From positions 1-64,000 of the forward strand of contig NZ_JACOQD010000006.1 in NCBI RefSeq assembly GCF_014297365.1: 64,000 nucleotides of DNA, in the 5' to 3' direction. Positions within the stretch are counted from its first letter, which is position 1. Each line of letters begins with the position of its first letter. This DNA is from Winogradskyella echinorum. GTDB lineage: Bacteria > Bacteroidota > Bacteroidia > Flavobacteriales > Flavobacteriaceae. Below are positions 1-64,000 of the stretch, piece by piece. A program made the position numbers and the translations under genes. The notes below the pieces were generated by a model. It did no database searches. It had not been told where the DNA came from and saw only the letters and a program-made list of their open reading frames with translations.

Positions 1-84
1 TTCGACAGTAAAAGCCTTTTTTGGTAGCTTTTTTGGGCATAAAAAAGTACATATAAAAAATCCCACACAGTAAAACCATTGGGT
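1..84 (-). repeat. Truncated copy of the dispersed repeat with terminator hairpin
   Basis: This stretch is nearly identical to about 21900-21983 and resembles 23917-23990, so it is the right-hand end of the 240-250 bp repeat described there; the rest lies outside the window. Read on the minus strand it contains a hairpin (arms 62-70 and 76-83, loop TTTTA) followed by a T-run (54-61). It therefore can serve as the rho-independent terminator of the minus-strand lemA/DUF2207 pair that ends at 201. Positions 85-200 hold nothing else I recognise. Confidence 0.75.
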
Positions 85-200
85 ATCCTAATTACAAAAC
101 CAATAAAGCAGACATTAAAAAACAGAAAAAATGAAACGGATTGCCGCCCTCATACTTATTTCAATACAAAAAAAGATGAATCAAAAACACAAAGGAGCAA

Positions 201-1931
201 CTACCAGCCACCACCTCCGCCACCACCTCCGCCACCACCAGAGAATCCTCCACCTCCCGAACCACTACCACTACTAGATGGTGGAGTTGCAGAGCGACTG
301 ATAGAATTAGATAAGGACGAATTTAAAGTATGGTTAAAACTAGAGAAGTTGCTAACATGCCCAGCATACCAAGTTGGTTGGTAGCTTTGGTCCATCATTG
401 AGCTGTTAATCAATTTCTGAAATTTATCTCCCCAAACATCTTCAGCACCCAATACAATAGCATAGGGTAAAAGCTGTTCAAAAATGTCTGGTGTTAAATC
501 TGGTGGATTAAAATGAGATATCTGTTGCGTTTCGGCAGCATTCATATAAAGTTTAAAACCATCTATCGAAGATTTTAGCTGTAACTTTTCTATACTTGGT
601 TTCCGAATTAAATATTGGTATAACAAAAAGAAAAGAACGTTAAAAATTAAGAATATCCCGAATATAACGCCGTCATTATCACCTTCAAAATATTGAGTAA
701 CCAGGATGGTAAATGACACCACATAGGCAATAATAGTAAGCAATGGCAACCACCAAAATTTATAATTAAAACCTTGATATATTAAACCATGATGCTGCTT
801 TTTTAGAGAGTCTCTAAAGCCCGTCACCGCACTTTCAATTTTAGAATCGTACTTACCATCTAAAGTAACCGTCTGTTTACCCGAAAATAATTTTGAAAAC
901 AATGCGCGTTCTTCACCTTCAAGCAATCCAGAATCTTCCTTAACTTTATGGATAGCAAACGATTTGCTTTTAAACAATCCAAATACATATTCCTGCGTCG
1001 TTTCTTCAATTTTGAGGTAGCCTTTTACGCCTAAATTAATAATAGTTCCTGTGATTAAATCACCATGATACCGCAGTTTGTCTAACATCCCTACAGAAGC
1101 AGGTGTCATGTTGTGTGGCACTTCCCATTGCGGAATTACTGTTGGCTTTGGCGGATCAATACCAAATTTTAACCACGTATAGCCATAATAAAATAACAGA
1201 GCCAAACTGATAAAAGCACTTAAAATAAGCGCACCAAACTCCTGAAAAAATGTTGGAGGTGGAGGTGGAGGAGGTTGGTTAACAATACCTTTTTTAAAAC
1301 CAACTGCCACTGTTAAGTTATTACCAGCGTCTAAATTTGCCGCAGTAAACTTTATACTATGTTCCGATAATGCTGTTGCACTACATTGGCTACTAGTACT
1401 ACCATAACGACCTGTATAACATGCATTCTGCAGAATAGTGCCACCTGTTGGCAAGTTGATGGTACTAATAACCTCACCAAAAGGCATAGCCCAATCAAAA
1501 CCATTGACATTCCAGTAGAGTTCATCATAAGTATCAAAAAAACGAATCTGCCCACTCATGCTGTAGGTAATCGTATAAGTATAGTCACCAGCACTTAAAA
1601 ACACATCCTTATTACCTACGTAAATGGTTGTAGCACTACTATTTTTTTTGGTATGGTAAGCAGACGATTTACCATCGCGTTCTACAGCTAAAATTTTAAA
1701 ATCGAGTTTTACCTTATTGCCAGAACTATCAACCATTACGGTTGGGATGGTTCGTGTAATACCGCGTTTAAAAATAGTACCATTGGCATATATTTTAATA
1801 GACTCAGTTACCGTAATAGTACTAGAAGTATCAACAGCAATGTCCGAGTGAAATGAGATCACCCGCTCACTTTGCGAAAACAAAGCAAAAGACTGTATTA
1901 CGAATAGTATAACAAATAAGAGTCTTTGCAA
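201..1931 (-). CDS. DUF2207 family membrane protein with Gly-rich C-terminus
   Basis: A 576-residue protein with an N-terminal signal sequence (hydrophobic stretch ending near ..FALFSQ at about residue 20), an extracytoplasmic beta-rich DUF2207 region to about residue 230, and a proline run followed by a transmembrane helix near 235-255. A second cytoplasmic region contains two more helices near 400-445. The tail is extremely glycine-rich and ends GGGGGGW, as in many DUF2207 proteins. It starts 3 nt after the lemA stop, so the two are an operon. The function of DUF2207 proteins is not settled; co-occurrence with LemA suggests a role in the cell envelope. The C-rich complement of the Gly tail produces a false poly-Pro frame on the other strand. 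Confidence 0.9.
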   Translation of the reverse strand: MQRLLFVILFVIQSFALFSQSERVISFHSDIAVDTSSTITVTESIKIYANGTIFKRGITRTIPTVMVDSSGNKVKLDFKILAVERDGKSSAYHTKKNSSATTIYVGNKDVFLSAGDYTYTITYSMSGQIRFFDTYDELYWNVNGFDWAMPFGEVISTINLPTGGTILQNACYTGRYGSTSSQCSATALSEHSIKFTAANLDAGNNLTVAVGFKKGIVNQPPPPPPPTFFQEFGALILSAFISLALLFYYGYTWLKFGIDPPKPTVIPQWEVPHNMTPASVGMLDKLRYHGDLITGTIINLGVKGYLKIEETTQEYVFGLFKSKSFAIHKVKEDSGLLEGEERALFSKLFSGKQTVTLDGKYDSKIESAVTGFRDSLKKQHHGLIYQGFNYKFWWLPLLTIIAYVVSFTILVTQYFEGDNDGVIFGIFLIFNVLFFLLYQYLIRKPSIEKLQLKSSIDGFKLYMNAAETQQISHFNPPDLTPDIFEQLLPYAIVLGAEDVWGDKFQKLINSSMMDQSYQPTWYAGHVSNFSSFNHTLNSSLSNSISRSATPPSSSGSGSGGGGFSGGGGGGGGGGGW

Positions 1932-1934
1932 CGC

Positions 1935-2489
1935 TTAAAATTTTACTTGTGGATTGTTGCGTTCTTCAGCAATTTCAATTTCAAAAAATGCGGCTTTTTT
2001 AAAGGTGGTAAGTCCAGCAATAATGTTAGACGGAAACGAGTCGATTAAAATATTATAATCGCGTGTGGTACCATTATAATAACGTCTAGACTTTTCAATA
2101 TCACCTTCTATAACTGATAATTCGTTTTGCAAGTTCAAAAAGTTGGCGTTCGCTTTTAAATCTGGGTATTGCTCAGCAACCGCATATAAATTAACTAAGG
2201 CCTTGTTCAACTGGTTTTCTGCAGCTTGCTGACCTTCAACAGTAGTGGCATTCTGTGCCATACTTCTAGCTTTGGTTACATTTTCAAAGGTGTCTTTTTC
2301 ATGTTTAGCATAGCCTTTTACAGTTTCTACCAAATTCGGAATTAAATTATAACGTTTTTTTAATTGCACGTCAATACCACTCCAAGCTTCATCAACGAGT
2401 GTGCTTAATTTTACTAATTTGTTGTAAATGCCAATGCCATAAAAAGCCGACAAAACAACAAAACCTATAAAGGCATATAAGAAGATCAT
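1935..2489 (-). CDS. lemA: LemA family protein
   Basis: A 184-residue protein with an N-terminal transmembrane helix (residues 2-20) followed by the LemA helical domain. Recognisable stretches include YNKLVKL, DEAWSGIDVQLKKRYNLIPN and the coiled region to about residue 165. Length and architecture are typical of LemA, a membrane-anchored protein with a short periplasmic or cytoplasmic helical bundle and no firmly assigned activity. It is the first gene of a two-gene unit with the DUF2207 gene. Confidence 0.93.
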   Translation of the reverse strand: MIFLYAFIGFVVLSAFYGIGIYNKLVKLSTLVDEAWSGIDVQLKKRYNLIPNLVETVKGYAKHEKDTFENVTKARSMAQNATTVEGQQAAENQLNKALVNLYAVAEQYPDLKANANFLNLQNELSVIEGDIEKSRRYYNGTTRDYNILIDSFPSNIIAGLTTFKKAAFFEIEIAEERNNPQVKF

Positions 2490-2511
2490 AGTTGTTAATT
2501 TTAATAAGAAT

Positions 2512-2543
2512 TAAAGGTATGTAAAAATAAGTGAAAAATCCAA
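2512..2543 (-). promoter_or_regulatory. Putative promoter of lemA-DUF2207
   Basis: On the minus strand TACCTTTA (2512-2519) matches the Bacteroidota -7 consensus TAnnTTTG at 7 of 8 positions. A TTG (complement of 2541-2543) lies 21 nt upstream as the -33 element. It would give a short leader before the lemA ATG at 2489. Confidence 0.5.
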
Positions 2544-2620
2544 CAATAAGATAGTCAGTTCAAGTGTCCCTACATTTTAATTGTAATGAATTTTACCAAA
2601 CATATTGCTAGTGTTATTTT

Positions 2621-2785
2621 GAGCCTGCCCTGAGCTTGTCGAAGGGTCACTTCGAGTGATTCCGACTTTTTCGTCGGAATTGTATCGAGAAGCGAGTGAT
2701 TCCAAATTTTTTTATAGGAATTGTATCAAGAAGCATATGTTTCAACATTTTGGTCGCAACGCACTTCGATAACCTCAGCAGAACA
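2621..2785. repeat. Intergenic repeat with tandem about 40-bp units
   Basis: Contains two tandem units, 2654-2693 and 2694-2734, each starting GAGTGATTCC and ending near AGAAGC; the first holds a hairpin TTCCGAC/GTCGGAA. The 16-mer at 2646-2661 recurs exactly at 29602-29617 within a related element. This is a dispersed intergenic repeat of the kind common in flavobacterial genomes; no coding sequence was seen. Confidence 0.6.
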
Positions 2786-2794
2786 ATCCAAAAC

Positions 2795-2897
2795 TAATCT
2801 AACAAGTCTAACAAGTCTAAGAATCTAATTATCTATTAATCTAATAAATCTAAAAATCTAAAAATCTAACAGATCTAAAAATCTAACAAATCTAAAT
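2795..2897. repeat. Degenerate 9-10 nt tandem repeat (aatctaaca-like)
   Basis: About ten imperfect iterations of a unit close to AATCTAACA or AAATCTAAA in a row, with no open frame of note. It fills the centre of the 631-bp gap 2490-3120. Confidence 0.7.
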
Positions 2898-2983
2898 CTC
2901 CCTTTCAAAGAAAATTTTAACAGTTCATCTAATTAATAGTCAGTGTATTAGAGTATTTATTAACTTAATAATCAATTCCCTTA

Positions 2984-3115
2984 GTGCTACAGCCTTAGTA
3001 GCACCTTATTACATAATTCGTTGTTGACTGCACGAAACATAGAATATACACTTAACGGTGTATAGTTTTCTGTGGTGCTTGCTATTAATTTAATTATTAA
3101 CCAACTAAACTATAC
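2984..3115 (+). promoter_or_regulatory. Structured leader with competing hairpins before the 3121 gene
   Basis: Three perfect inverted repeats lie just before the 3121 ATG: GTGCTAC/GTAGCAC (2984-2990, 2998-3004), TATACAC/GTGTATA (3045-3051, 3058-3064) and GTATAGTTT/AAACTATAC (3060-3068, 3107-3115). The last two share the arm 3060-3064, so they cannot form together, and the second would occlude the translation start region. This may be an attenuator or a DNA operator. I searched by eye for a pair of integron attC core sites and did not find one. Confidence 0.45.
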
Positions 3116-3120
3116 GGATT

Positions 3121-5142
3121 ATGAAAAATTTACTAACATTAGCTATACTTTTTGTCTTTCAGCTGACATTCGCTCAGAATACTTTAACTGATTATTTTAT
3201 TATTAATACAGATAGAATTGAAGTTGAAATTTCCAAGATAGATGGCAAATATAAAATTAAACTGTCTAAAGGTGAGTCTTTTAAAGAATTCTATTTAAGT
3301 AATTCTGTAGGTAACTTCAATGATTTCAAAATAGAATTTAGAACAAAAGTATATGAGAAACTGTTAGGATTACCTATTGACACCAATAATGCAAACCATG
3401 ATGCTTTTGCTTTAAAAAGAGTTAATGAAGAAGCGGAGAGTATCTACTATAGTTTTATGATGAATATAAGAGTTTTAGATAACTTAAATTATAAACCTAA
3501 AACGGGTGATTTAAAAGTTAATAAGGTCATTCCTGTATATATCGATATAGAGAAAATGGCATCCCTTATTAAAGATAAATTGGAATCTGATGCAGAAAAT
3601 GAATTTAAAATAAAATTACAGACTATTGATTCAATAGTAAACTCAAATTATACTAAAGGTTTGGAAGAAATAATAAAGATTTCGAAGCAAATATATCTAC
3701 CAAAGTTTGAAAAGATAATAAATTCGGCTGATACCGACCAATTAAAATTATCAAAAACTAAAACTTTGACATCTAATCTATTAGCTGAGGATGATGAGTT
3801 TAAAAATTCGTTGAGACAATATGTTGAATTTTATAAAGAACAATACACAAAATTAGATAAGTTAGTACCTTTTAGCTATTATGTAGTAGATAATGTTGAA
3901 TTTGAATTTTCAAGAGGGTTTTTAGAAATAATAAAAGTTAAGGGGCATTTTAAATGTGAAGATGATACTAAATATAATTGTGATTTAATTCCGTCATTTT
4001 TAAAAGAAAGTGTTTCTATCATATTTACTAATAAATATGGGATTGGCTTTACAAGTCGAAATAATTATAAAAAATTTCACAATATCTCATTGCATATTAA
4101 TCAATCTGAAAAAGATTATAAAGAGGAAAATATGCAAACTTTAGCTAAAGAGTTGAAATTATACAATGACACATTGAGAGAAAAGTTATTAATTAAAATG
4201 GATGATTTAATTAACTATGATTTTTATTCTAATAAATTAACTAGAGATTTTAGCCCAATGGATCAAATGGTCAGAGTTGATGGAGGATCAAAACTAACTT
4301 TGACTAAAGAAGAAACTCGTAAAATATTAGAGGCTGAAGTATATAGTGATTTTGAAGGATTTGAGGCTGACGCGCCAAATGGATTATTACAAATAGAGCT
4401 TTCTAAGCATTTTAATATTAATACTAGAAGGCATGACCCAAGTAAATATATCAAATGGTTAATTGATGGTTATGGTTGGCTTCAATATGCTGAAATAGCT
4501 GGTGGTATAACTAAATTGGAGGATAAAGAAAGACGCCTGCATCCAGAAAGATTGGATACTGAATTATCCTTAGATAGTATTTCTACAATAATTGATTCAA
4601 AACGATATACAACGCCCATCAAATTATTGAATTATAGCACTTGGAATATTGGGCAAGACATTAATTTATTATTAATCGATAACCCAGACTTAAAACATCA
4701 ATTTCATATTAATGGAGGATTTAGATTTCATAAAACAGCCATACAAGATAGTATAAAGACCTTTGGATCTGAAATCTTAAAACCAAAAGAGTATTCTGTG
4801 AGTTTTTGGACTTTCTACCCGGAAATAAAAATGCATTTGTTACCAGAGGAGCGTTATGGTTTTTACGCTATGTGGAGACCAAAATATGTGCATTTATCAA
4901 GCGATAAAATAGAATTTAGAAGTTTAGCGGATCCGGTTACTGGATTTAGAAGAAGATTATCAAATTGGAACAATGAATTTGAGTTTAAAGGTTATTTAAA
5001 TGTAGGTTCTAGGGGGCAGTTATTCTTGAGGTGGCGTTTTACACATGAAATGGGTTATTCGGCAAATAACTTTTCACAAATTCAGCTGGGATATTCATTT
5101 TTTATACTTAGTCGTAATGACAATGCGACGAATTCAAAATAA
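3121..5142 (+). CDS. Secreted or outer-membrane protein of unknown function
   Basis: A 673-residue protein with a clear signal peptide (MKNLLTLAILFVFQLTFAQ, cleavage after AQ). The middle (about 130-300) is Lys/Glu-rich, helical and probably coiled. The C-terminal 180 residues are rich in alternating aromatic and hydrophobic residues and end in a pattern compatible with an outer-membrane beta-barrel or periplasmic beta-domain. I do not recognise the family. It stands alone between repeat-rich DNA and the defence island, has lower GC than the housekeeping genes, and is preceded by a structured leader. It could be an accessory surface protein; no catalytic motif was seen. Confidence 0.8.
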   Translation: MKNLLTLAILFVFQLTFAQNTLTDYFIINTDRIEVEISKIDGKYKIKLSKGESFKEFYLSNSVGNFNDFKIEFRTKVYEKLLGLPIDTNNANHDAFALKRVNEEAESIYYSFMMNIRVLDNLNYKPKTGDLKVNKVIPVYIDIEKMASLIKDKLESDAENEFKIKLQTIDSIVNSNYTKGLEEIIKISKQIYLPKFEKIINSADTDQLKLSKTKTLTSNLLAEDDEFKNSLRQYVEFYKEQYTKLDKLVPFSYYVVDNVEFEFSRGFLEIIKVKGHFKCEDDTKYNCDLIPSFLKESVSIIFTNKYGIGFTSRNNYKKFHNISLHINQSEKDYKEENMQTLAKELKLYNDTLREKLLIKMDDLINYDFYSNKLTRDFSPMDQMVRVDGGSKLTLTKEETRKILEAEVYSDFEGFEADAPNGLLQIELSKHFNINTRRHDPSKYIKWLIDGYGWLQYAEIAGGITKLEDKERRLHPERLDTELSLDSISTIIDSKRYTTPIKLLNYSTWNIGQDINLLLIDNPDLKHQFHINGGFRFHKTAIQDSIKTFGSEILKPKEYSVSFWTFYPEIKMHLLPEERYGFYAMWRPKYVHLSSDKIEFRSLADPVTGFRRRLSNWNNEFEFKGYLNVGSRGQLFLRWRFTHEMGYSANNFSQIQLGYSFFILSRNDNATNSK

Positions 5143-5385
5143 AGTAATAGCTTTTATAATTTAAAATGATTCACCATATATATTCAATATCTTTTCAAAT
5201 TACTCTATAAAGATCACTATTTTTAAGTATTGAAAAGTAAACCCAAATAAATAAAGGAAAACAATAGAATGGTAATATAAAAATCAAATTAAAATTTATT
5301 AGCATAAGCATTACAAAAACTTATTATTGATATTCTAATTACTTTTGGGTATAGCAGTACAATATAGAAACTTAATAGAGAAAGA

Positions 5386-5429
5386 GAGTGATTAAGGAAT
5401 AAATAAGATATAAAGCAAATTAATCACTC
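5386..5429. promoter_or_regulatory. 10-bp perfect inverted repeat upstream of the defence operon
   Basis: GAGTGATTAA (5386-5395) and TTAATCACTC (5420-5429) are perfect inverted copies 24 nt apart, ending 16 nt before the -33 element of the putative operon promoter. The position suits a regulator site; no regulator gene is encoded in the island itself. Confidence 0.45.
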
Positions 5430-5445
5430 AATTACGATTTTTTAC

Positions 5446-5476
5446 ATTGGCTAATTACAGGCTTTTTTTATCTTTA
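5446..5476 (+). promoter_or_regulatory. Putative promoter of the helicase-methylase-ATPase operon
   Basis: ATTG (5446-5449), 19 nt, then TATCTTTA (5469-5476): a 3/4 and 7/8 match to the Bacteroidota TTTG-N19-TAnnTTTG promoter at the standard spacing. It would give a leader of about 75 nt before the ATG at 5557. Confidence 0.5.
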
Positions 5477-5556
5477 GAGTCCCTTAATTAATTTCACCAT
5501 AGTCTATAATTATTTAATTAGTATTTGACGTGTACGTTAAATGCCTAAATCAATTT

Positions 5557-8500
5557 ATGTCAACAAAATTTTTTACCAACCAAGACCAAAACACACTATT
5601 AAACAAATTCAAAGGCATCTTTGAAAATAACAAAGACATTGAGTTTTTTGATGCTATTGTTGGTTACTTCCGTGCCTCTGGATATTTTAAGATAAGACCA
5701 TTTTTAGATAATGTTCCCAATATTAGAATTCTTGTTGGTATTGATGTCGATGTTATTCTAGCAAAATATCAATCTAAAGGGTTGCTGTTTAAAGGTGATG
5801 CCAATCAAACACTTATAGAATTTTTAGCTGATACGAAGGAAGATATTCAAACTGCAAATTATAGCAAAGATGTTGAAGATGGTATTCTTCAATTCATTGA
5901 GGATATTGCTACTAAGAAAATTGAAATCAAAGCACATCCTAGTAAAAAATTACATGCAAAAATTTACATTTTTAAACCTGAAAATTGGAACGAGCATAGA
6001 CCTGGTCACGTCATCACAGGGTCTTCTAACTTAACACATTCAGGACTTGGAGGTGATAAAGGTGATCATAATTACGAATTCAATGTGAAGCTTAGTGATT
6101 ATGACGATGTAAAGTTCGCTTCTGACGAATTTCAACAACTCTGGAAAGAAGGTATTGTGATTCTTCCTGTTGAAATCAATAAAGTCAAAAAGGAAACTTA
6201 TCTCAATAGTGAGTTTACACCTTTTGAATTATATATTAAATTCTTGATAGAATACTTTGGGAAAAGCGTAGAATTTGACCCTAATTCTATTACAGATTTA
6301 CCAGATGGATTTAAACGATTGTCCTATCAAGTTGATGCTGTGAACGAAGGCTATAAAATGCTAGAAAAGCATAATGGTTTCTTCTTATCTGATGTAGTTG
6401 GATTGGGAAAGACTGTGATTGCAACACTGATTGCAAAGAAGTTTTTCTATTCTAATGATTTTCCATCGCACATTTCTAACATCCTTATTATTGTTCCACC
6501 AGCATTAAAAGATGGTTGGATTGAAACATTAGATAAATTTCAATTACAGAATTACAAAATAATTACAAATGGAAGTTTGCACAAAGTAAGAGATGCTGCA
6601 AAGTATGATTTGATTATTGTAGATGAAGCGCATAAATTTAGAAATGATACAGCAGAAGCCTATAACGAACTTCAAAAGATATGTAAGACGAAGACCAAAC
6701 GTCGTTTAAAGGATAATACTTATGCCGACAAAAAGGTAATTTTAGTCTCTGCAACACCATTAAATAACAGACCAGAGGATATTGCTAACCAAGTATACTT
6801 ATTTCAGGATTCTAAGGATTCTACTTTAGAGATTTCGAACCTTCAACACTTTTTTAGACATCGTATCGATGCCTATAAGAAGTTGAAAAAACACAATAAT
6901 ATAAAAGAAATCCAAGAAGGTGTTGCTTACATCTATCAGCAGATTCGTGAAAAAGTGATTCAACCATTAACTGTTAGACGTACACGTTCGGATTTAATGG
7001 CGCATGACCAGTATAGTGAAGACCTGAAAGAACAAAACATCGTTTTTCCAGATATTCAAAAGCCTAAAAAAATATTTTATGAGCTAGATGATGAGTTAGA
7101 TGAACTTTACGATAAAACCATGTATTTGTTGAGTCATAAAACTAAAGGGATTCAATATTTACGTTACCAAGCGATCAAGTTTTTAAAGGAAGAAAAGAAA
7201 GCTAAATATAAAAATGCAGATGTGGCTTCAGAAGCTTTGGCAAAATTGATGAAAACGCTATTGGTAAAACGCATTGACAGTAGTTTTTACGCCTTTAAAA
7301 AATCCCTCAACCGATTTACGGAGGCTACTGAGGCGATGATTAAGATGTTTGATGCAGGTACCATTTTTATTGCGCCTAACTTAAACGTTACGGAATATGT
7401 CATGGAAGAAAAAGAAGATGAGCTGTTGACTAAACTTATCTTCTTGAGAGAAACCGATCCTACCATAGAAATATGTACACCATCAGATTTTCTTCCAAAT
7501 TTTGTTGATGGACTAAAACGCGATTTTGAAATCTTAACAGAACTCAATGACCATTGGAAAACTGTAGAGCAAGACCCAAAGATTGATGAATTTGTAAGGC
7601 GCTTAAATACCGAGTTACTTCAAAAAACCATTAATCCAGAGCAAAAACTCGTGGTATTTTCAGAATCTAAAGAAACCACAAACCACATAGCAAAACAGTT
7701 AAAAGGTGCTGGGCGCAAAGATGTTTTAGAAATACATTCAGATAATCGAAATAAGCTAAAACAAGTGATTCGCGAAAATTTTGATGCCAACATACCACGA
7801 AAAGATTATAAATCTGATTATAATATCATAATAGCCACAGAAGTCTTAGCAGAAGGTGTCAATTTACATCGTGCAAACGTTATTGTTAATTACGATACAC
7901 CTTGGAATTCTACACGACTCATGCAGCGTATTGGTCGTGTTAATCGTATAGGGTCTCTAGCAAATCAAGTGCATATTTACAATTTTTATCCAACAGCTAA
8001 AGTTAACGACGATATCGAGCTAGAGAAAAAAGCTATTATGAAATTACAAGCGTTTCATTCTGCTTTAGGAGAAGATAGCGAAATCTATTCACCAGATGAA
8101 GAAACGCAATCCTTTGGATTGTTTGACCAAGATGTCGATGAAGATAAAGACGAGCGTTTAGCATACCTCATGGAATTACGAAAGTTTAAAGCAGAAAGTC
8201 CTGAGTTGTTCCGAAAAATTAAAAATATGCCGCTTCGTGCTCGTGTTGGTCGTGAGTCTAGAACCTTAAAAGGCACTTCAATTTGTTTTATGCGAAACCA
8301 TCGTCGTGATGCTTTCTATTTTGTAAGACCAGATAATAGTATTGAAGAACTCACTTTTATAGAAACAGCTAAGGAATTTAATGCTAATGTGCCTGAAAAG
8401 GCAGTGCCATTACCAGAGGCACATCATGAGCAAATACAAGTAGCTCTTGCCGATTTTAACGAGAAAATACAAACCGAAATGGCAAGTGCACAAGTGGTTG

Positions 8501-8844
8501 ATACCACACAAGGACCAAACGAGAAACGTGCCTTGGCGTATATGGATGGCTTTTTAGATTTTCCATTTGCTTCAGAAGAAGAAAAGAAACTTATAAAGGC
8601 AGCGAAACAAGCCGTAAAGCTTGGTAAGTTTCAAAAACTACAGCGCGAGGTAAATAAACTAAAGAAAAATGCAAAAGCAGCACCATTAAAAGCTACGGAC
8701 TTAATGGATGCCTTAATAAAAATAATCAATCAATACCCAGTATTGCAAAACGATACTCTAGATCAGCGACCAGCAATTACGATTAAATCGCTTGAAAAAT
8801 TAAAACCAGAAATCATCATTTCTGAATCGTTTACACACAAATAA
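5557..8844 (+). CDS. PLD-nuclease-like/SNF2-type helicase (defence, Hma-type helicase)
   Basis: A 1095-residue protein from the ATG at 5557; a GTG at 5530 would add nine residues, but ATG is the more likely start. The N-terminus carries a phospholipase D-like domain with an HAKIY motif (His near 133) and a GSSNLTHSG segment. A superfamily 2 helicase follows: Walker A VGLGKT (about 281-286), DEAH box (about 356), motif III SATPLNNR and motif VI QRIGRVNRIG (about 790). Such PLD-SNF2 proteins act as DNA translocases with an attached (often single-HKD) nuclease in restriction-like systems. The gene lies 6 nt before a large adenine methylase and then an ATPase, matching the helicase-methylase-ATPase (Hma) arrangement I recall from computational defence surveys. 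DISARM drmD-like helicases are the alternative relative, but drmA/drmB are absent. Confidence 0.88.
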   Translation: MSTKFFTNQDQNTLLNKFKGIFENNKDIEFFDAIVGYFRASGYFKIRPFLDNVPNIRILVGIDVDVILAKYQSKGLLFKGDANQTLIEFLADTKEDIQTANYSKDVEDGILQFIEDIATKKIEIKAHPSKKLHAKIYIFKPENWNEHRPGHVITGSSNLTHSGLGGDKGDHNYEFNVKLSDYDDVKFASDEFQQLWKEGIVILPVEINKVKKETYLNSEFTPFELYIKFLIEYFGKSVEFDPNSITDLPDGFKRLSYQVDAVNEGYKMLEKHNGFFLSDVVGLGKTVIATLIAKKFFYSNDFPSHISNILIIVPPALKDGWIETLDKFQLQNYKIITNGSLHKVRDAAKYDLIIVDEAHKFRNDTAEAYNELQKICKTKTKRRLKDNTYADKKVILVSATPLNNRPEDIANQVYLFQDSKDSTLEISNLQHFFRHRIDAYKKLKKHNNIKEIQEGVAYIYQQIREKVIQPLTVRRTRSDLMAHDQYSEDLKEQNIVFPDIQKPKKIFYELDDELDELYDKTMYLLSHKTKGIQYLRYQAIKFLKEEKKAKYKNADVASEALAKLMKTLLVKRIDSSFYAFKKSLNRFTEATEAMIKMFDAGTIFIAPNLNVTEYVMEEKEDELLTKLIFLRETDPTIEICTPSDFLPNFVDGLKRDFEILTELNDHWKTVEQDPKIDEFVRRLNTELLQKTINPEQKLVVFSESKETTNHIAKQLKGAGRKDVLEIHSDNRNKLKQVIRENFDANIPRKDYKSDYNIIIATEVLAEGVNLHRANVIVNYDTPWNSTRLMQRIGRVNRIGSLANQVHIYNFYPTAKVNDDIELEKKAIMKLQAFHSALGEDSEIYSPDEETQSFGLFDQDVDEDKDERLAYLMELRKFKAESPELFRKIKNMPLRARVGRESRTLKGTSICFMRNHRRDAFYFVRPDNSIEELTFIETAKEFNANVPEKAVPLPEAHHEQIQVALADFNEKIQTEMASAQVVDTTQGPNEKRALAYMDGFLDFPFASEEEKKLIKAAKQAVKLGKFQKLQREVNKLKKNAKAAPLKATDLMDALIKIINQYPVLQNDTLDQRPAITIKSLEKLKPEIIISESFTHK

Positions 8845-8850
8845 TGCTGT

Positions 8851-11800
8851 ATGAATAAAAAAGAATTACAAAATAAGCTGAATCAGCCCTATGCACAAGA
8901 CAATTGGAAAGATGTTGTGGAATTTGTGTTTCCTAATGTTCAAATTTTGGCAATGCCGCAAGTCATTCCAATTGAAAATGAAAAGGTAGAGACCTTTAAA
9001 AAATTAGGCGAAGTTAAATTAAATGATGGAAAAGCATTAGCCCTTTTTGAATTAAAACTAAAAGAGAATGTCAACATCATTCGTAATAGAGTCGAATTAA
9101 ATGATATTGCCTCTAAATATATCGATCAAGAACAAACACATGGTGTTTTATCTATTTTTGAGCAAGGTAAAGATGATTATCGGTTTACCTTTTCTGCACG
9201 AGCTAGTGAATATGATGAAGAAGTTGGTGATTTTAAGACAAAAAAAACCGATACCAAGCGTTTCACATACGTCCTAGGTAAAAACGAAAGTTGTCGTACA
9301 GCAGCAGAACGTTTTTATCAACTAAGTGAGAAAAAGAACGAAGCTGATATTGCTGCCATAGAGCATGCCTTTTCTGTAGAAACTTTAAGTAAAAACTTTT
9401 TTAAGGAATACAAACAACAGTATGAGTTGTTTGTAAATTATTTAACTCAAAGACCAGGTTATTATACTGCTGTGTTTAAAAACGATGATAAAGCCATACG
9501 CGATTGGGTAAAATTGCTTTTAGGTCGTTTGGTATTCATAAAGTTTGTGCAGAAAAAAGGTTGGTTAGGTGTACCAGCAGAGGAAGCAGGTTGGAACAAT
9601 GGCAACTACCGTTTTTTAGAAGACAGTTTTGAAAGCTTTGAACATAAAGATAATTTCTACTCACAATTTTTAAACCCATTGTTTTTTGAAGGTTTTGACC
9701 AACCTTACAGACCAAATGATATTTTTGAACTCACTGGTACTAAAGTTCCTTTTTTAAGTGGTGGTTTATTTGACAACGAAGACCCAAAAACCAAAACCAT
9801 TAATTTCCCTCAAGCCTATTTTGAGGGCTTGTTTGAGTTTTTAGAAAAGTACAATTTTACCATAGATGAGAATGACACAGCTATGGATAGAGAAGTAGGT
9901 ATTGACCCTGAAATGCTAGGTCATATTTTTGAAAATCTACTGGAAGACAATAAAGACAAAGGTGCATTTTACACACCAAAGGAAATTGTTCGCTATATGT
10001 GTCAAGAAAGTTTAAAGGAATATCTTAAAACCTACTTGCAAGAACACAATCAATGGACTAGTGATGAAGCTAAACAACAAGAATTAGATAACGCTTTACA
10101 CAACTTTATTACAAAAAAAGAAGCAAGCCATGTCATAGACCTAGACGCTACCTTGGCACAAGCCCTAAAAGACGTAAAAATATGCGATCCTGCTATTGGC
10201 TCTGGTGCGTTCCCAATGGGATTGCTAAACGAGATTTTTCAGTTGGTGCATAACTTGTACGATGCTAGCCCAGACAAGGTTGGTGCCATTTGGGAGATGA
10301 GCACTTGGCAACCTGATTTGGTAAAGCTTAACATTATACAACAAAGTATTTATGGCGTAGATATAGAAAAAGGTGCTGTAGAGATTGCACGTTTACGCTT
10401 TTGGTTAAGCTTGGTGGTAGATAGTGAAGAACCTCATGCTTTACCACATTTAGACTATAAAATTGTAGTGGGTGATAGTTTGGTGCCTAAACTTGATGAT
10501 AAAACAGTTATTGAAATTAATTGGAAAGCAAAGGAGGAAGACCAAGGGTTTTTTACGGGACCAAAAACAGAACAAAAGTTAAAGCTTCTCAAAGAAATTA
10601 CGCAATTACAAAAGGATGCTTTTGACCCAAATTGCGATGAAGATACTTTAGCTTTAAAAATAAGAAACAAGAAGATTGAGCTTTTAATTATCCAGTTGGA
10701 GATTATGAGCGAAAAACAAAAAATTGTTAAGAAACCTAGTATTATAGATTACCAAAATAAGAGTAAAGCTCAATTTAAACGAGATACTGAAAAATACCTT
10801 GAAACTCTAGGCTGGTCTAATCATGTAAAAGAATTAGAGCATGCCAAAACACTAGATAAAGTCCCATTGAACTTTTTTGACTTTAAGTTAGACTTTCCAG
10901 AGGTATTAAATGATGAAGTAGCAACTAAATATGGTTTTGATATTGTTATTGGTAATCCACCATATTATCAAATACAAAAGTTTGATGAAAAGGATAAAAA
11001 GGATTTACAAAATGCAAATTACAGCACCTTTTCTAGAACTGGTGATATTTACTGTTTATTCTATGAAAAAGGTATAGAGTTATTGAAAAATAAAGGTGTT
11101 TTATCTTATATAACATCAAATACTTGGATGCGAACCAAATTTGGTGAAAAGATGCGTTCATATTTTATTGAAAATTCAAACCCATACAAACTTTTGAATT
11201 TTGAGGACACCAAAATATTTCCGTCTGCTACAGTAGAAGTAAATATAATGTTTACTCGACGGGAAGATTATGATATTAATCTAGATGCTGTAGCGATTAA
11301 AGGCGATTATGTACCAAAGACATCAATCTCTAAGTATTTTGAGAATAAAAAAATAACATTAAAAGAACTAACTGATGATAGCTGGATTATTGTTGATAAA
11401 AAAGATTATTTAATTAAAGAGCAGATTGAAAAAGAAGGTAAACCACTATCCGACTGGAATATTAATTTTTATCGAGGGTTTCTAACTGGATTTAATGATG
11501 CCTTTTTTATTGATAAGAATAAAAAAGATGAATTAATAGACAAAGATACGAGTAGTCAGTTTATAATTAAACCTTTAATAAGGGGAAGAGAAATAAAAAA
11601 GTATGGCTACAATTATCAAAATAGTTATGTGATTTTTCCACACAATGGATATTCAATAAAAAATGATAAAGTTTCTAGAATCTATGTTGAACAGAATTAT
11701 CCAGCTATTTATGATCATCTTCTAAAATATAAAGATGAACATTCAGAATTAGTAGAAAAAGATTCTAAAGGTAAAATCCAAACTTTGGTTAATAGAGCAG

Positions 11801-12462
11801 ACCAAGGTGACCATTGGACTAATTTGAGGAATTGTGCTTATGTAGATGTTTTTGACAATGAAAAAATAATATGGTTGTCAATTTCAGATAAACCAGCTTT
11901 TGCTTTAGATACTAACAAGATGTATGTTACTGCCCCTGCCTATATCATGACCAGTCATTGTAATAAATATTTGCTCACGATGTTAAATTCTAAAGCGATG
12001 GAGTGGTATTTAGATAAGGTTTCATCTTCTACTGGTCAAGGCACCAACCAATGGAGTAAAATTTTTGTTGAAAAACTACCAATACCAGAGCTAAATAGTA
12101 ATAAACGTAAACCATTTGAAATTTTAGCAGACTATTTAACGCTAATTAATGCACCAGAAAACCATCATTTATTCGAAAATATTTCATCAGAAATTATTAG
12201 TAGACAATTTGAAGATGTTGTGAATATGATGGCTTATGAACTATATTTTAAAAAACATATGAAAGAAAAGAAAATAGATGTTTTGCAATATGTTGATTTC
12301 AAAGATATAAGCAACGTGGAAACGTTTGAGGAAAAACGAAATATCATTCAAAATGCGTACTATAAGCTATTAGAGAAAGATAATCCTATACGAAATAGAA
12401 TACTATTGGCTTCTACAAGAAGTGTGGATATTATAAGGCGAATTAACGAAACTACTCATTAA
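8851..12462 (+). CDS. Eco57I-like N6-adenine DNA methyltransferase, large
   Basis: A 1203-residue class I methyltransferase. SAM-binding motif I is at about 446 (DPAIGSGAF) and the catalytic motif IV NPPYY at about 703, typical of gamma-type N6-adenine methylases of the Eco57I/type IIG group. The C-terminal 400 residues resemble a TaqI/type I target-recognition region. The first 250 residues precede the methylase core and may be a degenerate nuclease or adaptor region; I see no convincing PD-ExK there. It probably marks host DNA, while the upstream helicase and downstream ATPase act on unmarked DNA. It is co-transcribed: 6 nt after the helicase and 1 nt before the ATPase. Confidence 0.9.
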   Translation: MNKKELQNKLNQPYAQDNWKDVVEFVFPNVQILAMPQVIPIENEKVETFKKLGEVKLNDGKALALFELKLKENVNIIRNRVELNDIASKYIDQEQTHGVLSIFEQGKDDYRFTFSARASEYDEEVGDFKTKKTDTKRFTYVLGKNESCRTAAERFYQLSEKKNEADIAAIEHAFSVETLSKNFFKEYKQQYELFVNYLTQRPGYYTAVFKNDDKAIRDWVKLLLGRLVFIKFVQKKGWLGVPAEEAGWNNGNYRFLEDSFESFEHKDNFYSQFLNPLFFEGFDQPYRPNDIFELTGTKVPFLSGGLFDNEDPKTKTINFPQAYFEGLFEFLEKYNFTIDENDTAMDREVGIDPEMLGHIFENLLEDNKDKGAFYTPKEIVRYMCQESLKEYLKTYLQEHNQWTSDEAKQQELDNALHNFITKKEASHVIDLDATLAQALKDVKICDPAIGSGAFPMGLLNEIFQLVHNLYDASPDKVGAIWEMSTWQPDLVKLNIIQQSIYGVDIEKGAVEIARLRFWLSLVVDSEEPHALPHLDYKIVVGDSLVPKLDDKTVIEINWKAKEEDQGFFTGPKTEQKLKLLKEITQLQKDAFDPNCDEDTLALKIRNKKIELLIIQLEIMSEKQKIVKKPSIIDYQNKSKAQFKRDTEKYLETLGWSNHVKELEHAKTLDKVPLNFFDFKLDFPEVLNDEVATKYGFDIVIGNPPYYQIQKFDEKDKKDLQNANYSTFSRTGDIYCLFYEKGIELLKNKGVLSYITSNTWMRTKFGEKMRSYFIENSNPYKLLNFEDTKIFPSATVEVNIMFTRREDYDINLDAVAIKGDYVPKTSISKYFENKKITLKELTDDSWIIVDKKDYLIKEQIEKEGKPLSDWNINFYRGFLTGFNDAFFIDKNKKDELIDKDTSSQFIIKPLIRGREIKKYGYNYQNSYVIFPHNGYSIKNDKVSRIYVEQNYPAIYDHLLKYKDEHSELVEKDSKGKIQTLVNRADQGDHWTNLRNCAYVDVFDNEKIIWLSISDKPAFALDTNKMYVTAPAYIMTSHCNKYLLTMLNSKAMEWYLDKVSSSTGQGTNQWSKIFVEKLPIPELNSNKRKPFEILADYLTLINAPENHHLFENISSEIISRQFEDVVNMMAYELYFKKHMKEKKIDVLQYVDFKDISNVETFEEKRNIIQNAYYKLLEKDNPIRNRILLASTRSVDIIRRINETTH

Positions 12463-12463
12463 A

Positions 12464-14026
12464 TTGAAGATAGATAAATTACATATTAATGATTTTAAAT
12501 TCTTCTCTAAAGTAGAACCTGATAGTCCTTTGCTTTCTATTGATGGTAATCACCTATTAATTTATGGAGAAAATGGAAGTGGAAAATCAACTATTTATTG
12601 GTCACTTTATACCTTATTGGAATGTAGTTTCAAAAATTCAGATGATGAAATAAGAAAGTATTTTAAGAAAACAGGTGATGAAAGTTTAGTTAATATTCAT
12701 GCTACAGGCTCAAGCGATTCTTATATTAAAGTAGAACTAAATGATGGATTTGGTAATTCGACCAGATATAAGGCTTCTAGGAAAGCAAGAGATTTATCTA
12801 TAAGAACTAATACAGATGTAAGAGAAAGCAATATGGCATCTGACTTTATAAATTATAGAGTCCTTTTTCAACTTCATAATTTAAAACATTCAAAGGATAA
12901 CAATCTTTGGCAATGGTTTTATGAAGAAGTTTTGCCTTATGTTAAAAAAGGTAGCGACCCTTGTTTAGATGAATATGATGTGCTTAAACAAGGTCCTGGT
13001 AAAGTTAATAATTTGGCAGGTGATGAGATATTTCCAACAGCAGCATTAAGAACTGCTTCGGCATTAGAAGAGCGACGATTATATAGAAATTACAAAGATT
13101 ATCGTAATCAATGGAAAGCTTGGATGAATTGGTTGAAGGATTTTCTATCAAGAATTACAACTAGAGCTAATCAGCTAATCAGAAATGATTTTAGATATAA
13201 TTTTAGAATAGTTCTAGACTTTAAATGCAGATTTCCAGATTATAGAGCTACAGATGATACAATAAAGTGGTTTGATCCTGAAATTAAACTAATAGTTTCT
13301 GAATATGAAGGTGTGGCTAATCCAAAAATCACAAAACCACATACGTTTTTAAATGAAGCCAAATGGTCTGCAATTGGTTTAGCATTGCGTTTTGCTATTT
13401 TAGAACAGCGTCTTTATGTGGCTGATATGAAAGTGTTAGTTATTGATGATATGATTATTAGTCTAGATATGTCTAATCGAGAAGCAGTACTTAACTTAAT
13501 TCTAAATAACTATATAAACGATTATCAATTAATATTAATGACACATGATAGATTTTTCTTTGAAATGGCAAAATACACCATAGAGAAAGGAGCAATGCCT
13601 AACTTCAAGTATTTAGAAATGTTTGAAGATTCTAACGGTGCATTTCCAAAACCTTTAATCATTGAAAATACTTCTCAAATTGAGAAAGCGTGGCAATTAT
13701 TTCATAGAAAAGAATTCGCATTGTCTGCTAATACATTAAGGAAAGCATCTGAAAAATTGTGCAAGGCCTATTTAACAGCACATGAAAGATTAAATATAAC
13801 ATCATACACAGTTAGGAATTTACATAGTCAAATAGAACAATTTCAGACAAAAGGATTATTAGCTGGATTGAATGCAATTAATTTAATAAGATTTATTGAG
13901 TATAAGGATAGAATATTAAACCCAAGTTCTCATTACGATATTGAAACACCATTATTTGAGAGTGAATTAAAAAGAGCTATTGAAACTGTTGAAGCTTTGG
14001 CATTAGAAACAGGATTTAACATTTAA
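12464..14026 (+). CDS. AAA/ABC-type ATPase of the helicase-methylase-ATPase system
   Basis: A 520-residue protein beginning at TTG, 1 nt after the methylase stop; this start is needed to include the first strand of the ATPase domain (KIDKLHINDFKFF). Walker A is GENGSGKST (about 31-39) and Walker B is VLVIDD (about 325-330). The intervening region is about 290 residues with a short helical insert, and a KWSAIGLALR segment replaces a canonical ABC signature. The C-terminal 120 residues form a separate helical domain. It resembles RecF/SMC-like ATPases found in defence operons. Energy coupling or DNA-end sensing is an inference. Confidence 0.85.
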   Translation: MKIDKLHINDFKFFSKVEPDSPLLSIDGNHLLIYGENGSGKSTIYWSLYTLLECSFKNSDDEIRKYFKKTGDESLVNIHATGSSDSYIKVELNDGFGNSTRYKASRKARDLSIRTNTDVRESNMASDFINYRVLFQLHNLKHSKDNNLWQWFYEEVLPYVKKGSDPCLDEYDVLKQGPGKVNNLAGDEIFPTAALRTASALEERRLYRNYKDYRNQWKAWMNWLKDFLSRITTRANQLIRNDFRYNFRIVLDFKCRFPDYRATDDTIKWFDPEIKLIVSEYEGVANPKITKPHTFLNEAKWSAIGLALRFAILEQRLYVADMKVLVIDDMIISLDMSNREAVLNLILNNYINDYQLILMTHDRFFFEMAKYTIEKGAMPNFKYLEMFEDSNGAFPKPLIIENTSQIEKAWQLFHRKEFALSANTLRKASEKLCKAYLTAHERLNITSYTVRNLHSQIEQFQTKGLLAGLNAINLIRFIEYKDRILNPSSHYDIETPLFESELKRAIETVEALALETGFNI

Positions 14027-14030
14027 GTGA

Positions 14031-14105
14031 AATGGCGCGTTTCGGTAATTCGTCCCTATTAAAGTTTCTTTTCGCGCCAATTCGGCGCGAAAATGGCGCG
14101 AAAAT
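14031..14105. repeat. GC-rich palindromic element between two defence operons
   Basis: In an otherwise AT-rich gap this contains TTTTCGCGCC/GGCGCGAAAA (14069-14078 and 14084-14093, 5-nt loop), a perfect 10-bp inverted repeat. AATGGCGCG occurs as a direct repeat at 14031-14039 and 14092-14100. The hairpin followed by A/T sequence could be an attenuator or terminator; alternatively it is a protein-binding or recombination site marking the junction of two modules. Confidence 0.6.
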
Positions 14106-14117
14106 TAAAATTAATTA

Positions 14118-14807
14118 ATGGAAAATAAATTTGCATTTACAGTAGGAGGACCAGATAATTGGTATGACCAATACATTCAAGCAGGTATAGAATTAATTTC
14201 AGCTTACATAGAACATTCTGAAATATATAATAGTTTGGCAATTACAGATTACCATAAATACAAAGAAACTGAGATTGTAGAACATGAATATGGTGCAAAT
14301 ATTATGATTCATTTTAGGAGTATTGATGGTGGTACATTTGACGCAGAAGATACTATTACAAATCACTTTCCAAATTTAAATAGGCGTGCAACTTTGGTTA
14401 TGGTTACTAGTATGTTTGAAAAAGAATTGAAGCAACTATGCGATTCGCTTAACAGTCTTTTAGATATAAATAAACCATTCAAAAAAGAGAAAGGAAGTCT
14501 ACTTGCAAACATTAAAGACTACCTATGTAATGTCGCAAAGATAAAAATGAATACATCATTAGAGCATAATTGGAGCGACCTCATGTGCTTACAATCGTTA
14601 AGAAATAACATAGTGCATAATTTTGGGAAACTAGCAGTCAGTAATACACATCTAGAAAACTACATAAGGGCTAACAAGAATATTTGGATTGATAAGAGTA
14701 GAGATATTTGTTTAAACCATGAGTTTCTAAAAGATTTAGTACCAAGCTTCATAATATTATGCAAAGAACTACAAGAAGCGATAAGGGAGAGGGCTAACAA
14801 AATGTAA
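14118..14807 (+). CDS. HEPN-domain protein (RX4H), putative RNase
   Basis: A 229-residue, largely helical protein. It has the HEPN signature Rx4-6H as R162-NNIV-H167 in the context LRNNIVHNFG, preceded by helices with FEKELKQLCD; this resembles the MAE_28990/RiboL-PSP HEPN groups. Members with an intact R..H pair are commonly metal-independent RNases used as toxins or effectors. No nucleotidyltransferase antitoxin is adjacent. It lies 91 nt after the ATPase, across the palindrome, and 10 nt before the VWA gene, so it probably opens the second transcription unit. A role as the abortive effector of the island is inference. Confidence 0.75.
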   Translation: MENKFAFTVGGPDNWYDQYIQAGIELISAYIEHSEIYNSLAITDYHKYKETEIVEHEYGANIMIHFRSIDGGTFDAEDTITNHFPNLNRRATLVMVTSMFEKELKQLCDSLNSLLDINKPFKKEKGSLLANIKDYLCNVAKIKMNTSLEHNWSDLMCLQSLRNNIVHNFGKLAVSNTHLENYIRANKNIWIDKSRDICLNHEFLKDLVPSFIILCKELQEAIRERANKM

Positions 14808-14817
14808 ATTTATTAGT

Positions 14818-16215
14818 ATGGAAACACATTTTGAGATATTGATAGATGCTTCTGGGAGTATGGGTTATATGCGAGGCGAAAAGGATGAAGAGAATAAATA
14901 TTTACTTTCAGATAGAAAACATACGCGTACAGATTTAGTAAAAAAAATATTAAACCAATCAATAATAAATACTATAGAATTTAGCGAACATATTAAGGTT
15001 TCAACTTTTAGAAATAAATTTAATTTAGATAAAAATAATGAGCGCATAATTTTAACTCGATGGGTAAAGAATGAAAACGGCAAGAATGTTCAAGAAAGGT
15101 ATTATTCGATGTCTCAAGATATTAATGTGATTTATGAAGGTCCTTTTAATTCAGATGAATTAAAGAGTAAAATTGAAACTATAGAAAATCCTATGCCAGC
15201 AGGTACGCCATTATACTATATTTTGGCGCAAACAATATCTAAATCTATTACCAATCAAGTTAATATCATCATTTTAAGTGATGGTGACGCAAATGATAGA
15301 ATTGAATTTGATATAGACATTTTAGAGTTGATACATGGTTCTAAAAAAGATGTAAAAATTCACTTTATAGGTATTGCACAAGATGAGGTTGCTCAAAAAA
15401 AATCTAAAAATTTAGCAGAAAAAACAGGTGGCATCTATAGCAATTTAAAAGCGATGAATTATGACGTAAATGCATTAAATGTGTTGCTTTCAGAGCTTAA
15501 TACAAAAATAATGTCAAACGCTTTAGAGGATAATATCAAGCAAACTCAAATTATAGCAGCAACTAAATTAGATGAAACCCAGAAAGACAACACCGATCAT
15601 TTAGCTAAAGATGAAGGTGATAAATCAGAAAAAGAAACTAATGTTATAGTAAAAGATAAGAGTGATTTAGAAAAGCAGGTTCATAAAAATACTTCATCAT
15701 TAGAATATATTTCTGGTCAGCTAAATAACATATTAAAGCTACTTCAATCTAAAGAACAACTTGAAAAAGACGTCAAGGTTGTTGAAAATAAAATTCATAA
15801 CGAACGCATTGGACGTTTGGCTGAAGATTTTTTATATAAAAAATTACGAGAATTATTTAAAGACGAGTCAACTAAAGTTAGTTGGCTTAACGAAAATGGA
15901 GAACAAGGTTTGCCTTATGATTTTTTATTAGAAAGTGATAAGGGAAAATTTTACTATGAATGTAAAGGTACGTCATCTAATTTTTTAGAATTTCAATTGA
16001 CTAAACCTGAATGGGATTTTTATCTTGATAATAGAAATAAATATAGGTTGTGTTTTGTGAAGAATGTTGATTCCGATGCACAATACACTCGTTTTATGGA
16101 TTTGCTTACAGCTATGGAAGAAAAAAAATTAACACCTTGTTCTATGCAAGACAAAGCATATAAAGCAAATAGATTAATATTTGCAATAAATGAATCAGAT
16201 ATAAAATGGACTTGA
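14818..16215 (+). CDS. VWA domain fused to DUF3883-like nuclease domain
   Basis: A 465-residue protein. Residues 1-220 are a von Willebrand factor A domain with a complete MIDAS: DASGS (10-14), AGTPL and LSDGDAND. Residues 225-330 are a charged linker with a predicted coiled coil. Residues 328-465 resemble DUF3883 (the NO VEIN C-terminal fold): a conserved E336, PYD368 and E381-C-K383 (YYECKGT) in the arrangement of the PD-(D/E)xK nuclease superfamily. It overlaps the next gene by 10 nt. VWA proteins usually partner MoxR/AAA ATPases, so McrB two genes downstream is a natural candidate partner. No signal peptide was seen. Function in phage defence is inferred from context. Confidence 0.75.
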   Translation: METHFEILIDASGSMGYMRGEKDEENKYLLSDRKHTRTDLVKKILNQSIINTIEFSEHIKVSTFRNKFNLDKNNERIILTRWVKNENGKNVQERYYSMSQDINVIYEGPFNSDELKSKIETIENPMPAGTPLYYILAQTISKSITNQVNIIILSDGDANDRIEFDIDILELIHGSKKDVKIHFIGIAQDEVAQKKSKNLAEKTGGIYSNLKAMNYDVNALNVLLSELNTKIMSNALEDNIKQTQIIAATKLDETQKDNTDHLAKDEGDKSEKETNVIVKDKSDLEKQVHKNTSSLEYISGQLNNILKLLQSKEQLEKDVKVVENKIHNERIGRLAEDFLYKKLRELFKDESTKVSWLNENGEQGLPYDFLLESDKGKFYYECKGTSSNFLEFQLTKPEWDFYLDNRNKYRLCFVKNVDSDAQYTRFMDLLTAMEEKKLTPCSMQDKAYKANRLIFAINESDIKWT

Positions 16216-16460
16216 TTATAGGCAACTACTACGACAACATAAAATGTGAAAGCTTTAAAGATCCTGAAACTGGTAGAATACGAGTTAGACCATTGCCAAA
16301 CCAAGGTTTGCCAACTAAAATTGTTATTGAGTGTAAAGAAAAAACACGAAATGCGCATCCGATAGGAACCAAATTTCGTACTGAAAATGTTAAAGTTTGT
16401 CAGAAAACTACTGGTAGAATTTATTTGAGAGCTAAAGACCAAATGATTTATAAATTATAA
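16206..16460 (+). CDS. 84-aa protein of unknown function in defence operon
   Basis: A small, basic, probably all-beta protein, unrecognised. Its ATG overlaps the end of the VWA gene by 10 nt and it stops 2 nt before the next ATG, which argues for translational coupling and a real gene. It has two isolated cysteines (IECKEK and KVCQK) but no metal-binding CxxC pair. The compact strand-rich pattern (IRVRPLP, KIVIECKE, RIYLRAKD) may suggest a binding or adaptor module. Confidence 0.65.
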   Translation: MDLIIGNYYDNIKCESFKDPETGRIRVRPLPNQGLPTKIVIECKEKTRNAHPIGTKFRTENVKVCQKTTGRIYLRAKDQMIYKL

Positions 16461-16462
16461 AA

Positions 16463-17113
16463 ATGAAAAACTTCGAAGTCACATTTAAGAATGGTTTATT
16501 GCTTGATAAGCAAACTGGTAAACGCATAAATCTAAAACCTTTTGAAACCTATTATCTACAAGGAGATGATAACAGTTTTCTATTAGAGGAATATATAAAA
16601 ACAGACTACAAGCCTTTAGATGCTTCTCAAAAATTAAAGACTTTAGAAAATAGGCATAATGGTTATGAGTTAAAACAATTAGCTTCTGCAGGAGATAAAT
16701 TTGTTTTTAGAGTTGGTCTTGGAAAGCGTTTTGAAGAAGATGTAGTAAGAGAGTATTTATTTGATGCTGCACTGCAAGAAGACTTATACATGAAGAAAAA
16801 ACACAATAAAGCATCTTGGACTTTGTGTAATTGTGTTTGCAATAGTCCCAACTTGCTAGAAGGTGAGTTAGGTTTTCCGTTTCAAAATGTAGAAGCAAAT
16901 TCTTTAAGTGAGCTCTTTGCTAATGTAGTGAGTACCTATTTTAATATGAAACGTTCAACTGCATGTAATGCTTTTAAAACGTTTTATTATTACCCAAAAG
17001 AAGATAGACCTACGCTATATTGGTTGAAATCTAGCAAGAAATTGAATTTGGATTTGAAGCGTAAGGCTATTGTAATTAACCGTAAACAAAAAGAAATATT
17101 AAAACGAAATTAA
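16463..17113 (+). CDS. 216-aa protein of unknown function preceding McrB
   Basis: Unrecognised. The N-terminal 60 residues are strand-rich; the middle has a cysteine-containing segment LCNCVCN (about 122-128); the C-terminus is strongly basic. Aromatic and basic residues in the second half (TFYYYPKEDRPTLYWLKS) would suit nucleic-acid binding, but this is a guess. Its stop codon abuts the McrB ATG with no spacer, so it belongs to the McrBC operon. Confidence 0.65.
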   Translation: MKNFEVTFKNGLLLDKQTGKRINLKPFETYYLQGDDNSFLLEEYIKTDYKPLDASQKLKTLENRHNGYELKQLASAGDKFVFRVGLGKRFEEDVVREYLFDAALQEDLYMKKKHNKASWTLCNCVCNSPNLLEGELGFPFQNVEANSLSELFANVVSTYFNMKRSTACNAFKTFYYYPKEDRPTLYWLKSSKKLNLDLKRKAIVINRKQKEILKRN

Positions 17114-20100
17114 ATGCCATTTCAACCTGATAAAATAAACAGAGAGCATGTTTTAAGAGCCTTCAAAGAAATTGATAGTGGAGAAATTGGTGTAAGACAA
17201 TCCACCAAATTTGATATTCTACACGAAGGTAAAACATATCCGCCAAAAGATGTGATGCGTCTTGCTCATGAATATGCAACGGGAGAATATTTGTGGCTTC
17301 CAGGCGGAGGTGAGCCTACCAATAAATATTTAAAGAATCTACAATTTAAAATTGTAAACAAGACAGTAAATGAATTAGTCAATGTTAAAAATGATTTTGC
17401 AAAATGGTTGTTAAATAATGCGCCGGATTCTTATAATCAATATTTAGGGAGCTCTGTACAATCCATAATAGAGCGCCTAGATGAAATAGGGACGTTCTTC
17501 CCGGACTATAAGTTTTTTGAAATTGACCCAAAAACAGTTACTGCAAAAATCAAAGACATTAGACTTATTTTCAGTACTAAGGAGCGAAGAAAAAATTTGG
17601 AATTCGTACAATATGACAAGTTTCATAGTAATGGAATTCCTAAAGCTGTGCTCGGAAAAAATCATTATCTAAGATATTTGAAAGAAAGGTTCAGCGAATC
17701 AAATAGTGAAATCGGTTATTGGCTATTTCAAGGGAATCCAAAGATTTTTGATTTTGCGTCGGCAATTGGTAATAACACATTACAGAACTTTACAGTGTCT
17801 TCGCATAAGGATAAAATAAAGATTGGAGATAAGGTAATTATATGGCTATCTGGTGAAAATGCGGGTTGTTATGCATTGGCAGAAATAATACATGAACCAA
17901 GGGTTGTTGAAGTGAGTGTAGATGATGCACATTGGAAAATAGAACAACCTACAGATATTAAGGCAGGAATTAGGATAACGCACAATTTTTACAATAACCC
18001 TATCTTAAAATATAAAGTAGCCCAAAACCTTAAACTAAAAGATTTAAAATTAGGGCTTCAAGGCACCAACTTCAGTGCAACGAAAAACGAATATCAAGAA
18101 TTATTGAGTATGTCAGAGAATAATAATTATACATGGGTACAAACGCACAAAGGGCTAGTCGACTATTTAAAAAATTATAAGAACAAACAACCTGAGTTAA
18201 TAGAGTTATTAAAATCTGTAGGATGTGAAATATTCAATGATAAAGATGCAATTGATAGCACAGTAGACCTAGAAGTCATAGATCCTTTTACTTTTTTCTG
18301 TTATATATATAAGTATGGCGATGTCCGTAGGCTGGAAATATTGCAAGCAATCGCTACTAAATTAAACCTGCACTATCCAGAAGATGAACGAGGCATTCCA
18401 TCCGCTAATGCTCAGAAAGTATGGATGTTCCCTTGGAAGTATCAGAGAGTTAATAACGAAATTGATACATTATGGAAATTGTTTTACGAAGTGACTGATA
18501 ATGAAATTTTAGAATCAACGTTTCAAGATGCCCTAAAAATACAGAATGTTGGAAAGACAAAAATTACAGAAGCCCTTTTTTATGTAGATCCAGAATATTA
18601 CTTTCCAATTAATGGTCCTACAAAGCCTTATTTAAAAACGGTTTTTGGTATTGCTACTGATTTTAATAGTTATTCTGAATATATGACTATTTTAAATCAA
18701 CTGAAGCAAAAAACAAAAAAGCCATTTTATCAAATTTCTTATGAAGCTTGGCTTTGGAATAAAGGAACTGTTGCAGAACCTACAAGTTCGTATAAAACTG
18801 AAAAGCAAATGAAAACGACCAACCTTAATACCATCCTTTTTGGCCCACCAGGCACAGGGAAAACCTATAACACTATCAATGAAGCTTTAAAAATTGTAGA
18901 TCCAGAATTCTATAAAGCAAACGAGGATAACCGTGAAGCATTAAATACAAGATTTAAACAGTTATTAATTAAAAAATGGGATGAAACTAAAGGGCAAATT
19001 GCATTTTGTACATTTCATCAATCATTTAGCTATGAAGATTTTGTAGAAGGTATAAAGCCTAAAGTAAATGATAATAAAGAGGTATTCTATAAAATAGAAA
19101 ATGGTGTGTTTAAAAATATTTGTGAGCTTGCTGATAGTAATCTGAGTACTTTAAAAGTAAAAAAGGAAGGTAAACTATCTTGGGACGAAGAACAATTTAG
19201 GCGTGCTAGTTTTTATAAGTTGTCTTTAGGAAATTCTCAGAATTCTGAGGATAATGAAATATATGAGTATTGTAGAGATAATAACTATATAGCTATTGGT
19301 TTTGGTCAGGGTTTGGATTATTCAGATTTAGGTGAAACAGAAGTAAAAGAGAAATTTGAGGAAACTGGCCAAAGTGAAACGGATGCTCAACAATTTAATT
19401 ACTTTAAGAATTATTTAAAGGTGGGAAATTATGTTTTGATAAGTAATGGCAATAAATATGTCAGGGCTTTAGGAAAAGTAACAGGAGATTATGAGTATGA
19501 TCCAAATGCACCAATAAGATACAATCATTTTAGAAATGTAGATTGGATTTTTAAAGATGAAAATATTCCAATAGAAGAAATTTATGAAAAAGGATTAAGC
19601 CAAAGAACAATTTATAAAATAAATGAAAACAAATTAAGACCAGAATTTTTCATAAATAAAGGGCAATTAATTGAAAATAACGAACCAATAGAAAAGGACT
19701 ATGTCCTAATTATAGATGAAATTAATAGAGGAAATGTATCGTCTATTTTTGGTGAATTAATCACACTTATTGAAAACGATAAAAGAGCAGGAAAAGATGA
19801 AGAGTTAGAAGTGATATTACCCTACTCAAAGCAACCTTTTAAAGTACCGCATAACGTTCATTTAATTGGCACAATGAATACTGCTGATAAAAGTATTGAA
19901 GCTTTGGACACCGCTTTACGGAGACGTTTTAGTTTTACAGAAATGCCACCAAAACCAAAACTAATTGAGACTGAAAGTCTGTCTGGAAAAGTAAATGGTT
20001 TGGTTGATGGCATTAATTTAAAAGACTTATTAAATATAATTAATAAGCGCATCGAAAAACTAATAGATAAAGATCATACGATTGGGCATTCATACTTCCT

Positions 20101-20353
20101 AAAAGTTAATGATAAATCATCATTGATTCACTGTTTTAAAAATGAGGTTATTCCATTGTTGGAGGAGTACTTCTTTGGAGATTATGGGAAAATAGGTTTA
20201 GTTCTTGGTGGTAGTTTTATTACTAAAGATGACTCAGATGACTTCGAGTTTGCCGAGTTTGAAGGCTATGATGCTGATATAAGTTCAGATTTAAAAGAAC
20301 GATCAGTCTATAAAATAGCAAAATCAAAAGATTGGGATTTTAATACCATTTAA
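17114..20353 (+). CDS. mcrB: McrB-type AAA+ restriction GTPase with EVE domain
   Basis: A 1079-residue protein. Residues 1-85 resemble the head domain of ScoMcrA-type type IV enzymes (KTYPPKDVMRLA, GGGEPTNKYL). Residues 200-335 are an EVE (PUA-like) domain starting GYWLFQGNPKIF. A linker region of unknown fold spans 340-560. The AAA+ motor has Walker A GPPGTGKT (577-584), Walker B VLIIDEINRG (864-873), an MNTADKS segment (921-927) and Arg-rich RRRF (936-939). Between Walker A and B, about 690-845, sits an inserted strand-rich domain (NYIAIGFG, GNYVLISNG, RALGKVTGDY) that looks like a second PUA-type module. Family role: recognise modified DNA and translocate with McrC to cut it. Its TAA overlaps the McrC ATG. 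Confidence 0.92.
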   Translation: MPFQPDKINREHVLRAFKEIDSGEIGVRQSTKFDILHEGKTYPPKDVMRLAHEYATGEYLWLPGGGEPTNKYLKNLQFKIVNKTVNELVNVKNDFAKWLLNNAPDSYNQYLGSSVQSIIERLDEIGTFFPDYKFFEIDPKTVTAKIKDIRLIFSTKERRKNLEFVQYDKFHSNGIPKAVLGKNHYLRYLKERFSESNSEIGYWLFQGNPKIFDFASAIGNNTLQNFTVSSHKDKIKIGDKVIIWLSGENAGCYALAEIIHEPRVVEVSVDDAHWKIEQPTDIKAGIRITHNFYNNPILKYKVAQNLKLKDLKLGLQGTNFSATKNEYQELLSMSENNNYTWVQTHKGLVDYLKNYKNKQPELIELLKSVGCEIFNDKDAIDSTVDLEVIDPFTFFCYIYKYGDVRRLEILQAIATKLNLHYPEDERGIPSANAQKVWMFPWKYQRVNNEIDTLWKLFYEVTDNEILESTFQDALKIQNVGKTKITEALFYVDPEYYFPINGPTKPYLKTVFGIATDFNSYSEYMTILNQLKQKTKKPFYQISYEAWLWNKGTVAEPTSSYKTEKQMKTTNLNTILFGPPGTGKTYNTINEALKIVDPEFYKANEDNREALNTRFKQLLIKKWDETKGQIAFCTFHQSFSYEDFVEGIKPKVNDNKEVFYKIENGVFKNICELADSNLSTLKVKKEGKLSWDEEQFRRASFYKLSLGNSQNSEDNEIYEYCRDNNYIAIGFGQGLDYSDLGETEVKEKFEETGQSETDAQQFNYFKNYLKVGNYVLISNGNKYVRALGKVTGDYEYDPNAPIRYNHFRNVDWIFKDENIPIEEIYEKGLSQRTIYKINENKLRPEFFINKGQLIENNEPIEKDYVLIIDEINRGNVSSIFGELITLIENDKRAGKDEELEVILPYSKQPFKVPHNVHLIGTMNTADKSIEALDTALRRRFSFTEMPPKPKLIETESLSGKVNGLVDGINLKDLLNIINKRIEKLIDKDHTIGHSYFLKVNDKSSLIHCFKNEVIPLLEEYFFGDYGKIGLVLGGSFITKDDSDDFEFAEFEGYDADISSDLKERSVYKIAKSKDWDFNTI

Positions 20354-21624
20354 TGCGTCATTTAATTCAAATATTCGAATATCAAAAACTTTGTGCTCAT
20401 GACAAGACTTATTTTGTCAATGAAGTCATCGGAAAAAAAGTAATAGAGAAGCTTTGGCAATACAATGATGCGCATAACAATATTTATTTTACTGCTATTC
20501 GTAATGGTGTAAAGTTTAGACAGTTCGTTGGTGTTATTCAAATAAGAAACATAACTATTGAGATTTTGCCAAAAGCGGATAGACAAAAATCTACAGAAGG
20601 TGATAAGCAAAATTGGCATAACGTTTTACTGAATATGTTAGCTAAATGCAAAAAAATTCGAGTAGATTCTGTAAGCGAGGCGTCGTTAAAAAAACGCTAC
20701 CACTCACTGTTAGATTTATACTTTGAGCAGTATTTACAGGAAGTCAATTACCTTTTAGAACAAGGTCTAGTTAAAAAATACCATAAACAAAGCGGTAATC
20801 TTAGTGTTTTAAAAGGGAGACTACAATTTGCTCAAAATATTCAACATAATATAATTCATAAAGAACGGTTCCATACCTCACATCAAATTTATGATACTAA
20901 CCATACTTTGAATCAAATATTATACAAAGGCTTAAAGGTTTTAAAAACAATCACAAATAATAATTCACTTATAGATGGTATTAATAGAGTGCTAAGTAGA
21001 TTTCCAGAAATGGATGATAAGACTATAAATAAAACTCATTTCGATGGTTTAGTTGATAATAGAAAAACAACAGCTTATAAGGAAGCTATTAAAATTGCCA
21101 AAATGATTATTCTTAATTATTCACCGGATATCAAAGGTGGTCAGGATCACATGATAGCATTGTTGTTTGATATGAATAAACTATGGGAAGAATATGTGTA
21201 TCGTGTTTTGTCAAAACATCAAAATAAACATATTAATGTAAGTTTTCAGAATAGTGATAAGTTTTGGAATAATAAGCGAATCAAACCAGATATAGTTTTA
21301 ACCAAAATTAATGATCAAAATGAAGAAGAGGTTTTTGTGATAGATACCAAATGGAAAGTGATCGATCCTAGTAAGCCTAGTGATGACGACTTAAAACAAA
21401 TGTATGCCTATAATATGTATTGGGAATCGAGTAGAAGTATGTTGTTATATCCTTCTTCAAACCCAAAAATGACTTCCTTCGGATCATTTCATAAAGGTAG
21501 AGATGGTGAGAATAAATGTAAATTAGGATTCATTAAAGTTATTAAAGACTATAAACTAAACTTAGATTTAGGCTTAGATATTTTGGATATGTTGTTTAGT
21601 GATATCCCTGCCATCGATCGATAG
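20353..21624 (+). CDS. mcrC: McrC endonuclease subunit
   Basis: A 423-residue McrC-family protein. The N-terminal part is the McrB-interaction region. The C-terminal PD-(D/E)xK nuclease core is visible as KPDIVL (about 311, with D) followed by VFVIDTKWK (about 330, D-x-K). The ATG shares one base with the McrB stop (TAATG), the usual coupling of this pair. With McrB it forms a type IV restriction complex that cuts DNA carrying modified bases. The gene is complete and is the last in the island; no terminator hairpin with T-run was found directly after it. Confidence 0.92.
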   Translation: MRHLIQIFEYQKLCAHDKTYFVNEVIGKKVIEKLWQYNDAHNNIYFTAIRNGVKFRQFVGVIQIRNITIEILPKADRQKSTEGDKQNWHNVLLNMLAKCKKIRVDSVSEASLKKRYHSLLDLYFEQYLQEVNYLLEQGLVKKYHKQSGNLSVLKGRLQFAQNIQHNIIHKERFHTSHQIYDTNHTLNQILYKGLKVLKTITNNNSLIDGINRVLSRFPEMDDKTINKTHFDGLVDNRKTTAYKEAIKIAKMIILNYSPDIKGGQDHMIALLFDMNKLWEEYVYRVLSKHQNKHINVSFQNSDKFWNNKRIKPDIVLTKINDQNEEEVFVIDTKWKVIDPSKPSDDDLKQMYAYNMYWESSRSMLLYPSSNPKMTSFGSFHKGRDGENKCKLGFIKVIKDYKLNLDLGLDILDMLFSDIPAIDR

Positions 21625-21740
21625 GTTCCACCATCTAAAAGATTGCCACGTCCTGCGTCCCTATCTACCGATAGGCAGACTCGCAATGACAAGAGCATTT
21701 GTATAAGTACTTAAATAAGAAACCAACCAATAAACACCAT

Positions 21741-21988
21741 AAAACCCTAAACTACAATCGCACGTGTCATTCCGACACGGTCGGAAAATGCTATCGGCAG
21801 TATATATAACTAAAATCCGTTAAAAATAGCTGAAACCTTGGAAGCTATTTAGGATTTTAGTTATGGTTTTAATAGCATGATAATGCTATTAAAAATACCT
21901 TCGACAGTAAAAGCCTTTTTTGGTAGCTTTTTTAGGCATAAAAAAGTACATATAAAAAATCCCGCACAGTAAAACCATACGGGATTAT
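21741..21988 (-). repeat. Dispersed 240-250 bp repeat, copy A
   Basis: About 90% identical to 23756-23995, and its right end is repeated at 1-84. It contains several nested inverted repeats: AACTAAAATCC/GGATTTTAGTT flanking AAATAGCT/AGCTATTT (about 21809-21863), TTTTAATAGCA/TGCTATTAAAA (about 21867-21894), and the terminator hairpin at its right end. It has no open frame and sits directly downstream of the minus-strand gene 22043-22843. Confidence 0.8.
21954..21983 (-). terminator. Rho-independent terminator of the DUF6266-like gene
   Basis: On the minus strand CCCGTATGG (complement of 21975-21983), a TTTTA loop and CTGTGCGGG (complement of 21961-21969) pair over 9 bp including G-U pairs. 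A run of six T follows (21954-21959). The same hairpin with substitutions occurs at 62-83 and about 23588-23612. Confidence 0.75.
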
Positions 21989-22000
21989 AAAATTAACTTT

Positions 22001-22040
22001 GCTAACAGCTATCAGCTAACAGCTAACAGCCATCAGCTAA
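22001..22040. repeat. 7-nt tandem repeat (CTAACAG-like)
   Basis: Five or six units of CTAACAG with variants TATCAG and CCATCAG follow the terminator hairpin and run up to the stop of the minus-strand gene. Similar arrays lie at about 23629-23690, 24009-24035 and 24359-24410, always next to the same terminator-like sequence. Confidence 0.75.
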
Positions 22041-22042
22041 CA

Positions 22043-22843
22043 CTACCCAACAGCAGCAATTTTCATACAATGACCTTGCGCCAACTCATACAAATCACCA
22101 TTCACTTCTTGGTAAAACACAATCGCTGTCGCAGCATACAAGGCAGTCGTAGCAGGAATAGGAGCATAAGCAGTTAAATCTACAGTCAAATCCGTAGCTG
22201 CACCAACCATGGAACCCAAAGCAATAGCATCACTATAAACAACGCTACCCACACCATTTGGTGTATCTTCCACAGGGTCGTAAGCTTTTAGAGCAGGTAC
22301 CCATTCGTAATTACTCACATACCCTGCTGCTAAAACCAACTTACAATGTGTCGCACCTTCTGGCTGTCTTATATAAGTATCGGTGTTAAAATCGGGTATA
22401 GACCATGTGACTGTGTCACGTCCAGCATTAATCTCAGGACCTGTAGAGGGCGCGTTAAATTGGCTGTCAAAAGGTTTGTTCACATTAAAGTTAAACCCTA
22501 TAAACGGTTCTTTGTTGTCCACAACATTCAAGGTGCGCTGTCCACGTAAGCCAGCTCCATTATTCATCATACGACGCATAATACCCGCAACACGAGAGGT
22601 GACGTTAGAATCACTCACCAAGCGCAATATCGAAGCAAAGCTTTCTCTAAAACTCTTGCCACCTTTATTGGCTCCGCCAAATTCTTGCATATTCTCACGG
22701 GTACGTTGGTACTCTGGAGCATTCATAATACGGTTACGACTCACGCTGCTTTTTGTTTTCACAAAATTCTCACCGTTTTTTCTAAAAAAGGTCAACCCAT
22801 CTAAGGTCCCTTCTAATCTGATAAATGAATTATTTTTAGCCAT
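22043..22843 (-). CDS. DUF6266-like hypothetical protein
   Basis: A 266-residue protein from the ATG at 22843 (MAKNNSFIRLEGTLDGLTFF); an upstream ATG would add ten unlikely residues. The N-terminal 100 residues are basic and Gly/Arg-rich (RRMMNNGAGLRGQRT). The C-terminal half is strand-rich and resembles a secreted or structural beta-sandwich, without a signal peptide. I recall multi-copy flavobacterial proteins of this type with no known role. It stands alone inside repeat-rich DNA, with its own terminator and a hairpin-rich leader. Confidence 0.75.
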   Translation of the reverse strand: MAKNNSFIRLEGTLDGLTFFRKNGENFVKTKSSVSRNRIMNAPEYQRTRENMQEFGGANKGGKSFRESFASILRLVSDSNVTSRVAGIMRRMMNNGAGLRGQRTLNVVDNKEPFIGFNFNVNKPFDSQFNAPSTGPEINAGRDTVTWSIPDFNTDTYIRQPEGATHCKLVLAAGYVSNYEWVPALKAYDPVEDTPNGVGSVVYSDAIALGSMVGAATDLTVDLTAYAPIPATTALYAATAIVFYQEVNGDLYELAQGHCMKIAAVG

Positions 22844-22908
22844 AATATTTGATGTTATGATGCATATAGCCATGGCATTATAAAGCTATAATACATCTGG
22901 TTAGATAG

Positions 22909-22971
22909 CCCAAACGTGTTTTGGGTTGTTATTTTTGTCTAAGGGGATTAGTACAGCAATACTACAAATCC
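22909..22971 (-). promoter_or_regulatory. Hairpin-rich leader of the DUF6266-like gene
   Basis: Two inverted repeats, CCCAAA/TTTGGG (22909-22914, 22920-22925) and GGATT..AATCC with inner AGTA/TACT (22945-22971), lie 65-130 nt upstream of the start codon. They may be leader RNA structures or operators; no family was recognised. Confidence 0.35.
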
Positions 22972-23292
22972 GGATGTTATAGTAAGCATAATGCATGTAT
23001 GCTAATGTGCTGTGGGTCAAACATATAAAAAAATAAATTAACCGTTCGTCGATTTAAATTAACAGATTATCGGTAAAAAATGCATTTTACCGATGATTTT
23101 CTAAAATTGGGTCAATATTTTGAACGAATTTTTCATAATATCTAAGCCCACCCGAATAGTAGTTAAGAATCTCATAAAAATGAAAATAAATGAAAAAAAG
23201 TTTTCATAAATCGCACATATATAGTGTGTTATGAGATTTGTAGCATCACATAAAATGTTTAGAAATACTTATTTTTTGCACAGAGTACCTAC

Positions 23293-23336
23293 GGTCGTCC
23301 TCCGTAGCTCCTTCGGCTGTCCTCCGTCACTCCTTC
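23293..23336. repeat. 22-bp tandem duplication, GC-rich
   Basis: 23293-23314 and 23315-23336 are tandem copies of a 22-mer (about 18 of 22 identical; both contain GTCCTCCGT and CTCCTTC). They are conspicuously GC-rich for this gap and non-coding as far as I can see. Confidence 0.6.
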
Positions 23337-23579
23337 GTGTAAACACCAATACGAAGCATACAGCCAAGGAATAAAATAGCAATACTCAAAAGAGATACAT
23401 AAGCGTATCTGTTCTATCATAAATTATTTTCTAGTATCAAGAATAAAACGCACCTTAAAACTTAACGAATAATATCATAAAAACCGATTGGAATAAAAAA
23501 GAGGGCATAACAAATGCGATAGCCTTCATGACTACCTATTTATTGAAATAAAAATTAAAGGAACTAAAATGAATAGTGT

Positions 23580-23690
23580 ACAAAAAAATCCCGCACAGTA
23601 AAACCAAACGAGTTAAGTAAATTAATGTTGCTAACACCTAACACCTAACACCTAACACCAAACAACTAACAGCCAACAGCTAACAATCAA
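23580..23690. repeat. Relic terminator plus TAACACC/TAACAGC array
   Basis: 23586-23612 resembles the terminator hairpin of copy A with a weakened stem. It is followed by about eight 7-nt units (CTAACAC then CTAACAG/CCAACAG variants). There is no gene next to it now. Confidence 0.6.
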
Positions 23691-23755
23691 TAGATAATTT
23701 GCAAAAACAATAAAAACTAGAAATAGGGAATAATCTAATTTAACGATTTACACTT

Positions 23756-23995
23756 AAAACCCCTAAACCACTATCGTACTTGAAATTCCGACGCAGTCGG
23801 AAAATGCTGTCGGCAGTATATATAACTAAAATCCGTTAAAAATAGCTGAAGCCTTGGAAGCTATTTAGGATTTTAGTTATGGTTTTAATAGCATGATAAT
23901 GCTATTAAAAATACCTTCGACAGTAAAAGGCTTTTTTGGTAGCTTTTTTAGGCATAAAAAAGTACATATTAAGAAATCCCGCATAGCATAACCAC
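23756..23995 (-). repeat. Dispersed 240-250 bp repeat, copy B
   Basis: Second full copy of the element at 21741-21988, with the same nested inverted repeats. Its terminator hairpin is partly decayed (GCATAGCATAACCA in place of GCACAGTAAAACCA). Copies A and B are direct repeats, with the DUF6266-like gene between them. Confidence 0.8.
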
Positions 23996-24419
23996 ACGAG
24001 ATTAGTAAATTAAATTGGCTAACAGCTAACAATCCCTAAACAATCCAAACCATTGTAAGAAGTTCTAACCTCAGTTGGTAAGCCCGACCTTCGATTATTT
24101 AGTGTAAAACATGCAGTGAAGCAAAGGATTTAGTAAAAATCGAAGGAAGGATTAACAATTTATATATAAAATGGCTAGTTGGGAGTTTAAATTATTAAAA
24201 CGTCCAATGCCCACCATTTTTACGCCGTAGCGAACATAATGTTTAGCTAAATAATCGGCAGTCTTGATTTTTTTGATTCGTTTTTTGATCAAGCAAAAAA
24301 TGAATAGTAAAATAAAAAACCCGCAAAGCAAAACCAAACAAAATGAGTAAATTAATTTTGCCAACAGCCAACAGCCAACAGCTAACAGCTAACAGCCAAC
24401 AACTAAAACAACCTACACA

Positions 24420-24527
24420 CTATTCCTTACCAATCCTATTGTACGCACGAATAACAGCAACAGCCCATATAACAACACAGACCGTTACAAAAACGGATAA
24501 CCATATAATTATATCATTTCCGTCCAT
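24420..24527 (-). CDS. 35-aa single-span membrane peptide
   Basis: A very short frame read on the minus strand, MDGNDIIIWLSVFVTVCVVI and onward, ending RIGKE. It has one hydrophobic helix and a basic C-terminal tail. Its ATG overlaps the last 14 nt of the 62-aa gene upstream in another frame, suggesting translational coupling. The hydrophobic core flanked by an acidic N-terminus and basic C-terminus fits a genuine small membrane protein. No function recognised. Confidence 0.45.
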   Translation of the reverse strand: MDGNDIIIWLSVFVTVCVVIWAVAVIRAYNRIGKE

Positions 24528-24702
24528 TGTAAATCTGTTTTATAAATATAACGATGCCCAAAAGTGTTGGTGCCCAAAGTCCAATAAATATAGCATGAAG
24601 CTGGTCTCCTCTTAGAAATAGATATTCTGCTACAATAATAATTATGGCACAAATCGCAAGCATAAACAGATTTAAAGTACCAATAGTTTTTAGGAAATTC
24701 AT
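24514..24702 (-). CDS. 62-aa two-span membrane protein
   Basis: MNFLKTIGTLNLFMLAICAI and onward, with two hydrophobic helices (about 8-28 and 36-56) and a basic tail (IYNGRK). It resembles small conserved flavobacterial membrane proteins of unknown function. It is divergent from the DUF2452 gene, with about 100 bp between them. On the minus strand a TTTG (24766-24769 region) 21 nt before TAATTTTT may be its promoter. Confidence 0.65.
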   Translation of the reverse strand: MNFLKTIGTLNLFMLAICAIIIIVAEYLFLRGDQLHAIFIGLWAPTLLGIVIFIKQIYNGRK

Positions 24703-24756
24703 TGTGGTTAATATGTTAGATGCCCTAAGTTAATAAAAAAATTAGTAGCCTATATG

Positions 24757-24788
24757 TTTTAATCTCAAATTAAGGAGCTTTAACTTTG
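24757..24788 (+). promoter_or_regulatory. Promoter of the DUF2452 gene
   Basis: TAACTTTG (24781-24788) is a full match to TAnnTTTG, with TTTT (24757-24760) 20 nt upstream as a weak -33. The ATG follows 12 nt after. Confidence 0.6.
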
Positions 24789-24800
24789 TAAAAAACAATA

Positions 24801-25214
24801 ATGCTTATGTCTAAGGATAAGAAGCCAGATCAGGTAGTATTTAACGACGAAACGCAACGCTATGATGCGGCATTAAAGCCTTATGCTACTAATGTTGGCG
24901 CACCTGCTATTGTGGTTACAGATAATTCTACATGGAAAAACAGAAATATTAACAAGGCAAATAAGCAAATAAAAGCCAAGTATTTAGAGCTGAAGGCAGA
25001 ATATGAAAAAATGATGGAAGCACTAGAATATAATACTTTGGTGTACAATTCGCGTTATAATTTCGAACCGATTGTTGGAGAAACTTACCATTTGTATCGC
25101 GATAAGCAAGAAAAGTTCTTTTTATCTATAATAGCACCTGACGATTGTAACTTTGACTTTGTCGGTAGTTTTGAACTAAATAGTGAATTCATTTGGAAAA
25201 AGAAGGAAGACTAA
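24801..25214 (+). CDS. DUF2452 family protein
   Basis: A 137-residue cytosolic protein whose sequence follows the Bacteroidota DUF2452 pattern: KPDQVVFNDETQRYDAALKP at the start, a helical middle (KYLELKAEYEKMMEALEYN), then VGETYHLYRDK and FDFVGSFELN near the end. Function unknown. Either of two in-frame ATGs (24801 or 24807) may be used. It is monocistronic, facing the minus-strand gene 25275-26006. Confidence 0.85.
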   Translation: MLMSKDKKPDQVVFNDETQRYDAALKPYATNVGAPAIVVTDNSTWKNRNINKANKQIKAKYLELKAEYEKMMEALEYNTLVYNSRYNFEPIVGETYHLYRDKQEKFFLSIIAPDDCNFDFVGSFELNSEFIWKKKED

Positions 25215-25274
25215 CACGCTTCCAGCTTTAAACACTCGCTGCAAAGTCTGAAAGCACAATGCGTATCCATAGAA

Positions 25275-26006
25275 TTACAATTCCAACCCTTTAACATTGT
25301 CTAGTTCTAAACCTAGAAACAACAATTTATGAAACGTAGGTAATTGGGCGCCACTTTCGGTAGTAATCCAATTTTCCCATGTGGCTTCTAAACCATCAAT
25401 AGGCAAAATATCCACCCACATTTGGTAGCTTTTAGGTTTTCCGTTTGCATCAAAATGCCAAAGGTAAGAATCACCAGGAGTACTGCCACCAGACATATAA
25501 GTAACTAAAAGCGCTGTTTCCCCAGATTCGGTTTGTACCAAACGACGTTCTACACCAGCATCAAAAACTTTGTATGGAGCCACTAACCAAAACGAATCAT
25601 TGTTAAAGTAGTCCGTAGCTGTATCAATATAATCTTGTTTTTCTATACCATTATAGTCTTGCTTGGCCAAAAAAACTTTAGAATTCGCCTTGTTTTTAAA
25701 GTCTAAAATGACCGTAAAATGACTCCAAGACACTTCGCAAGTCTTATCCGTTTTATACCATTTGTAATGGTGTTTGCCTTTAAAGGTCCACTCTAAGTAA
25801 TCCGTGTTTAAATACGCTTCTTCATTTAGGGCTTGTAGCATTTGTGTTGCCAATTGGTCTGCTTTGGCACCTTGTTGTCCAGTAGGTAAATCTTCGTTGT
25901 ATTTTAAATACATAAAACCAAAGAGTAGGAGTGTAGGTAAGGTGAAAAAGATAATAAGACCTCCTATTATTTTTAGGATACGTTTTGTATTTAGTGTTTT
26001 TGCCAA
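25275..26006 (-). CDS. Conserved membrane-anchored hypothetical protein
   Basis: A 243-residue protein with one N-terminal transmembrane helix (about 12-32) and an extracytoplasmic domain rich in Trp and aromatic residues (YLEWTFKGKHHYKWYK, WSHFTVILDF, DSYLWHFDANGKPKSYQMW). I recognise it only as a conserved flavobacterial type; the pattern recalls lipoprotein-like domains that follow a substrate through YLWHFD strands. No catalytic motif. Confidence 0.75.
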   Translation of the reverse strand: MAKTLNTKRILKIIGGLIIFFTLPTLLLFGFMYLKYNEDLPTGQQGAKADQLATQMLQALNEEAYLNTDYLEWTFKGKHHYKWYKTDKTCEVSWSHFTVILDFKNKANSKVFLAKQDYNGIEKQDYIDTATDYFNNDSFWLVAPYKVFDAGVERRLVQTESGETALLVTYMSGGSTPGDSYLWHFDANGKPKSYQMWVDILPIDGLEATWENWITTESGAQLPTFHKLLFLGLELDNVKGLEL

Positions 26007-26041
26007 AAGGAATATTGTTTAAGCAAATTTAATAAAGTATT

Positions 26042-26106
26042 TGTCATGCTAAACTCGTTTCACTATCTAATTATATGTGAGATGCTGAAACAAGTTCAGG
26101 ATGACA
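26042..26106. terminator. Long hairpin downstream of the tricorn-like gene
   Basis: 26042-26062 and 26086-26106 are inverted copies over 21 bp with one mismatch and two G-U pairs, separated by 23 nt. It lies between two minus-strand genes, downstream of 26128, so it may stop transcription or stabilise mRNA. The arm sequences resemble dispersed palindromic repeats seen in flavobacteria. Confidence 0.6.
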
Positions 26107-26127
26107 ATTCAATATATTTATTAACTT

Positions 26128-29100
26128 TTAGTTATCCGACTTATAACCAGCAGGTCGTTTCCAACGTACAGGAGCTTTAGGTTCTGGTTTCATTTTAAAC
26201 TCATTACCTTTTAATAATTTAAGCGCTTCTTCTATAGCACGTTCTAATTGTGGATCAATACCTTTAGAAGTTAATTTAGGGGCTTGTATCACTTCAATAT
26301 CTGGTGCAACACCTTCTCCTTCTACAGCCCACTCACCGTTAACATCGTAAAAACCTCCGCGTGGTGCCACCATACGGCCTCCATCTATAAATGCAGGAGT
26401 ATCCCAAGTACCTACAAGGCCTCCCCAAGTTTTTGTCCCGATTAATGGACCAATGTTTTTCATCTTAAACATGTAAGGTAATAAGTCGCCTCCAGAACCA
26501 GCACGCTCGTTAATGAGCATTACTTTTGGTCCCCAAATACCTGCAATTGGAGTGGTCCAAGGGCGTTTGTCTCCTGCTTTACTATTAAAATACCCGAATA
26601 ACTCACGAGACATCACATCGATCATATAATCTGCAGCAGAACCACCACCATTATTACGTTCGTCTATAACAGCTCCTTTTTTATCTTGTTGCGAAAAATA
26701 GTAACGGTTAAAAGAGGTAAAACCGCCTCCACCTGTGTTCGGTACATAGACATAAGCTAATTTACCATTAGAAAGTTCATCTACTTTTCTACGATTGCCT
26801 TCTACCCAATCCACAGTTCTTAAACCACGCTCATTACCAATAGGTTTTACCAAAATGGTTTTAGCATCTGCCATCGATGGTTTTGAGTTTACAGTGATAT
26901 TAATTTCGCGTCCAGAGGTTTGCTCTAATAAACTATAAGGATTAACATCAGCCGAAAGCGTAGTGCCATTAATAGCTAAAATATAGTCGCCTTCATTCAC
27001 ATGGATGCCTGGTTGCGCTAATGGAGCTTTTAAGTTAGGATTCCAACGTTCTCCATTAAAGATTTTAGAAATCTTAAAGTGTCCATTAACCAATTCAATA
27101 TCGCAACCTAATAAACCAACTGGCACACGATCTACATCTGGAAAATCACCACCAGACACATACGAATGGCCAACAGCAACTTCTCCACTCATAATATCCA
27201 CCACATAGTTTAAGTCTGTTCGGTGACGTACATGGTCTATCCAAGGAGAATACCATTTATAGACCTCATCCCAAGGGGCACCATGCACATTATCTACGTA
27301 CAAAAAGTCGCGCATATATCTCCAACCTTCCTTAAAGATTTGATGGGCCTCGGCTTTAGGATCTAGTTTTATTTTTAGGTTCGTTTTTAAGTTGTCTTTT
27401 CCTGGTTTTGGAGGTGCAGCGGCACCGGTTAATACCCAACTTCTATTCTGAAACAATAAGACGGAGTTTCTATCTTCTGATGCTACCATTTGAGAAACAC
27501 CATCCGCATAGTCCGTAGCTTTTTCCTTTTCTACATCGTATGAATGTACTTTTAAGCCGTTGGCATTAGGAATGGCTTCGGCTACAAACACTTTGTTTTT
27601 TTGGCCTTTTAAAAGGGCTATATAGTTTCTAGCTGGTAAATCTAAGGCAACAGCACGATCGAAAATTCCGTTTTCATCTATTGTAACGGTAACTCCTTCT
27701 GATGCTTTTTTGTCATCTTTTTTACTGTCTTTATCACTGACCGAAGTTGAAGTGTCGTCTTTCTTAACATCTTCCTTGTCACTCTTTGGAAGATTAGGGG
27801 CTTCGTCTTGAGAGTTTAAAACAACAGCATATAAACTTCGGGTTAAATTAGCCGCAGGATCGTAATTACTCATATCTAACCATCCCGATTGTAAGCCATA
27901 GTTAGTACTGGCTAATGTATATAGATATTTCCCAGAAGCATCCCAAACCGGACTAATAGCATCTGCGATAGGATCGGTTAGTTGAATGGTTTTCTTTGAA
28001 TCTACATTATAAGCAAAAATGGATTTAAAGTGACTATCTTGTTGTTTAGGAAATGCAATCCATTTACTATCTGGTGACCACACCGGATTCATGGTACGAT
28101 TAGGATGTGCATAACGATCTGTTGCTACTTTACGCGCCTTTTTAGTTTCTAAATTAAGAATCCAGACATTATAATGGGTGTCTGAATAGGCAATGTATTT
28201 GCCATCTGGTGACCAATCTGGTTGAAAGTAAAACGTTGGATTAGGCAATTTTATAGCTTCTACATTCTGACCATCTTGATCTGCAAGCATTAATTGATAC
28301 TCTCCGCTTTTATCAGAAAACCAGGCGATTTTATCTCCTTTTGGTGACCAAATAGGACTTCGGTCTGCAACACCTGGTGAGTTGGTAATGTTTTTCCATG
28401 TACCGTTTTCTTTTGGCACTGTAAATATTTCACCTCGATGTTCAAATATAGCACGTTTGCCTTTTGGTGATACATTAGGATTAGATAATTGAAATCCTGA
28501 TACATTATCCCATTTTGAACGGTAAAAGGTTAAATCTGCTTTTACATCTATATTTAATTGAGACGTTTTTCCCGAACTTGGATTGTACACATGTAGGTAA
28601 CCTCCTTGCTCGTAAACTATTTTGTCTTTACTAGCATCTAAGCTTTTGACATCGAATTTTTTATGAAACGTTATTTGTTTTTCTTCTTTGGTACTTGGGT
28701 TGAAGGACCAAATATTCATTGTATAATTGCGCTCAGACATAAAGTAAACAATCCCATCTAACCACACAGGATCTAAGTGACGCTCACCAGTTGGTTGCGA
28801 TGTTCTTACTAAATCTTTTGTTTTCATATCTACCACCCAAATCGGCATGGCTTGTCCTCCTCTGTAGTTTCTCCATTCGGCATCCCAACCTGTAATTGGC
28901 GTATAAGCTAAGTATTTACCATCGGCTGATAACTCTCCATAAGCTGCTCTTGGAATATCTAAAGCTTCAGGTAAGCCTCCTTTAGTAGAAACTGTAAAGA
29001 ATTTATTGGTCATGGTTGGTTGCGCTTCGCGCCCAGAACGAAAGAGTACTTTTCCGTCTGGTGTCCAGCCTTGTACAAAATCACCACCTGGATGATAGGT

Positions 29101-29397
29101 AAGACGTTTGGGTTCTCCTCCTTCAGAGGGCATTACAAAAACATCGACGTTACCATCGTATTGTGCTGTAAATGCAATTTGTTTACCGTCGTTAGAAAAG
29201 TGTGGACTCGATTCGTAGCCATCGTCACTAGTTAGTCTAATGGCTGTGCCACCATTTACGGATGCTTTCCATAAATCGTTAGCATAGACAAAGACAACAT
29301 CATCTCCATGTAATGTAGGTTGTCGTAAGAGTTGTGTGCCTTGAGAAAAGCTGAATAGTGAATAGCATAAGGCTAGAGCAATACTAAATTGTCGCAT
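26128..29397 (-). CDS. Tricorn-like S41 protease with WD40/PD40 propeller
   Basis: A 1089-residue secreted protease starting at the ATG at 29397, which begins a signal peptide (MRQFSIALALCYSLFSFSQ); a longer frame upstream adds 13 implausible residues. Residues about 30-520 hold repeated PD40/TolB-type beta-propeller units (SPDGKYIAYSDT, SPKGDKIAWFSD). A low-complexity Asp/Lys segment (about 545-580) is followed by a tricorn C1 region, a PDZ domain (about 790-860) and the S41 peptidase domain. The likely nucleophile Ser is in RAGSGGD (about 966). Tricorn homologues degrade peptides; this one is probably periplasmic. Monocistronic as far as visible. Confidence 0.92.
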   Translation of the reverse strand: MRQFSIALALCYSLFSFSQGTQLLRQPTLHGDDVVFVYANDLWKASVNGGTAIRLTSDDGYESSPHFSNDGKQIAFTAQYDGNVDVFVMPSEGGEPKRLTYHPGGDFVQGWTPDGKVLFRSGREAQPTMTNKFFTVSTKGGLPEALDIPRAAYGELSADGKYLAYTPITGWDAEWRNYRGGQAMPIWVVDMKTKDLVRTSQPTGERHLDPVWLDGIVYFMSERNYTMNIWSFNPSTKEEKQITFHKKFDVKSLDASKDKIVYEQGGYLHVYNPSSGKTSQLNIDVKADLTFYRSKWDNVSGFQLSNPNVSPKGKRAIFEHRGEIFTVPKENGTWKNITNSPGVADRSPIWSPKGDKIAWFSDKSGEYQLMLADQDGQNVEAIKLPNPTFYFQPDWSPDGKYIAYSDTHYNVWILNLETKKARKVATDRYAHPNRTMNPVWSPDSKWIAFPKQQDSHFKSIFAYNVDSKKTIQLTDPIADAISPVWDASGKYLYTLASTNYGLQSGWLDMSNYDPAANLTRSLYAVVLNSQDEAPNLPKSDKEDVKKDDTSTSVSDKDSKKDDKKASEGVTVTIDENGIFDRAVALDLPARNYIALLKGQKNKVFVAEAIPNANGLKVHSYDVEKEKATDYADGVSQMVASEDRNSVLLFQNRSWVLTGAAAPPKPGKDNLKTNLKIKLDPKAEAHQIFKEGWRYMRDFLYVDNVHGAPWDEVYKWYSPWIDHVRHRTDLNYVVDIMSGEVAVGHSYVSGGDFPDVDRVPVGLLGCDIELVNGHFKISKIFNGERWNPNLKAPLAQPGIHVNEGDYILAINGTTLSADVNPYSLLEQTSGREINITVNSKPSMADAKTILVKPIGNERGLRTVDWVEGNRRKVDELSNGKLAYVYVPNTGGGGFTSFNRYYFSQQDKKGAVIDERNNGGGSAADYMIDVMSRELFGYFNSKAGDKRPWTTPIAGIWGPKVMLINERAGSGGDLLPYMFKMKNIGPLIGTKTWGGLVGTWDTPAFIDGGRMVAPRGGFYDVNGEWAVEGEGVAPDIEVIQAPKLTSKGIDPQLERAIEEALKLLKGNEFKMKPEPKAPVRWKRPAGYKSDN

Positions 29398-29524
29398 TTT
29401 TTGATTGGTTTTTAGAAGTTGGTAAGTTGATTGCATTTGGTGCTTATAAATATACGATTTAGAGTTTGTGGAAATTCTAAAACAATGTTAAAAACTGTTT
29501 GGTTAGTATATAATTTATAGACTG

Positions 29525-29645
29525 GTTCTCGATATAAAATTGCGAAATAGCAATTTCAATCGAACTGACGTAAGTGTGATTTAATTATAGGATACTATTT
29601 AGTCACTTCGAGTGATTTCGAAGAATGAGAAATTATATCGAGAAG
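29525..29645. repeat. Dispersed intergenic repeat, second copy
   Basis: Related to 2621-2734: it shares the exact 16-mer at 29602-29617 and ends in ATCGAGAAG. It fills most of the 251-bp gap between ggt and the protease gene. Confidence 0.5.
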
Positions 29646-29648
29646 TAT

Positions 29649-31355
29649 CTAAAACCCAACTGCTGTATCATCACCACGTTTATCTGCACCACCTTCTAGT
29701 GTGCCATCATCTAGCATTAAGATACCATCTACAATTCCGATAATAGGAGAGCGTTCCTCATTAATTGTATAGCCTAGAGCCTCTAGTTCTTTAATGAGTT
29801 TTTTATCAAAAGAATGAGGTTCCATACGAATTTCGTCTGGTAGCCATTGGTTATGAAAACGAGGTGCATTTACGGCTTCTTGCATCGTTAATTCAAATTC
29901 ATGTATGTTTAAAATAGTTTGTAATACTGAGGTAATAATTGTAGAACCTCCAGGTGTGCCAACAGACATATAAAATTCACCATCTTTTTCAACGATTGTT
30001 GGAGTCATAGAACTTAGCATTCGTTTTTCAGGTGCGATGCTATTAGCTTCAGCACCAATTAAACCATAGTAATTGGGTTCGCCTGGTTTACTACTAAAAT
30101 CATCCATCTCGTTGTTTAAAAAGAAGCCTAATTCTTCTACATAAAGTTTAGAGCCATAACCACCATTTAAAGTAGTGGTAACTGCAATGGCATTGCCAAA
30201 CTGATCAACAATAGAGTAGTGTGTGGTTTCATCACTTTCGTAGCCAACAATGTCACCATGAGAAATAGAGTCGGCAGGAGTTGGACTTTTAAAAGAAAAG
30301 TTTTCCATTCTTTTATGCAAATACACTTCACTTGTCAAGGTTTTAATAGGAATATCTACAAAGTCTGGATCTCCTAAATAATAACTGCGATCTGCATAAG
30401 CACGCTTTTCAGCTTCAACTAAAACTTGAATTGCCTTTAATGAGTTATGTCCATAATCTTTTAAATCGAAAGGCTCAACCATGGTCATTATTTGATTAAG
30501 ACACACTCCACCTGAGGAAGGTGGTGACATAGATGTAATGGTTAAATCATCATATTGAAACGAAATTGGATCTCTCCATTTGGCTTCATATTTTGCTAAA
30601 TCTTCAAGCGTTATAATACTTCCTTTAGCTTGAAGAAATTCTACCAGTTTTTTAGCCGTTTCACCTTTATAGAATTCATCTCTTCCATTTTTAGATATAC
30701 GTTGCAAGGTTTCTGCTAAAGCGGTATTGATAATTTGGTCACCAGATTTTAGGTTATTGTTATAAAGGATTTCCTTTCCGTTTACAGCCCTAAACATACT
30801 GTCGTAATGCGCAATTCGTTTTTCTTGTTTATCTGTAATGTAATAGCCATTTTTAGCAAGTGCTATAACGGGTTTTAAAATGGTAGTAACATCGAGTTTT
30901 CCAAAGCGTTTTTGAGCTTCAAAAATACCTGCTATAGTTCCTGGAATACCTACAGCCATTGAGCCAACAGTACTGAGGTCTTTAATAACATTTCCATCAT
31001 CATCTAAATACATATCTTTAGTCGCTGCTAAGGGTGCTTTTTCTCTATAATCCAAAGCACCTTTTGTACCATCTGCCATTCTATAGATTAAAAAACCTCC
31101 TCCTCCAAGATTACCAGCATATGGATAGGCAACTGCCAAAGCCATTTCAGTTGCCATCATAGCATCAAAAGCATTACCACCTTGCTTAAGGATTTCTGCT
31201 CCAATTTTAGAGGCTTCTTCTCTAGCACTCACTACCATAGCTTTTTTTGCTATAAGTCCTCTTTTATTTGTTGATGTTTTGGATAGTTTTTCGTCTTTTT
31301 TACAACTTGAAATACTTATTAAAAGCGCAAAACATAAAAGGAGTAAACGATTCAT
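29649..31355 (-). CDS. ggt: Gamma-glutamyltransferase (lipoprotein)
   Basis: A 568-residue GGT. The signal peptide is of lipoprotein type (MNRLLLLCFALLISISSC, lipobox Cys18). The autocatalytic cleavage site and nucleophile Thr lies in DETTHYSIVD (about 375), with downstream substrate-binding segments GGYGSKL and the oxyanion-loop sequence SSMTPTIV. The enzyme hydrolyses glutathione and other gamma-glutamyl compounds, here anchored in the periplasm. It overlaps the ACP phosphodiesterase gene by 4 nt, so the two are co-transcribed. Confidence 0.94.
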   Translation of the reverse strand: MNRLLLLCFALLISISSCKKDEKLSKTSTNKRGLIAKKAMVVSAREEASKIGAEILKQGGNAFDAMMATEMALAVAYPYAGNLGGGGFLIYRMADGTKGALDYREKAPLAATKDMYLDDDGNVIKDLSTVGSMAVGIPGTIAGIFEAQKRFGKLDVTTILKPVIALAKNGYYITDKQEKRIAHYDSMFRAVNGKEILYNNNLKSGDQIINTALAETLQRISKNGRDEFYKGETAKKLVEFLQAKGSIITLEDLAKYEAKWRDPISFQYDDLTITSMSPPSSGGVCLNQIMTMVEPFDLKDYGHNSLKAIQVLVEAEKRAYADRSYYLGDPDFVDIPIKTLTSEVYLHKRMENFSFKSPTPADSISHGDIVGYESDETTHYSIVDQFGNAIAVTTTLNGGYGSKLYVEELGFFLNNEMDDFSSKPGEPNYYGLIGAEANSIAPEKRMLSSMTPTIVEKDGEFYMSVGTPGGSTIITSVLQTILNIHEFELTMQEAVNAPRFHNQWLPDEIRMEPHSFDKKLIKELEALGYTINEERSPIIGIVDGILMLDDGTLEGGADKRGDDTAVGF

Positions 31356-31954
31356 ATTTTAAATTGTTTTTCTATTTCTAAACGTTTGTTAGTGCTAAAC
31401 TCTATTAACTCGTTAAAGAATACAGTAAAATCATTTTCAAAAGCACTATAGTTTTCTTTGAGTTCTTTTGTAGCCTCATTCATTTTAGAGCGTCCTTTAG
31501 TTCGTCTGTTCATGCCATCTAACACTAACTGAATTCCGTCTATAGTCGCATAACTAAGTAACCAATTACCTTCAATCATTATAGGTGTTAGTTTTTGAAA
31601 ACGCTCTGGTAAAACATGTAAATGTTTATTGAGACTTTTATAAAAATCATCTATATATTCTGCTAAGGGTATATCGGAATAATCTTTCCAATTCTTAGCT
31701 AAAAAATGGTCGTAAAAAATATCTACTATGACACCACTATAGTGTCCGTAGTTTTTATGTAATCGCTTAGTACTCTGTCTTACAACAGGATGTGCATCTG
31801 TAAATGTATCAATCTCGCGATGCAGTTGAATACCAGCTTGCATTGCAACAGGAAAGCGGGTATAATTTTTACCTCTAACACCATCACCAGCAAAATTGCC
31901 TATGGTTAAAAGTTCATTGTCACTAGACAAATAGATATGTGCTAAGAAATTCAT
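31352..31954 (-). CDS. ACP phosphodiesterase (DUF479/AcpH family)
   Basis: A 200-residue protein with the family hallmarks NFLAHIYLS at the start, GNFAGDGVRG, HREIDTFTDAHP and the His/Asp-rich DIFYDHFLAKNW. These belong to the HD-like hydrolase that removes 4'-phosphopantetheine from acyl carrier protein. Typical length (about 195). It is the first gene of the unit with ggt, divergent from glmM. This housekeeping assignment is independent of the carrier-protein cluster 18 kb away. Confidence 0.9.
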   Translation of the reverse strand: MNFLAHIYLSSDNELLTIGNFAGDGVRGKNYTRFPVAMQAGIQLHREIDTFTDAHPVVRQSTKRLHKNYGHYSGVIVDIFYDHFLAKNWKDYSDIPLAEYIDDFYKSLNKHLHVLPERFQKLTPIMIEGNWLLSYATIDGIQLVLDGMNRRTKGRSKMNEATKELKENYSAFENDFTVFFNELIEFSTNKRLEIEKQFKI

Positions 31955-32009
31955 GAGTCCGAATTTACAAATTCATAATAACAAAATAGTAATAAAGCGT
32001 ATATCTATT

Positions 32010-32017
32010 TATATTTG
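32010..32017 (+). promoter_or_regulatory. -7 element of glmM
   Basis: TATATTTG, a full match to TAnnTTTG, 20 nt before the ATG at 32037; no clear -33 was found. Confidence 0.45.
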
Positions 32018-32036
32018 CTGAAAATCAAAATTATAT

Positions 32037-33425
32037 ATGACTTTAATAAAATCTATTTCAGGAATCAGAGGTACTATAGGAGGTAAAGTTGAAGAAAATT
32101 TAACACCAATTGATGCGGTTAAATTTGCCGCAGCTTATGGTACATGGCTAAAACAACAACGTAATAAAGAAAATTACAGAGTAGTAGTTGGACGTGATGC
32201 GCGTATCTCTGGAGAAATGATTCAGAATTTAGTAATGAATACTTTAGTCGGACTGGGAATCCATGTCATAGATGTGGATTTATCTACAACGCCAACGGTT
32301 GAAGTCGCTGTACCAATGGAGCATGCAGATGGTGGTATTATATTAACAGCAAGTCATAATCCAAAACAATGGAATGCTTTAAAACTTTTAAATGCAAAAG
32401 GTGAATTTTTGAATGGTGCAGAAGGACAAAAGATACTAGAGATAGCAGAATCTAACGATATGAATTTTGCTGAGGTTGATGATTTAGGTAAGATTACAAA
32501 AAATACGGCTTACATAGATTTGCATATTGAGGAAGTTTTAAAATTACCATTAGTAAATGCTAAAGCCATTGAAAACGCTAATTTTAAAGTAGTTGTTGAT
32601 GGTGTAAATTCTACAGGTGGTATTGCAATTCCACTTTTATTAGAACGTTTAGGTGTGCATCCTGTTAAACTGTATTGTGATCCAACAGGACATTTTCCTC
32701 ATAACCCAGAGCCATTAAAAGAACATTTAGGTGATTTGGCTGCTGCGGTTGTAAAAGAGCGTGCCGATTTTGGTATAGTCGTAGATCCAGATGTGGATAG
32801 ATTAGCATTTATGGATGAAAATGGAGACATGTTTGGAGAAGAATATACATTGGTGGCCTGTGCTGATTATGTGTTGAGTAAAAATCCCGGAAATACAGTA
32901 AGTAACATGAGTTCTACTAGAGCGTTGAGAGATGTTACTGAGAAACACGGAGGCATGTACGAAGCTAGTGCAGTTGGAGAAGTGAATGTAGTTGAGTTAA
33001 TGAAAAAGAATAATGTGGTTATTGGTGGTGAAGGTAATGGGGGTATTATTTATCCAGAATTACATTACGGTCGTGATGCATTAGTTGGTGTGGCTTTATT
33101 TTTAAGCTTATTAGCTGAAAAGCGAATGAAAGTGAGCGAGTTAAGAGCCTCTTATCCTAACTATTATATGAGTAAGAAAAAGATAGAATTAACTCCAGGA
33201 TTAGATGTTGATGGAATTTTAAGTACTATGGAATCTAATTATAGTCATGAAAAGTTGACCACTATTGATGGAGTAAAAATTGACTTCGCTGATAGTTGGG
33301 TACACTTACGTAAAAGCAATACAGAACCTATTATTAGAATATACACGGAAGCTCCATCTCAAGAAGCTGCAGATACATTAGCTGATCGTTTTATTGCCGA
33401 AATAAAGGCTATTGCTAATATTTAG
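32037..33425 (+). CDS. glmM: Phosphoglucosamine mutase
   Basis: A 462-residue alpha-D-phosphohexomutase. The active-site phosphoserine loop is TASHNP (Ser about 103), the Mg-binding loop DPDVDRLAF lies at about 245, the sugar-binding GGEGNGG at about 330 and the phosphate-binding RKSNTEPIIRIYTE near the C-terminus. GlmM interconverts GlcN-6-P and GlcN-1-P for UDP-GlcNAc. A phosphomannomutase role cannot be excluded from sequence alone, since Bacteroidota members are close to both. Length and motifs are complete. Confidence 0.88.
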   Translation: MTLIKSISGIRGTIGGKVEENLTPIDAVKFAAAYGTWLKQQRNKENYRVVVGRDARISGEMIQNLVMNTLVGLGIHVIDVDLSTTPTVEVAVPMEHADGGIILTASHNPKQWNALKLLNAKGEFLNGAEGQKILEIAESNDMNFAEVDDLGKITKNTAYIDLHIEEVLKLPLVNAKAIENANFKVVVDGVNSTGGIAIPLLLERLGVHPVKLYCDPTGHFPHNPEPLKEHLGDLAAAVVKERADFGIVVDPDVDRLAFMDENGDMFGEEYTLVACADYVLSKNPGNTVSNMSSTRALRDVTEKHGGMYEASAVGEVNVVELMKKNNVVIGGEGNGGIIYPELHYGRDALVGVALFLSLLAEKRMKVSELRASYPNYYMSKKKIELTPGLDVDGILSTMESNYSHEKLTTIDGVKIDFADSWVHLRKSNTEPIIRIYTEAPSQEAADTLADRFIAEIKAIANI

Positions 33426-33504
33426 TACCTTTGAGTAGATGGTTCAAAAGTTAAAATAATCTGTCATTTTTATAAAGTTAGAAACAGTAGTAAATACAAA
33501 TGTT

Positions 33505-35010
33505 ATGATTTCTGAAGTTAAACATAAAGAATCGACTGAACTTGAAACTTACTTCAATCAGTTCAGAAAGCATATAATAGGACAAGATCAAACTTTTATA
33601 TCACCTTATGGTGAACAAAAAATCATATATACAGATTGGACTGCTTCGGGTCGTTTATATAGACCAATAGAAGAAAAGTTATGTAACGATTTTGGACCTT
33701 TTGTTGCCAATACACATACTGAAACTACAGTGTCTGGTACAGCCATGACAAAGGCATATCATAAGGCTAAACAGATTATTAAGGATCATGTTAATAGTAA
33801 TGAAGATGATGTTTTAATTGTGTCTGGCAATGGCATGACAGGTGTAGTAAACAAGTTTCAGCGTATTCTTGGTTTAAAAGTTCCGGAAAATTTAAAAGAT
33901 TATACAAAGATACCTGATGAGATGCGACCAGTAGTTTTTGTGTCTCATATGGAGCATCATTCTAACCAAACCTCGTGGTTAGAAACGATGGCCAAGGTTG
34001 AAGTTATTCCACCAAATAAAAACGGATTAGTTTGCCTAGAAAATTTAGAAAAATTACTTCTACAATATAAAGATCGAACGATAAAAATTGCTTCGATTAG
34101 TGGAGGATCTAATGTAACAGGCTTGCAAACACCTCATCATAAAATAGCTAAATTAATGCACAAGCACGATGGAGTTTGTTTTGTAGATTTCGCTTGTTCT
34201 GCACCATATATAGAAATTGATATGCATCCTAAAGATAAAGATGCACAATTAGATGCTATTTTCTTTTCACCTCATAAGTTTTTGGGTGGTCCAGGTACTT
34301 CTGGTGTATTGGTTTTTAATAAAAAGCTTTATAAAAACATGATACCAGATTGTCCAGGAGGTGGTACTGTCAGTTGGACCAATCCTTGGGGCGAACATAA
34401 GTATATAGATAATATTGAAGATAGGGAAGATGGAGGTACTCCTGGATTTCTTCAAACCATAAAGACGGCACTCTCTGTAAAATTAAAAGAGCAAATGGGA
34501 GTCGATAATATGTTGAAACGCGAGCATCAATTAGTCGATTTCATTTTTAAGAAGTTAGAGCCAATTTCTAATATTAATATTCTTGCAGGTCAACATAAAG
34601 ATAGGTTAGGTGTGATTTCATTTTATATAGATGATTTGCACTTTAATTTAGGTGTTAAATTGCTCAACGATAAATTCGGAATACAAACACGAGGTGGTTG
34701 CAGTTGCGCAGGGACTTATGGACATTTTTTACTGCATGTAGATCAGCAAATGTCTAATGAGTTAACCAATGAGATTTCTATAGGCGATTTAATACGTAAA
34801 CCAGGTTGGATTCGTATGTCTATTCATCCAACAACCACTAATGCAGAAATAGAATTTGTTTGCGATAGTATTATTGATTTAGCCAAAAATCATGATACTT
34901 GGTCTAAGGATTATGAATACTCAAAATGTAATAATGAGTTTATTCATAAATCTTTAATAAATAAACCTTGTAATGCAACGAATGTAGATGCTTGGTTTAA
35001 TTTGGATTAA
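33505..35010 (+). CDS. Class V aminotransferase-fold PLP enzyme
   Basis: A 501-residue fold-type I PLP enzyme. The PLP lysine is in FFSPHKFLGGPGTSG (about 258); a preceding VDFACSAPY holds the cofactor Asp. A cysteine-rich segment, RGGCSCAGTYGHF (about 395-407), sits where cysteine desulfurases keep their active Cys. It resembles NifS/isopenicillin N epimerase-type proteins, but is longer at both ends than IscS. I cannot tell the substrate. It follows glmM by 79 nt on the same strand without an obvious terminator between. Confidence 0.85.
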   Translation: MISEVKHKESTELETYFNQFRKHIIGQDQTFISPYGEQKIIYTDWTASGRLYRPIEEKLCNDFGPFVANTHTETTVSGTAMTKAYHKAKQIIKDHVNSNEDDVLIVSGNGMTGVVNKFQRILGLKVPENLKDYTKIPDEMRPVVFVSHMEHHSNQTSWLETMAKVEVIPPNKNGLVCLENLEKLLLQYKDRTIKIASISGGSNVTGLQTPHHKIAKLMHKHDGVCFVDFACSAPYIEIDMHPKDKDAQLDAIFFSPHKFLGGPGTSGVLVFNKKLYKNMIPDCPGGGTVSWTNPWGEHKYIDNIEDREDGGTPGFLQTIKTALSVKLKEQMGVDNMLKREHQLVDFIFKKLEPISNINILAGQHKDRLGVISFYIDDLHFNLGVKLLNDKFGIQTRGGCSCAGTYGHFLLHVDQQMSNELTNEISIGDLIRKPGWIRMSIHPTTTNAEIEFVCDSIIDLAKNHDTWSKDYEYSKCNNEFIHKSLINKPCNATNVDAWFNLD

Positions 35011-35050
35011 GTAATGTTTCTAAGTCTACTAAATAAAGACAATTAACATT

Positions 35051-35941
35051 TTAAAGAAATTCCGCAGGAACTTCATCTTTATGTTTCCAACGTTTATGGG
35101 TCCATAAGTAGAATTCTGGTTTTTCATAGATTTGTTTCTCTATGAAGTCGATATACAAATCTGTAATTTCGTAGTTCTTATAGTCTCTAGGATTCATTAT
35201 AAGATTATGAAAAGTGGCTTCGTAATAACCACGTTTTACTTTTTCTATTTTAAAAAATAGTACAGGTACATCTAACCGTTTAGCAATCATTTCTGGACCA
35301 GTAATAACAGGAGCTTTAATGCCCAAAAAGTTTCTCCAATAATGCGCCTTATCTTTTTTTGGTGATTGGTCTGCCGCAAAACCTGCTGCGAATAATTCAC
35401 CTTCTTTTTTTAAACTTGTTAGTGTAGAAATCGTTTTTTTGGTTGTTACCAAATAGGCATTGTATTTAGCTCTAATGCGTTTTACGAGCTTATCGAAATA
35501 TTTATTTCTTAAGCGTTTGTATATGGCGTAGCCTTTATGTTTTATATGGCGTTGTATAACAACAGTCCATTCCCAATTAGCATAATGCGAACACATTAAT
35601 AATACACTTCTATTTTGTGTTTCTAGCTCCTTTATTTTTTCAATATTGGTGTAGACAAATCGTTTTTTTATTTCACTCTCTTTTATGGTTAGTGATTTTA
35701 TCGCTTCTAAAATAATATCACAAAAATGGCTATAGAATTTTTTAGTAATATCTGAAATTTCTTTTTCAGATTTGTCTGGGAAAACCAAGCGTAAGTTGCC
35801 TTTGACTATAGATTTTCTATAGCCAAATACACGATATAGCCAAAAACAAAGTATATCTGAAAGTCCGTATAATAATCTAAACGGAAGCATAGATACTAAC
35901 CACAGAATCGGATAAATAAGAATATAGGCAATAAGTTGCAT
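35051..35941 (-). CDS. LpxL/HtrB-type lipid A acyltransferase
   Basis: A 296-residue membrane protein with an N-terminal hydrophobic helix and the lysophospholipid/lipid A acyltransferase core. The catalytic HX4E is H119-YANW-E124, and downstream are AADQSPK and PVLFFKIEKVKRGYYE. It probably transfers a secondary acyl chain to lipid A, or in Bacteroidota to an ornithine or lipid A-like acceptor. Convergent with the PLP gene, divergent from rhomboid. Confidence 0.9.
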   Translation of the reverse strand: MQLIAYILIYPILWLVSMLPFRLLYGLSDILCFWLYRVFGYRKSIVKGNLRLVFPDKSEKEISDITKKFYSHFCDIILEAIKSLTIKESEIKKRFVYTNIEKIKELETQNRSVLLMCSHYANWEWTVVIQRHIKHKGYAIYKRLRNKYFDKLVKRIRAKYNAYLVTTKKTISTLTSLKKEGELFAAGFAADQSPKKDKAHYWRNFLGIKAPVITGPEMIAKRLDVPVLFFKIEKVKRGYYEATFHNLIMNPRDYKNYEITDLYIDFIEKQIYEKPEFYLWTHKRWKHKDEVPAEFL

Positions 35942-35955
35942 TAAAAGATGTTAGC

Positions 35956-35983
35956 TTTGAAGCGCAAAGATATATTATATTTG
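35956..35983 (+). promoter_or_regulatory. Promoter of the rhomboid gene
   Basis: TTTG (35956-35959), 16 nt, TATATTTG (35976-35983): both boxes are full matches, with slightly short spacing. Confidence 0.55.
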
Positions 35984-36002
35984 ACTTATAACTTTAGCTT
36001 AC

Positions 36003-36659
36003 ATGAACAATAATTTAGACCCAGTTACCATAGTAATAATTGCAGCCAATGTAATTATGTCCTTAAAAGGCTTTAATGATCGTTCTTTTTTTGAACAATA
36101 TAAGTTTAATGTAGGAAGTATAAGACGAGGAGAACAGATAAGAATGTTTAGCTCAGCCTTTCTGCATGCAGATCCTACACACTTGTTATTTAATATGGTT
36201 ACACTATATTTTTTTGCAAGTTATGTTATTGAACCTTTAGGGACTTTAAATTTTGTTATAATCTATATAGCAAGTTTAGTGTTTGGTAATTTATTGTCCT
36301 TGTATTTTCATAAAGATGAATATTGGTATAGTGCCATTGGTGCAAGTGGAGCTGTTACAGGTGTTTTGTATTCAGCTATTCTTATACAACCAGAAATGAG
36401 TTTGTATATGTTTTTTGTTCCTATTCCTATTCCAGGATATATTTTTGGTATAGGATACCTTTTATACTCAATTTATGGTATGAAAAATAGAATAGGTAAC
36501 ATTGGGCATGATGCTCATTTTGGTGGAGCTGTTGGTGGTTATATAGTTACACTAATCTTAATGCCTAGTTTATTTAAAACTGATTTGGGACATATAGGTT
36601 TACTAGCAATACCAATTATAATATTATATGTGCTATATAAAACAGGAAAGCTCAATTAA
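36003..36659 (+). CDS. Rhomboid family intramembrane serine protease
   Basis: A 218-residue protein with six hydrophobic segments. The catalytic Ser lies in GASGAVTG (about 115) and the catalytic His in HDAHFGGAVGGY (about 171-174). The conserved HADPTHLLFNM segment precedes them. It cleaves transmembrane substrates within the membrane. Its stop codon lies inside the following terminator hairpin. Confidence 0.93.
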   Translation: MNNNLDPVTIVIIAANVIMSLKGFNDRSFFEQYKFNVGSIRRGEQIRMFSSAFLHADPTHLLFNMVTLYFFASYVIEPLGTLNFVIIYIASLVFGNLLSLYFHKDEYWYSAIGASGAVTGVLYSAILIQPEMSLYMFFVPIPIPGYIFGIGYLLYSIYGMKNRIGNIGHDAHFGGAVGGYIVTLILMPSLFKTDLGHIGLLAIPIIILYVLYKTGKLN

Positions 36660-36685
36660 ATATAATTGAGCTTTCTTGTTGTTTT
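36646..36685. terminator. Bidirectional terminator between convergent genes
   Basis: GAAAGCTCAATTA (36646-36658) and TAATTGAGCTTTC (36663-36675) form a perfect 13-bp stem with a 4-nt loop, followed by TTGTTGTTTT. On the other strand the stem is followed by TGTTTTAT. It overlaps the rhomboid stop codon and separates it from the convergent TlpA-like gene. Confidence 0.88.
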
Positions 36686-36695
36686 AAACTAATTT

Positions 36696-37847
36696 CTATT
36701 GATTTAGAAGTTCTTCTACCTTTAATTGCAACGCTTTTCCACGTAAGTTTTTATATGCAATTTTACCGTCCTTATCTAAAATATAAGTGGCAGGTATAGA
36801 TTGGATATTATACAGTTTAGCCACAGGATCATTAAAGTATTGTAAGTTAGATACGTGATGCCATGTTAAATTATCTTTTTTAATAGCCTCTAACCATAAT
36901 TTTTTAGGATCTTTTTGTCGTTGGTCACCATCTAAAGACACACCTATAATTTCTAAACCTTGATCATGGTATTTTTCATAAATCCTTACCACATTTGGGT
37001 TTTCTTTGCGGCATGGTCCACACCAAGCTGCCCAAAAATCTATAATAGTCACTTTGCCTTTTATATCGTTTAGGCTAACCATATCTCCATTAGGATTAGG
37101 AGCTTCAAAATTTGGTGCTACTTTACCAATTTCTAAATGTGCTATTTTTTGATATTCTTCATAAAGCTCATCTAATTTTTTTCGTGTTTCTTTACCTTTA
37201 GGTGAATCTTTTAAATTCGGAGTAAGGTTTTCAAAGGCCTCAATATAAGCTTCGACGTCAATTTTAGGTTTATTAAGTTCTAAACCAATTAGGTTAAGAC
37301 TAAAATAGGCGTCATTATTAGCTTTTGCAAATGTTATTGCGTGGTTTGCCATTTCTAAGCTATAACCTTCTAAAACATTATGAATAGAATCCTTTCGCTC
37401 TAAATCATTATTTTTAATAGCATCTCTATAGTTAACAATTGTCATTTGGCTTTTTTTCCTAATTTCTGCCATTTCATCCTGAAACTTTATAAAGTCATTA
37501 TTAGTCTCAGAACCCTTAACAACTGATGCCATCGGGTTTGCCTTATTAACGGTTATGTCAATCTCACTGTTTTCGAGCATAAAAATTAGTTCACCTTTGG
37601 TGCCATCTATAGATAAAAAACGAACAGCGGGCTCTTCAATAGAACCGGTTATTTTAAACTTTTCATCCATAACTATTGCTGTGTCAGTCACAACTTGTTG
37701 TCCGCGTTCATCAACCTGCTTCAAGTATATTCTTACACCATTATAAACATCTTTTGCATTTCCGTTTATTAGATATCCTGTTCTAGATTCCGTTTTGCAA
37801 GCTGTAAGCAATAATCCAATAATAGTAATTGTAAGTATTCTTTTCAT
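36696..37847 (-). CDS. TlpA/ResA-like thiol-disulfide oxidoreductase lipoprotein
   Basis: A 383-residue lipoprotein from the ATG at 37847 (MKRILTITIIGLLLTAC, lipobox Cys17); the open frame extends 31 codons further upstream but lacks signal character. Residues about 20-120 are a DUF4369-type beta domain, 130-240 helical, and 245-383 a thioredoxin fold with redox motif WCGPC (about 275) and a cis-Pro segment IPATYILD. It faces the periplasm, reducing or oxidising protein thiols. This DUF4369-TlpA architecture is typical of Bacteroidota. Confidence 0.92.
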   Translation of the reverse strand: MKRILTITIIGLLLTACKTESRTGYLINGNAKDVYNGVRIYLKQVDERGQQVVTDTAIVMDEKFKITGSIEEPAVRFLSIDGTKGELIFMLENSEIDITVNKANPMASVVKGSETNNDFIKFQDEMAEIRKKSQMTIVNYRDAIKNNDLERKDSIHNVLEGYSLEMANHAITFAKANNDAYFSLNLIGLELNKPKIDVEAYIEAFENLTPNLKDSPKGKETRKKLDELYEEYQKIAHLEIGKVAPNFEAPNPNGDMVSLNDIKGKVTIIDFWAAWCGPCRKENPNVVRIYEKYHDQGLEIIGVSLDGDQRQKDPKKLWLEAIKKDNLTWHHVSNLQYFNDPVAKLYNIQSIPATYILDKDGKIAYKNLRGKALQLKVEELLNQ

Positions 37848-37965
37848 GATTTTCTTTTTTTGTAGCACACAAATATATAAACAATGCTGAGAAAATTGAA
37901 GAACGGCTTGTGAATTAAATCTTAAATAGTACGTAATCATTTTATAAGAATCATATATTTTACAA

Positions 37966-37973
37966 TACTTTTG
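37966..37973 (+). promoter_or_regulatory. -7 element of mnmE
   Basis: TACTTTTG matches TAnnTTTG fully, 18 nt before the ATG at 37991; the only -33 candidate (TTTA, 37941-37944) is 21 nt upstream. Confidence 0.5.
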
Positions 37974-37990
37974 CAGTAAAGAATTCTAAC

Positions 37991-39376
37991 ATGCATAACG
38001 ATACTATTGTAGCTTTAGCAACACCATCTGGAAGTGGAGCAATTGCTGTTATAAGATTATCTGGTAATGATGCCATTGCATTAGCCTCTAATTCGTTTAA
38101 ATCTGTTTCTAATAAAAACTTAAGTGTACAACCCACTCATACCATTCATTTAGGACATATAATTGATGGTGAAAAAACCCTTGATGAGGTTTTGGTATCC
38201 GTTTTTAAAAACCCAAATTCGTATACAGGAGAGGATGTTATAGAGATATCTTGCCATGGCTCCAACTATATTCAACAAGAAATCATTCAATTATTTCTTC
38301 GAAAAGGCTGCCGAATGGCAACTGCGGGTGAGTTTACGTTGCGAGCTTTTTTAAATGGGAAGCTCGATTTAAGTCAGGCAGAAGCTGTAGCCGATTTAAT
38401 TTCAAGTGATAATGAAGCCTCACATCAAATTGCGATGCAGCAAATGCGAGGTGGTTTTTCTTCTGAAATTGCCAAGCTACGAGAAGAACTTTTAAATTTT
38501 GCATCCTTAATAGAATTAGAACTCGACTTTGCCGAAGAAGATGTAGAGTTTGCGGATAGAACTCAGTTTAAACAATTGATAGAACGCATAACTTTTGTTT
38601 TAAAACGTTTAATTGATTCGTTTGCTGTAGGAAATGTGATTAAAAATGGAATTCCAGTGGCTATTGTTGGAGAACCTAATGTTGGGAAATCAACATTATT
38701 AAACGCTTTATTGAATGAAGATAGAGCGATTGTATCTGAAATAGCAGGAACCACAAGAGATACTATTGAAGACGAAATTTCTATTGGAGGTATTGGTTTT
38801 CGATTTATCGATACTGCAGGTATTAGGGAAACCAAAGATGTGGTTGAGAGTATTGGAATAAAGAAAACCTTTGAAAAAATAGAACAATCGCAGGTCACTA
38901 TTTACTTATTTGATGCTCAAAAAAATATAGAGACGCTTGAAGCGGTTAGAATTGAGATTGAAAAAATAAGAAATAAATATCCTCAAAAGCCTTTATTGGT
39001 GATTGCGAATAAAATAGATACACTTAGTGATTTGCAATTAGCGGAAATCAACAAAAATATTGCAGACGTATTATTGTTATCTGCTAAAACAGGTTTTGGA
39101 GTAGAGCAATTAACCAATTCACTTCTTAATTTAATAAATACTGGTGCGCTTAGAAATAACGAAACCATTGTAACTAATTCTCGTCATTATGATGCCTTAT
39201 TAAAAGCTTTTGAAGAGATTCAGAAAGTGCAGCATGGATTAGAAACAGGCTTGTCTGGTGATTTATTGGCTATCGATATTCGCCAAGCTTTGTATCACTT
39301 CGGTGAGATTACAGGAGAAATTACCAATGATGATTTATTGGGTAATATTTTTGCTAATTTTTGTATTGGAAAGTAA
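37991..39376 (+). CDS. mnmE: tRNA modification GTPase MnmE
   Basis: A 461-residue protein of the usual length. The N-terminal formyl-THF-binding domain begins IVALATPSGSGAIAVIRLSG. A central Ras-like G domain is inserted in the helical domain: G1 GEPNVGKS (about 227), G2 GTTRDT, G3 DTAG, G4 NKID. The invariant C-terminal CIGK is present. With MnmG it makes the 5-carboxymethylaminomethyl modification of wobble uridine. Housekeeping gene and a useful phylogenetic marker. Confidence 0.97.
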   Translation: MHNDTIVALATPSGSGAIAVIRLSGNDAIALASNSFKSVSNKNLSVQPTHTIHLGHIIDGEKTLDEVLVSVFKNPNSYTGEDVIEISCHGSNYIQQEIIQLFLRKGCRMATAGEFTLRAFLNGKLDLSQAEAVADLISSDNEASHQIAMQQMRGGFSSEIAKLREELLNFASLIELELDFAEEDVEFADRTQFKQLIERITFVLKRLIDSFAVGNVIKNGIPVAIVGEPNVGKSTLLNALLNEDRAIVSEIAGTTRDTIEDEISIGGIGFRFIDTAGIRETKDVVESIGIKKTFEKIEQSQVTIYLFDAQKNIETLEAVRIEIEKIRNKYPQKPLLVIANKIDTLSDLQLAEINKNIADVLLLSAKTGFGVEQLTNSLLNLINTGALRNNETIVTNSRHYDALLKAFEEIQKVQHGLETGLSGDLLAIDIRQALYHFGEITGEITNDDLLGNIFANFCIGK

Positions 39377-39430
39377 CTTGCACAACTAGGTGTAACCTCT
39401 TCACAGAAATTAAGTAAGTCTAAGGTTTGC

Positions 39431-39438
39431 TATATTTG
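39431..39438 (+). promoter_or_regulatory. -7 element of the TPR/AraC regulator
   Basis: TATATTTG, a full match to TAnnTTTG, 28 nt before the ATG at 39467; no -33 box was recognised. Confidence 0.4.
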
Positions 39439-39466
39439 TTGAAACGTCTGATTTCTATTTTCTTAA

Positions 39467-41254
39467 ATGGCTATTCCTAGAAAATCCATAGCAGTACTTC
39501 CTTTCGTCAATATGAGTAGTGATATTGAAAACGAATACTTCTGCGATGGATTGACAGAAGAAATTATAAACGCCTTAGCAAAAATCAAACAACTTTCTGT
39601 TACTTCCCGTACATCTTCATTTTATTTTAAAAACAAGTCAGTAACAGCAAGCGAAATAAGAGAGAAACTTGAGGTAGCTACCTTTATTGAAGGTAGTGTA
39701 AGAACCTCAAAGAAGAAAATGCGTATAACAGTGCAGATGATTGATACTGTTGACGATTTTCATTTCTGGTCAGAAACCTTTGATAGAAACCCAGATAACA
39801 TTTTTGAAATTCAAGATGAAATTAGTCTATTCATTGCTGAAAAATTACGTGAACATGTAGGTCATATTGAGATAGAAGATAAGCTAGTAGCACCTATTGA
39901 TGTGCCTGTAGCTATTTATAGAGAATACCTGAAAGGGAGGTATTACATTATGAAGTTGGATTATAAAAATTCAATTAAGGGTATCAATATCTTAAAAGAT
40001 GTAATACATAAATCACCCAATTTTCCCAATCCCTATTTAGATATAAATCTAGCCTATATTAATATGGGAACTATGGGACTTTTACCTGCATTTGAAGCCT
40101 ACGAGAAGGCCCAGCCTTATTTGTCAAAGGCATTAGTGCTGGACCCAAACTCATCAAGGTCACAATTGAATTTGGCTTTGATTGAATGTTGGCAAAATTG
40201 GAATCTTAAGAAAGCTTACGAACACGCTCATAAGGCTCTGGAGATGCAGCAAGCAGACGATATTTACTTAACCATTTCTAATTTTTTGACAGTAGAAGGG
40301 AAATTAGATGCAGCACATAATTACCTTGAAAAAGCATTACAATTAGATCCGTATGCCGCTATCAATCATCATTATAAAGGGTTTTTATATTACTTAAAAG
40401 AAGAATACACCACAGCAATACCTTTCTTAAAAAAAGCTTTGGAGCTAGACCCTAAATTACCCTTTCCACCAATTTACATTGGGATTTGTTTATTACTATC
40501 AGGCAAATCAAATGAAGCTTTGACGTACTTTGGTTCACTTAAAGGAGTTTCTGTGAAAGACCTTACGAAATTAGGAGGTGAAACCATGTGTTATGCGTAC
40601 CTTAATGAGACGGAAAAGTGTAATGATGGATTAAAAGAACTAGAAACGTATTTATCAACAGCCCTTGTAGATAAGGCATTAACATTTTTAATATTAGTTA
40701 ATGCGTTATTAGGTAATGATGAAAAGGTGGTTGATTTAATAACGCAAGCATACAATAATCATTTACCATTAATTTTAGTATTAAATCCATCACCAATTCT
40801 TAAGCCTTTAAAAACTTACAAAGGATTTAAAGATATTATGCTTAAAGCTATTCCAGATAACGACAACTACAAACAAAAGAAAAAGTACAAACAAGCACTA
40901 TTAAATAAAGACGAAATAGAGAAGTACACAAAGGAACTTGAACAGATTATGATGGATTATAAATTGTACTTAAATCCAGACTTGTCATTAAAAGATTTAG
41001 CCTCTTACTTAGAACTGCCAACCAATTACGTTTCTCAATTATTAAACCTAGGGTTTCAAAAAAACTTCTCTGAATATGTGAATACTTTTAGAGTCAAGGA
41101 ATTTAAAGAACGAGTACTTTTAAAAGAAAATAAAGGTTTAACCATTATGGCTGTAGCATACGATAGTGGTTTTAATTCTAAAACAGTATTTAATACGTTC
41201 TTTAAAAAAATAGAAGGAATAACACCAAATACTTATCTTAAAAGTAATAGTTAG
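39467..41254 (+). CDS. TolB-like / TPR / AraC-type HTH regulator
   Basis: A 595-residue protein with an unusual composition. Residues 1-130 resemble the TolB-like N-terminal domain seen in front of TPR arrays and adenylate cyclases (KSIAVLPFVNMSSDIENEYF). Residues about 140-440 are tetratricopeptide repeats (KALELDPKLPFPPIYIGICL, EKALQLDPYAAINHHYKGFL). The last 100 residues are a complete AraC-type double helix-turn-helix (LKDLASYLELPTNYVSQLLN, then MAVAYDSGFNSKTVFNTFFK). No signal peptide or membrane helix, so cytoplasmic. It heads an accessory cluster in which two promoters share a palindrome that begins at its own stop codon, so it is the obvious candidate regulator. Confidence 0.88.
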   Translation: MAIPRKSIAVLPFVNMSSDIENEYFCDGLTEEIINALAKIKQLSVTSRTSSFYFKNKSVTASEIREKLEVATFIEGSVRTSKKKMRITVQMIDTVDDFHFWSETFDRNPDNIFEIQDEISLFIAEKLREHVGHIEIEDKLVAPIDVPVAIYREYLKGRYYIMKLDYKNSIKGINILKDVIHKSPNFPNPYLDINLAYINMGTMGLLPAFEAYEKAQPYLSKALVLDPNSSRSQLNLALIECWQNWNLKKAYEHAHKALEMQQADDIYLTISNFLTVEGKLDAAHNYLEKALQLDPYAAINHHYKGFLYYLKEEYTTAIPFLKKALELDPKLPFPPIYIGICLLLSGKSNEALTYFGSLKGVSVKDLTKLGGETMCYAYLNETEKCNDGLKELETYLSTALVDKALTFLILVNALLGNDEKVVDLITQAYNNHLPLILVLNPSPILKPLKTYKGFKDIMLKAIPDNDNYKQKKKYKQALLNKDEIEKYTKELEQIMMDYKLYLNPDLSLKDLASYLELPTNYVSQLLNLGFQKNFSEYVNTFRVKEFKERVLLKENKGLTIMAVAYDSGFNSKTVFNTFFKKIEGITPNTYLKSNS

Positions 41255-41304
41255 TTCTGATTCTTAAAGTAGAACTTTGTAATTCTGTAGTCTACTTAAT
41301 TTTA
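41250..41304 (+). promoter_or_regulatory. Palindrome-bearing promoter, copy 1
   Basis: 41250-41278 is a 29-bp sequence repeated exactly at 43549-43577. Inside it AGTTCT (41253-41258) and AGAACT (41271-41276) are inverted, 12 nt apart. TTTG (41276-41279) as -33 overlaps the right arm and TAATTTTA (41297-41304) as -7 follows 17 nt on. It is placed to drive the serine hydrolase gene. Confidence 0.6.
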
Positions 41305-41329
41305 TCAAAAATTAAATGATACTGTAGAA

Positions 41330-41476
41330 TTGAAAACTAAAAAGTATCAAGAACTAATAGAAATTCTACAATTCATCATTTTAAATCAACAGTTCAGTTT
41401 ATTGGATTCAGAAACATCTATATTTTATAGAAAATTTGCAGCTGAATTTAAAAAAGTATCCATCATAAACGAATAA
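41330..41476 (+). CDS. Possible 48-aa leader ORF (doubtful)
   Basis: A TTG-initiated frame, LKTKKYQELIEILQFIILNQ and onward, ending 2 nt before the serine hydrolase ATG. Its composition is protein-like (helical, charged), and it lies just after the promoter. But there is no ATG, and its stop lies in a leader sequence shared with 44718-44751 where the same codon is CAA. It may be a decayed gene end. Confidence 0.22.
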   Translation: MKTKKYQELIEILQFIILNQQFSLLDSETSIFYRKFAAEFKKVSIINE

Positions 41477-41478
41477 TT

Positions 41479-43452
41479 ATGAAATCAATTAAAATGAAAA
41501 ATCGATTTATTCTACTATTTGCTTTAGTTATACTTAGTGCCTGTAATGAGAAAGCTAAATCAGGTACAACCCAACAACCAACACTAGCCGATTATGCTAT
41601 TGGTGAAACATGGGTATGGAAGTATAAAGGCGTAACCACGGAAGGAGAGGTTAGATCTAAAGGGATAGACACTCGAGAAATAATAGAAGTTAATGGTGAG
41701 TTGCATATAACTATCGGTAAGGATACGATTCCTGTTTCAGAAATGGTAAAGCCTGAAGAAAGTAAGACGCCAAAGTACGATTGGCCACTTAAAGAAGGAA
41801 AAAAGTGGGTTTATGAAGAAAACTGGACAAGTCAAGATGGTACAACCGGAAAACAGCAAATGAACGCTGAAGTATTATCCTATAAAGAAGAAACAGTAGA
41901 AGCTGGAACTTTTATGGCGTACACCATTCACTATAATGGTAATATCACAAATTCTAGAGGGTATAATGCGGTTGTAGATGAGGTTTGGCTATACGCACCT
42001 GAAGTTAAAAACTTTATAAAGCTAACTCAAAAACAAGATGATTTTGTGTATAACGAAGAACTCGTTGAGTATTCTGATAAGCCATTAAAAAGTAAAGTTC
42101 AATTAGAGAATCAAATCATTGGAAAAGTGAAGTTTTTGGAAGAAACTGAGGACTTTAGTACTATAGCAAATAAAATGGTCGACTATAAAATACCTGCTCT
42201 CTCGCTTGCAGTTATTAATGATGGGAAAATAGAGTGGACTGAAATGTTTCAAAATTCAAATTTTTCAGAGCAGAATTTAAACGATTCTAGCATTTTTCAA
42301 GCAGCATCCTTATCGAAACCCGTAACTTTTTTCGCTGCCTTACGAATGCATACAGCAGGAAAAATAGATTTAGATGAAAATATAGAACAGTACATAAAGA
42401 ATTACAAATTACCACAAGGCAAACAAACGGTTGAAAACCCAGTAACCTTTCGTAATATCTTTTCGCATACTTCTGGTATTACCTCAGGAGGCTATCAAGG
42501 TTATGCTAAAGACCAGGTTATGCCAAGTGATGTTGAGGTTTTAAATGGTAGTGAAGGTGTTAATTCACCAGCAATAGAAGTTATTTCAACACCCAATGAA
42601 ATGTTAGCGTATTCGGGTGGTGGCTATACCTTAGCTGAGGTGGCACTTCAGGATATTTTTAATGATGATTTTTCAAATATTATGAACCAATGGATACTTC
42701 AACCTATTGGTATGGAGAATTCTCAATTCACACAACCATTGCAACCATCAGATTCAAGTAAAGTTGCAAAAGGCTATACGTCAAATGGTGTTGTTTTAGA
42801 AGGTGGTTGGAGAAACCATCCAGAACAAGCAGCAGCAGGACTTTGGAGTAATGCTAATGATATGGCTAAATTTTTAATTGAAATTTATAAAGGTTATCAA
42901 GGCAAAAATTCAGTTTTTTCTAAAGAAGAAATTCAATCGATACTCAATCAAGAGCGAGATGGACATATTTATGGGTTAATTGTAGATAAGTCAGAAAATG
43001 GTTTTGCAATTACCCATTATGGAGGCAATGCTGGCTATCGTACAGGCATGACCATAGACCTTAATACTGGAAAAGGATTGGTCTATTTAATTAATTCAGA
43101 TAATGGTGGTGCTCTGGGCAATGAGTTGCTGTTATCTACTTCTCAATTGTACAATTGGAATCACTTTAAACGCACATCTGTTAAACGAAATCAATCAGAT
43201 ACTACATTATTAAAACAACTTACAGGGAAATATAAATGGAATAATCAGGTTGATCTGTCTGTAAGTTTTAATGATGAAACAAAACTACTTTCATTGCACT
43301 TTCCAAACGGTGATGCCTATAATCTTATTTCAATTGAAGGCGAAGAAATAAGTTTCATCAATCCAAATACTGGAGTCAATGTCAAATTTTTAAGGTCGAG
43401 TGACTATAATTCATTTCTCTTATATGGACAAACAGCCGTAAAGCTTAATTAA
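41479..43452 (+). CDS. Serine beta-lactamase-fold hydrolase, lipoprotein
   Basis: A 657-residue protein with a lipoprotein signal (ILSAC; start at 41479 or the in-frame ATG at 41494). Residues about 25-205 form a strand-rich domain of unknown role (DYAIGETWVWKYKG). Residues 215-560 are a class C beta-lactamase/esterase fold: SxxK as SLSK (about 276), YSG in AYSGGGY, and HYGGN for the third motif. The C-terminal 90 residues are a beta domain. Relatives are mostly peptidases or esterases rather than antibiotic-degrading enzymes; no resistance should be assumed. Confidence 0.88.
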   Translation: MKSIKMKNRFILLFALVILSACNEKAKSGTTQQPTLADYAIGETWVWKYKGVTTEGEVRSKGIDTREIIEVNGELHITIGKDTIPVSEMVKPEESKTPKYDWPLKEGKKWVYEENWTSQDGTTGKQQMNAEVLSYKEETVEAGTFMAYTIHYNGNITNSRGYNAVVDEVWLYAPEVKNFIKLTQKQDDFVYNEELVEYSDKPLKSKVQLENQIIGKVKFLEETEDFSTIANKMVDYKIPALSLAVINDGKIEWTEMFQNSNFSEQNLNDSSIFQAASLSKPVTFFAALRMHTAGKIDLDENIEQYIKNYKLPQGKQTVENPVTFRNIFSHTSGITSGGYQGYAKDQVMPSDVEVLNGSEGVNSPAIEVISTPNEMLAYSGGGYTLAEVALQDIFNDDFSNIMNQWILQPIGMENSQFTQPLQPSDSSKVAKGYTSNGVVLEGGWRNHPEQAAAGLWSNANDMAKFLIEIYKGYQGKNSVFSKEEIQSILNQERDGHIYGLIVDKSENGFAITHYGGNAGYRTGMTIDLNTGKGLVYLINSDNGGALGNELLLSTSQLYNWNHFKRTSVKRNQSDTTLLKQLTGKYKWNNQVDLSVSFNDETKLLSLHFPNGDAYNLISIEGEEISFINPNTGVNVKFLRSSDYNSFLLYGQTAVKLN

Positions 43453-43548
43453 GTTTATATTTTGTGTAGTTGCTAAAATAAATAGATGCAGTTAACACCA
43501 ACCCATAAGCTGTAAAATATAACCACCCAAGGATATTCAATTCTTAAT

Positions 43549-43603
43549 GTTAGTTCTGATTCTTAAAGTAGAACTTTAAACTCAGTCTACCACGCTACTT
43601 TTG
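43549..43603 (+). promoter_or_regulatory. Palindrome-bearing promoter, copy 2
   Basis: The same 29 bp as copy 1 (43549-43577) with arms AGTTCT (43552-43557) and AGAACT (43570-43575). TTTA (43575-43578) as -33 and TACTTTTG (43596-43603) as -7 are again 17 nt apart. It precedes the 54-aa gene and the DUF4386 gene. Confidence 0.65.
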
Positions 43604-43627
43604 AAATCATAAGTAAAAACTTAATCA

Positions 43628-43792
43628 ATGGAAAAAATGAAAACAAAAAAAACTAAAAAAGGAGTCAAACTAGGCATAGGAATCATACTAGGAACTATAG
43701 TTGGTTATTTAACCTCAAATATACAATTGTGGTTTGTTTTAGGAATTGCTATTGGAGCAGCTTTGGAATATGGCACTCAAAGAAAATCATAA
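43628..43792 (+). CDS. 54-aa two-span membrane protein
   Basis: MEKMKTKKTKKGVKLGIGII and onward: a very basic N-terminus, then two glycine-containing hydrophobic helices (about 13-30 and 32-48), ending GTQRKS. It lies 24 nt after a full -7 box and 13 nt before the DUF4386 gene, so it looks like the first gene of that unit. The positive-inside pattern supports a real membrane protein. Family not recognised. Confidence 0.6.
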   Translation: MEKMKTKKTKKGVKLGIGIILGTIVGYLTSNIQLWFVLGIAIGAALEYGTQRKS

Positions 43793-43805
43793 AATTAAAT
43801 AATCT

Positions 43806-44492
43806 ATGAATGCAAATACAGAACAGAAGAATTTAATTAAGACCGCTAGAATAACTGGCTTATGGTATTTAATGATGGCTATTACAGGAATTCTCGGGTT
43901 TTTAGTCTTTCATTCTCAAATATTTGTGTCTGGTAATCCAGAACAAACGCTAACAAATCTAGTAGAATTAGAATCTACAGCAAGAATTAGGTTGCTACTA
44001 GAATTTGGTATCGTAATATCTCAGGCACTTACTGCTGTTTGGTTTTTCAAATTATTTAAAGATAGTTATGAATGGGAAGCGTGGACTTTAGGTATATGGG
44101 GAATGGTAAATGCTTTAGCCATTATGATAAGTGCAATTTCAATCGCCTCAGTAATAGGTATTGCAAATTCTGATATAAGTGCTATGGAAGACAAGGTTTT
44201 ACTGATTCAAGTTTTTCAAAATATTATTTCGAATGCTTGGGGTATTGGTGGCCTATTTTTCGGGTTATGGCTATTTCCCATGGGATATATAGTTATCAAA
44301 TCTAAAAGGTTGCCTGTCTGGTTAGGAAGGGTTATTATATTGGGTGGTGTAGGCTATCTAATTTCAACAGTTATACACTACACCGGAATTGATTTTAGCT
44401 TCAATAAATTTCTTACGCTACCTGCAACAATTGGAGAATTTTGGATGATAGGTTATTTACTAATTTTTGGCATAAGACCTAGCGATAAGTAA
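43806..44492 (+). CDS. DUF4386 family membrane protein
   Basis: A 228-residue protein with about six transmembrane helices and the DUF4386 pattern: a start with KTARITGLWYLMMAITG, a conserved LLLEFGIVISQALTAVWFFKLFK and WGIGGLFFGLWLFPMGYIV near 160. Function unknown; such proteins are common in accessory operons of Bacteroidota and Firmicutes. Probably co-transcribed with the 54-aa gene. Confidence 0.85.
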   Translation: MNANTEQKNLIKTARITGLWYLMMAITGILGFLVFHSQIFVSGNPEQTLTNLVELESTARIRLLLEFGIVISQALTAVWFFKLFKDSYEWEAWTLGIWGMVNALAIMISAISIASVIGIANSDISAMEDKVLLIQVFQNIISNAWGIGGLFFGLWLFPMGYIVIKSKRLPVWLGRVIILGGVGYLISTVIHYTGIDFSFNKFLTLPATIGEFWMIGYLLIFGIRPSDK

Positions 44493-44505
44493 AATTAAAT
44501 TAAAA

Positions 44506-44640
44506 CGGCACTCAACAATGACTTTAAGTAATTGCTTTTTTCGTGTACTTCTGAAAACCCTCACATATTTTGCTTGCGCCAGTTCGCTGCGCTCGTGTCA
44601 GCTTTGTGAGTACTTGCAAAGTTGAGTGCTAAAGTACGCT
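44506..44640. repeat. Large imperfect inverted repeat, GC-richer core
   Basis: GCACTCAAC (44506-44514) and GTTGAGTGC (44622-44630) are perfect inverted outer arms about 107 nt apart. Inner CTCACA/TGTGAG continue the symmetry, and the core (about 44572-44610) is GC-rich with CGCTGCGC. It lies downstream of the DUF4386 gene, so it may act as terminator, or be a dispersed palindromic element. Non-coding. Confidence 0.55.
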
Positions 44641-44729
44641 ACTACTCATAGATAAGACAATTATCAGAACATTAAATTAATACATAAAAATAAAAATCAT
44701 TAATCAAAACAATCAAAAAACGAACAATT

Positions 44730-45347
44730 ATGAAATCAATTAAAATGAAAACAATCAAAAAACAAATTTTATTAAGAATGGCTTGTGTAGCCTTTGCATT
44801 AGTTTCAAGTACAACATATGCACAAAACACAAATTCAGAAAAAACAACACAAAGGGATGGATTCATCTTCGAATTCGTAGTAGGCGGAGGACTTATCAGT
44901 ATAGAAGATAGTGCAGGCATTCAAACGTTTGACAAATCGCAAGGAACTTTCGTTTTTCCAGATTTAAAATTTGGCTACATGTTAAACGAAAAACTAGCCA
45001 TTACTGCTGCTATGCCAGGAAACATATACCAATTTCAGGATAATGACAGAAATTTTGGAGGTTTTATTCCATCACTACAATATTGGGTAAAAGATCGTTG
45101 GTGGATTCATGGAGGTATTGGTCTAGCCATAGATTCGCCAGCACTGTATGATATTAAAGACGATGTAAATGACAACTGGAACTTTGGTTGTGCTGTTATG
45201 GCAAGCACAGGTTACGAAATTTATAAAAAGAAAAACTTTGCGCTTAATATACAGTCTAAATTAGTTTTGGGTCGTACGTCTTTAGATGGAGATGCGCATA
45301 GAGATGCAGTAATCTTTAATGTAGGATTAGGGCTGAGCTGGTTGTAA
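44730..45347 (+). CDS. Outer-membrane beta-barrel-like secreted protein
   Basis: A 205-residue protein with a signal peptide ending TTYAQ (the mature part starts near residue 34; start at 44730 or 44745). The mature part alternates hydrophobic and aromatic residues in short strands with glycine turns (FEFVVGGGLISIED, KDRWWIHGGIGLAID, FNVGLGLSWL). It ends in a hydrophobic-aromatic residue pattern typical of small outer-membrane beta-barrels. The leader DNA 44718-44751 repeats that of the serine hydrolase gene (41467-41500) with one mismatch. Confidence 0.78.
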   Translation: MKSIKMKTIKKQILLRMACVAFALVSSTTYAQNTNSEKTTQRDGFIFEFVVGGGLISIEDSAGIQTFDKSQGTFVFPDLKFGYMLNEKLAITAAMPGNIYQFQDNDRNFGGFIPSLQYWVKDRWWIHGGIGLAIDSPALYDIKDDVNDNWNFGCAVMASTGYEIYKKKNFALNIQSKLVLGRTSLDGDAHRDAVIFNVGLGLSWL

Positions 45348-45408
45348 AAAAAAAAGAAAATAATATAAGAGTCAATAAATGAAACTAGTAATTAAAAAGT
45401 ATAAGAAA

Positions 45409-46095
45409 ATGAAAAAAACGTATTATTTATTGACTCTTTTAGTGTTAATAGTATCTAGTTCGTGTAATACTAAAATCAAAGAGGCAAAGGAAGAAAACTT
45501 AATAGCACAAATAGACGAGATTTGGGCAACTGAACAGCATCCAATCAGATCGAGAGATTCCCTAATTTCTATCTATGGCGTTGACCATAATTTAGTGAAA
45601 GTACAAGATTCAATTATAGATAAAAATCACGCCATTAACGAGAAAAAAGTAAAGACTATTCTAGATAAACATGGTTGGCCAACTAAGGATATGATTGGAG
45701 AACGAGGGAATTGGACTATATGTAACGTTATTCAACATTCAGATAATGAAGTTCGAATACAATACCTTCCAATGATGAGACAAGCTGTAAAAGACAAAAA
45801 ATTAGAACCACGTTTTTTAGTTAGAGCTGAAGACAGAATTGCAACTGAACGAGGGGATTTACAAATCTATGGTGGACAGATGAAATACTATCCAGAAACT
45901 AAAAGTTTTAATCTTTGGCCAGTTTTTGATCCAGAAAATATAGATAAAAGAAGAACTGCTATTGGTTTAGATTCTATTGCCATATTTCTAAAGAATAGAT
46001 TTGATTTTAAATGGAATCTTGAAGAACAGATAAAGAGAACAAAGGAATTTGAAATGAAGAAACAGGAAGGGAGTAAAAATGAGTTAACCAATTAG
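45409..46095 (+). CDS. DUF6624-like lipoprotein
   Basis: A 228-residue protein from the ATG at 45409, which starts a lipoprotein signal (MKKTYYLLTLLVLIVSSSC); an ATG ten codons upstream (45379) is less likely. The mature domain has the pattern I associate with DUF6624: a helical N-terminus, LDKHGWPTKDMIGERG, a QHSDNEVRIQYLPMMRQAV segment and QIYGGQMKYY. Function unknown. It follows the beta-barrel gene by about 60 nt. Confidence 0.72.
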   Translation: MKKTYYLLTLLVLIVSSSCNTKIKEAKEENLIAQIDEIWATEQHPIRSRDSLISIYGVDHNLVKVQDSIIDKNHAINEKKVKTILDKHGWPTKDMIGERGNWTICNVIQHSDNEVRIQYLPMMRQAVKDKKLEPRFLVRAEDRIATERGDLQIYGGQMKYYPETKSFNLWPVFDPENIDKRRTAIGLDSIAIFLKNRFDFKWNLEEQIKRTKEFEMKKQEGSKNELTN

Positions 46096-46149
46096 ATTAC
46101 ATTTTCTAAACTCGAACATTTAAGGCATCAATCAAAAAACGATCAGTCT

Positions 46150-47007
46150 ATGTTTTTCAAATCAAAAGAAGGAAAAGAAAAAATTATAGCCCTTTATAAT
46201 CAAAAGTTAAAAGAGCTGAATATTGAATATTCAGAAAAATCTGTGGAAACAAAGTTTGGAGTCACTAATATTATTACTACTGGCGATTCTAATAACCCTC
46301 CTTTAGTTCTGATTCACGGAACAGGAGGTTGTGCGCCTCAAATTTTAGATTCTTTTCCCAATTTAACCTCACGGTATTGCGTGTATGCTGTAGATGTGTT
46401 AGCTCAACCCAATAAGAGTGCTGAGAATAGACTAGATATGAAATCTTTGGATTATGGTGAATGGCTCTTAGAAGTCATCATAAAATTAAGGTTAAAAGAT
46501 GTTACTTTAGTAGGATTTTCCTTTGGAGGGTTAATAAGTTTAAAGGCACTTGAATTTAGTGAAATTCCCATAAATAAAGTTTTCTTAGTAGCACCTGTTT
46601 ATATTATAAATGGCAATCCATTATTAGGGTTATGGAAGATGTTTATACCTTTAAAAAAGTTTATAAAAACTAAGAACCCAAAGTATATTAAAAAAGTTAT
46701 GAGTGCTTTATTTTCAGAATACGATGACTTTGCATTAAAATATATGTCGCTTACGTTTACGCATTGTAATATGGATTTTTCACCACTACCTTTAATATCT
46801 AAAAATTCAGCCAAAAACATTGCAACACCAATTACCATGTTCGCTGCAGAAAAAGACATCATGTTTCCAGGTAAAAAAATGATTAAACGAGCTATAGATA
46901 TATTTCCTTCTTTACAAGAAGTTGTTTTGTTACAAGGGGCTAAACATGTGCCTCGTTTAAAAGATTTTAAAGAAATAGAACAACTAATTCTAGACCAAAG
47001 CAATTAA
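46150..47007 (+). CDS. Alpha/beta hydrolase
   Basis: A 285-residue cytosolic hydrolase. The oxyanion region is LIHGTGG (about 55), the nucleophile elbow GFSFGG (Ser about 123), the acid probably Asp in AAEKDIMF (about 237) and the catalytic His in GAKHVPR (about 262). Substrate unknown. Its leader shares AATCAAAAAACGA with the 44730 gene (46130-46142 versus 44711-44723), placing it with the upstream accessory cluster rather than clearly with the biosynthetic genes downstream. An editing or tailoring role for the assembly line is possible but unsupported. Confidence 0.85.
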   Translation: MFFKSKEGKEKIIALYNQKLKELNIEYSEKSVETKFGVTNIITTGDSNNPPLVLIHGTGGCAPQILDSFPNLTSRYCVYAVDVLAQPNKSAENRLDMKSLDYGEWLLEVIIKLRLKDVTLVGFSFGGLISLKALEFSEIPINKVFLVAPVYIINGNPLLGLWKMFIPLKKFIKTKNPKYIKKVMSALFSEYDDFALKYMSLTFTHCNMDFSPLPLISKNSAKNIATPITMFAAEKDIMFPGKKMIKRAIDIFPSLQEVVLLQGAKHVPRLKDFKEIEQLILDQSN

Positions 47008-47471
47008 TATTATGAAAACAATAAAGAAGCAGTAAGATTTCCGGAATTCAGCAACTATAAAATGAGATATATTTCATTTTAATTGTACCAGAATTGTTTC
47101 GCTTCTTCAAATTACTACTAAATTCCATTGGTTTTACTTTCTATATCGGAAAGTTGTTTGCATTCTTAAATATATAATTATTATTTAAAGAAATTAATTG
47201 TAATTATCTAATAATTAATCTTATACGTGTTAATAAATTTAACCTCTAAACTTAGATATTAACCTTTTGTAGATTAAAAATATTCATACTGATATTTTTT
47301 TCATAGCATTGTATAACTCTAATGTGTTAATATAAATTTTTGATTTTCAAATGTTTATATTTTAATTGTAGGTGTTCAGTAAAATGGTTTTTAGCTATCG
47401 TTTTTACTGAAAAATTAAAATAAGCACCAAAATAATAGAGTAGAATATATTATATTTTTAATGTTAAAGCA
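47008..47471. other. Intergenic gap with two hairpins
   Basis: No gene. AAAATGA/TCATTTT (47059-47065, 47074-47080) may end the hydrolase transcript. TTCAGTAAAA/TTTTACTGAA (47375-47384, 47402-47411), with flanking GGTG/CACC (47371-47374, 47425-47428), forms a 10-bp perfect stem 60 nt before the next gene. The rest is featureless AT-rich DNA. Confidence 0.5.
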
Positions 47472-48272
47472 ATGGGGAGTTTTATTAAAAGGTATGAAAT
47501 TTGGGTGTTTTTAATTCTTGCCCCAATAATTAATGTGTTTTTTGTGCAGGCTAGAATTGAAGGACTCATGTCTAAGACTGTTTTTAATACAGGGCGTTTT
47601 TGTATTTTATTATTCATGTTAATTTGTATTCTAAGATTTACCAGAGGCAACAAGGGTATAATAAATTTATTTAAGCCTATGTTAAATTGGAAAGTACATC
47701 CTAAGTGGTATATTTTGAGTCTAACTTTTACTATATCAATAACCTTTATTACCCTTATCTTAAAAAGTTTTTATTACGATGTTGATTATCATTCCTTTAT
47801 TACCTTTAGAAGTACAACATTAAGAGGTTATATTGCATTAATCGTTTGGGCATTCCTTGGTGAAGTTGTATGGGTAAGTTATTGCATTCGCGAACTATCA
47901 AAAATCACTAAACCTTTTTATGCAGGTTTAATAGTTGGTGTTTTTTGGACATTATGGTTTATTCCCATAATACTTAATAATGAAGGTATTTTTCCACAAC
48001 TTCCTATATTACCTTTTTTTATACGCATATTGGGTGTAGCAGGAATGTGTGCTTTTATTTATAAAAATACTAAAAGTGGAATTTGTGTCCTAGTATTGCA
48101 GACTATGTCAAATTTCACTACTGTTTCATTTCCAATTATGCCATTAAATGGGGGAAAACCAACATACACTGTTTTTGCCGTAATTGGGTTTTTAATGATG
48201 TTGAGTTTTTGGTTTTTTTCATACTTGTTAAACAAAAGGAAGCAACAGGTAATGATTAAAAACACCTTATGA
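47472..48272 (+). CDS. CPBP-like membrane protein lacking the catalytic Glu pair
   Basis: A 266-residue protein with about seven to eight transmembrane helices. The topology and the segments GEVVWVSYCIREL, GVFWTLWFIPI and LQTMSN follow the CPBP (CAAX protease/bacteriocin-processing) family, but motif 1 EExxxR is reduced to EVVWVSYCIR, with one Glu and altered spacing, and the motif 2 His is missing. It may be an inactive relative with a non-proteolytic role such as immunity or transport. It precedes the methyltransferase and NRPS genes on the same strand. Confidence 0.65.
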   Translation: MGSFIKRYEIWVFLILAPIINVFFVQARIEGLMSKTVFNTGRFCILLFMLICILRFTRGNKGIINLFKPMLNWKVHPKWYILSLTFTISITFITLILKSFYYDVDYHSFITFRSTTLRGYIALIVWAFLGEVVWVSYCIRELSKITKPFYAGLIVGVFWTLWFIPIILNNEGIFPQLPILPFFIRILGVAGMCAFIYKNTKSGICVLVLQTMSNFTTVSFPIMPLNGGKPTYTVFAVIGFLMMLSFWFFSYLLNKRKQQVMIKNTL

Positions 48273-48342
48273 TAAGGAATTAATTTCAATCAATAGATAG
48301 ATCACTTTTATAGTTTTTAACTGTTATAAATAAATTTTTCAT

Positions 48343-49203
48343 ATGAATGCCAAATCAAAAATTGTTAGAGGACTTGCAAAGGTCTTGGGTAATACATTAG
48401 TGCATCTCCGACCAAAGAAAGCACGTCAACTAGCAGAAGATAGAATAACTTTGGTGCATAAGAATAAGAAATATTTAAGTTTACAAGAAAAATTGATGCG
48501 TTATGCACTTATTCAAAAGCTTGAGAAGATTCAAGATTATGATAAAATTGCAGAGTTAAATCGAGAGTTTTGGACTAATAAAGGGGCTACAGAATTTTTT
48601 ACGGAAGTAGAGAATACATTTGAAACTGATTTTCTACCAAACTGTACTTTTGTTTTCAATCTACTTAAAAAAGAATTGTTAAGTGTAGACATAGAGTTTA
48701 ACACGCTAGTTGAAATTGGAACAGGTAATGGTAAGGTATTAAATTATCTCAGTTCAGAATTTCCTGAAATTAAAAGATTAGTTGGTATTGATCTTAGTTT
48801 AAAGCAAGTAGAAATTAACAGAAATAAATTTAAAAATAGTAATACAAGAATAGAATTTGTAGCTTCAGATGCTTTTGATTGGATTAAAGAACATGGTCAA
48901 AGCGGTACTATATTTGTAACGTCTAGAGGGGTACTAGAGTATTTTCTAGAAGAGCGTTTACAAGATTTTTTAAGTCATATAAGCCAATTAGGTGAAATAA
49001 TGTTTGTTGCCATTGAACCAAATGCTGCTAATCATAATTTTGAAACACATCCAAATACGCAACTTTATGGATTAGAACCTTCATTCTCTCATAACTATCC
49101 GAAGTTATTCAAAAATGCAGGTTTTAGTTTATGGCATTTCTCACAAAAGATTTGGAATAATCCAACCATGAATAGAACAATTATTGGTGCAAAAAACTTT
49201 TAA
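48343..49203 (+). CDS. Class I SAM-dependent methyltransferase
   Basis: A 286-residue protein. The SAM-binding motif I is VEIGTGNGKVL (about 125), the acidic residue after beta-2 is in VGIDLSLKQ (about 146), and motif II is FVASDAFDW. The first 90 residues are helical and basic. It lies between the CPBP-like gene and the NRPS-PKS genes, all co-directional. It could methylate the peptide product; a different substrate is equally possible. Confidence 0.8.
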   Translation: MNAKSKIVRGLAKVLGNTLVHLRPKKARQLAEDRITLVHKNKKYLSLQEKLMRYALIQKLEKIQDYDKIAELNREFWTNKGATEFFTEVENTFETDFLPNCTFVFNLLKKELLSVDIEFNTLVEIGTGNGKVLNYLSSEFPEIKRLVGIDLSLKQVEINRNKFKNSNTRIEFVASDAFDWIKEHGQSGTIFVTSRGVLEYFLEERLQDFLSHISQLGEIMFVAIEPNAANHNFETHPNTQLYGLEPSFSHNYPKLFKNAGFSLWHFSQKIWNNPTMNRTIIGAKNF

Positions 49204-49580
49204 AAAAGTTGATTCAATTTAGAAAAAAAATATCTATTTATTGTTTTAAATGAATAGAAATATAATACCATTTTTTTTCACTTAAATTCATTTTATAATA
49301 TAAATAAAGTTTATCATTTTTAGAAAAGAATAATTATTTTAATTCTACACAAAAATAATTTAACACATACATAATCAACACTTTAGGTGTTGTATTGGCT
49401 CTGAAAGTGGTCAATATATGTTCTTAAACAGATAAAAGTGTTTTATGGCTAAAATTTTTTTCCAAAATTTAATTTTTTAATAGTTTTATTCTATCCTTAA
49501 TAACACCCCTCCATTTTAAAATTAATTTATAATAAAGAATAAGCTATTGGCTATTTTCTTTGTATAAAAAAATGTGTATT
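49204..49580. other. Intergenic region upstream of the NRPS-PKS genes
   Basis: 377 bp of very AT-rich DNA without a gene. The only clear structure is the palindrome CAACAC-TTTAG-GTGTTG (49376-49392), about 190 nt before the start codon. A weak -7 candidate (TTTCTTTG, 49555-49562) lies just upstream of the gene. Confidence 0.5.
49376..49392. promoter_or_regulatory. Palindrome upstream of the NRPS-PKS operon
   Basis: CAACAC and GTGTTG separated by 5 nt form a perfect 6+6 inverted repeat in otherwise unstructured sequence, at a distance suited to an upstream operator. No regulator assigned. Confidence 0.35.
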
Positions 49581-52500
49581 ATGAATTTAACCGAACAAGA
49601 AATACTTGAATCGATTAAGGAATTTAACTCAACTAATTTTGAGTTTCCAAGTGACAAAACAATCATAGATTTGTTTTTGCAGCAAGTAAAAAGTACTCCA
49701 GGTCATATAGCGGTTACGTATAATGGCAATGAGTTAACATTTAAAGAATTAGATACGCTCTCTAACCAATTTGCAAACTTTTTAATAGAGAATTATAAAA
49801 TTAGGCGAACAGACTTTGTTGGTTTAATGATAGAACGAAGTGAATGGGTTATAGTTTGTATTTTAAGTATACTCAAAGCCGGAGGCACTTATGTTCCTAT
49901 TGATGTCGAAGCTCCTCAATTAAGAAAGGAATATGTTAAGAACGATAGTAATTGCAAATTTATTATCGAAAATTCAGTTGTTGAAGAATTTACCACTTCA
50001 AAAGAAAAATTTAAAAGCGAGTTAGCTTATGGTTCGAACTCAGAACCTAATGATTTGGCTTATATTATTTATACCTCAGGAACCACAGGAAATCCTAAAG
50101 GTGTAATGATTGAAAATAGAGGTGTAGTTAATTTAATTACATGGTTGAAGGGATACTATAACATAAAAGCAGGTGAACGTATTTCACAAATTGCAAACCC
50201 TTATTTTGACGCTTCTGTGGAGCAGATTTTTTTAGGTTTATTGTCTGGTGCAACTTTGGTTATGATTGATGGTGAAGTATTGAAAAATCATAAATTAAAA
50301 GAGTTTGTAATAGAACAAAATATTACGCATCTTCACGCAACAGCGAGTTATTTAGAAACAATATCAGATTTGTCTGAAGCAACAGCACTAAATCGGATAG
50401 TTGCAGCTGCTGAAGTTTGTACAACAAAATTGGCAGAAAAATTATCTGTATTTGGCGATTTCTATAATAAATATGGACCAACGGAAACAACAGTTGCGTC
50501 GTCTATTTACAAGTATTCGCCTAACGACGACAATGAAAGCTCATTATCTATAGGTAAACCAATTGGTAATACGAAAATTTATATTTTATCTGATGAACTG
50601 GAATTACGTCCTATTGGTGAAGTTGGTGAATTGTGTATTTCAGGCACTGGTGTTGGTAGAGGTTACTTAAATAAAGAGGAACTTACCGCAGAGCGCTTTA
50701 TAAATGATCCTTTTGAAAAAGGTCAAAAATTATATAGAACAGGAGATTTTGCAAAATGGTTACCATCTGGTAATCTTGAAATTATTGGGCGTAAGGATGA
50801 CCAAGTAAAAATAAGAGGATTTCGTATTGAATTAGGAGATGTAGAAAATGCAATTAATTCTATACCGAATATAAAAAGATCTGTAGTTATAGTAAATGAT
50901 GCAATAGCTGGTGAAAAAAGGTTAGTAGCTTACATGCAATCTGAAGATAAATCTCGTGATACATCTGCTATAAAAAAGCAACTATCGGATATTCTTCAAT
51001 CATATATGATTCCATCGTTATTTGTTTGGATGGATGAATTCCCTCAAACGCCAAATGGTAAGATAGATAAACGAAGTTTGCCAGACCCAGCTAATTTAAG
51101 ACCAGAATCTGCACCTATTTTAAGAAAACCAACAAATAAATTAGAAAAAGAACTTTCAAAAATTTGGGGTGAATTATTATCTATTTCAGAAGTAGGTATT
51201 GATGATAATTTTTTTGAAATGGGAGGTACATCACTCTTAACTAAGAAAATGGTTGTTGTAATAGCAGAACAATTAAAATTAGAAGTGCCTATAACCAAAA
51301 TATACCAGCATCCTACAATTTCTGATCTTGCTAATATATTAAATCCAAACCAAAAGAAGAAAGCGGTTTCTCAACATCATAAAAAAAGTAAAAGAAATGA
51401 TAATAGCGATATAGCTATTATTGCCATGGCAGGACGTTTTCCTGGTGCTAATTCTATACAAGAGTTATGGGATGTGTTAAAAGATGGGAAAGAAACCATT
51501 TCGTATTTTACGCCAGATGAATTAGATAAAAGTATACCAAAAGCTTTACGTAACGATCCACTTTATGTTGGTGCAAGAGGTATAGTTCCTTCCGCAAAAA
51601 CATTCGATGCTAAATTTTTCGGACTCACACCAAAGTTGGCTTCTGCTATGGACCCTCAACAGCGTTTATTCTTAGAGGTTGCATGGGAGGCGTTAGAGCA
51701 ATCTGGATATTTACCAAATCTTTATGATGGAAAAATTGGAGTGTATGCAGGTGTTAAGTCAAATACATATTTTCTTAATAATGTATTTCCTAACAAAAAG
51801 TTAATGAACCAAATTGGAGATATGCAGGCTATGACAATTAATGATATAGGTTACGTTGCAACACGTACGGCATATCATTTAAATCTTAAAGGGCCAGCAG
51901 TAAGTGTACATTCAGCTTGTTCTACATCTTCACTAGCAATTGCTCAAGCCGTTGAGTCTATTCGTAATGGTCAATGCGATGTAGCTTTAGCTGGCGGTTC
52001 TAGTGTTACATCGCCAATGTACAGTGGTCATTTATATCAAGAAGGTTCAATGAAAAGTGCTGATGGTCGATGTAGACCTTTCGACGCAAATGCTACAGGA
52101 ACTTTGTTTTCTGATGGTGCTGGCGTTGTGCTTCTTAAAAATTTAGATGAAGCAAAGCGAGATGGTGATGTTATCCATGGCGTTATAAAAGGAATTGGTA
52201 TTAATAATGATGGAAACGACAAAGGTAGTTTTACAGCTCCTAGCATAGAAGGTGAGGCTGGTGCAATAAGTAGCGCATTATTAGATGCAGATATTAAGCC
52301 TTCTGAAATAAGCTATATAGAAGCACATGGAACAGCAACACCTATTGGTGATCCGATTGAAATAGAAGGCCTTAATTTAGCTTTTGGAGAACAAGTATCA
52401 AAAGGCTATTGCGCTATAGGTTCTATAAAAAGTAACCTAGGGCATCTTACAGCTGCTGCTGGTGTAGCAGGTGTAATTAAGACGACTTTAGCAATGAAGC

Positions 52501-55500
52501 ATCGGCAGATTCCACCTTCTTTAGGGTATAATAACCCCAATCCATCTATAGATTTTGAAAATAGTCCATTTTTTGTGAACGATAAATTAAGGAATTGGGA
52601 ATCTGATACTATTAGACGTGCTGGTGTTAGCTCCTTTGGAGTTGGTGGTACAAACGTACATATTGTTTTAGAAGAATATGAAACTAAAGAAGAAACAACA
52701 GAGACTATTAGACCTTTACAGTTACTTGCTTGGTCAGCTAAATCAGAAAATAGTCAAGTAGGTTATCAAAATGCTTTAAGCCGTTTTACAAAGACAAATC
52801 CAGACATAGCGCTTGCTGATATTGCCTATTCTCTGAATACTACAAGAGATGTATTTAGACATCGCAGTTTTGCATTAGCAGGAGATACTTTGGAAGCATA
52901 TAGTTTATTAGATGTAGAGGATAATAAAGACGTTAAAAGCAATGAATTAAAAGTCATTCCAAATGAAGTAGCCTTTTTATTCCCAGGACAAGGTTCTCAA
53001 TACCTACAAATGGGTAGGGCACTTTACGAGGGTGAAACTGTTTTTAGAGATGCTATAGATCATTGCGCAGAGTTGTTAAAAAAAGAGTTAACATTGGATA
53101 TAAGAGATATTATATATCCAAAAGTTAATAATGGTGATGCTGAAGCTCAATTGAAGGATACTAAGTTTACTCAACCTTCATTATTCATTGTAGAATATGC
53201 ACTTTCTCAGCTTTGGATGAGTTGGGGAATTAAACCAACGTTACTATGTGGTCATAGTATTGGTGAATTTGTTGCTGCTCATTTGGCAGGAATATTCACT
53301 TTAGAAGATGCATTACATTTAATAACAGTTCGTGGAAAATTAGTAAGTCAATTACCTGGTGGAAGTATGTTATCAGTTAGAGCTAATGTAAATAGTGTTA
53401 AAGATTTACTTCCAAATACACTTTCTATTGCAGCAATCAACTCGGATCGTTTGTGCGTTGTATCAGGTCCAGATAGTGCTATTGAAGATTTTGCGAAAAC
53501 TTTAACTGCAGGAGGCATTGCAAATATGCTTTTATTAACAAGTCATGCATTTCATTCTAGGATGATGGATCCAGTTTTAGAAGTTTTTGAAGAAGAAGTT
53601 AAAAAAATGACTTTAAATGTTCCCCGTTTGCCTCTAGTTTCTACAGTAACTGGTGAATGGATAACTGATGCAGAAGCTACAAGTTCTAAATATTGGACTA
53701 ACCATTTAAGGGAAGCAGTAAACTTCTCTGGTGCAATGGAAACAGTATTAGGACTAGAAGATCCTATTTTACTGGAAATAGGTCCTGGAAGAGCTTTGAC
53801 AACATTATCGCAGCAAAAGAAAGGTTTAAAATCTGTAGCTTCTATAGCAAGTATGCAGAAACCTAAGGAAGGCGAAAATGCTTACCATACAGTGTTAAGT
53901 GCACTAGGTGATCTTTGGGTAAACGGAATAGAACCTAATTGGAAAGCATTTTATGGAGAGCAATCAAGACAAAAAGTTTGGTTACCTGCTTATGTATTTG
54001 ATCGAAAACATTGTTGGTTAGATCCACCAATGGTTGAATCAACAATTAATAATACTGTTGTAAATACTAATACAGTTGATGAGAAAATTGAAACTAAAGA
54101 AATTATTGCTGCTGATCCTAAACCTCAAATGAATACTAAGATTATGAGAAAACCATTACTTCTTAAAAAAATAGCAGAAATTATTGAAGATAATTCTGGA
54201 ATTGAAATAGCAATAAATGAATATGATCTAAACTTTTTGGAGTTGGGTCTGGATTCTTTGGTACTTACACAAATGTCAATTACTTTCAAAAAAGAATTTG
54301 ATACAGCTATAACATTTAGACAGTTAAATGATCAACTAGGCTCTCCGAATTTATTAGCTGATTATCTAGATAATGTTCTTCCGAAAGATGCTTTTGCTCC
54401 ACAACAGGTGGTTGAAAATCAAACTCCTGTAAATCAAATTTCGACTAATAATGGTGCGTCAACAATACATGCTTCTCAACAATTAAATTTAATTAATAAT
54501 ACTCAAAACCCTGCATTAAATCTTATTGCTCAACAGATACAACTTTTAGGTAAACAAATAGAAATTATGCAAGGACAAGGACAATTTCAAGTTGATATTG
54601 CAACTCCGTCAGCTGTATTACCTCAAGAAAATAATGTAAAAATAGAACCAGACAAGAATTATGACGACATATTATCTGAAGAAGAAAAGAAAGAACATCA
54701 AAAACCATTTGGAGCTTCACCTAGAATAGAAAAAAAGTCAACAGATTTAAATAAGGTTCAAGCAGATTTTTTAAAGAATTTAATATCAAGTTATAATAAA
54801 AAAACAGCAGGTAGTAAGGCTTATGCTCAAGAACATCGAAGTCATATGTCTGACCCTAGAGTAGTTTCAGGATTTAAACCACAAACTAAAGAGTTAATAT
54901 ACCCTATTGTTGTAGAAAAATCTTCAGGCAATCGTTTATGGGATATAGATGGTAATGAATATATTGATGTTCTCAATGGCTTTGGAGCATGTTTATTTGG
55001 TCATCAACCAGATTTTATTAAAGATGCTTTACATAAACAGATAGATCTTGGTTTTGAAGTTGGCCCACAACATCCTTTAGCTGGTGAGGTTACTCAACTT
55101 ATATGTGAAATAACTGGGAATGATCGTGCTGCATTATGTAATACAGGTTCTGAAGCTGTATTAGGTGCTATGCGAATTGCAAGAACGGTAACTGGCCGTT
55201 CACTAATTGTGGCATTCTCACGTTCATATCATGGTATTAATGATGAGGTTCTTGTAAGAGGTTCAAAAAAACTTAGAACATTTCCAGCAGCATCTGGTAT
55301 AATGCCAGAAGCAGTTAAGAACATGTTAATATTAGATTATGGGACAGAAGAAAGTTTAGCTATTATTAAAGAACGCGCACACGAAATTGCTGCAGTTCTC
55401 GTAGAGCCAGTACAGAGTCGCAGACCAGAGCTTAGGCCAATAGAATTTTTAAAAGAAGTTAGAGAGGTAACTAAAGCTTCAGAAACAGTATTAATTTTTG

Positions 55501-56255
55501 ATGAGATTATAACTGGCTTTAGAATGCATCTAGGAGGTGCTCAGCAATTATTTGGTATTAAAGCGGATTTAGCAACTTATGGAAAAGTTATTGGTGGAGG
55601 TATGTCTATTGGTGCTATTGCAGGAAGTAAAAAATGTATGGATGCACTTGATGGTGGTCACTGGAAATTTGGTGATGATTCTTTCCCAGAGGTGGGAGTA
55701 ACTTATTTTGCGGGTACTTTTGTTCGTCACCCATTGGCGTTAGCTTCAACAAAGGCTTCTCTGTTATATATGAAAGCACAAGGAAATGCACTTCAAGATG
55801 AATTAGCCAGAAAAACAGAGCGCATTGCATCTGAAATAGCTTCATTTATCAAATCTAAAGACCTTCCAATGGAAATAGTTTATTATCGTTCATTATGGAG
55901 ATTAAAGTTTTTAGAAGATATTCCTTACTCTGAATTATTTTTTGTTTTAATGAGAGAAAAAGGGTTTCATATTTGGGATGGATTTCCATGTTATATGACT
56001 TCGGCTTATAGCGATAAGGATATAACAAATTTGATAGATACATTTAAAGAATGTCTTAATTTATTAATTACAAATGGGATTTTAAATTCAAACGAAAAAA
56101 ATGGATTAATTGTAAAGGGAAAAAAGGTTTTAACAAAAGAATTGAATACACCACCTATACCAGAAGCAAAGCTTGGTTTCGACGAAAATGGTAATCCTGC
56201 TTGGTTTGTAAAGGATATGAAAAAGGAAAATGGATATCATCAATTAGATATTTAA
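49581..56255 (+). CDS. Hybrid NRPS-PKS: A-T-KS-AT-ACP-aminotransferase
   Basis: A 2224-residue synthase from the ATG at 49581 (other in-frame starts at 49560 and 49572). Domains: adenylation about 15-500 (YIIYTSGTTGNPKG, YGPTETT); carrier with GGTSLL (Ser about 549); ketosynthase from about 608 with HSACSTSS (Cys 780), EAHGTATP and KSNLGH; acyltransferase with GQGSQ (about 1136), GHSIGEF (about 1224) and HAFHS, the malonyl-type signature; carrier with GLDSLV (about 1559); a PLP class III aminotransferase from about 1750 with FDEIITGFR and TYGKVIGGG (Lys about 2002). No ketoreductase, dehydratase or thioesterase. By my alignment the A-domain pocket is D-A-E-H-V-A-K-V-A, which I cannot assign. 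Inferred chemistry: one amino acid, one malonate extension, then transamination of the beta-keto group. It resembles MycA-type lines in the KS-AT-ACP-aminotransferase order. Confidence 0.92.
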   Translation: MNLTEQEILESIKEFNSTNFEFPSDKTIIDLFLQQVKSTPGHIAVTYNGNELTFKELDTLSNQFANFLIENYKIRRTDFVGLMIERSEWVIVCILSILKAGGTYVPIDVEAPQLRKEYVKNDSNCKFIIENSVVEEFTTSKEKFKSELAYGSNSEPNDLAYIIYTSGTTGNPKGVMIENRGVVNLITWLKGYYNIKAGERISQIANPYFDASVEQIFLGLLSGATLVMIDGEVLKNHKLKEFVIEQNITHLHATASYLETISDLSEATALNRIVAAAEVCTTKLAEKLSVFGDFYNKYGPTETTVASSIYKYSPNDDNESSLSIGKPIGNTKIYILSDELELRPIGEVGELCISGTGVGRGYLNKEELTAERFINDPFEKGQKLYRTGDFAKWLPSGNLEIIGRKDDQVKIRGFRIELGDVENAINSIPNIKRSVVIVNDAIAGEKRLVAYMQSEDKSRDTSAIKKQLSDILQSYMIPSLFVWMDEFPQTPNGKIDKRSLPDPANLRPESAPILRKPTNKLEKELSKIWGELLSISEVGIDDNFFEMGGTSLLTKKMVVVIAEQLKLEVPITKIYQHPTISDLANILNPNQKKKAVSQHHKKSKRNDNSDIAIIAMAGRFPGANSIQELWDVLKDGKETISYFTPDELDKSIPKALRNDPLYVGARGIVPSAKTFDAKFFGLTPKLASAMDPQQRLFLEVAWEALEQSGYLPNLYDGKIGVYAGVKSNTYFLNNVFPNKKLMNQIGDMQAMTINDIGYVATRTAYHLNLKGPAVSVHSACSTSSLAIAQAVESIRNGQCDVALAGGSSVTSPMYSGHLYQEGSMKSADGRCRPFDANATGTLFSDGAGVVLLKNLDEAKRDGDVIHGVIKGIGINNDGNDKGSFTAPSIEGEAGAISSALLDADIKPSEISYIEAHGTATPIGDPIEIEGLNLAFGEQVSKGYCAIGSIKSNLGHLTAAAGVAGVIKTTLAMKHRQIPPSLGYNNPNPSIDFENSPFFVNDKLRNWESDTIRRAGVSSFGVGGTNVHIVLEEYETKEETTETIRPLQLLAWSAKSENSQVGYQNALSRFTKTNPDIALADIAYSLNTTRDVFRHRSFALAGDTLEAYSLLDVEDNKDVKSNELKVIPNEVAFLFPGQGSQYLQMGRALYEGETVFRDAIDHCAELLKKELTLDIRDIIYPKVNNGDAEAQLKDTKFTQPSLFIVEYALSQLWMSWGIKPTLLCGHSIGEFVAAHLAGIFTLEDALHLITVRGKLVSQLPGGSMLSVRANVNSVKDLLPNTLSIAAINSDRLCVVSGPDSAIEDFAKTLTAGGIANMLLLTSHAFHSRMMDPVLEVFEEEVKKMTLNVPRLPLVSTVTGEWITDAEATSSKYWTNHLREAVNFSGAMETVLGLEDPILLEIGPGRALTTLSQQKKGLKSVASIASMQKPKEGENAYHTVLSALGDLWVNGIEPNWKAFYGEQSRQKVWLPAYVFDRKHCWLDPPMVESTINNTVVNTNTVDEKIETKEIIAADPKPQMNTKIMRKPLLLKKIAEIIEDNSGIEIAINEYDLNFLELGLDSLVLTQMSITFKKEFDTAITFRQLNDQLGSPNLLADYLDNVLPKDAFAPQQVVENQTPVNQISTNNGASTIHASQQLNLINNTQNPALNLIAQQIQLLGKQIEIMQGQGQFQVDIATPSAVLPQENNVKIEPDKNYDDILSEEEKKEHQKPFGASPRIEKKSTDLNKVQADFLKNLISSYNKKTAGSKAYAQEHRSHMSDPRVVSGFKPQTKELIYPIVVEKSSGNRLWDIDGNEYIDVLNGFGACLFGHQPDFIKDALHKQIDLGFEVGPQHPLAGEVTQLICEITGNDRAALCNTGSEAVLGAMRIARTVTGRSLIVAFSRSYHGINDEVLVRGSKKLRTFPAASGIMPEAVKNMLILDYGTEESLAIIKERAHEIAAVLVEPVQSRRPELRPIEFLKEVREVTKASETVLIFDEIITGFRMHLGGAQQLFGIKADLATYGKVIGGGMSIGAIAGSKKCMDALDGGHWKFGDDSFPEVGVTYFAGTFVRHPLALASTKASLLYMKAQGNALQDELARKTERIASEIASFIKSKDLPMEIVYYRSLWRLKFLEDIPYSELFFVLMREKGFHIWDGFPCYMTSAYSDKDITNLIDTFKECLNLLITNGILNSNEKNGLIVKGKKVLTKELNTPPIPEAKLGFDENGNPAWFVKDMKKENGYHQLDI

Positions 56256-56295
56256 TAAAGTTTTAAAAATTAAAAACGCCTAACCGTTTTAAATT

Positions 56296-59200
56296 ATGAT
56301 AACATCTACAATTAGTCAAAATCAATCTGTGAATTATGACCCGTTTACTGGGCCTATAATTGAAAAAATAATACTTACAACCCAAGCTCAGGCAGAAATA
56401 TGGATAGATTGTAAACTTGGTGGTGAAGATGCAAATAAAGGGTATAATGAGTCTATATCTCTTGTTCTTGAAGGTGAGTTAGAAAAGGAATCTCTAAATA
56501 AAGCTATACAAAAATTAGTAGAAAGGCACGAGGCTTTACGTGGAGTTTTTAGTCCAGATGGTAGGTATATGAGTATACTTCAATATACTCCTTTTAAAGT
56601 TACATATCATGATTTTTCTCAATTAACATCAGATAAAACTGAAAGTGCACTAGCAGATTATTTAAATAATGATGCAAACCATAATTTTGATTTAATTAGA
56701 GGACCTCTAATTAAATTTGGATTAATTAAAATTTGCGATAAAATTAGTCATCTCATTATAACTGCGCATCATATCATTTGTGACGGTTGGTCTTTTGGTA
56801 TCATTTTGGAAGATTTAGGAAAATTATACTCCGCTTACAAAACCAATCAAATTCCAAATTTACCTAAAGTTGAGAGTTTTAGTTCTTATGCAGATGATGA
56901 GCAAGAATTTATAATTAGTGAAGAACAGATTAAAACTGAAAAATTTTGGATTGATTTGTTTAAAGATTCTATACCAGAATTAACATTACCAACAGACTTT
57001 CCCAGACCTAAATTAAGAACTTACAAGAGCGAGCGATTGGATTTTTCATTTAATCTTCAATTACTAGATCAATTAAAAAAAGTAGGATTAAAATCTGGTT
57101 GTAGTTTAGTTACAACACTAATGTCTGCTTTTGAAGTTTTTCTCTATAAACTAACTGGGCAAGATGATATAGTTGTTGGGTTGCCGTCAGCTGGGCAAAC
57201 TGTAAATGGCAGAATACAATTAGTTGGGCATTGTGTAAATTTATTACCCTTAAGAAGTAAGCTAGATTCTAGAAAATCATTTAGAGCTTATTTAAAAGAA
57301 AGAAAAACTTCTTTATTAGATGCTTATGATCACAAACAGTTAAGTTTTGGAGAATTATTACAGAAGTTGCCTTTACAAAGAGACCCATCTAAAGTACCAC
57401 TTGTACCAGTAGTTTTTAATATAGATGTTGGAATGACTAATCTGGTTAGTTTTTATGACTTAGAGTTCAAAGTTATAAGTAATCCAAGGGTCTCTGATGC
57501 CTTTGAAATTTTCTTAAATGCTAGTGATACTAAAGATGATTTTATTTTACAATGGTCCTATAATTCTTCACTTTTTAAGTCTGCAACAATTAAAAAGATG
57601 ATGATAGATTTTGAAGCTATAGTTGAGAGAATTGTTGAAAACCCAGATATAACATTAAGGGAAATCATAAAAACTGACGAGTCAATTTATAAAAATCTTA
57701 ATAATACAGCTGCACATTATCCAAATTTGGCTTTACATCATTTATTAGAAAAACAAACTAAATTATCGTTTAAAAAAACAGCGATAAAATTTGATGGTTC
57801 TGAGATATCTTATGGAATGTTAGAGCAACAAGTTAATCTCTTAGCTCATTCTTTATTAGAAAAAGGAGTAGGTTATGGCGATTTTGTAGGAGTATGTTTA
57901 CCACGTTCTAAAAAGCTTGTAATAACTTTGCTTGCCATAATGAAATGTGGGGCTGCTTATTTGCCGTTAGATCCAAACTATCCAAATGAGCGTTTAGATT
58001 TTATGATAAATGATTCTGAGGCTAAATTTTTAATTACTACTGACGAATTTTCTTCAAAATTAAACACTAAGGCTTCAAAATTTTTGCTGGAGGATTTGTT
58101 TACAAATCTTTCTAAGTACCCATTAGAGCCATTAAAGATTGAGGTCAGTCCTAATGATTTAGCTTATTTACTTTATACATCTGGTTCAACCGGAAAACCG
58201 AAAGGAGTTCAGGTCACTCATAGAAATTTAGTTAATTTTTTAACTAGTATGGCCAAAGAACCCGGAATAGATGAAACAGACAGTTTACTTTCTATTACTA
58301 CTATTTCGTTTGATATCGCAGGTTTAGAGTTGTTTCTACCTCTTTTAAAAGGAGCAGAATTAATTGTTGCTAATGAAGAGACAGCAAAAGATGGTCGTTT
58401 AATGCTTGATCTCATTAAAAAAGAAAAAATTACCATGTTGCAGGCTACACCTACATCATGGCAAATGTTATTAGATTCTGGATGGGATAATCCATATCCA
58501 ATTAAAGCTTTATGTGGTGGTGAAGCATTACCATTAGCATTAGCTAAAAAGCTATTAGCAAAAGTTGATGAACTCTGGAATGTTTATGGGCCAACTGAAA
58601 CTACAATTTGGTCTGCTGTGAAGCAAATTACCATGGAAGATGAACTAATAACCATTGGCCACCCAATTGCAAATACCCAATTGTATTTGCTAAATGACCA
58701 AGATATGCTAGTTAAAAATGGTGCTATTGGTGAATTGTGTATTGCAGGTGATGGAGTATCTAAAGGTTATTGGAAAAGACCAGAATTAACAGCTGAAAAA
58801 TTTGTAACCAATCCATTTGGTTTAGCGGAAAATAAAATTTTGTATCGTACAGGTGATTTAGGGAAGCTTTTAGATAATGGTGAGGTACAATGTTTAGGAA
58901 GAATAGATCATCAAGTTAAAATTAGAGGGCATCGAATTGAATTAGGTGAAATTGAACAAGCACTAGACCAACTGGCAGCAGTGCAATCTTCGGTTGTAAT
59001 GGTAAATAATGATCGTTTGGTTTCTTATTTAATATTAAATCAGGAGAATTATGATACCGCTAATTTAATTAATCAATGGAAACAAAGCTTAATTCATCAA
59101 CTTCCAGCACATATGGTGCCTAATGAGTTTAATGTTATTGATGAATTCCCTAAAACTTTAAACGGAAAAATAGATCGAAAAAGTTTATTAACCTTGTCTT

Positions 59201-60300
59201 CTAAAAAGGTTGAAAGGATAAGTTATACAAGTCCTCGGAGTAAAACAGAACATTTAGTTAGTAAAATATGGTGTGACGTCTTAGAAAGAGAAAAGATAAA
59301 TATACAAAGCGATTTTTTTGAGCTTGGAGGTCATTCAATCTTGGCCATAAAAGTGGTAGTACGTTTAGAAAAAGAAATTGGTAAAAAATTACCATTATCT
59401 GTAATTATGGTCTATCCTACCATAGAAAAGTTAGCTAATTTCTTAGATAAAGATGACAAAAAGAAGTCTTGGAATTCATTAGTTGCTTTAAGAAAGGATG
59501 GAAATAAAACCCCATTGTATATTGTCCATGGAGCTCATTTTGGGATTTATATCTTTAATGATTTAGCGAAATTATTAGATGATGATCAACCTGTTTATGC
59601 GTTACAGCCTAAAGGATTAGATGGTGAAGAAGAACCACACGATTCTATTGTAGATATGGCGGCACATTATATTTCTGAAATGGAAGCTTCTAATCCAGAT
59701 GGACCATATGCTTTAGCAGGTTTTTCTATGGGTGGAATTATTGCATTCGAAATGGCTAAACAGTTAAGAGCAAAAGGGAAAAAAGTTACTATGTTAGCAA
59801 GTTTTGATAGTTATATTTACCCTAGTTATTTTTATAGTAATGCATTAAAGAAAAGTATTGTTTCCTTTTTATATAAAGGTGGTCAAATGATTTATGTTAC
59901 TCTGAATATGTTTAGTAGTAAGAAGAATTTTATTCGTAGAATTGAATTATTAAAATTGAGGTTTCAAGGAATTTATATGAGACTAAAATTAGGAAGAGAA
60001 AAACAATTTCAGTTACAGCATAATAGACCTTTAAAAATGGACAGAATGCATATACTTGCATGTAAAAAATACATTATGACGCCTCAAGATATTGTCATAG
60101 ATTTATTTAAAGCCAAGGATAATGTATTTTTTGCTCATGATTTTAAGTTTCTTGGATGGAAGAAGTTTGCTAAAAAAGGTGTTAATAGGTATATGATTCC
60201 TGGTAATCACGTAGACATGTTTGCGCCACCTAATGTTGAGGTCTATGCAAATAGTCTTCAACGTGTTATGGATAACTATAATGCTGATAATTGTGAGTAG
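56296..60300 (+). CDS. NRPS C-A-T-TE termination module
   Basis: A 1334-residue protein. Condensation domain about 15-440 with HHIICDG (about 157-163); adenylation about 470-960 with LLYTSGSTGKPKG (about 625) and YGPTETTIW; carrier LGGHSIL (Ser about 1014); thioesterase about 1070-1330 with GFSMGG (Ser about 1146) and a late His in GNHVDMF. The A-domain pocket reads D-I-L-Q-L-G-V-I-W by my alignment, close to a code I recall for glycine. It lies 40 nt after the hybrid synthase, and the C domain would accept its aminated acyl chain. The TE then releases the product by hydrolysis or cyclisation. Confidence 0.92.
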   Translation: MITSTISQNQSVNYDPFTGPIIEKIILTTQAQAEIWIDCKLGGEDANKGYNESISLVLEGELEKESLNKAIQKLVERHEALRGVFSPDGRYMSILQYTPFKVTYHDFSQLTSDKTESALADYLNNDANHNFDLIRGPLIKFGLIKICDKISHLIITAHHIICDGWSFGIILEDLGKLYSAYKTNQIPNLPKVESFSSYADDEQEFIISEEQIKTEKFWIDLFKDSIPELTLPTDFPRPKLRTYKSERLDFSFNLQLLDQLKKVGLKSGCSLVTTLMSAFEVFLYKLTGQDDIVVGLPSAGQTVNGRIQLVGHCVNLLPLRSKLDSRKSFRAYLKERKTSLLDAYDHKQLSFGELLQKLPLQRDPSKVPLVPVVFNIDVGMTNLVSFYDLEFKVISNPRVSDAFEIFLNASDTKDDFILQWSYNSSLFKSATIKKMMIDFEAIVERIVENPDITLREIIKTDESIYKNLNNTAAHYPNLALHHLLEKQTKLSFKKTAIKFDGSEISYGMLEQQVNLLAHSLLEKGVGYGDFVGVCLPRSKKLVITLLAIMKCGAAYLPLDPNYPNERLDFMINDSEAKFLITTDEFSSKLNTKASKFLLEDLFTNLSKYPLEPLKIEVSPNDLAYLLYTSGSTGKPKGVQVTHRNLVNFLTSMAKEPGIDETDSLLSITTISFDIAGLELFLPLLKGAELIVANEETAKDGRLMLDLIKKEKITMLQATPTSWQMLLDSGWDNPYPIKALCGGEALPLALAKKLLAKVDELWNVYGPTETTIWSAVKQITMEDELITIGHPIANTQLYLLNDQDMLVKNGAIGELCIAGDGVSKGYWKRPELTAEKFVTNPFGLAENKILYRTGDLGKLLDNGEVQCLGRIDHQVKIRGHRIELGEIEQALDQLAAVQSSVVMVNNDRLVSYLILNQENYDTANLINQWKQSLIHQLPAHMVPNEFNVIDEFPKTLNGKIDRKSLLTLSSKKVERISYTSPRSKTEHLVSKIWCDVLEREKINIQSDFFELGGHSILAIKVVVRLEKEIGKKLPLSVIMVYPTIEKLANFLDKDDKKKSWNSLVALRKDGNKTPLYIVHGAHFGIYIFNDLAKLLDDDQPVYALQPKGLDGEEEPHDSIVDMAAHYISEMEASNPDGPYALAGFSMGGIIAFEMAKQLRAKGKKVTMLASFDSYIYPSYFYSNALKKSIVSFLYKGGQMIYVTLNMFSSKKNFIRRIELLKLRFQGIYMRLKLGREKQFQLQHNRPLKMDRMHILACKKYIMTPQDIVIDLFKAKDNVFFAHDFKFLGWKKFAKKGVNRYMIPGNHVDMFAPPNVEVYANSLQRVMDNYNADNCE

Positions 60301-61063
60301 ATTATATTGTGATACAATTGAGTTATCTAACGCACATTTTAATAAACTATCACAAAATAAATTAGGTATTAACTTATTTAAAATCGAATTGCCTGCATAC
60401 TATGATTTAGTACCTATGCTGGTAAATTATTTAAGTGAAACAGAGTTGCAGCGTGCAGAAAAATATCACTTTGTAAAAGATAAAAACCGATTTATAATTA
60501 GCAGATCCTTACTCAAAATCTTACTTGCTCAAACTTCAGGGCTTAATATTTCTGAAATTCAAATAGAAAAAGATGAGAATAAAAAGCCTTATCTATCAAT
60601 TAATAGGTCTATACATTTCAATGTGTCTCATGCAGAAAATTTTGCCATTATAGCTATAAATAAAGCAGCTGTAGGTGTAGATGTGGAATACTTAAATAAA
60701 GATTTTGATTATTCTGAAATCTTATCGCATGTGTTTAATAATATGGAAATTGAAACAATACTTAATTCAAACAATAAAGATCATACGTTTTATAAGTATT
60801 GGACTCGCAAAGAAGCTATAGTTAAAGCAACAGGAAAAGGAATTAGTGATAATTTACCGTTAATTCCATCAAGTGATGGTTGTCATTCTATAGATGCTGA
60901 GTTATTAGGAGGTTTTCAAAATATGAATGTTCTAAGTTTCAATTTAGATAAAGATTATATCGCATCTCTAGCTTTTGATGATAACAATTATAATTCTGAT
61001 AAAATTACAATTTATAGTCTTCCAACATCATTGGAAGATTTAATGCTTTTAGGTAATATATAA
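60281..61063 (+). CDS. Sfp-type 4'-phosphopantetheinyl transferase
   Basis: A 260-residue protein from the ATG at 60281, which overlaps the NRPS stop by 20 nt; the frame is open further upstream, but those codons lie inside the NRPS gene. Family motifs: FNVSHAENFA, VGVDVEYL (Mg-binding Asp, about 132) and WTRKEAIVKATGKGI (about 174). It activates the three carrier domains encoded immediately upstream. Translational overlap marks it as the last gene of the operon. Confidence 0.93.
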   Translation: MLIIVSRLYCDTIELSNAHFNKLSQNKLGINLFKIELPAYYDLVPMLVNYLSETELQRAEKYHFVKDKNRFIISRSLLKILLAQTSGLNISEIQIEKDENKKPYLSINRSIHFNVSHAENFAIIAINKAAVGVDVEYLNKDFDYSEILSHVFNNMEIETILNSNNKDHTFYKYWTRKEAIVKATGKGISDNLPLIPSSDGCHSIDAELLGGFQNMNVLSFNLDKDYIASLAFDDNNYNSDKITIYSLPTSLEDLMLLGNI

Positions 61064-61154
61064 CATTCAATCCATGTTATAAGAATGACTATATAAGGAT
61101 TCACTTTATTTTTATATTGGTATATTTTTCCAATTTCATAGCTTTCGTATTTAT

Positions 61155-61198
61155 GTAACAAAGGTTACGCTTAAGGTAAACTGTTTAGGCTAATTTTG
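61155..61198 (+). promoter_or_regulatory. Crp/Fnr-like site plus promoter of the rhodanese unit
   Basis: GTAAC-AAAG-GTTAC (61155-61168) is a perfect 5+5 inverted repeat, and TAATTTTG (61191-61198) is a full -7 box. The distance from palindrome start to -7 start is 36 nt, the same as at 62994/63030 and 63324/63360. No -33 box is evident, as expected for an activator-dependent promoter. Confidence 0.65.
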
Positions 61199-61229
61199 AT
61201 ATAATTATTTAACAATAAAACCTAGTTAC

Positions 61230-61571
61230 ATGTCATTTCTGTCATCGTTATTTGGATCTAATACACAGCAATTCAGTGCTATTAAGGTTCTTTCTTCAAA
61301 TGAATTTAAGTCTAAAATAGAAAATAAAAAGGTTCAATTAATTGATGTTAGAACACCAAGAGAATTTAAATCTGGCCATATTAAAGGCGCAAAGAATATA
61401 GATGCATTTTCAGCATACTTCAATACTGAGTTTAATAAATTAAGTAAAGATAAAGCAGTCTATGTGTATTGTAGAAGCGGAAGTAGAAGCAGACAATCGG
61501 CTAAACGTTTGGCAAAAATGGGTTTCACCGAAGTATATGATTTAAAAGGTGGGATTCTAGGTTATAATTAA
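61230..61571 (+). CDS. Rhodanese-like sulfurtransferase
   Basis: A 113-residue single-domain rhodanese. LIDVRTPREFKSGHIKGAKN leads to the active-site loop YCRSGSRSRQ (Cys about 81) and ends with LKGGILGYN. The six-residue loop size is that of sulfurtransferases. No signal peptide, so cytoplasmic. It opens a redox/sulfur unit with a di-heme lipoprotein and thioredoxin. Confidence 0.92.
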   Translation: MSFLSSLFGSNTQQFSAIKVLSSNEFKSKIENKKVQLIDVRTPREFKSGHIKGAKNIDAFSAYFNTEFNKLSKDKAVYVYCRSGSRSRQSAKRLAKMGFTEVYDLKGGILGYN

Positions 61572-61638
61572 AACGTATATAAACATCTAGTTAATTGTTA
61601 CTGATTTAATTTCATCTTAATTTAAATAATATGTTGGT

Positions 61639-62649
61639 ATGAAAAATATAATATTACTTACGTTGCTAGCAGCTGTATCATTTAATTGCGAGGATTCGAA
61701 AAAGTCTGATTATTCTAGCGTTACAAAACGACAAAGTGCATCTCAGCATCCAGGAAAAAAATTATTGGAAACTAATTGTTATGTCTGTCATAGCCCTTCA
61801 GCGTCAGAAGAAAATAGAATTGGACCTCCAATGATTGCTATTAAAATGCACTATATAAATGATAATACAACAAAAGAAGAATTTGTAGCTTCTATGCAAA
61901 AATGGATTAAAAACCCTAATAAAGAAGATGCTAAAATGTATGGTGCAATAAAACGATTTGGTGTTATGCCTAAACAAGCATTTCCAGAAGAAACTATCGC
62001 TAAGATCGCAGAGTATATTTACGATTTTGAAATTGAACAACCAGAATGGTTTGAAGATCATTTTAATAATGAAAATGGCAAACATAAGGGCCAAGGCATG
62101 GGAAAAGGAATGGGACGAGGAAAAGGAAAACAAAATCAACAAGCACAAACTAATTTTAAAGAGTTACCTTATGGTGAACGTGGTTTAAAATATGCCTTAA
62201 CAACAAAGGCTGTTTTAGGTGAAAATTTAATGGGAACCATTCAAAAAAAAGGAATTTTAGAGGCTTTAACTTTTTGTAACGAGCGTGCTTATCCTTTAAC
62301 CGATAGTATGGCTGTTGTGCATAACGCTGATATTAAGCGCGTGTCGGATAAACCAAGAAATCCTAATAATAAAGCCAATGCAGAAGAGCTAGGTTACATT
62401 AATACATTTAAACAGGTTGCGGCAAAGAATGAACAGGCAAGTCCAATTGTAAAAGAAATTGATGGTAAAGTAAGGGTTTATTATCCAATTACGACCAATA
62501 CGATGTGTCTTCAATGCCATGGGAAGCCCAATGAGACATTACAACCTACAACTTTAGCCAAAATAAAGAGTTTATATCCTTTAGATAAAGCAATAGGTTA
62601 TAATGTAAATGAAGTTAGAGGTATTTGGAATATCACTTTCGATAAATAA
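61639..62649 (+). CDS. Di-heme c-type cytochrome lipoprotein with DUF3365 domain
   Basis: A 336-residue protein with a lipoprotein signal (MKNIILLTLLAAVSFNC). Residues about 35-135 are a class I cytochrome c with CYVCH (about 47-51) and a possible axial Met in GVMPKQ. A Gly/Lys/Met-rich linker (about 150-170) follows. Residues about 175-336 are a DUF3365 (Tll0287-like) heme domain with CLQCH (about 290-294). It would be a periplasmic heme sensor or electron carrier. Fusion of both heme modules suggests redox sensing or peroxide chemistry; inference only. Confidence 0.88.
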   Translation: MKNIILLTLLAAVSFNCEDSKKSDYSSVTKRQSASQHPGKKLLETNCYVCHSPSASEENRIGPPMIAIKMHYINDNTTKEEFVASMQKWIKNPNKEDAKMYGAIKRFGVMPKQAFPEETIAKIAEYIYDFEIEQPEWFEDHFNNENGKHKGQGMGKGMGRGKGKQNQQAQTNFKELPYGERGLKYALTTKAVLGENLMGTIQKKGILEALTFCNERAYPLTDSMAVVHNADIKRVSDKPRNPNNKANAEELGYINTFKQVAAKNEQASPIVKEIDGKVRVYYPITTNTMCLQCHGKPNETLQPTTLAKIKSLYPLDKAIGYNVNEVRGIWNITFDK

Positions 62650-62661
62650 AATAAGCAAGGA

Positions 62662-62958
62662 ATGAGCAAATTTTCAGAAATAATAAGTAAAGATCAACCG
62701 GTTTTAGTTGACTTTTTTGCAGAATGGTGTGGTCCATGTAAAATGTTGAGTCCTATTTTAAAACAAGTTAAAGATGCCTTAGGCGAAGATGTTACAATCA
62801 TAAAAATTGATGTGGATAAGAATCAATCTTTAGCTTCAAAATATCAGGTTAGAGGTGTGCCAACAATGTTATTATTTAAAAACGGTAAACAGGTCTGGAG
62901 ACAATCTGGAGTACTACAAAAAGATGACATTATTAATGTTATAAAATCATCGAGTTAA
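62662..62958 (+). CDS. trxA: Thioredoxin
   Basis: A 98-residue thioredoxin with the active site WCGPC (about 29-33), the cis-Pro VPTMLLF and no signal peptide, so cytoplasmic. It starts 12 nt after the cytochrome stop and is co-transcribed with it and the rhodanese. Probably a reductant for the peroxiredoxin or sulfurtransferase. The start is ATG; it is slightly short for the family but complete. Confidence 0.93.
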   Translation: MSKFSEIISKDQPVLVDFFAEWCGPCKMLSPILKQVKDALGEDVTIIKIDVDKNQSLASKYQVRGVPTMLLFKNGKQVWRQSGVLQKDDIINVIKSSS

Positions 62959-62993
62959 TTTCAAATATAAATATTGATATTTTTTTGTCAATA

Positions 62994-63037
62994 ATGACAA
63001 ATGTCATGTTTCATAAAGTATTAAGTAGCTAATTTTA
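62994..63037 (+). promoter_or_regulatory. Crp/Fnr-like site plus promoter of the 56-aa gene
   Basis: ATGAC-AAAT-GTCAT (62994-63007) is a perfect palindrome and TAATTTTA (63030-63037) a 7/8 -7 box; start-to-start spacing is 36 nt. A second overlapping inverted repeat, TTGTCA/TGACAA (62985-63000), shares an arm. Confidence 0.55.
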
Positions 63038-63063
63038 TACTCAGAAAAAAATAGATAAATTAT

Positions 63064-63234
63064 ATGATTAATACTTCAATAGCATTGTATAGTTGGACAA
63101 ATGGAGTTGTAATGATTGCAATTTTCGCAGTAGTCTGTATAACATTAGTAGGAATACTAATTAATTTTATGTCTAAGGGTAAAAGTAAGGATGTGTCTGA
63201 TAATATAAATGAAAAGGATAGCACAGAATACTAA
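63064..63234 (+). CDS. 56-aa single-span membrane protein
   Basis: MINTSIALYSWTNGVVMIAI and onward: one transmembrane helix (about 15-35), then a charged cytoplasmic tail ending KDSTEY. It has its own promoter with the Crp/Fnr-like site and is followed by a strong terminator, which argues for a real gene. No family recognised. Its position inside a redox regulon suggests a regulatory or respiratory accessory peptide. Confidence 0.65.
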   Translation: MINTSIALYSWTNGVVMIAIFAVVCITLVGILINFMSKGKSKDVSDNINEKDSTEY

Positions 63235-63256
63235 TTAAAACTAATTATAAATTTAA

Positions 63257-63293
63257 AAAGAGGGTAGTCAACTATGGGTTATCCTCTTTTTTT
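63257..63293 (+). terminator. Rho-independent terminator
   Basis: AAAGAGGGTA (63257-63266) pairs with TATCCTCTTT (63280-63289) over 10 bp with one G-U, followed by TTTTG. It ends the 56-aa gene transcript. Confidence 0.8.
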
Positions 63294-63323
63294 GTTCTAA
63301 ACCAGCATATTAGACAGTTATGA

Positions 63324-63367
63324 GTAACATAAGTTACATTGATAAATTCTATTGTAGCTTAAATTTG
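63324..63367 (+). promoter_or_regulatory. Crp/Fnr-like site plus promoter of the peroxiredoxin
   Basis: GTAAC-ATAA-GTTAC (63324-63337) is a perfect palindrome, ATTG (63338-63341) a partial -33, and TAAATTTG (63360-63367) a full -7 box with 18 nt between the boxes. Palindrome-to-box distance is 36 nt. Confidence 0.65.
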
Positions 63368-63395
63368 GTATAAATTAATCAAATACTTAAAAGTT

Positions 63396-64000
63396 ATGAA
63401 TACGACAGAAACAATAAAAGAAGAGCAAGTATTTTCAATGCCAAGAATTGGAGATAAAGCACCAGAATTTAAAGCAGTGACCACACAAGGAGAAATTAAT
63501 TATCCTTCTGACTATAAAGGTAAATGGTCAATTTTATTTAGTCACCCAGCAGATTTTACACCAGTATGTTCATCTGAGTTTATGACGTTTGCGCATTTAG
63601 AGGAAAAATTTGAAAAAGCAAACTGTAGTCTTATCGGTTTATCTATTGATGGTTTATATAGCCATATTGCATGGTTAAGAACCATTAAAGATAAAATTGA
63701 GTTTAACGGCATGAAAAACATAGAAGTAAAGTTCCCTTTAATTGAAGATATATCTATGGATGTTGCCAAAAGATATGGTATGATTCAGCCTGGTGAAAGC
63801 AAAACACAAGCCGTGAGAGCTGTCTTTTTTGTAGATCCTCATGAAACAGTAAGAGCAATTATATATTACCCTTTAAGTTTAGGTCGTAACTTTGATGAGT
63901 TATATAGAGCCCTTATTGCTATGCAAACTTCAGACAAATTTAATGTCGCAACTCCAGCAGACTGGAATCCAGGTGACGACGTTATAGTATCTCCAGCAGG
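63396..64000 (+). CDS. 1-Cys peroxiredoxin (Prx6-like), partial
   Basis: 201 codons are visible and the gene runs off the window end. It starts with ATG at 63396. The peroxidatic Cys is in HPADFTPVCSSE (about 57), and the segments LIGLSIDGLYSHIAWL, DVAKRYGMIQPG and RAIIYYPLSLGRN fit the Prx6/AhpC-TSA group. Prx6 enzymes usually have about 210-225 residues, so only the C-terminus is missing. Likely role: reduction of peroxides using thiols. It lacks a signal peptide. Confidence 0.92.
   Translation, partial: MNTTETIKEEQVFSMPRIGDKAPEFKAVTTQGEINYPSDYKGKWSILFSHPADFTPVCSSEFMTFAHLEEKFEKANCSLIGLSIDGLYSHIAWLRTIKDKIEFNGMKNIEVKFPLIEDISMDVAKRYGMIQPGESKTQAVRAVFFVDPHETVRAIIYYPLSLGRNFDELYRALIAMQTSDKFNVATPADWNPGDDVIVSPA

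Follow-up and report, generated by a model that had tools for sequence, protein, structure and literature searches.

The window analysed here, a stretch of 64,000 nucleotides from Winogradskyella echinorum, carries a type IV McrBC pair preceded by four tightly packed genes (table 1), which raises the question whether all six form one extended restriction system or are separable modules sharing a gene row. The first-pass annotation had proposed the former. The six plus-strand ORFs were present in the ORF list at exactly the coordinates it had given, and the gaps between them likewise agreed (10 nt, a 10-nt overlap, 2 nt, 0 nt and a 1-nt overlap). The same-strand gene row begins before position 14118, with genes for a helicase, a IIG enzyme and an ATPase at 5530–14026 that end 91 nt upstream, and positions 5530–21624 make up a run of defence-type genes.

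Table 1. Features of the McrBC locus and of its upstream neighbours in the window.
Feature	Position	Strand	Basis
HKD+SNF2 helicase	5530..8844	+	PADLOC C3a139, DrmD
Type IIG restriction-methyltransferase	8851..12462	+	Eco57I, TaqI_C, PADLOC REase_MTase_IIG
SMC/RecF-like ATPase, weak C-terminal HEPN/DUF4145 match	12464..14026	+	ORF, Pfam, PADLOC
Spacer, 91 nt, with GC-rich palindrome	14027..14117	+	Sequence pattern
HEPN229 (229 aa), cassette gene 1, HEPN-type, predicted RNase effector	14118..14807	+	ORF, R162-x4-H167
VWA–NOV_C (DUF3883) fusion, 465 aa, cassette gene 2	14818..16215	+	Pfam NOV_C, Foldseek VWA, motifs
p84, small basic protein (84 aa), cassette gene 3	16206..16460	+	ORF, invariant residues, contexts
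p216 (216 aa), accessory gene outside the conserved core	16463..17113	+	Alignment, presence/absence among loci
EVE-McrB, 1079 aa	17114..20353	+	Pfam EVE/AAA_5, motifs
McrC nuclease subunit, 423 aa	20353..21624	+	PF10117, PDI...DTK

McrB consists of an N-terminal head, an EVE domain (residues 202–321) and an NTPase with an insert, in which Walker A (GPPGTGKT, residue 577), Walker B (LIIDEINR, 865) and an MNTADKS motif (921) were found. Pfam matched it to EVE (1.2e-7) and AAA_5 (4.9e-13), and the best match to solved McrB chains had an E value of 5.1e-55. The McrC gene lies directly downstream, and its product matched PF10117 (E = 2.8e-66) and carries the PD-(D/E)XK motif PDI...DTK at residue 312. 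In McrBC systems generally, exchangeable N-terminal domains of McrB recognise modified foreign nucleic acid, which McrC cuts in a GTP-dependent way. Through the Walker and MNTADKS motifs, the EVE domain and PF10117, the pair corresponds to canonical McrBC type IV (NxxD branch, EVE-fused McrB), but differs from it in the preceding HEPN–VWA/NOV_C–p84 cassette and p216.

In HEPN229, R162-x4-H167 is invariant in all nine sequences compared (the window protein and eight others, five of them only 20–23% identical to it). On the strength of this catalytic R-x4-6-H motif the protein is tentatively placed in the HEPN superfamily and predicted to be an RNase. A Pfam scan made no HEPN call, and among the PADLOC matches listed there was only a weak one to RTasHEPN (E = 0.0027). 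Cassette homologues in genomes G818, G734 and G731 show 52–57% identity. HEPN229 was detected in two of 158 genomes, its own included, the second (G088) carrying it on a 3.5-kb contig. Distant HEPN229-like proteins occur on plasmids (65 matching records), and the five plasmid loci inspected had no annotated VWA or DUF3883 gene nearby, many of the neighbours being 'hypothetical'. A scan of viral contigs found no relative.

The second protein combines a VWA part (residues ~1–235), a long helical linker and a PD-(D/E)XK-like NOV_C domain (~335–423), the last identified by Pfam as NOV_C/DUF3883 (PF13020, E = 1e-13, 51.6 bits versus a cutoff of 22.1). Pfam made no VWA call; evidence for a VWA fold comes from Foldseek matches of the structure model to TFIIH and Ku subunits, VWF A1 and integrin I domains (probability 1.00, best E 2.2e-6). 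The model is weak (mean pLDDT 59.7), and TM-scores against the whole query were low (up to ~0.3 among the matches listed), as expected because the N-terminal half alone aligns. The VWA metal site D-x-S-x-S, T, D (D10-S12-S14, T130, D155) is kept, and the NOV_C nuclease residues PYDF/ECKG are invariant, in all four full-length sequences, which include that of the window and two that are near-identical.

Across 395 genomes, at least four, its own included, contained a match to the VWA–NOV_C protein, a lower bound because at most four candidates were scored per genome; the other three were NOV_C-only. When all candidates were scored, two of 57 genomes were positive, again counting its own. Viral-contig scans found no relative, and neither the whole protein nor the VWA part alone found a match on plasmids; a plasmid search with the G818 homologue returned a single, DUF3883-only match.

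The basic protein p84 (pI 9.7) has 15 residues invariant in seven of seven sequences and was present in five of the 68 genomes of the genus, its own included. No Pfam family matched it above cutoff, and it had no counterpart in NCBIfam or among the PADLOC matches listed; a weak match to PHROG 38296 was found (E = 2.7e-4). No relative was detected in viral contigs, and a phage search with E up to 1 returned three weak records (best E 2e-3). Its gene lies directly 3' of six kinds of genes (VWA–NOV_C, BrxL, PLD/Zac-like, DUF499, DNA methyltransferase and GIY-YIG), both in genomes related to the window and on plasmids of Alphaproteobacteria (four of five matching plasmid records inspected, H30 being left out). 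In G731 the p84 frame is interrupted near codon 17 and reads on into sequence that, by eye, resembles an HsdS C-terminus. Independent of any cooperation between cassette and McrBC, p84 is a candidate general accessory factor, and one amenable to study.

The fourth protein, p216 (pI 9.3), is rare: a class-wide profile search found it in its own genome only (1/395), plasmid and phage searches gave no match, and viral contigs held no relative. Its model had a mean pLDDT of 73 and a best Foldseek E of 0.19. It was found at loci L007, L008, L009 and L010, in the last three without McrB in the stretch, and a search of the L009 and L010 genomes yielded no McrC. Two further matches were rejected, one in G224 (L006/L013) as a short match within a protein of 452 aa that has a secretion tail, the other in G146 (E 7.8e-4) with two internal stops.

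Recurrence of the arrangement was assessed among related genomes. A DNA search covered 60 of the 68 genomes of the genus and matched 16 besides its own, 11 of which were fetched. HEPN229, VWA–NOV_C and the start of p84 follow one another in the same order, spaced by 10 nt and then a 10–13 nt overlap, in the window, L049, L050 and L085. At L085 (G818, another genus of the same family) the order is HEPN229–VWA/NOV_C–p84–McrB–McrC; five of the six proposed genes thus stand together again there, whereas p216 is missing. VWA|NOV_C–p216–McrB is found in L007, a Flavobacterium MAG whose contig ends within McrB; here part of the proposed system recurs, but HEPN229 and p84 do not, so that the cassette need not comprise all three genes, and the linker of VWA–NOV_C carries an in-frame stop. 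A McrB relative is therefore downstream in three of the five VWA–NOV_C loci (window, L085 and L007).

The cassettes of G734 and G731 (L049/L050, same genus as the window) have no adjoining McrBC. No McrB was found within either 19-kb stretch, and a search for McrC found none in G731 and one, on another contig, in G734. Among 12 flanking proteins checked at these two loci, Walker A is present only in the ATPases of an AAA–HNH pair, which match AAA_21/ABC-type families. The outcome that the first-pass annotation had named as refuting its proposal is thus half borne out: the three-gene cassette stands as an independent unit in G734, and in G731 with p84 broken, but lies beside McrBC in G818.

The neighbourhood was also looked for from the side of McrB. 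Matches were obtained in 35 non-own genomes, many by the head or the EVE part alone, and 16 loci were fetched. A tblastn search, in which nine of nine control loci were matched by the genes they hold, found none of HEPN229, VWA–NOV_C, p84 and p216 at any of the 23 other McrB or McrB-like loci fetched (at one, L023, only ~1.1 kb upstream of McrB is present), which speaks against the extended system of the first-pass annotation. Of 24 McrB loci compared, a sample found by similarity rather than a census and without the truncated L007 McrB, that of G818 is closest to the window (McrB core 74% over 509 aa, McrC 59%).

Literature searches found no paper describing a HEPN–VWA/NOV_C–p84 cassette, and the nearest published systems share parts of it. 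In passages of two papers, HEPN RNases and PD-(D/E)XK nucleases are assigned auxiliary or back-up effector roles in BREX and RM-like operons (PMC12839542, PMC3710099), and the window likewise has a HEPN gene within a restriction gene row. The latter paper also describes DUF3883, there fused to an SNF2 helicase, as a novel REase domain (PMC3710099), whereas in the window it is fused to VWA and lies beside p84. CoCoNuT systems are defined, in the relevant passage, by an NxD McrB GTPase motif in place of NxxD (Bell et al., eLife 2024, PMC11090510); membership was rejected, as the window McrB has NTAD, i.e. NxxD. Those with TerY-P, as outlined there, link McrBC to HEPN RNases and VWA proteins as in the window, but the window VWA differs in being fused to NOV_C, and no STK kinase or PP2C phosphatase family of the TerY-P kind was among the Pfam matches of the eight genes at 8851–21624. 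MoxR–VWA ternary systems, as excerpted from eLife 2020 (PMC7159879), also combine VWA metal-site residues with a nearby AAA+ protein; in the window the partner would be McrB rather than MoxR and the effector PD-(D/E)XK-like, in place of the peptidase effectors to which VWA is fused in the systems described in part of PMC12839542. A third component of the VMAP/iSTAND kind was not among the Pfam, PADLOC and NCBIfam matches listed, a comparison in which remote forms could be missed.

Because the cassette, p84 and p216 recur apart from McrBC, the locus is read as a McrBC-associated portable cassette rather than a fixed six-gene system; an obligate six-gene system was rejected in view of L049, L050 and L085, plus the occurrence of p216 and p84 elsewhere. 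The reading of HEPN229–VWA/NOV_C–p84 as a portable cassette of back-up effectors that is often joined to McrBC seems to us about as likely right as wrong, 'often' standing for three cases because five VWA–NOV_C loci are known, two of them near-identical. A three-gene effector cassette would then have been placed in the gene row of a type IV McrBC, with the rare p216 between, and be expressed with McrBC on one transcript. McrBC would serve as the first line, with recognition by McrB and cutting by McrC as known for the family, and the cassette as the second. VWA–NOV_C would contribute the metal-site residues that VWA domains use for partner binding and a putative PD-(D/E)XK-type nuclease. The predicted HEPN RNase may be kept inactive until the cell senses infection, and would shut the cell down if restriction fails, while p84 is probably a small nucleic-acid-binding accessory.

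The link to McrBC may be closer than this, with VWA–NOV_C docking through its metal site on the AAA+ ring of McrB, in the manner of VWA partners on MoxR rings; McrB would then load or drive a second nuclease. Such coupling would suit the AAA_5 (dynein-related) family of McrB, the intact metal site of the four VWA–NOV_C sequences and the McrB relatives that follow the gene at three loci, and has published parallels, as far as the excerpts go, in the MoxR–VWA coupling of conflict systems and in CoCoNuT VWA genes linked to McrBC. It is harder to reconcile with the VWA protein not being found at any of the 23 other McrB or McrB-like loci, with G731, in which neither a linked McrB nor any McrC was found, and with the flanks of L049 and L050, where, of the 12 proteins checked, only the AAA_21/ABC-type ATPases carry Walker A. 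These unlinked copies group with the window by pairwise identity (59–60%), apart from L007 and L085 (35–43% to all others), so the pattern could be explained by one loss of McrBC. On balance a McrB-driven VWA protein is unproven and the docking model unlikely. Further out still, and distinctly speculative, HEPN–VWA/NOV_C–p84 could constitute an as yet unnamed anti-phage module whose VWA-tethered PD-(D/E)XK nuclease draws its energy from the McrB ring where it is linked to McrBC and from another partner where it is not; p84 would then be a small cofactor shared by BREX, DUF499, methyltransferase and McrBC-linked loci, at whose 3' ends it lies, both in the lineage of the window (presumably Bacteroidota) and in Alphaproteobacteria. 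If the portable cassette does work with McrBC, a VWA–DUF3883 protein and a HEPN protein are joined to a classic restriction system, a combination absent from the papers found, and VWA–AAA+ coupling in defence could be tested on a small locus.

Two other explanations make McrBC incidental. The cassette, p216 and McrBC may be unrelated modules gathered in a defence island and sharing a transcript at most, as could be expected from the several other contexts of p84 and p216, the cassettes lacking McrBC, the run of defence-type genes at 5530–21624 and the broken G731 p84, whose HsdS-like continuation would be a recombination scar. Yet the five-gene order returns in G818, which belongs to another genus, has a different upstream system and carries the McrBC nearest to that of the window among the 24, and the tight spacing is kept in all four HEPN-bearing loci, which renders mere gathering doubtful. 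Alternatively, the cassette may be the suicide back-up of the DNA-modifying or defence system upstream (IIG/ATPase in the window), with McrBC a bystander. Same-strand defence-type genes do lie 5' of the cassette in all four HEPN-bearing loci, and the spacer before HEPN229 is short elsewhere (12 nt in G734 and G731; 22 nt in G818, after an uncharacterised 93-aa ORF). The upstream system nevertheless varies by lineage (IIG/ATPase in the window; PDC-M33 homologues in G731, with same-length genes in G734; HsdM/HsdS/RAMA/DndE-HerA types in G818) while a McrB relative recurs downstream, and in the window the palindrome-bearing spacer divides the ATPase from the cassette, making this explanation very improbable.

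The palindrome in that spacer, TTCGCGCC-aattc-GGCGCGAA, lies at 14071–14091. A genome-wide mobile repeat was rejected, as TTCGCGCC-N3-8-GGCGCGAA occurs once in its own genome. A promoter pattern taken as the Bacteroidota consensus was rarer than in shuffles, and a sigma-70/terminator scan stayed at chance level. The helicase matched C3a139 (6.2e-39) and DrmD (2e-38) in PADLOC, fell below the NCBIfam cutoffs, and was matched by HmaA in part only; a BREX-related Hma/DUF499 system was rejected, there being no DUF499 (HmaC) in the full Pfam list for the ATPase. The IIG enzyme matched Eco57I (3.3e-39) and TaqI_C (3.3e-16) in Pfam and REase_MTase_IIG (4e-134) in PADLOC. The ATPase matched SMC_N/AAA_23 in Pfam, with mad3 first among the best 25 of 46 PADLOC matches, and a homologue (49%) at L009 likewise lies 3' of a IIG enzyme; the ATPase and the IIG enzyme are probably a system separate from the cassette.

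The first-pass annotation had read six ORFs as a possible extended McrBC system: genes for a 229-aa HEPN protein (HEPN229), a 465-aa VWA–NOV_C protein (NOV_C being DUF3883), proteins of 84 aa (p84) and 216 aa (p216), a 1079-aa EVE-McrB and a 423-aa McrC. All six were found on the + strand at the positions and with the spacers it assigned, as the 3' portion of a longer same-strand gene run. Pfam assigned NOV_C to the VWA–NOV_C protein, EVE and AAA_5 to EVE-McrB and the McrBC (McrC) family to the 423-aa protein, listing no match for HEPN229 or p216 and, for p84, only an implausible one below cutoff. In PADLOC and NCBIfam, HEPN229 and p216 had at most weak matches and p84 had none; a single weak match to p84 came from PHROGs (E 2.7e-4).

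The HEPN call was borne out in the tests made, being supported by an R162-x4-H167 motif that was invariant in 9 of 9 HEPN229 sequences (the window's and eight others), five of them 20–23% identical to the window's. The VWA call held likewise, as indicated by a fold search and by metal-site residues. The VWA–NOV_C model matched TFIIH and Ku subunits, VWF A1 and integrin I domains in a structure search (probability 1.00), and with a mean pLDDT of 59.7 and low TM-scores it supports the fold only, for the N-terminal half only. D10-x-S-x-S, T130 and D155, and the NOV_C stretches PYDF and ECKG, were invariant in all four full-length sequences compared (the window's among them), two of which are near-identical.

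VWA–NOV_C was found at five loci: the window, L085 (from G818, another genus of the family), L049 and L050 (from G734 and G731, of the window's genus) and L007 (a Flavobacterium MAG). HEPN229 lies 5' of it at four of the five, p84 is intact at three and broken at one, and p216 is present at two. A McrB relative follows 3' at three of five, or three of four if G734 and G731 are counted once.

At L085, HEPN229, VWA–NOV_C and p84 are 52%, 35% and 83% identical to the window's, and p84 is followed on the same strand by a free-standing McrB head (96 aa), McrB (71% across window residues 538–1079) and McrC (59%), with a 10-nt spacer, a 13-nt overlap and a 5-nt spacer. No EVE domain was called in this McrB, whose recognition part therefore appears to have been swapped. 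The L085 block lacks p216; judging by gene content, p216 is therefore not required for the association with McrBC. Upstream lie HsdM-, HsdS-, RAMA-, SMC- and DndE/HerA-type genes and a 93-aa ORF.

The VWA–NOV_C proteins of L049 and L050 are 98% identical to each other and 59–60% identical to the window's (HEPN229, 57%), and the p84 of G734 is 83% identical. In G731, p84 is broken near codon ~17 at the 3' end of the cassette, where it runs into sequence resembling, by eye, an HsdS C-terminus; the break looks like a recombination scar. PDC-M33A/B/C homologues (PADLOC) precede the cassette in G731, and genes of equal length precede it in G734; both are followed by an ATPase–HNH-type pair, 36–38% identical between the genomes. 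No McrB was present in the 19-kb stretch of either; McrC was looked for in the G731 genome and not found, and the one McrC of G734 is on a different contig from the cassette. In L007, VWA and NOV_C form two pieces with an in-frame stop within the linker, followed by p216 (58%) and, up to the contig end, a McrB relative (40%) that matches window residues 1–682 with the EVE region. This fragment drew no Pfam call, and HEPN229 and p84 were looked for in L007 and not found. Several ORFs in a row there resemble RhuM-family proteins by eye, 3' of a fragment resembling the end of a type IIG restriction-methyltransferase (IIG) gene.

By pairwise identity, used instead of a tree, the VWA–NOV_C copies without McrBC beside them group with the window's (59–60%, versus 35–43% for other pairs), so a single loss of McrBC would suffice.

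In the converse search, the first 560 residues of McrB were matched, at least in part, in 36 of 395 genomes of the phylum (the own genome among them). Loci from 16 of the 35 others were compared, with seven McrB or McrB-like loci from a DNA search of the genus. Queries made of cassette proteins and p216 from several loci matched none of these 23 (tblastn, E <= 0.001; L023 covered for just ~1.1 kb upstream of its McrB), and all nine control loci were matched by genes present there, the broken L050 p84 through 16 residues only. McrBC of the window's kind thus usually appears without the cassette, at least in these 23 sampled loci. The window's own McrBC pair is classed as ordinary. Among 24 McrB loci, a sample that L085 entered via its VWA–NOV_C, the L085 McrB was closest to the window's (74% over 509 aa; next match of such length 52%, one 221-aa match 63%), as was its McrC (next 53%). 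The nearest McrBC found is a cassette-bearing one of another genus, which fits what co-inheritance of the block would predict.

The extended-McrBC reading therefore stands in part: a recurrent McrBC-linked association exists, and comparison points to a portable cassette, HEPN–VWA/NOV_C–p84, as its core, while p84 and p216 are found in other contexts too.

An alignment of seven p84 sequences has 15 invariant residues, and matches occurred in 5 of 68 genus genomes (own and one start-less remnant included). At eight of ten places, a count leaving out the broken L050 copy, p84 lies on the same strand and at most ~110 nt 3' of a nuclease, methyltransferase or defence-type gene (see table); the BrxL context is in a relative of the window, and the plasmid contexts behind DUF499, DNA methyltransferase and GIY-YIG are alphaproteobacterial. 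On a Mesorhizobium plasmid (L073) no such gene directly precedes it, and in L071 a start-less remnant opens a series of small genes on one strand, with spacers mostly of 67–175 nt, that looks like a cassette array. The protein is basic (pI 9.7) and is a putative nucleic-acid-binding accessory.

p216 matched 6 of 395 genomes in the phylum search (E <= 0.001, own included), two strongly (E 2.6e-46, 2.5e-34) and one moderately (7.2e-8); two further matches were dropped as spurious. Own genome alone matched in the class (1 of 395) and genus (1 of 68) searches, and a genome-contig scan added two matches. The gene lies 5' of McrB in the window and L007, 3' of ArdC in L009 (from G046) and 3' of an IIG gene end in L010. 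A fold search gave no match.

HEPN229 relatives were found in 2 of 158 genomes of the phylum (one being the own genome) and in 65 plasmid records, with at most 30% identity among the matches listed. No VWA/DUF3883 gene was annotated in the five plasmid stretches inspected, which places some HEPN229-like proteins outside the cassette; one adjoins an 'abortive infection family protein'.

Table. Coordinates of features in the window and in compared stretches
Feature	Position	Strand	Remark
HKD+SNF2 helicase	window 5530-8844	+	
Type IIG enzyme	window 8851-12462	+	
SMC-like ATPase	window 12464-14026	+	weak HEPN/DUF4145 match
GC-rich perfect palindrome	window 14071-14091		arms of at least 8 bp; in AT-rich spacer 5' of HEPN229
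Six-gene block	window 14118-21624	+	
Repeat region	window 21734-24401		just 3' of McrC
276-aa gene	window 22043-22873		
p84 behind VWA–NOV_C	window, L049, L085		
Broken p84	L050:10787-11002		G731
p84 behind BrxL of BREX locus	L051:8859-9128		
p84 behind PLD/ZacB-like gene	L052		
p84 behind DUF499	L074:5992-6255		Bradyrhizobium plasmid
p84 behind annotated DNA methyltransferase	L075:4980-5252		Agrobacterium plasmid
p84 behind annotated GIY-YIG nuclease gene	L082:4962-5225		Phenylobacterium plasmid
Small-gene row	L071:9956-18999		
RhuM-like ORFs	L007:346-3987		
IIG–ATPase to p216 row	L009:174-10782		G046
SMC-like ATPase relative	L077:6988-9434		Nostoc plasmid
Gene for ~1600-aa protein	L085:14929-19737; L053:12031-16833		just 3' of McrC

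McrB proteins recognise modified bases via exchangeable N-terminal domains, McrC does the cutting, and most HEPN proteins that carry R-x4-6-H are RNases. DUF3883 is termed a novel REase domain in the portion seen of one report (PMC3710099), and VWA proteins often partner AAA+ rings according to the excerpts consulted. The cassette may form a back-up effector layer in which HEPN229 would shut down the cell, VWA–NOV_C would add a second nuclease and p84 would be an accessory. Alternatively, the VWA protein could be driven by McrB itself, a less favoured reading given that no McrB lies beside the cassette in G731 and G734.

Among published systems, VWA genes are linked to McrBC (TerY-P) in CoCoNuT types II and III-A, according to the sections seen of PMC11090510. 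The CoCoNuT motif given there is NxD, whereas the window's McrB has NTAD (NxxD), and no kinase/phosphatase of the TerY-P kind was found among the Pfam results. MoxR–VWA systems have, in the excerpts seen of PMC7159879 and PMC12839542, MoxR and a third component, neither of which was found at the block. Sampled results from open-licence literature included no paper describing a VWA–DUF3883 protein alongside HEPN and McrBC.

Upstream, a 91-nt spacer carrying the palindrome parts the SMC-like ATPase gene from HEPN229. By the pattern used, the palindrome occurs once in the own genome, and it may serve as a regulator site or form an RNA hairpin. G046 has counterparts of the IIG and ATPase genes (38% and 49% identity); behind them, in a single same-strand row, come a SMEK/REase–short Argonaute pair, GmrSD, ArdC and finally p216. 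No McrB was present in the 20-kb stretch, and McrC was looked for genome-wide in G046 and not found. Since other genes stand behind it there, the window's IIG–ATPase pair has the look of a system in its own right, with variable cargo 3'. A Nostoc plasmid carries a distant relative (26%) of the ATPase directly 3' of a TaqI-like specificity gene, an arrangement reminiscent of the window's IIG–ATPase order.

A gene for a ~1600-aa protein, a DEAD/UvrD double helicase by Pfam in G818, lies directly behind McrC in two genomes. Just behind the window's own McrC lie two copies of a 226-nt repeat (92%) and four of an 89-nt repeat, the others being 64–82% identical to the first, and short CTAACAG-like units flank the 276-aa gene.
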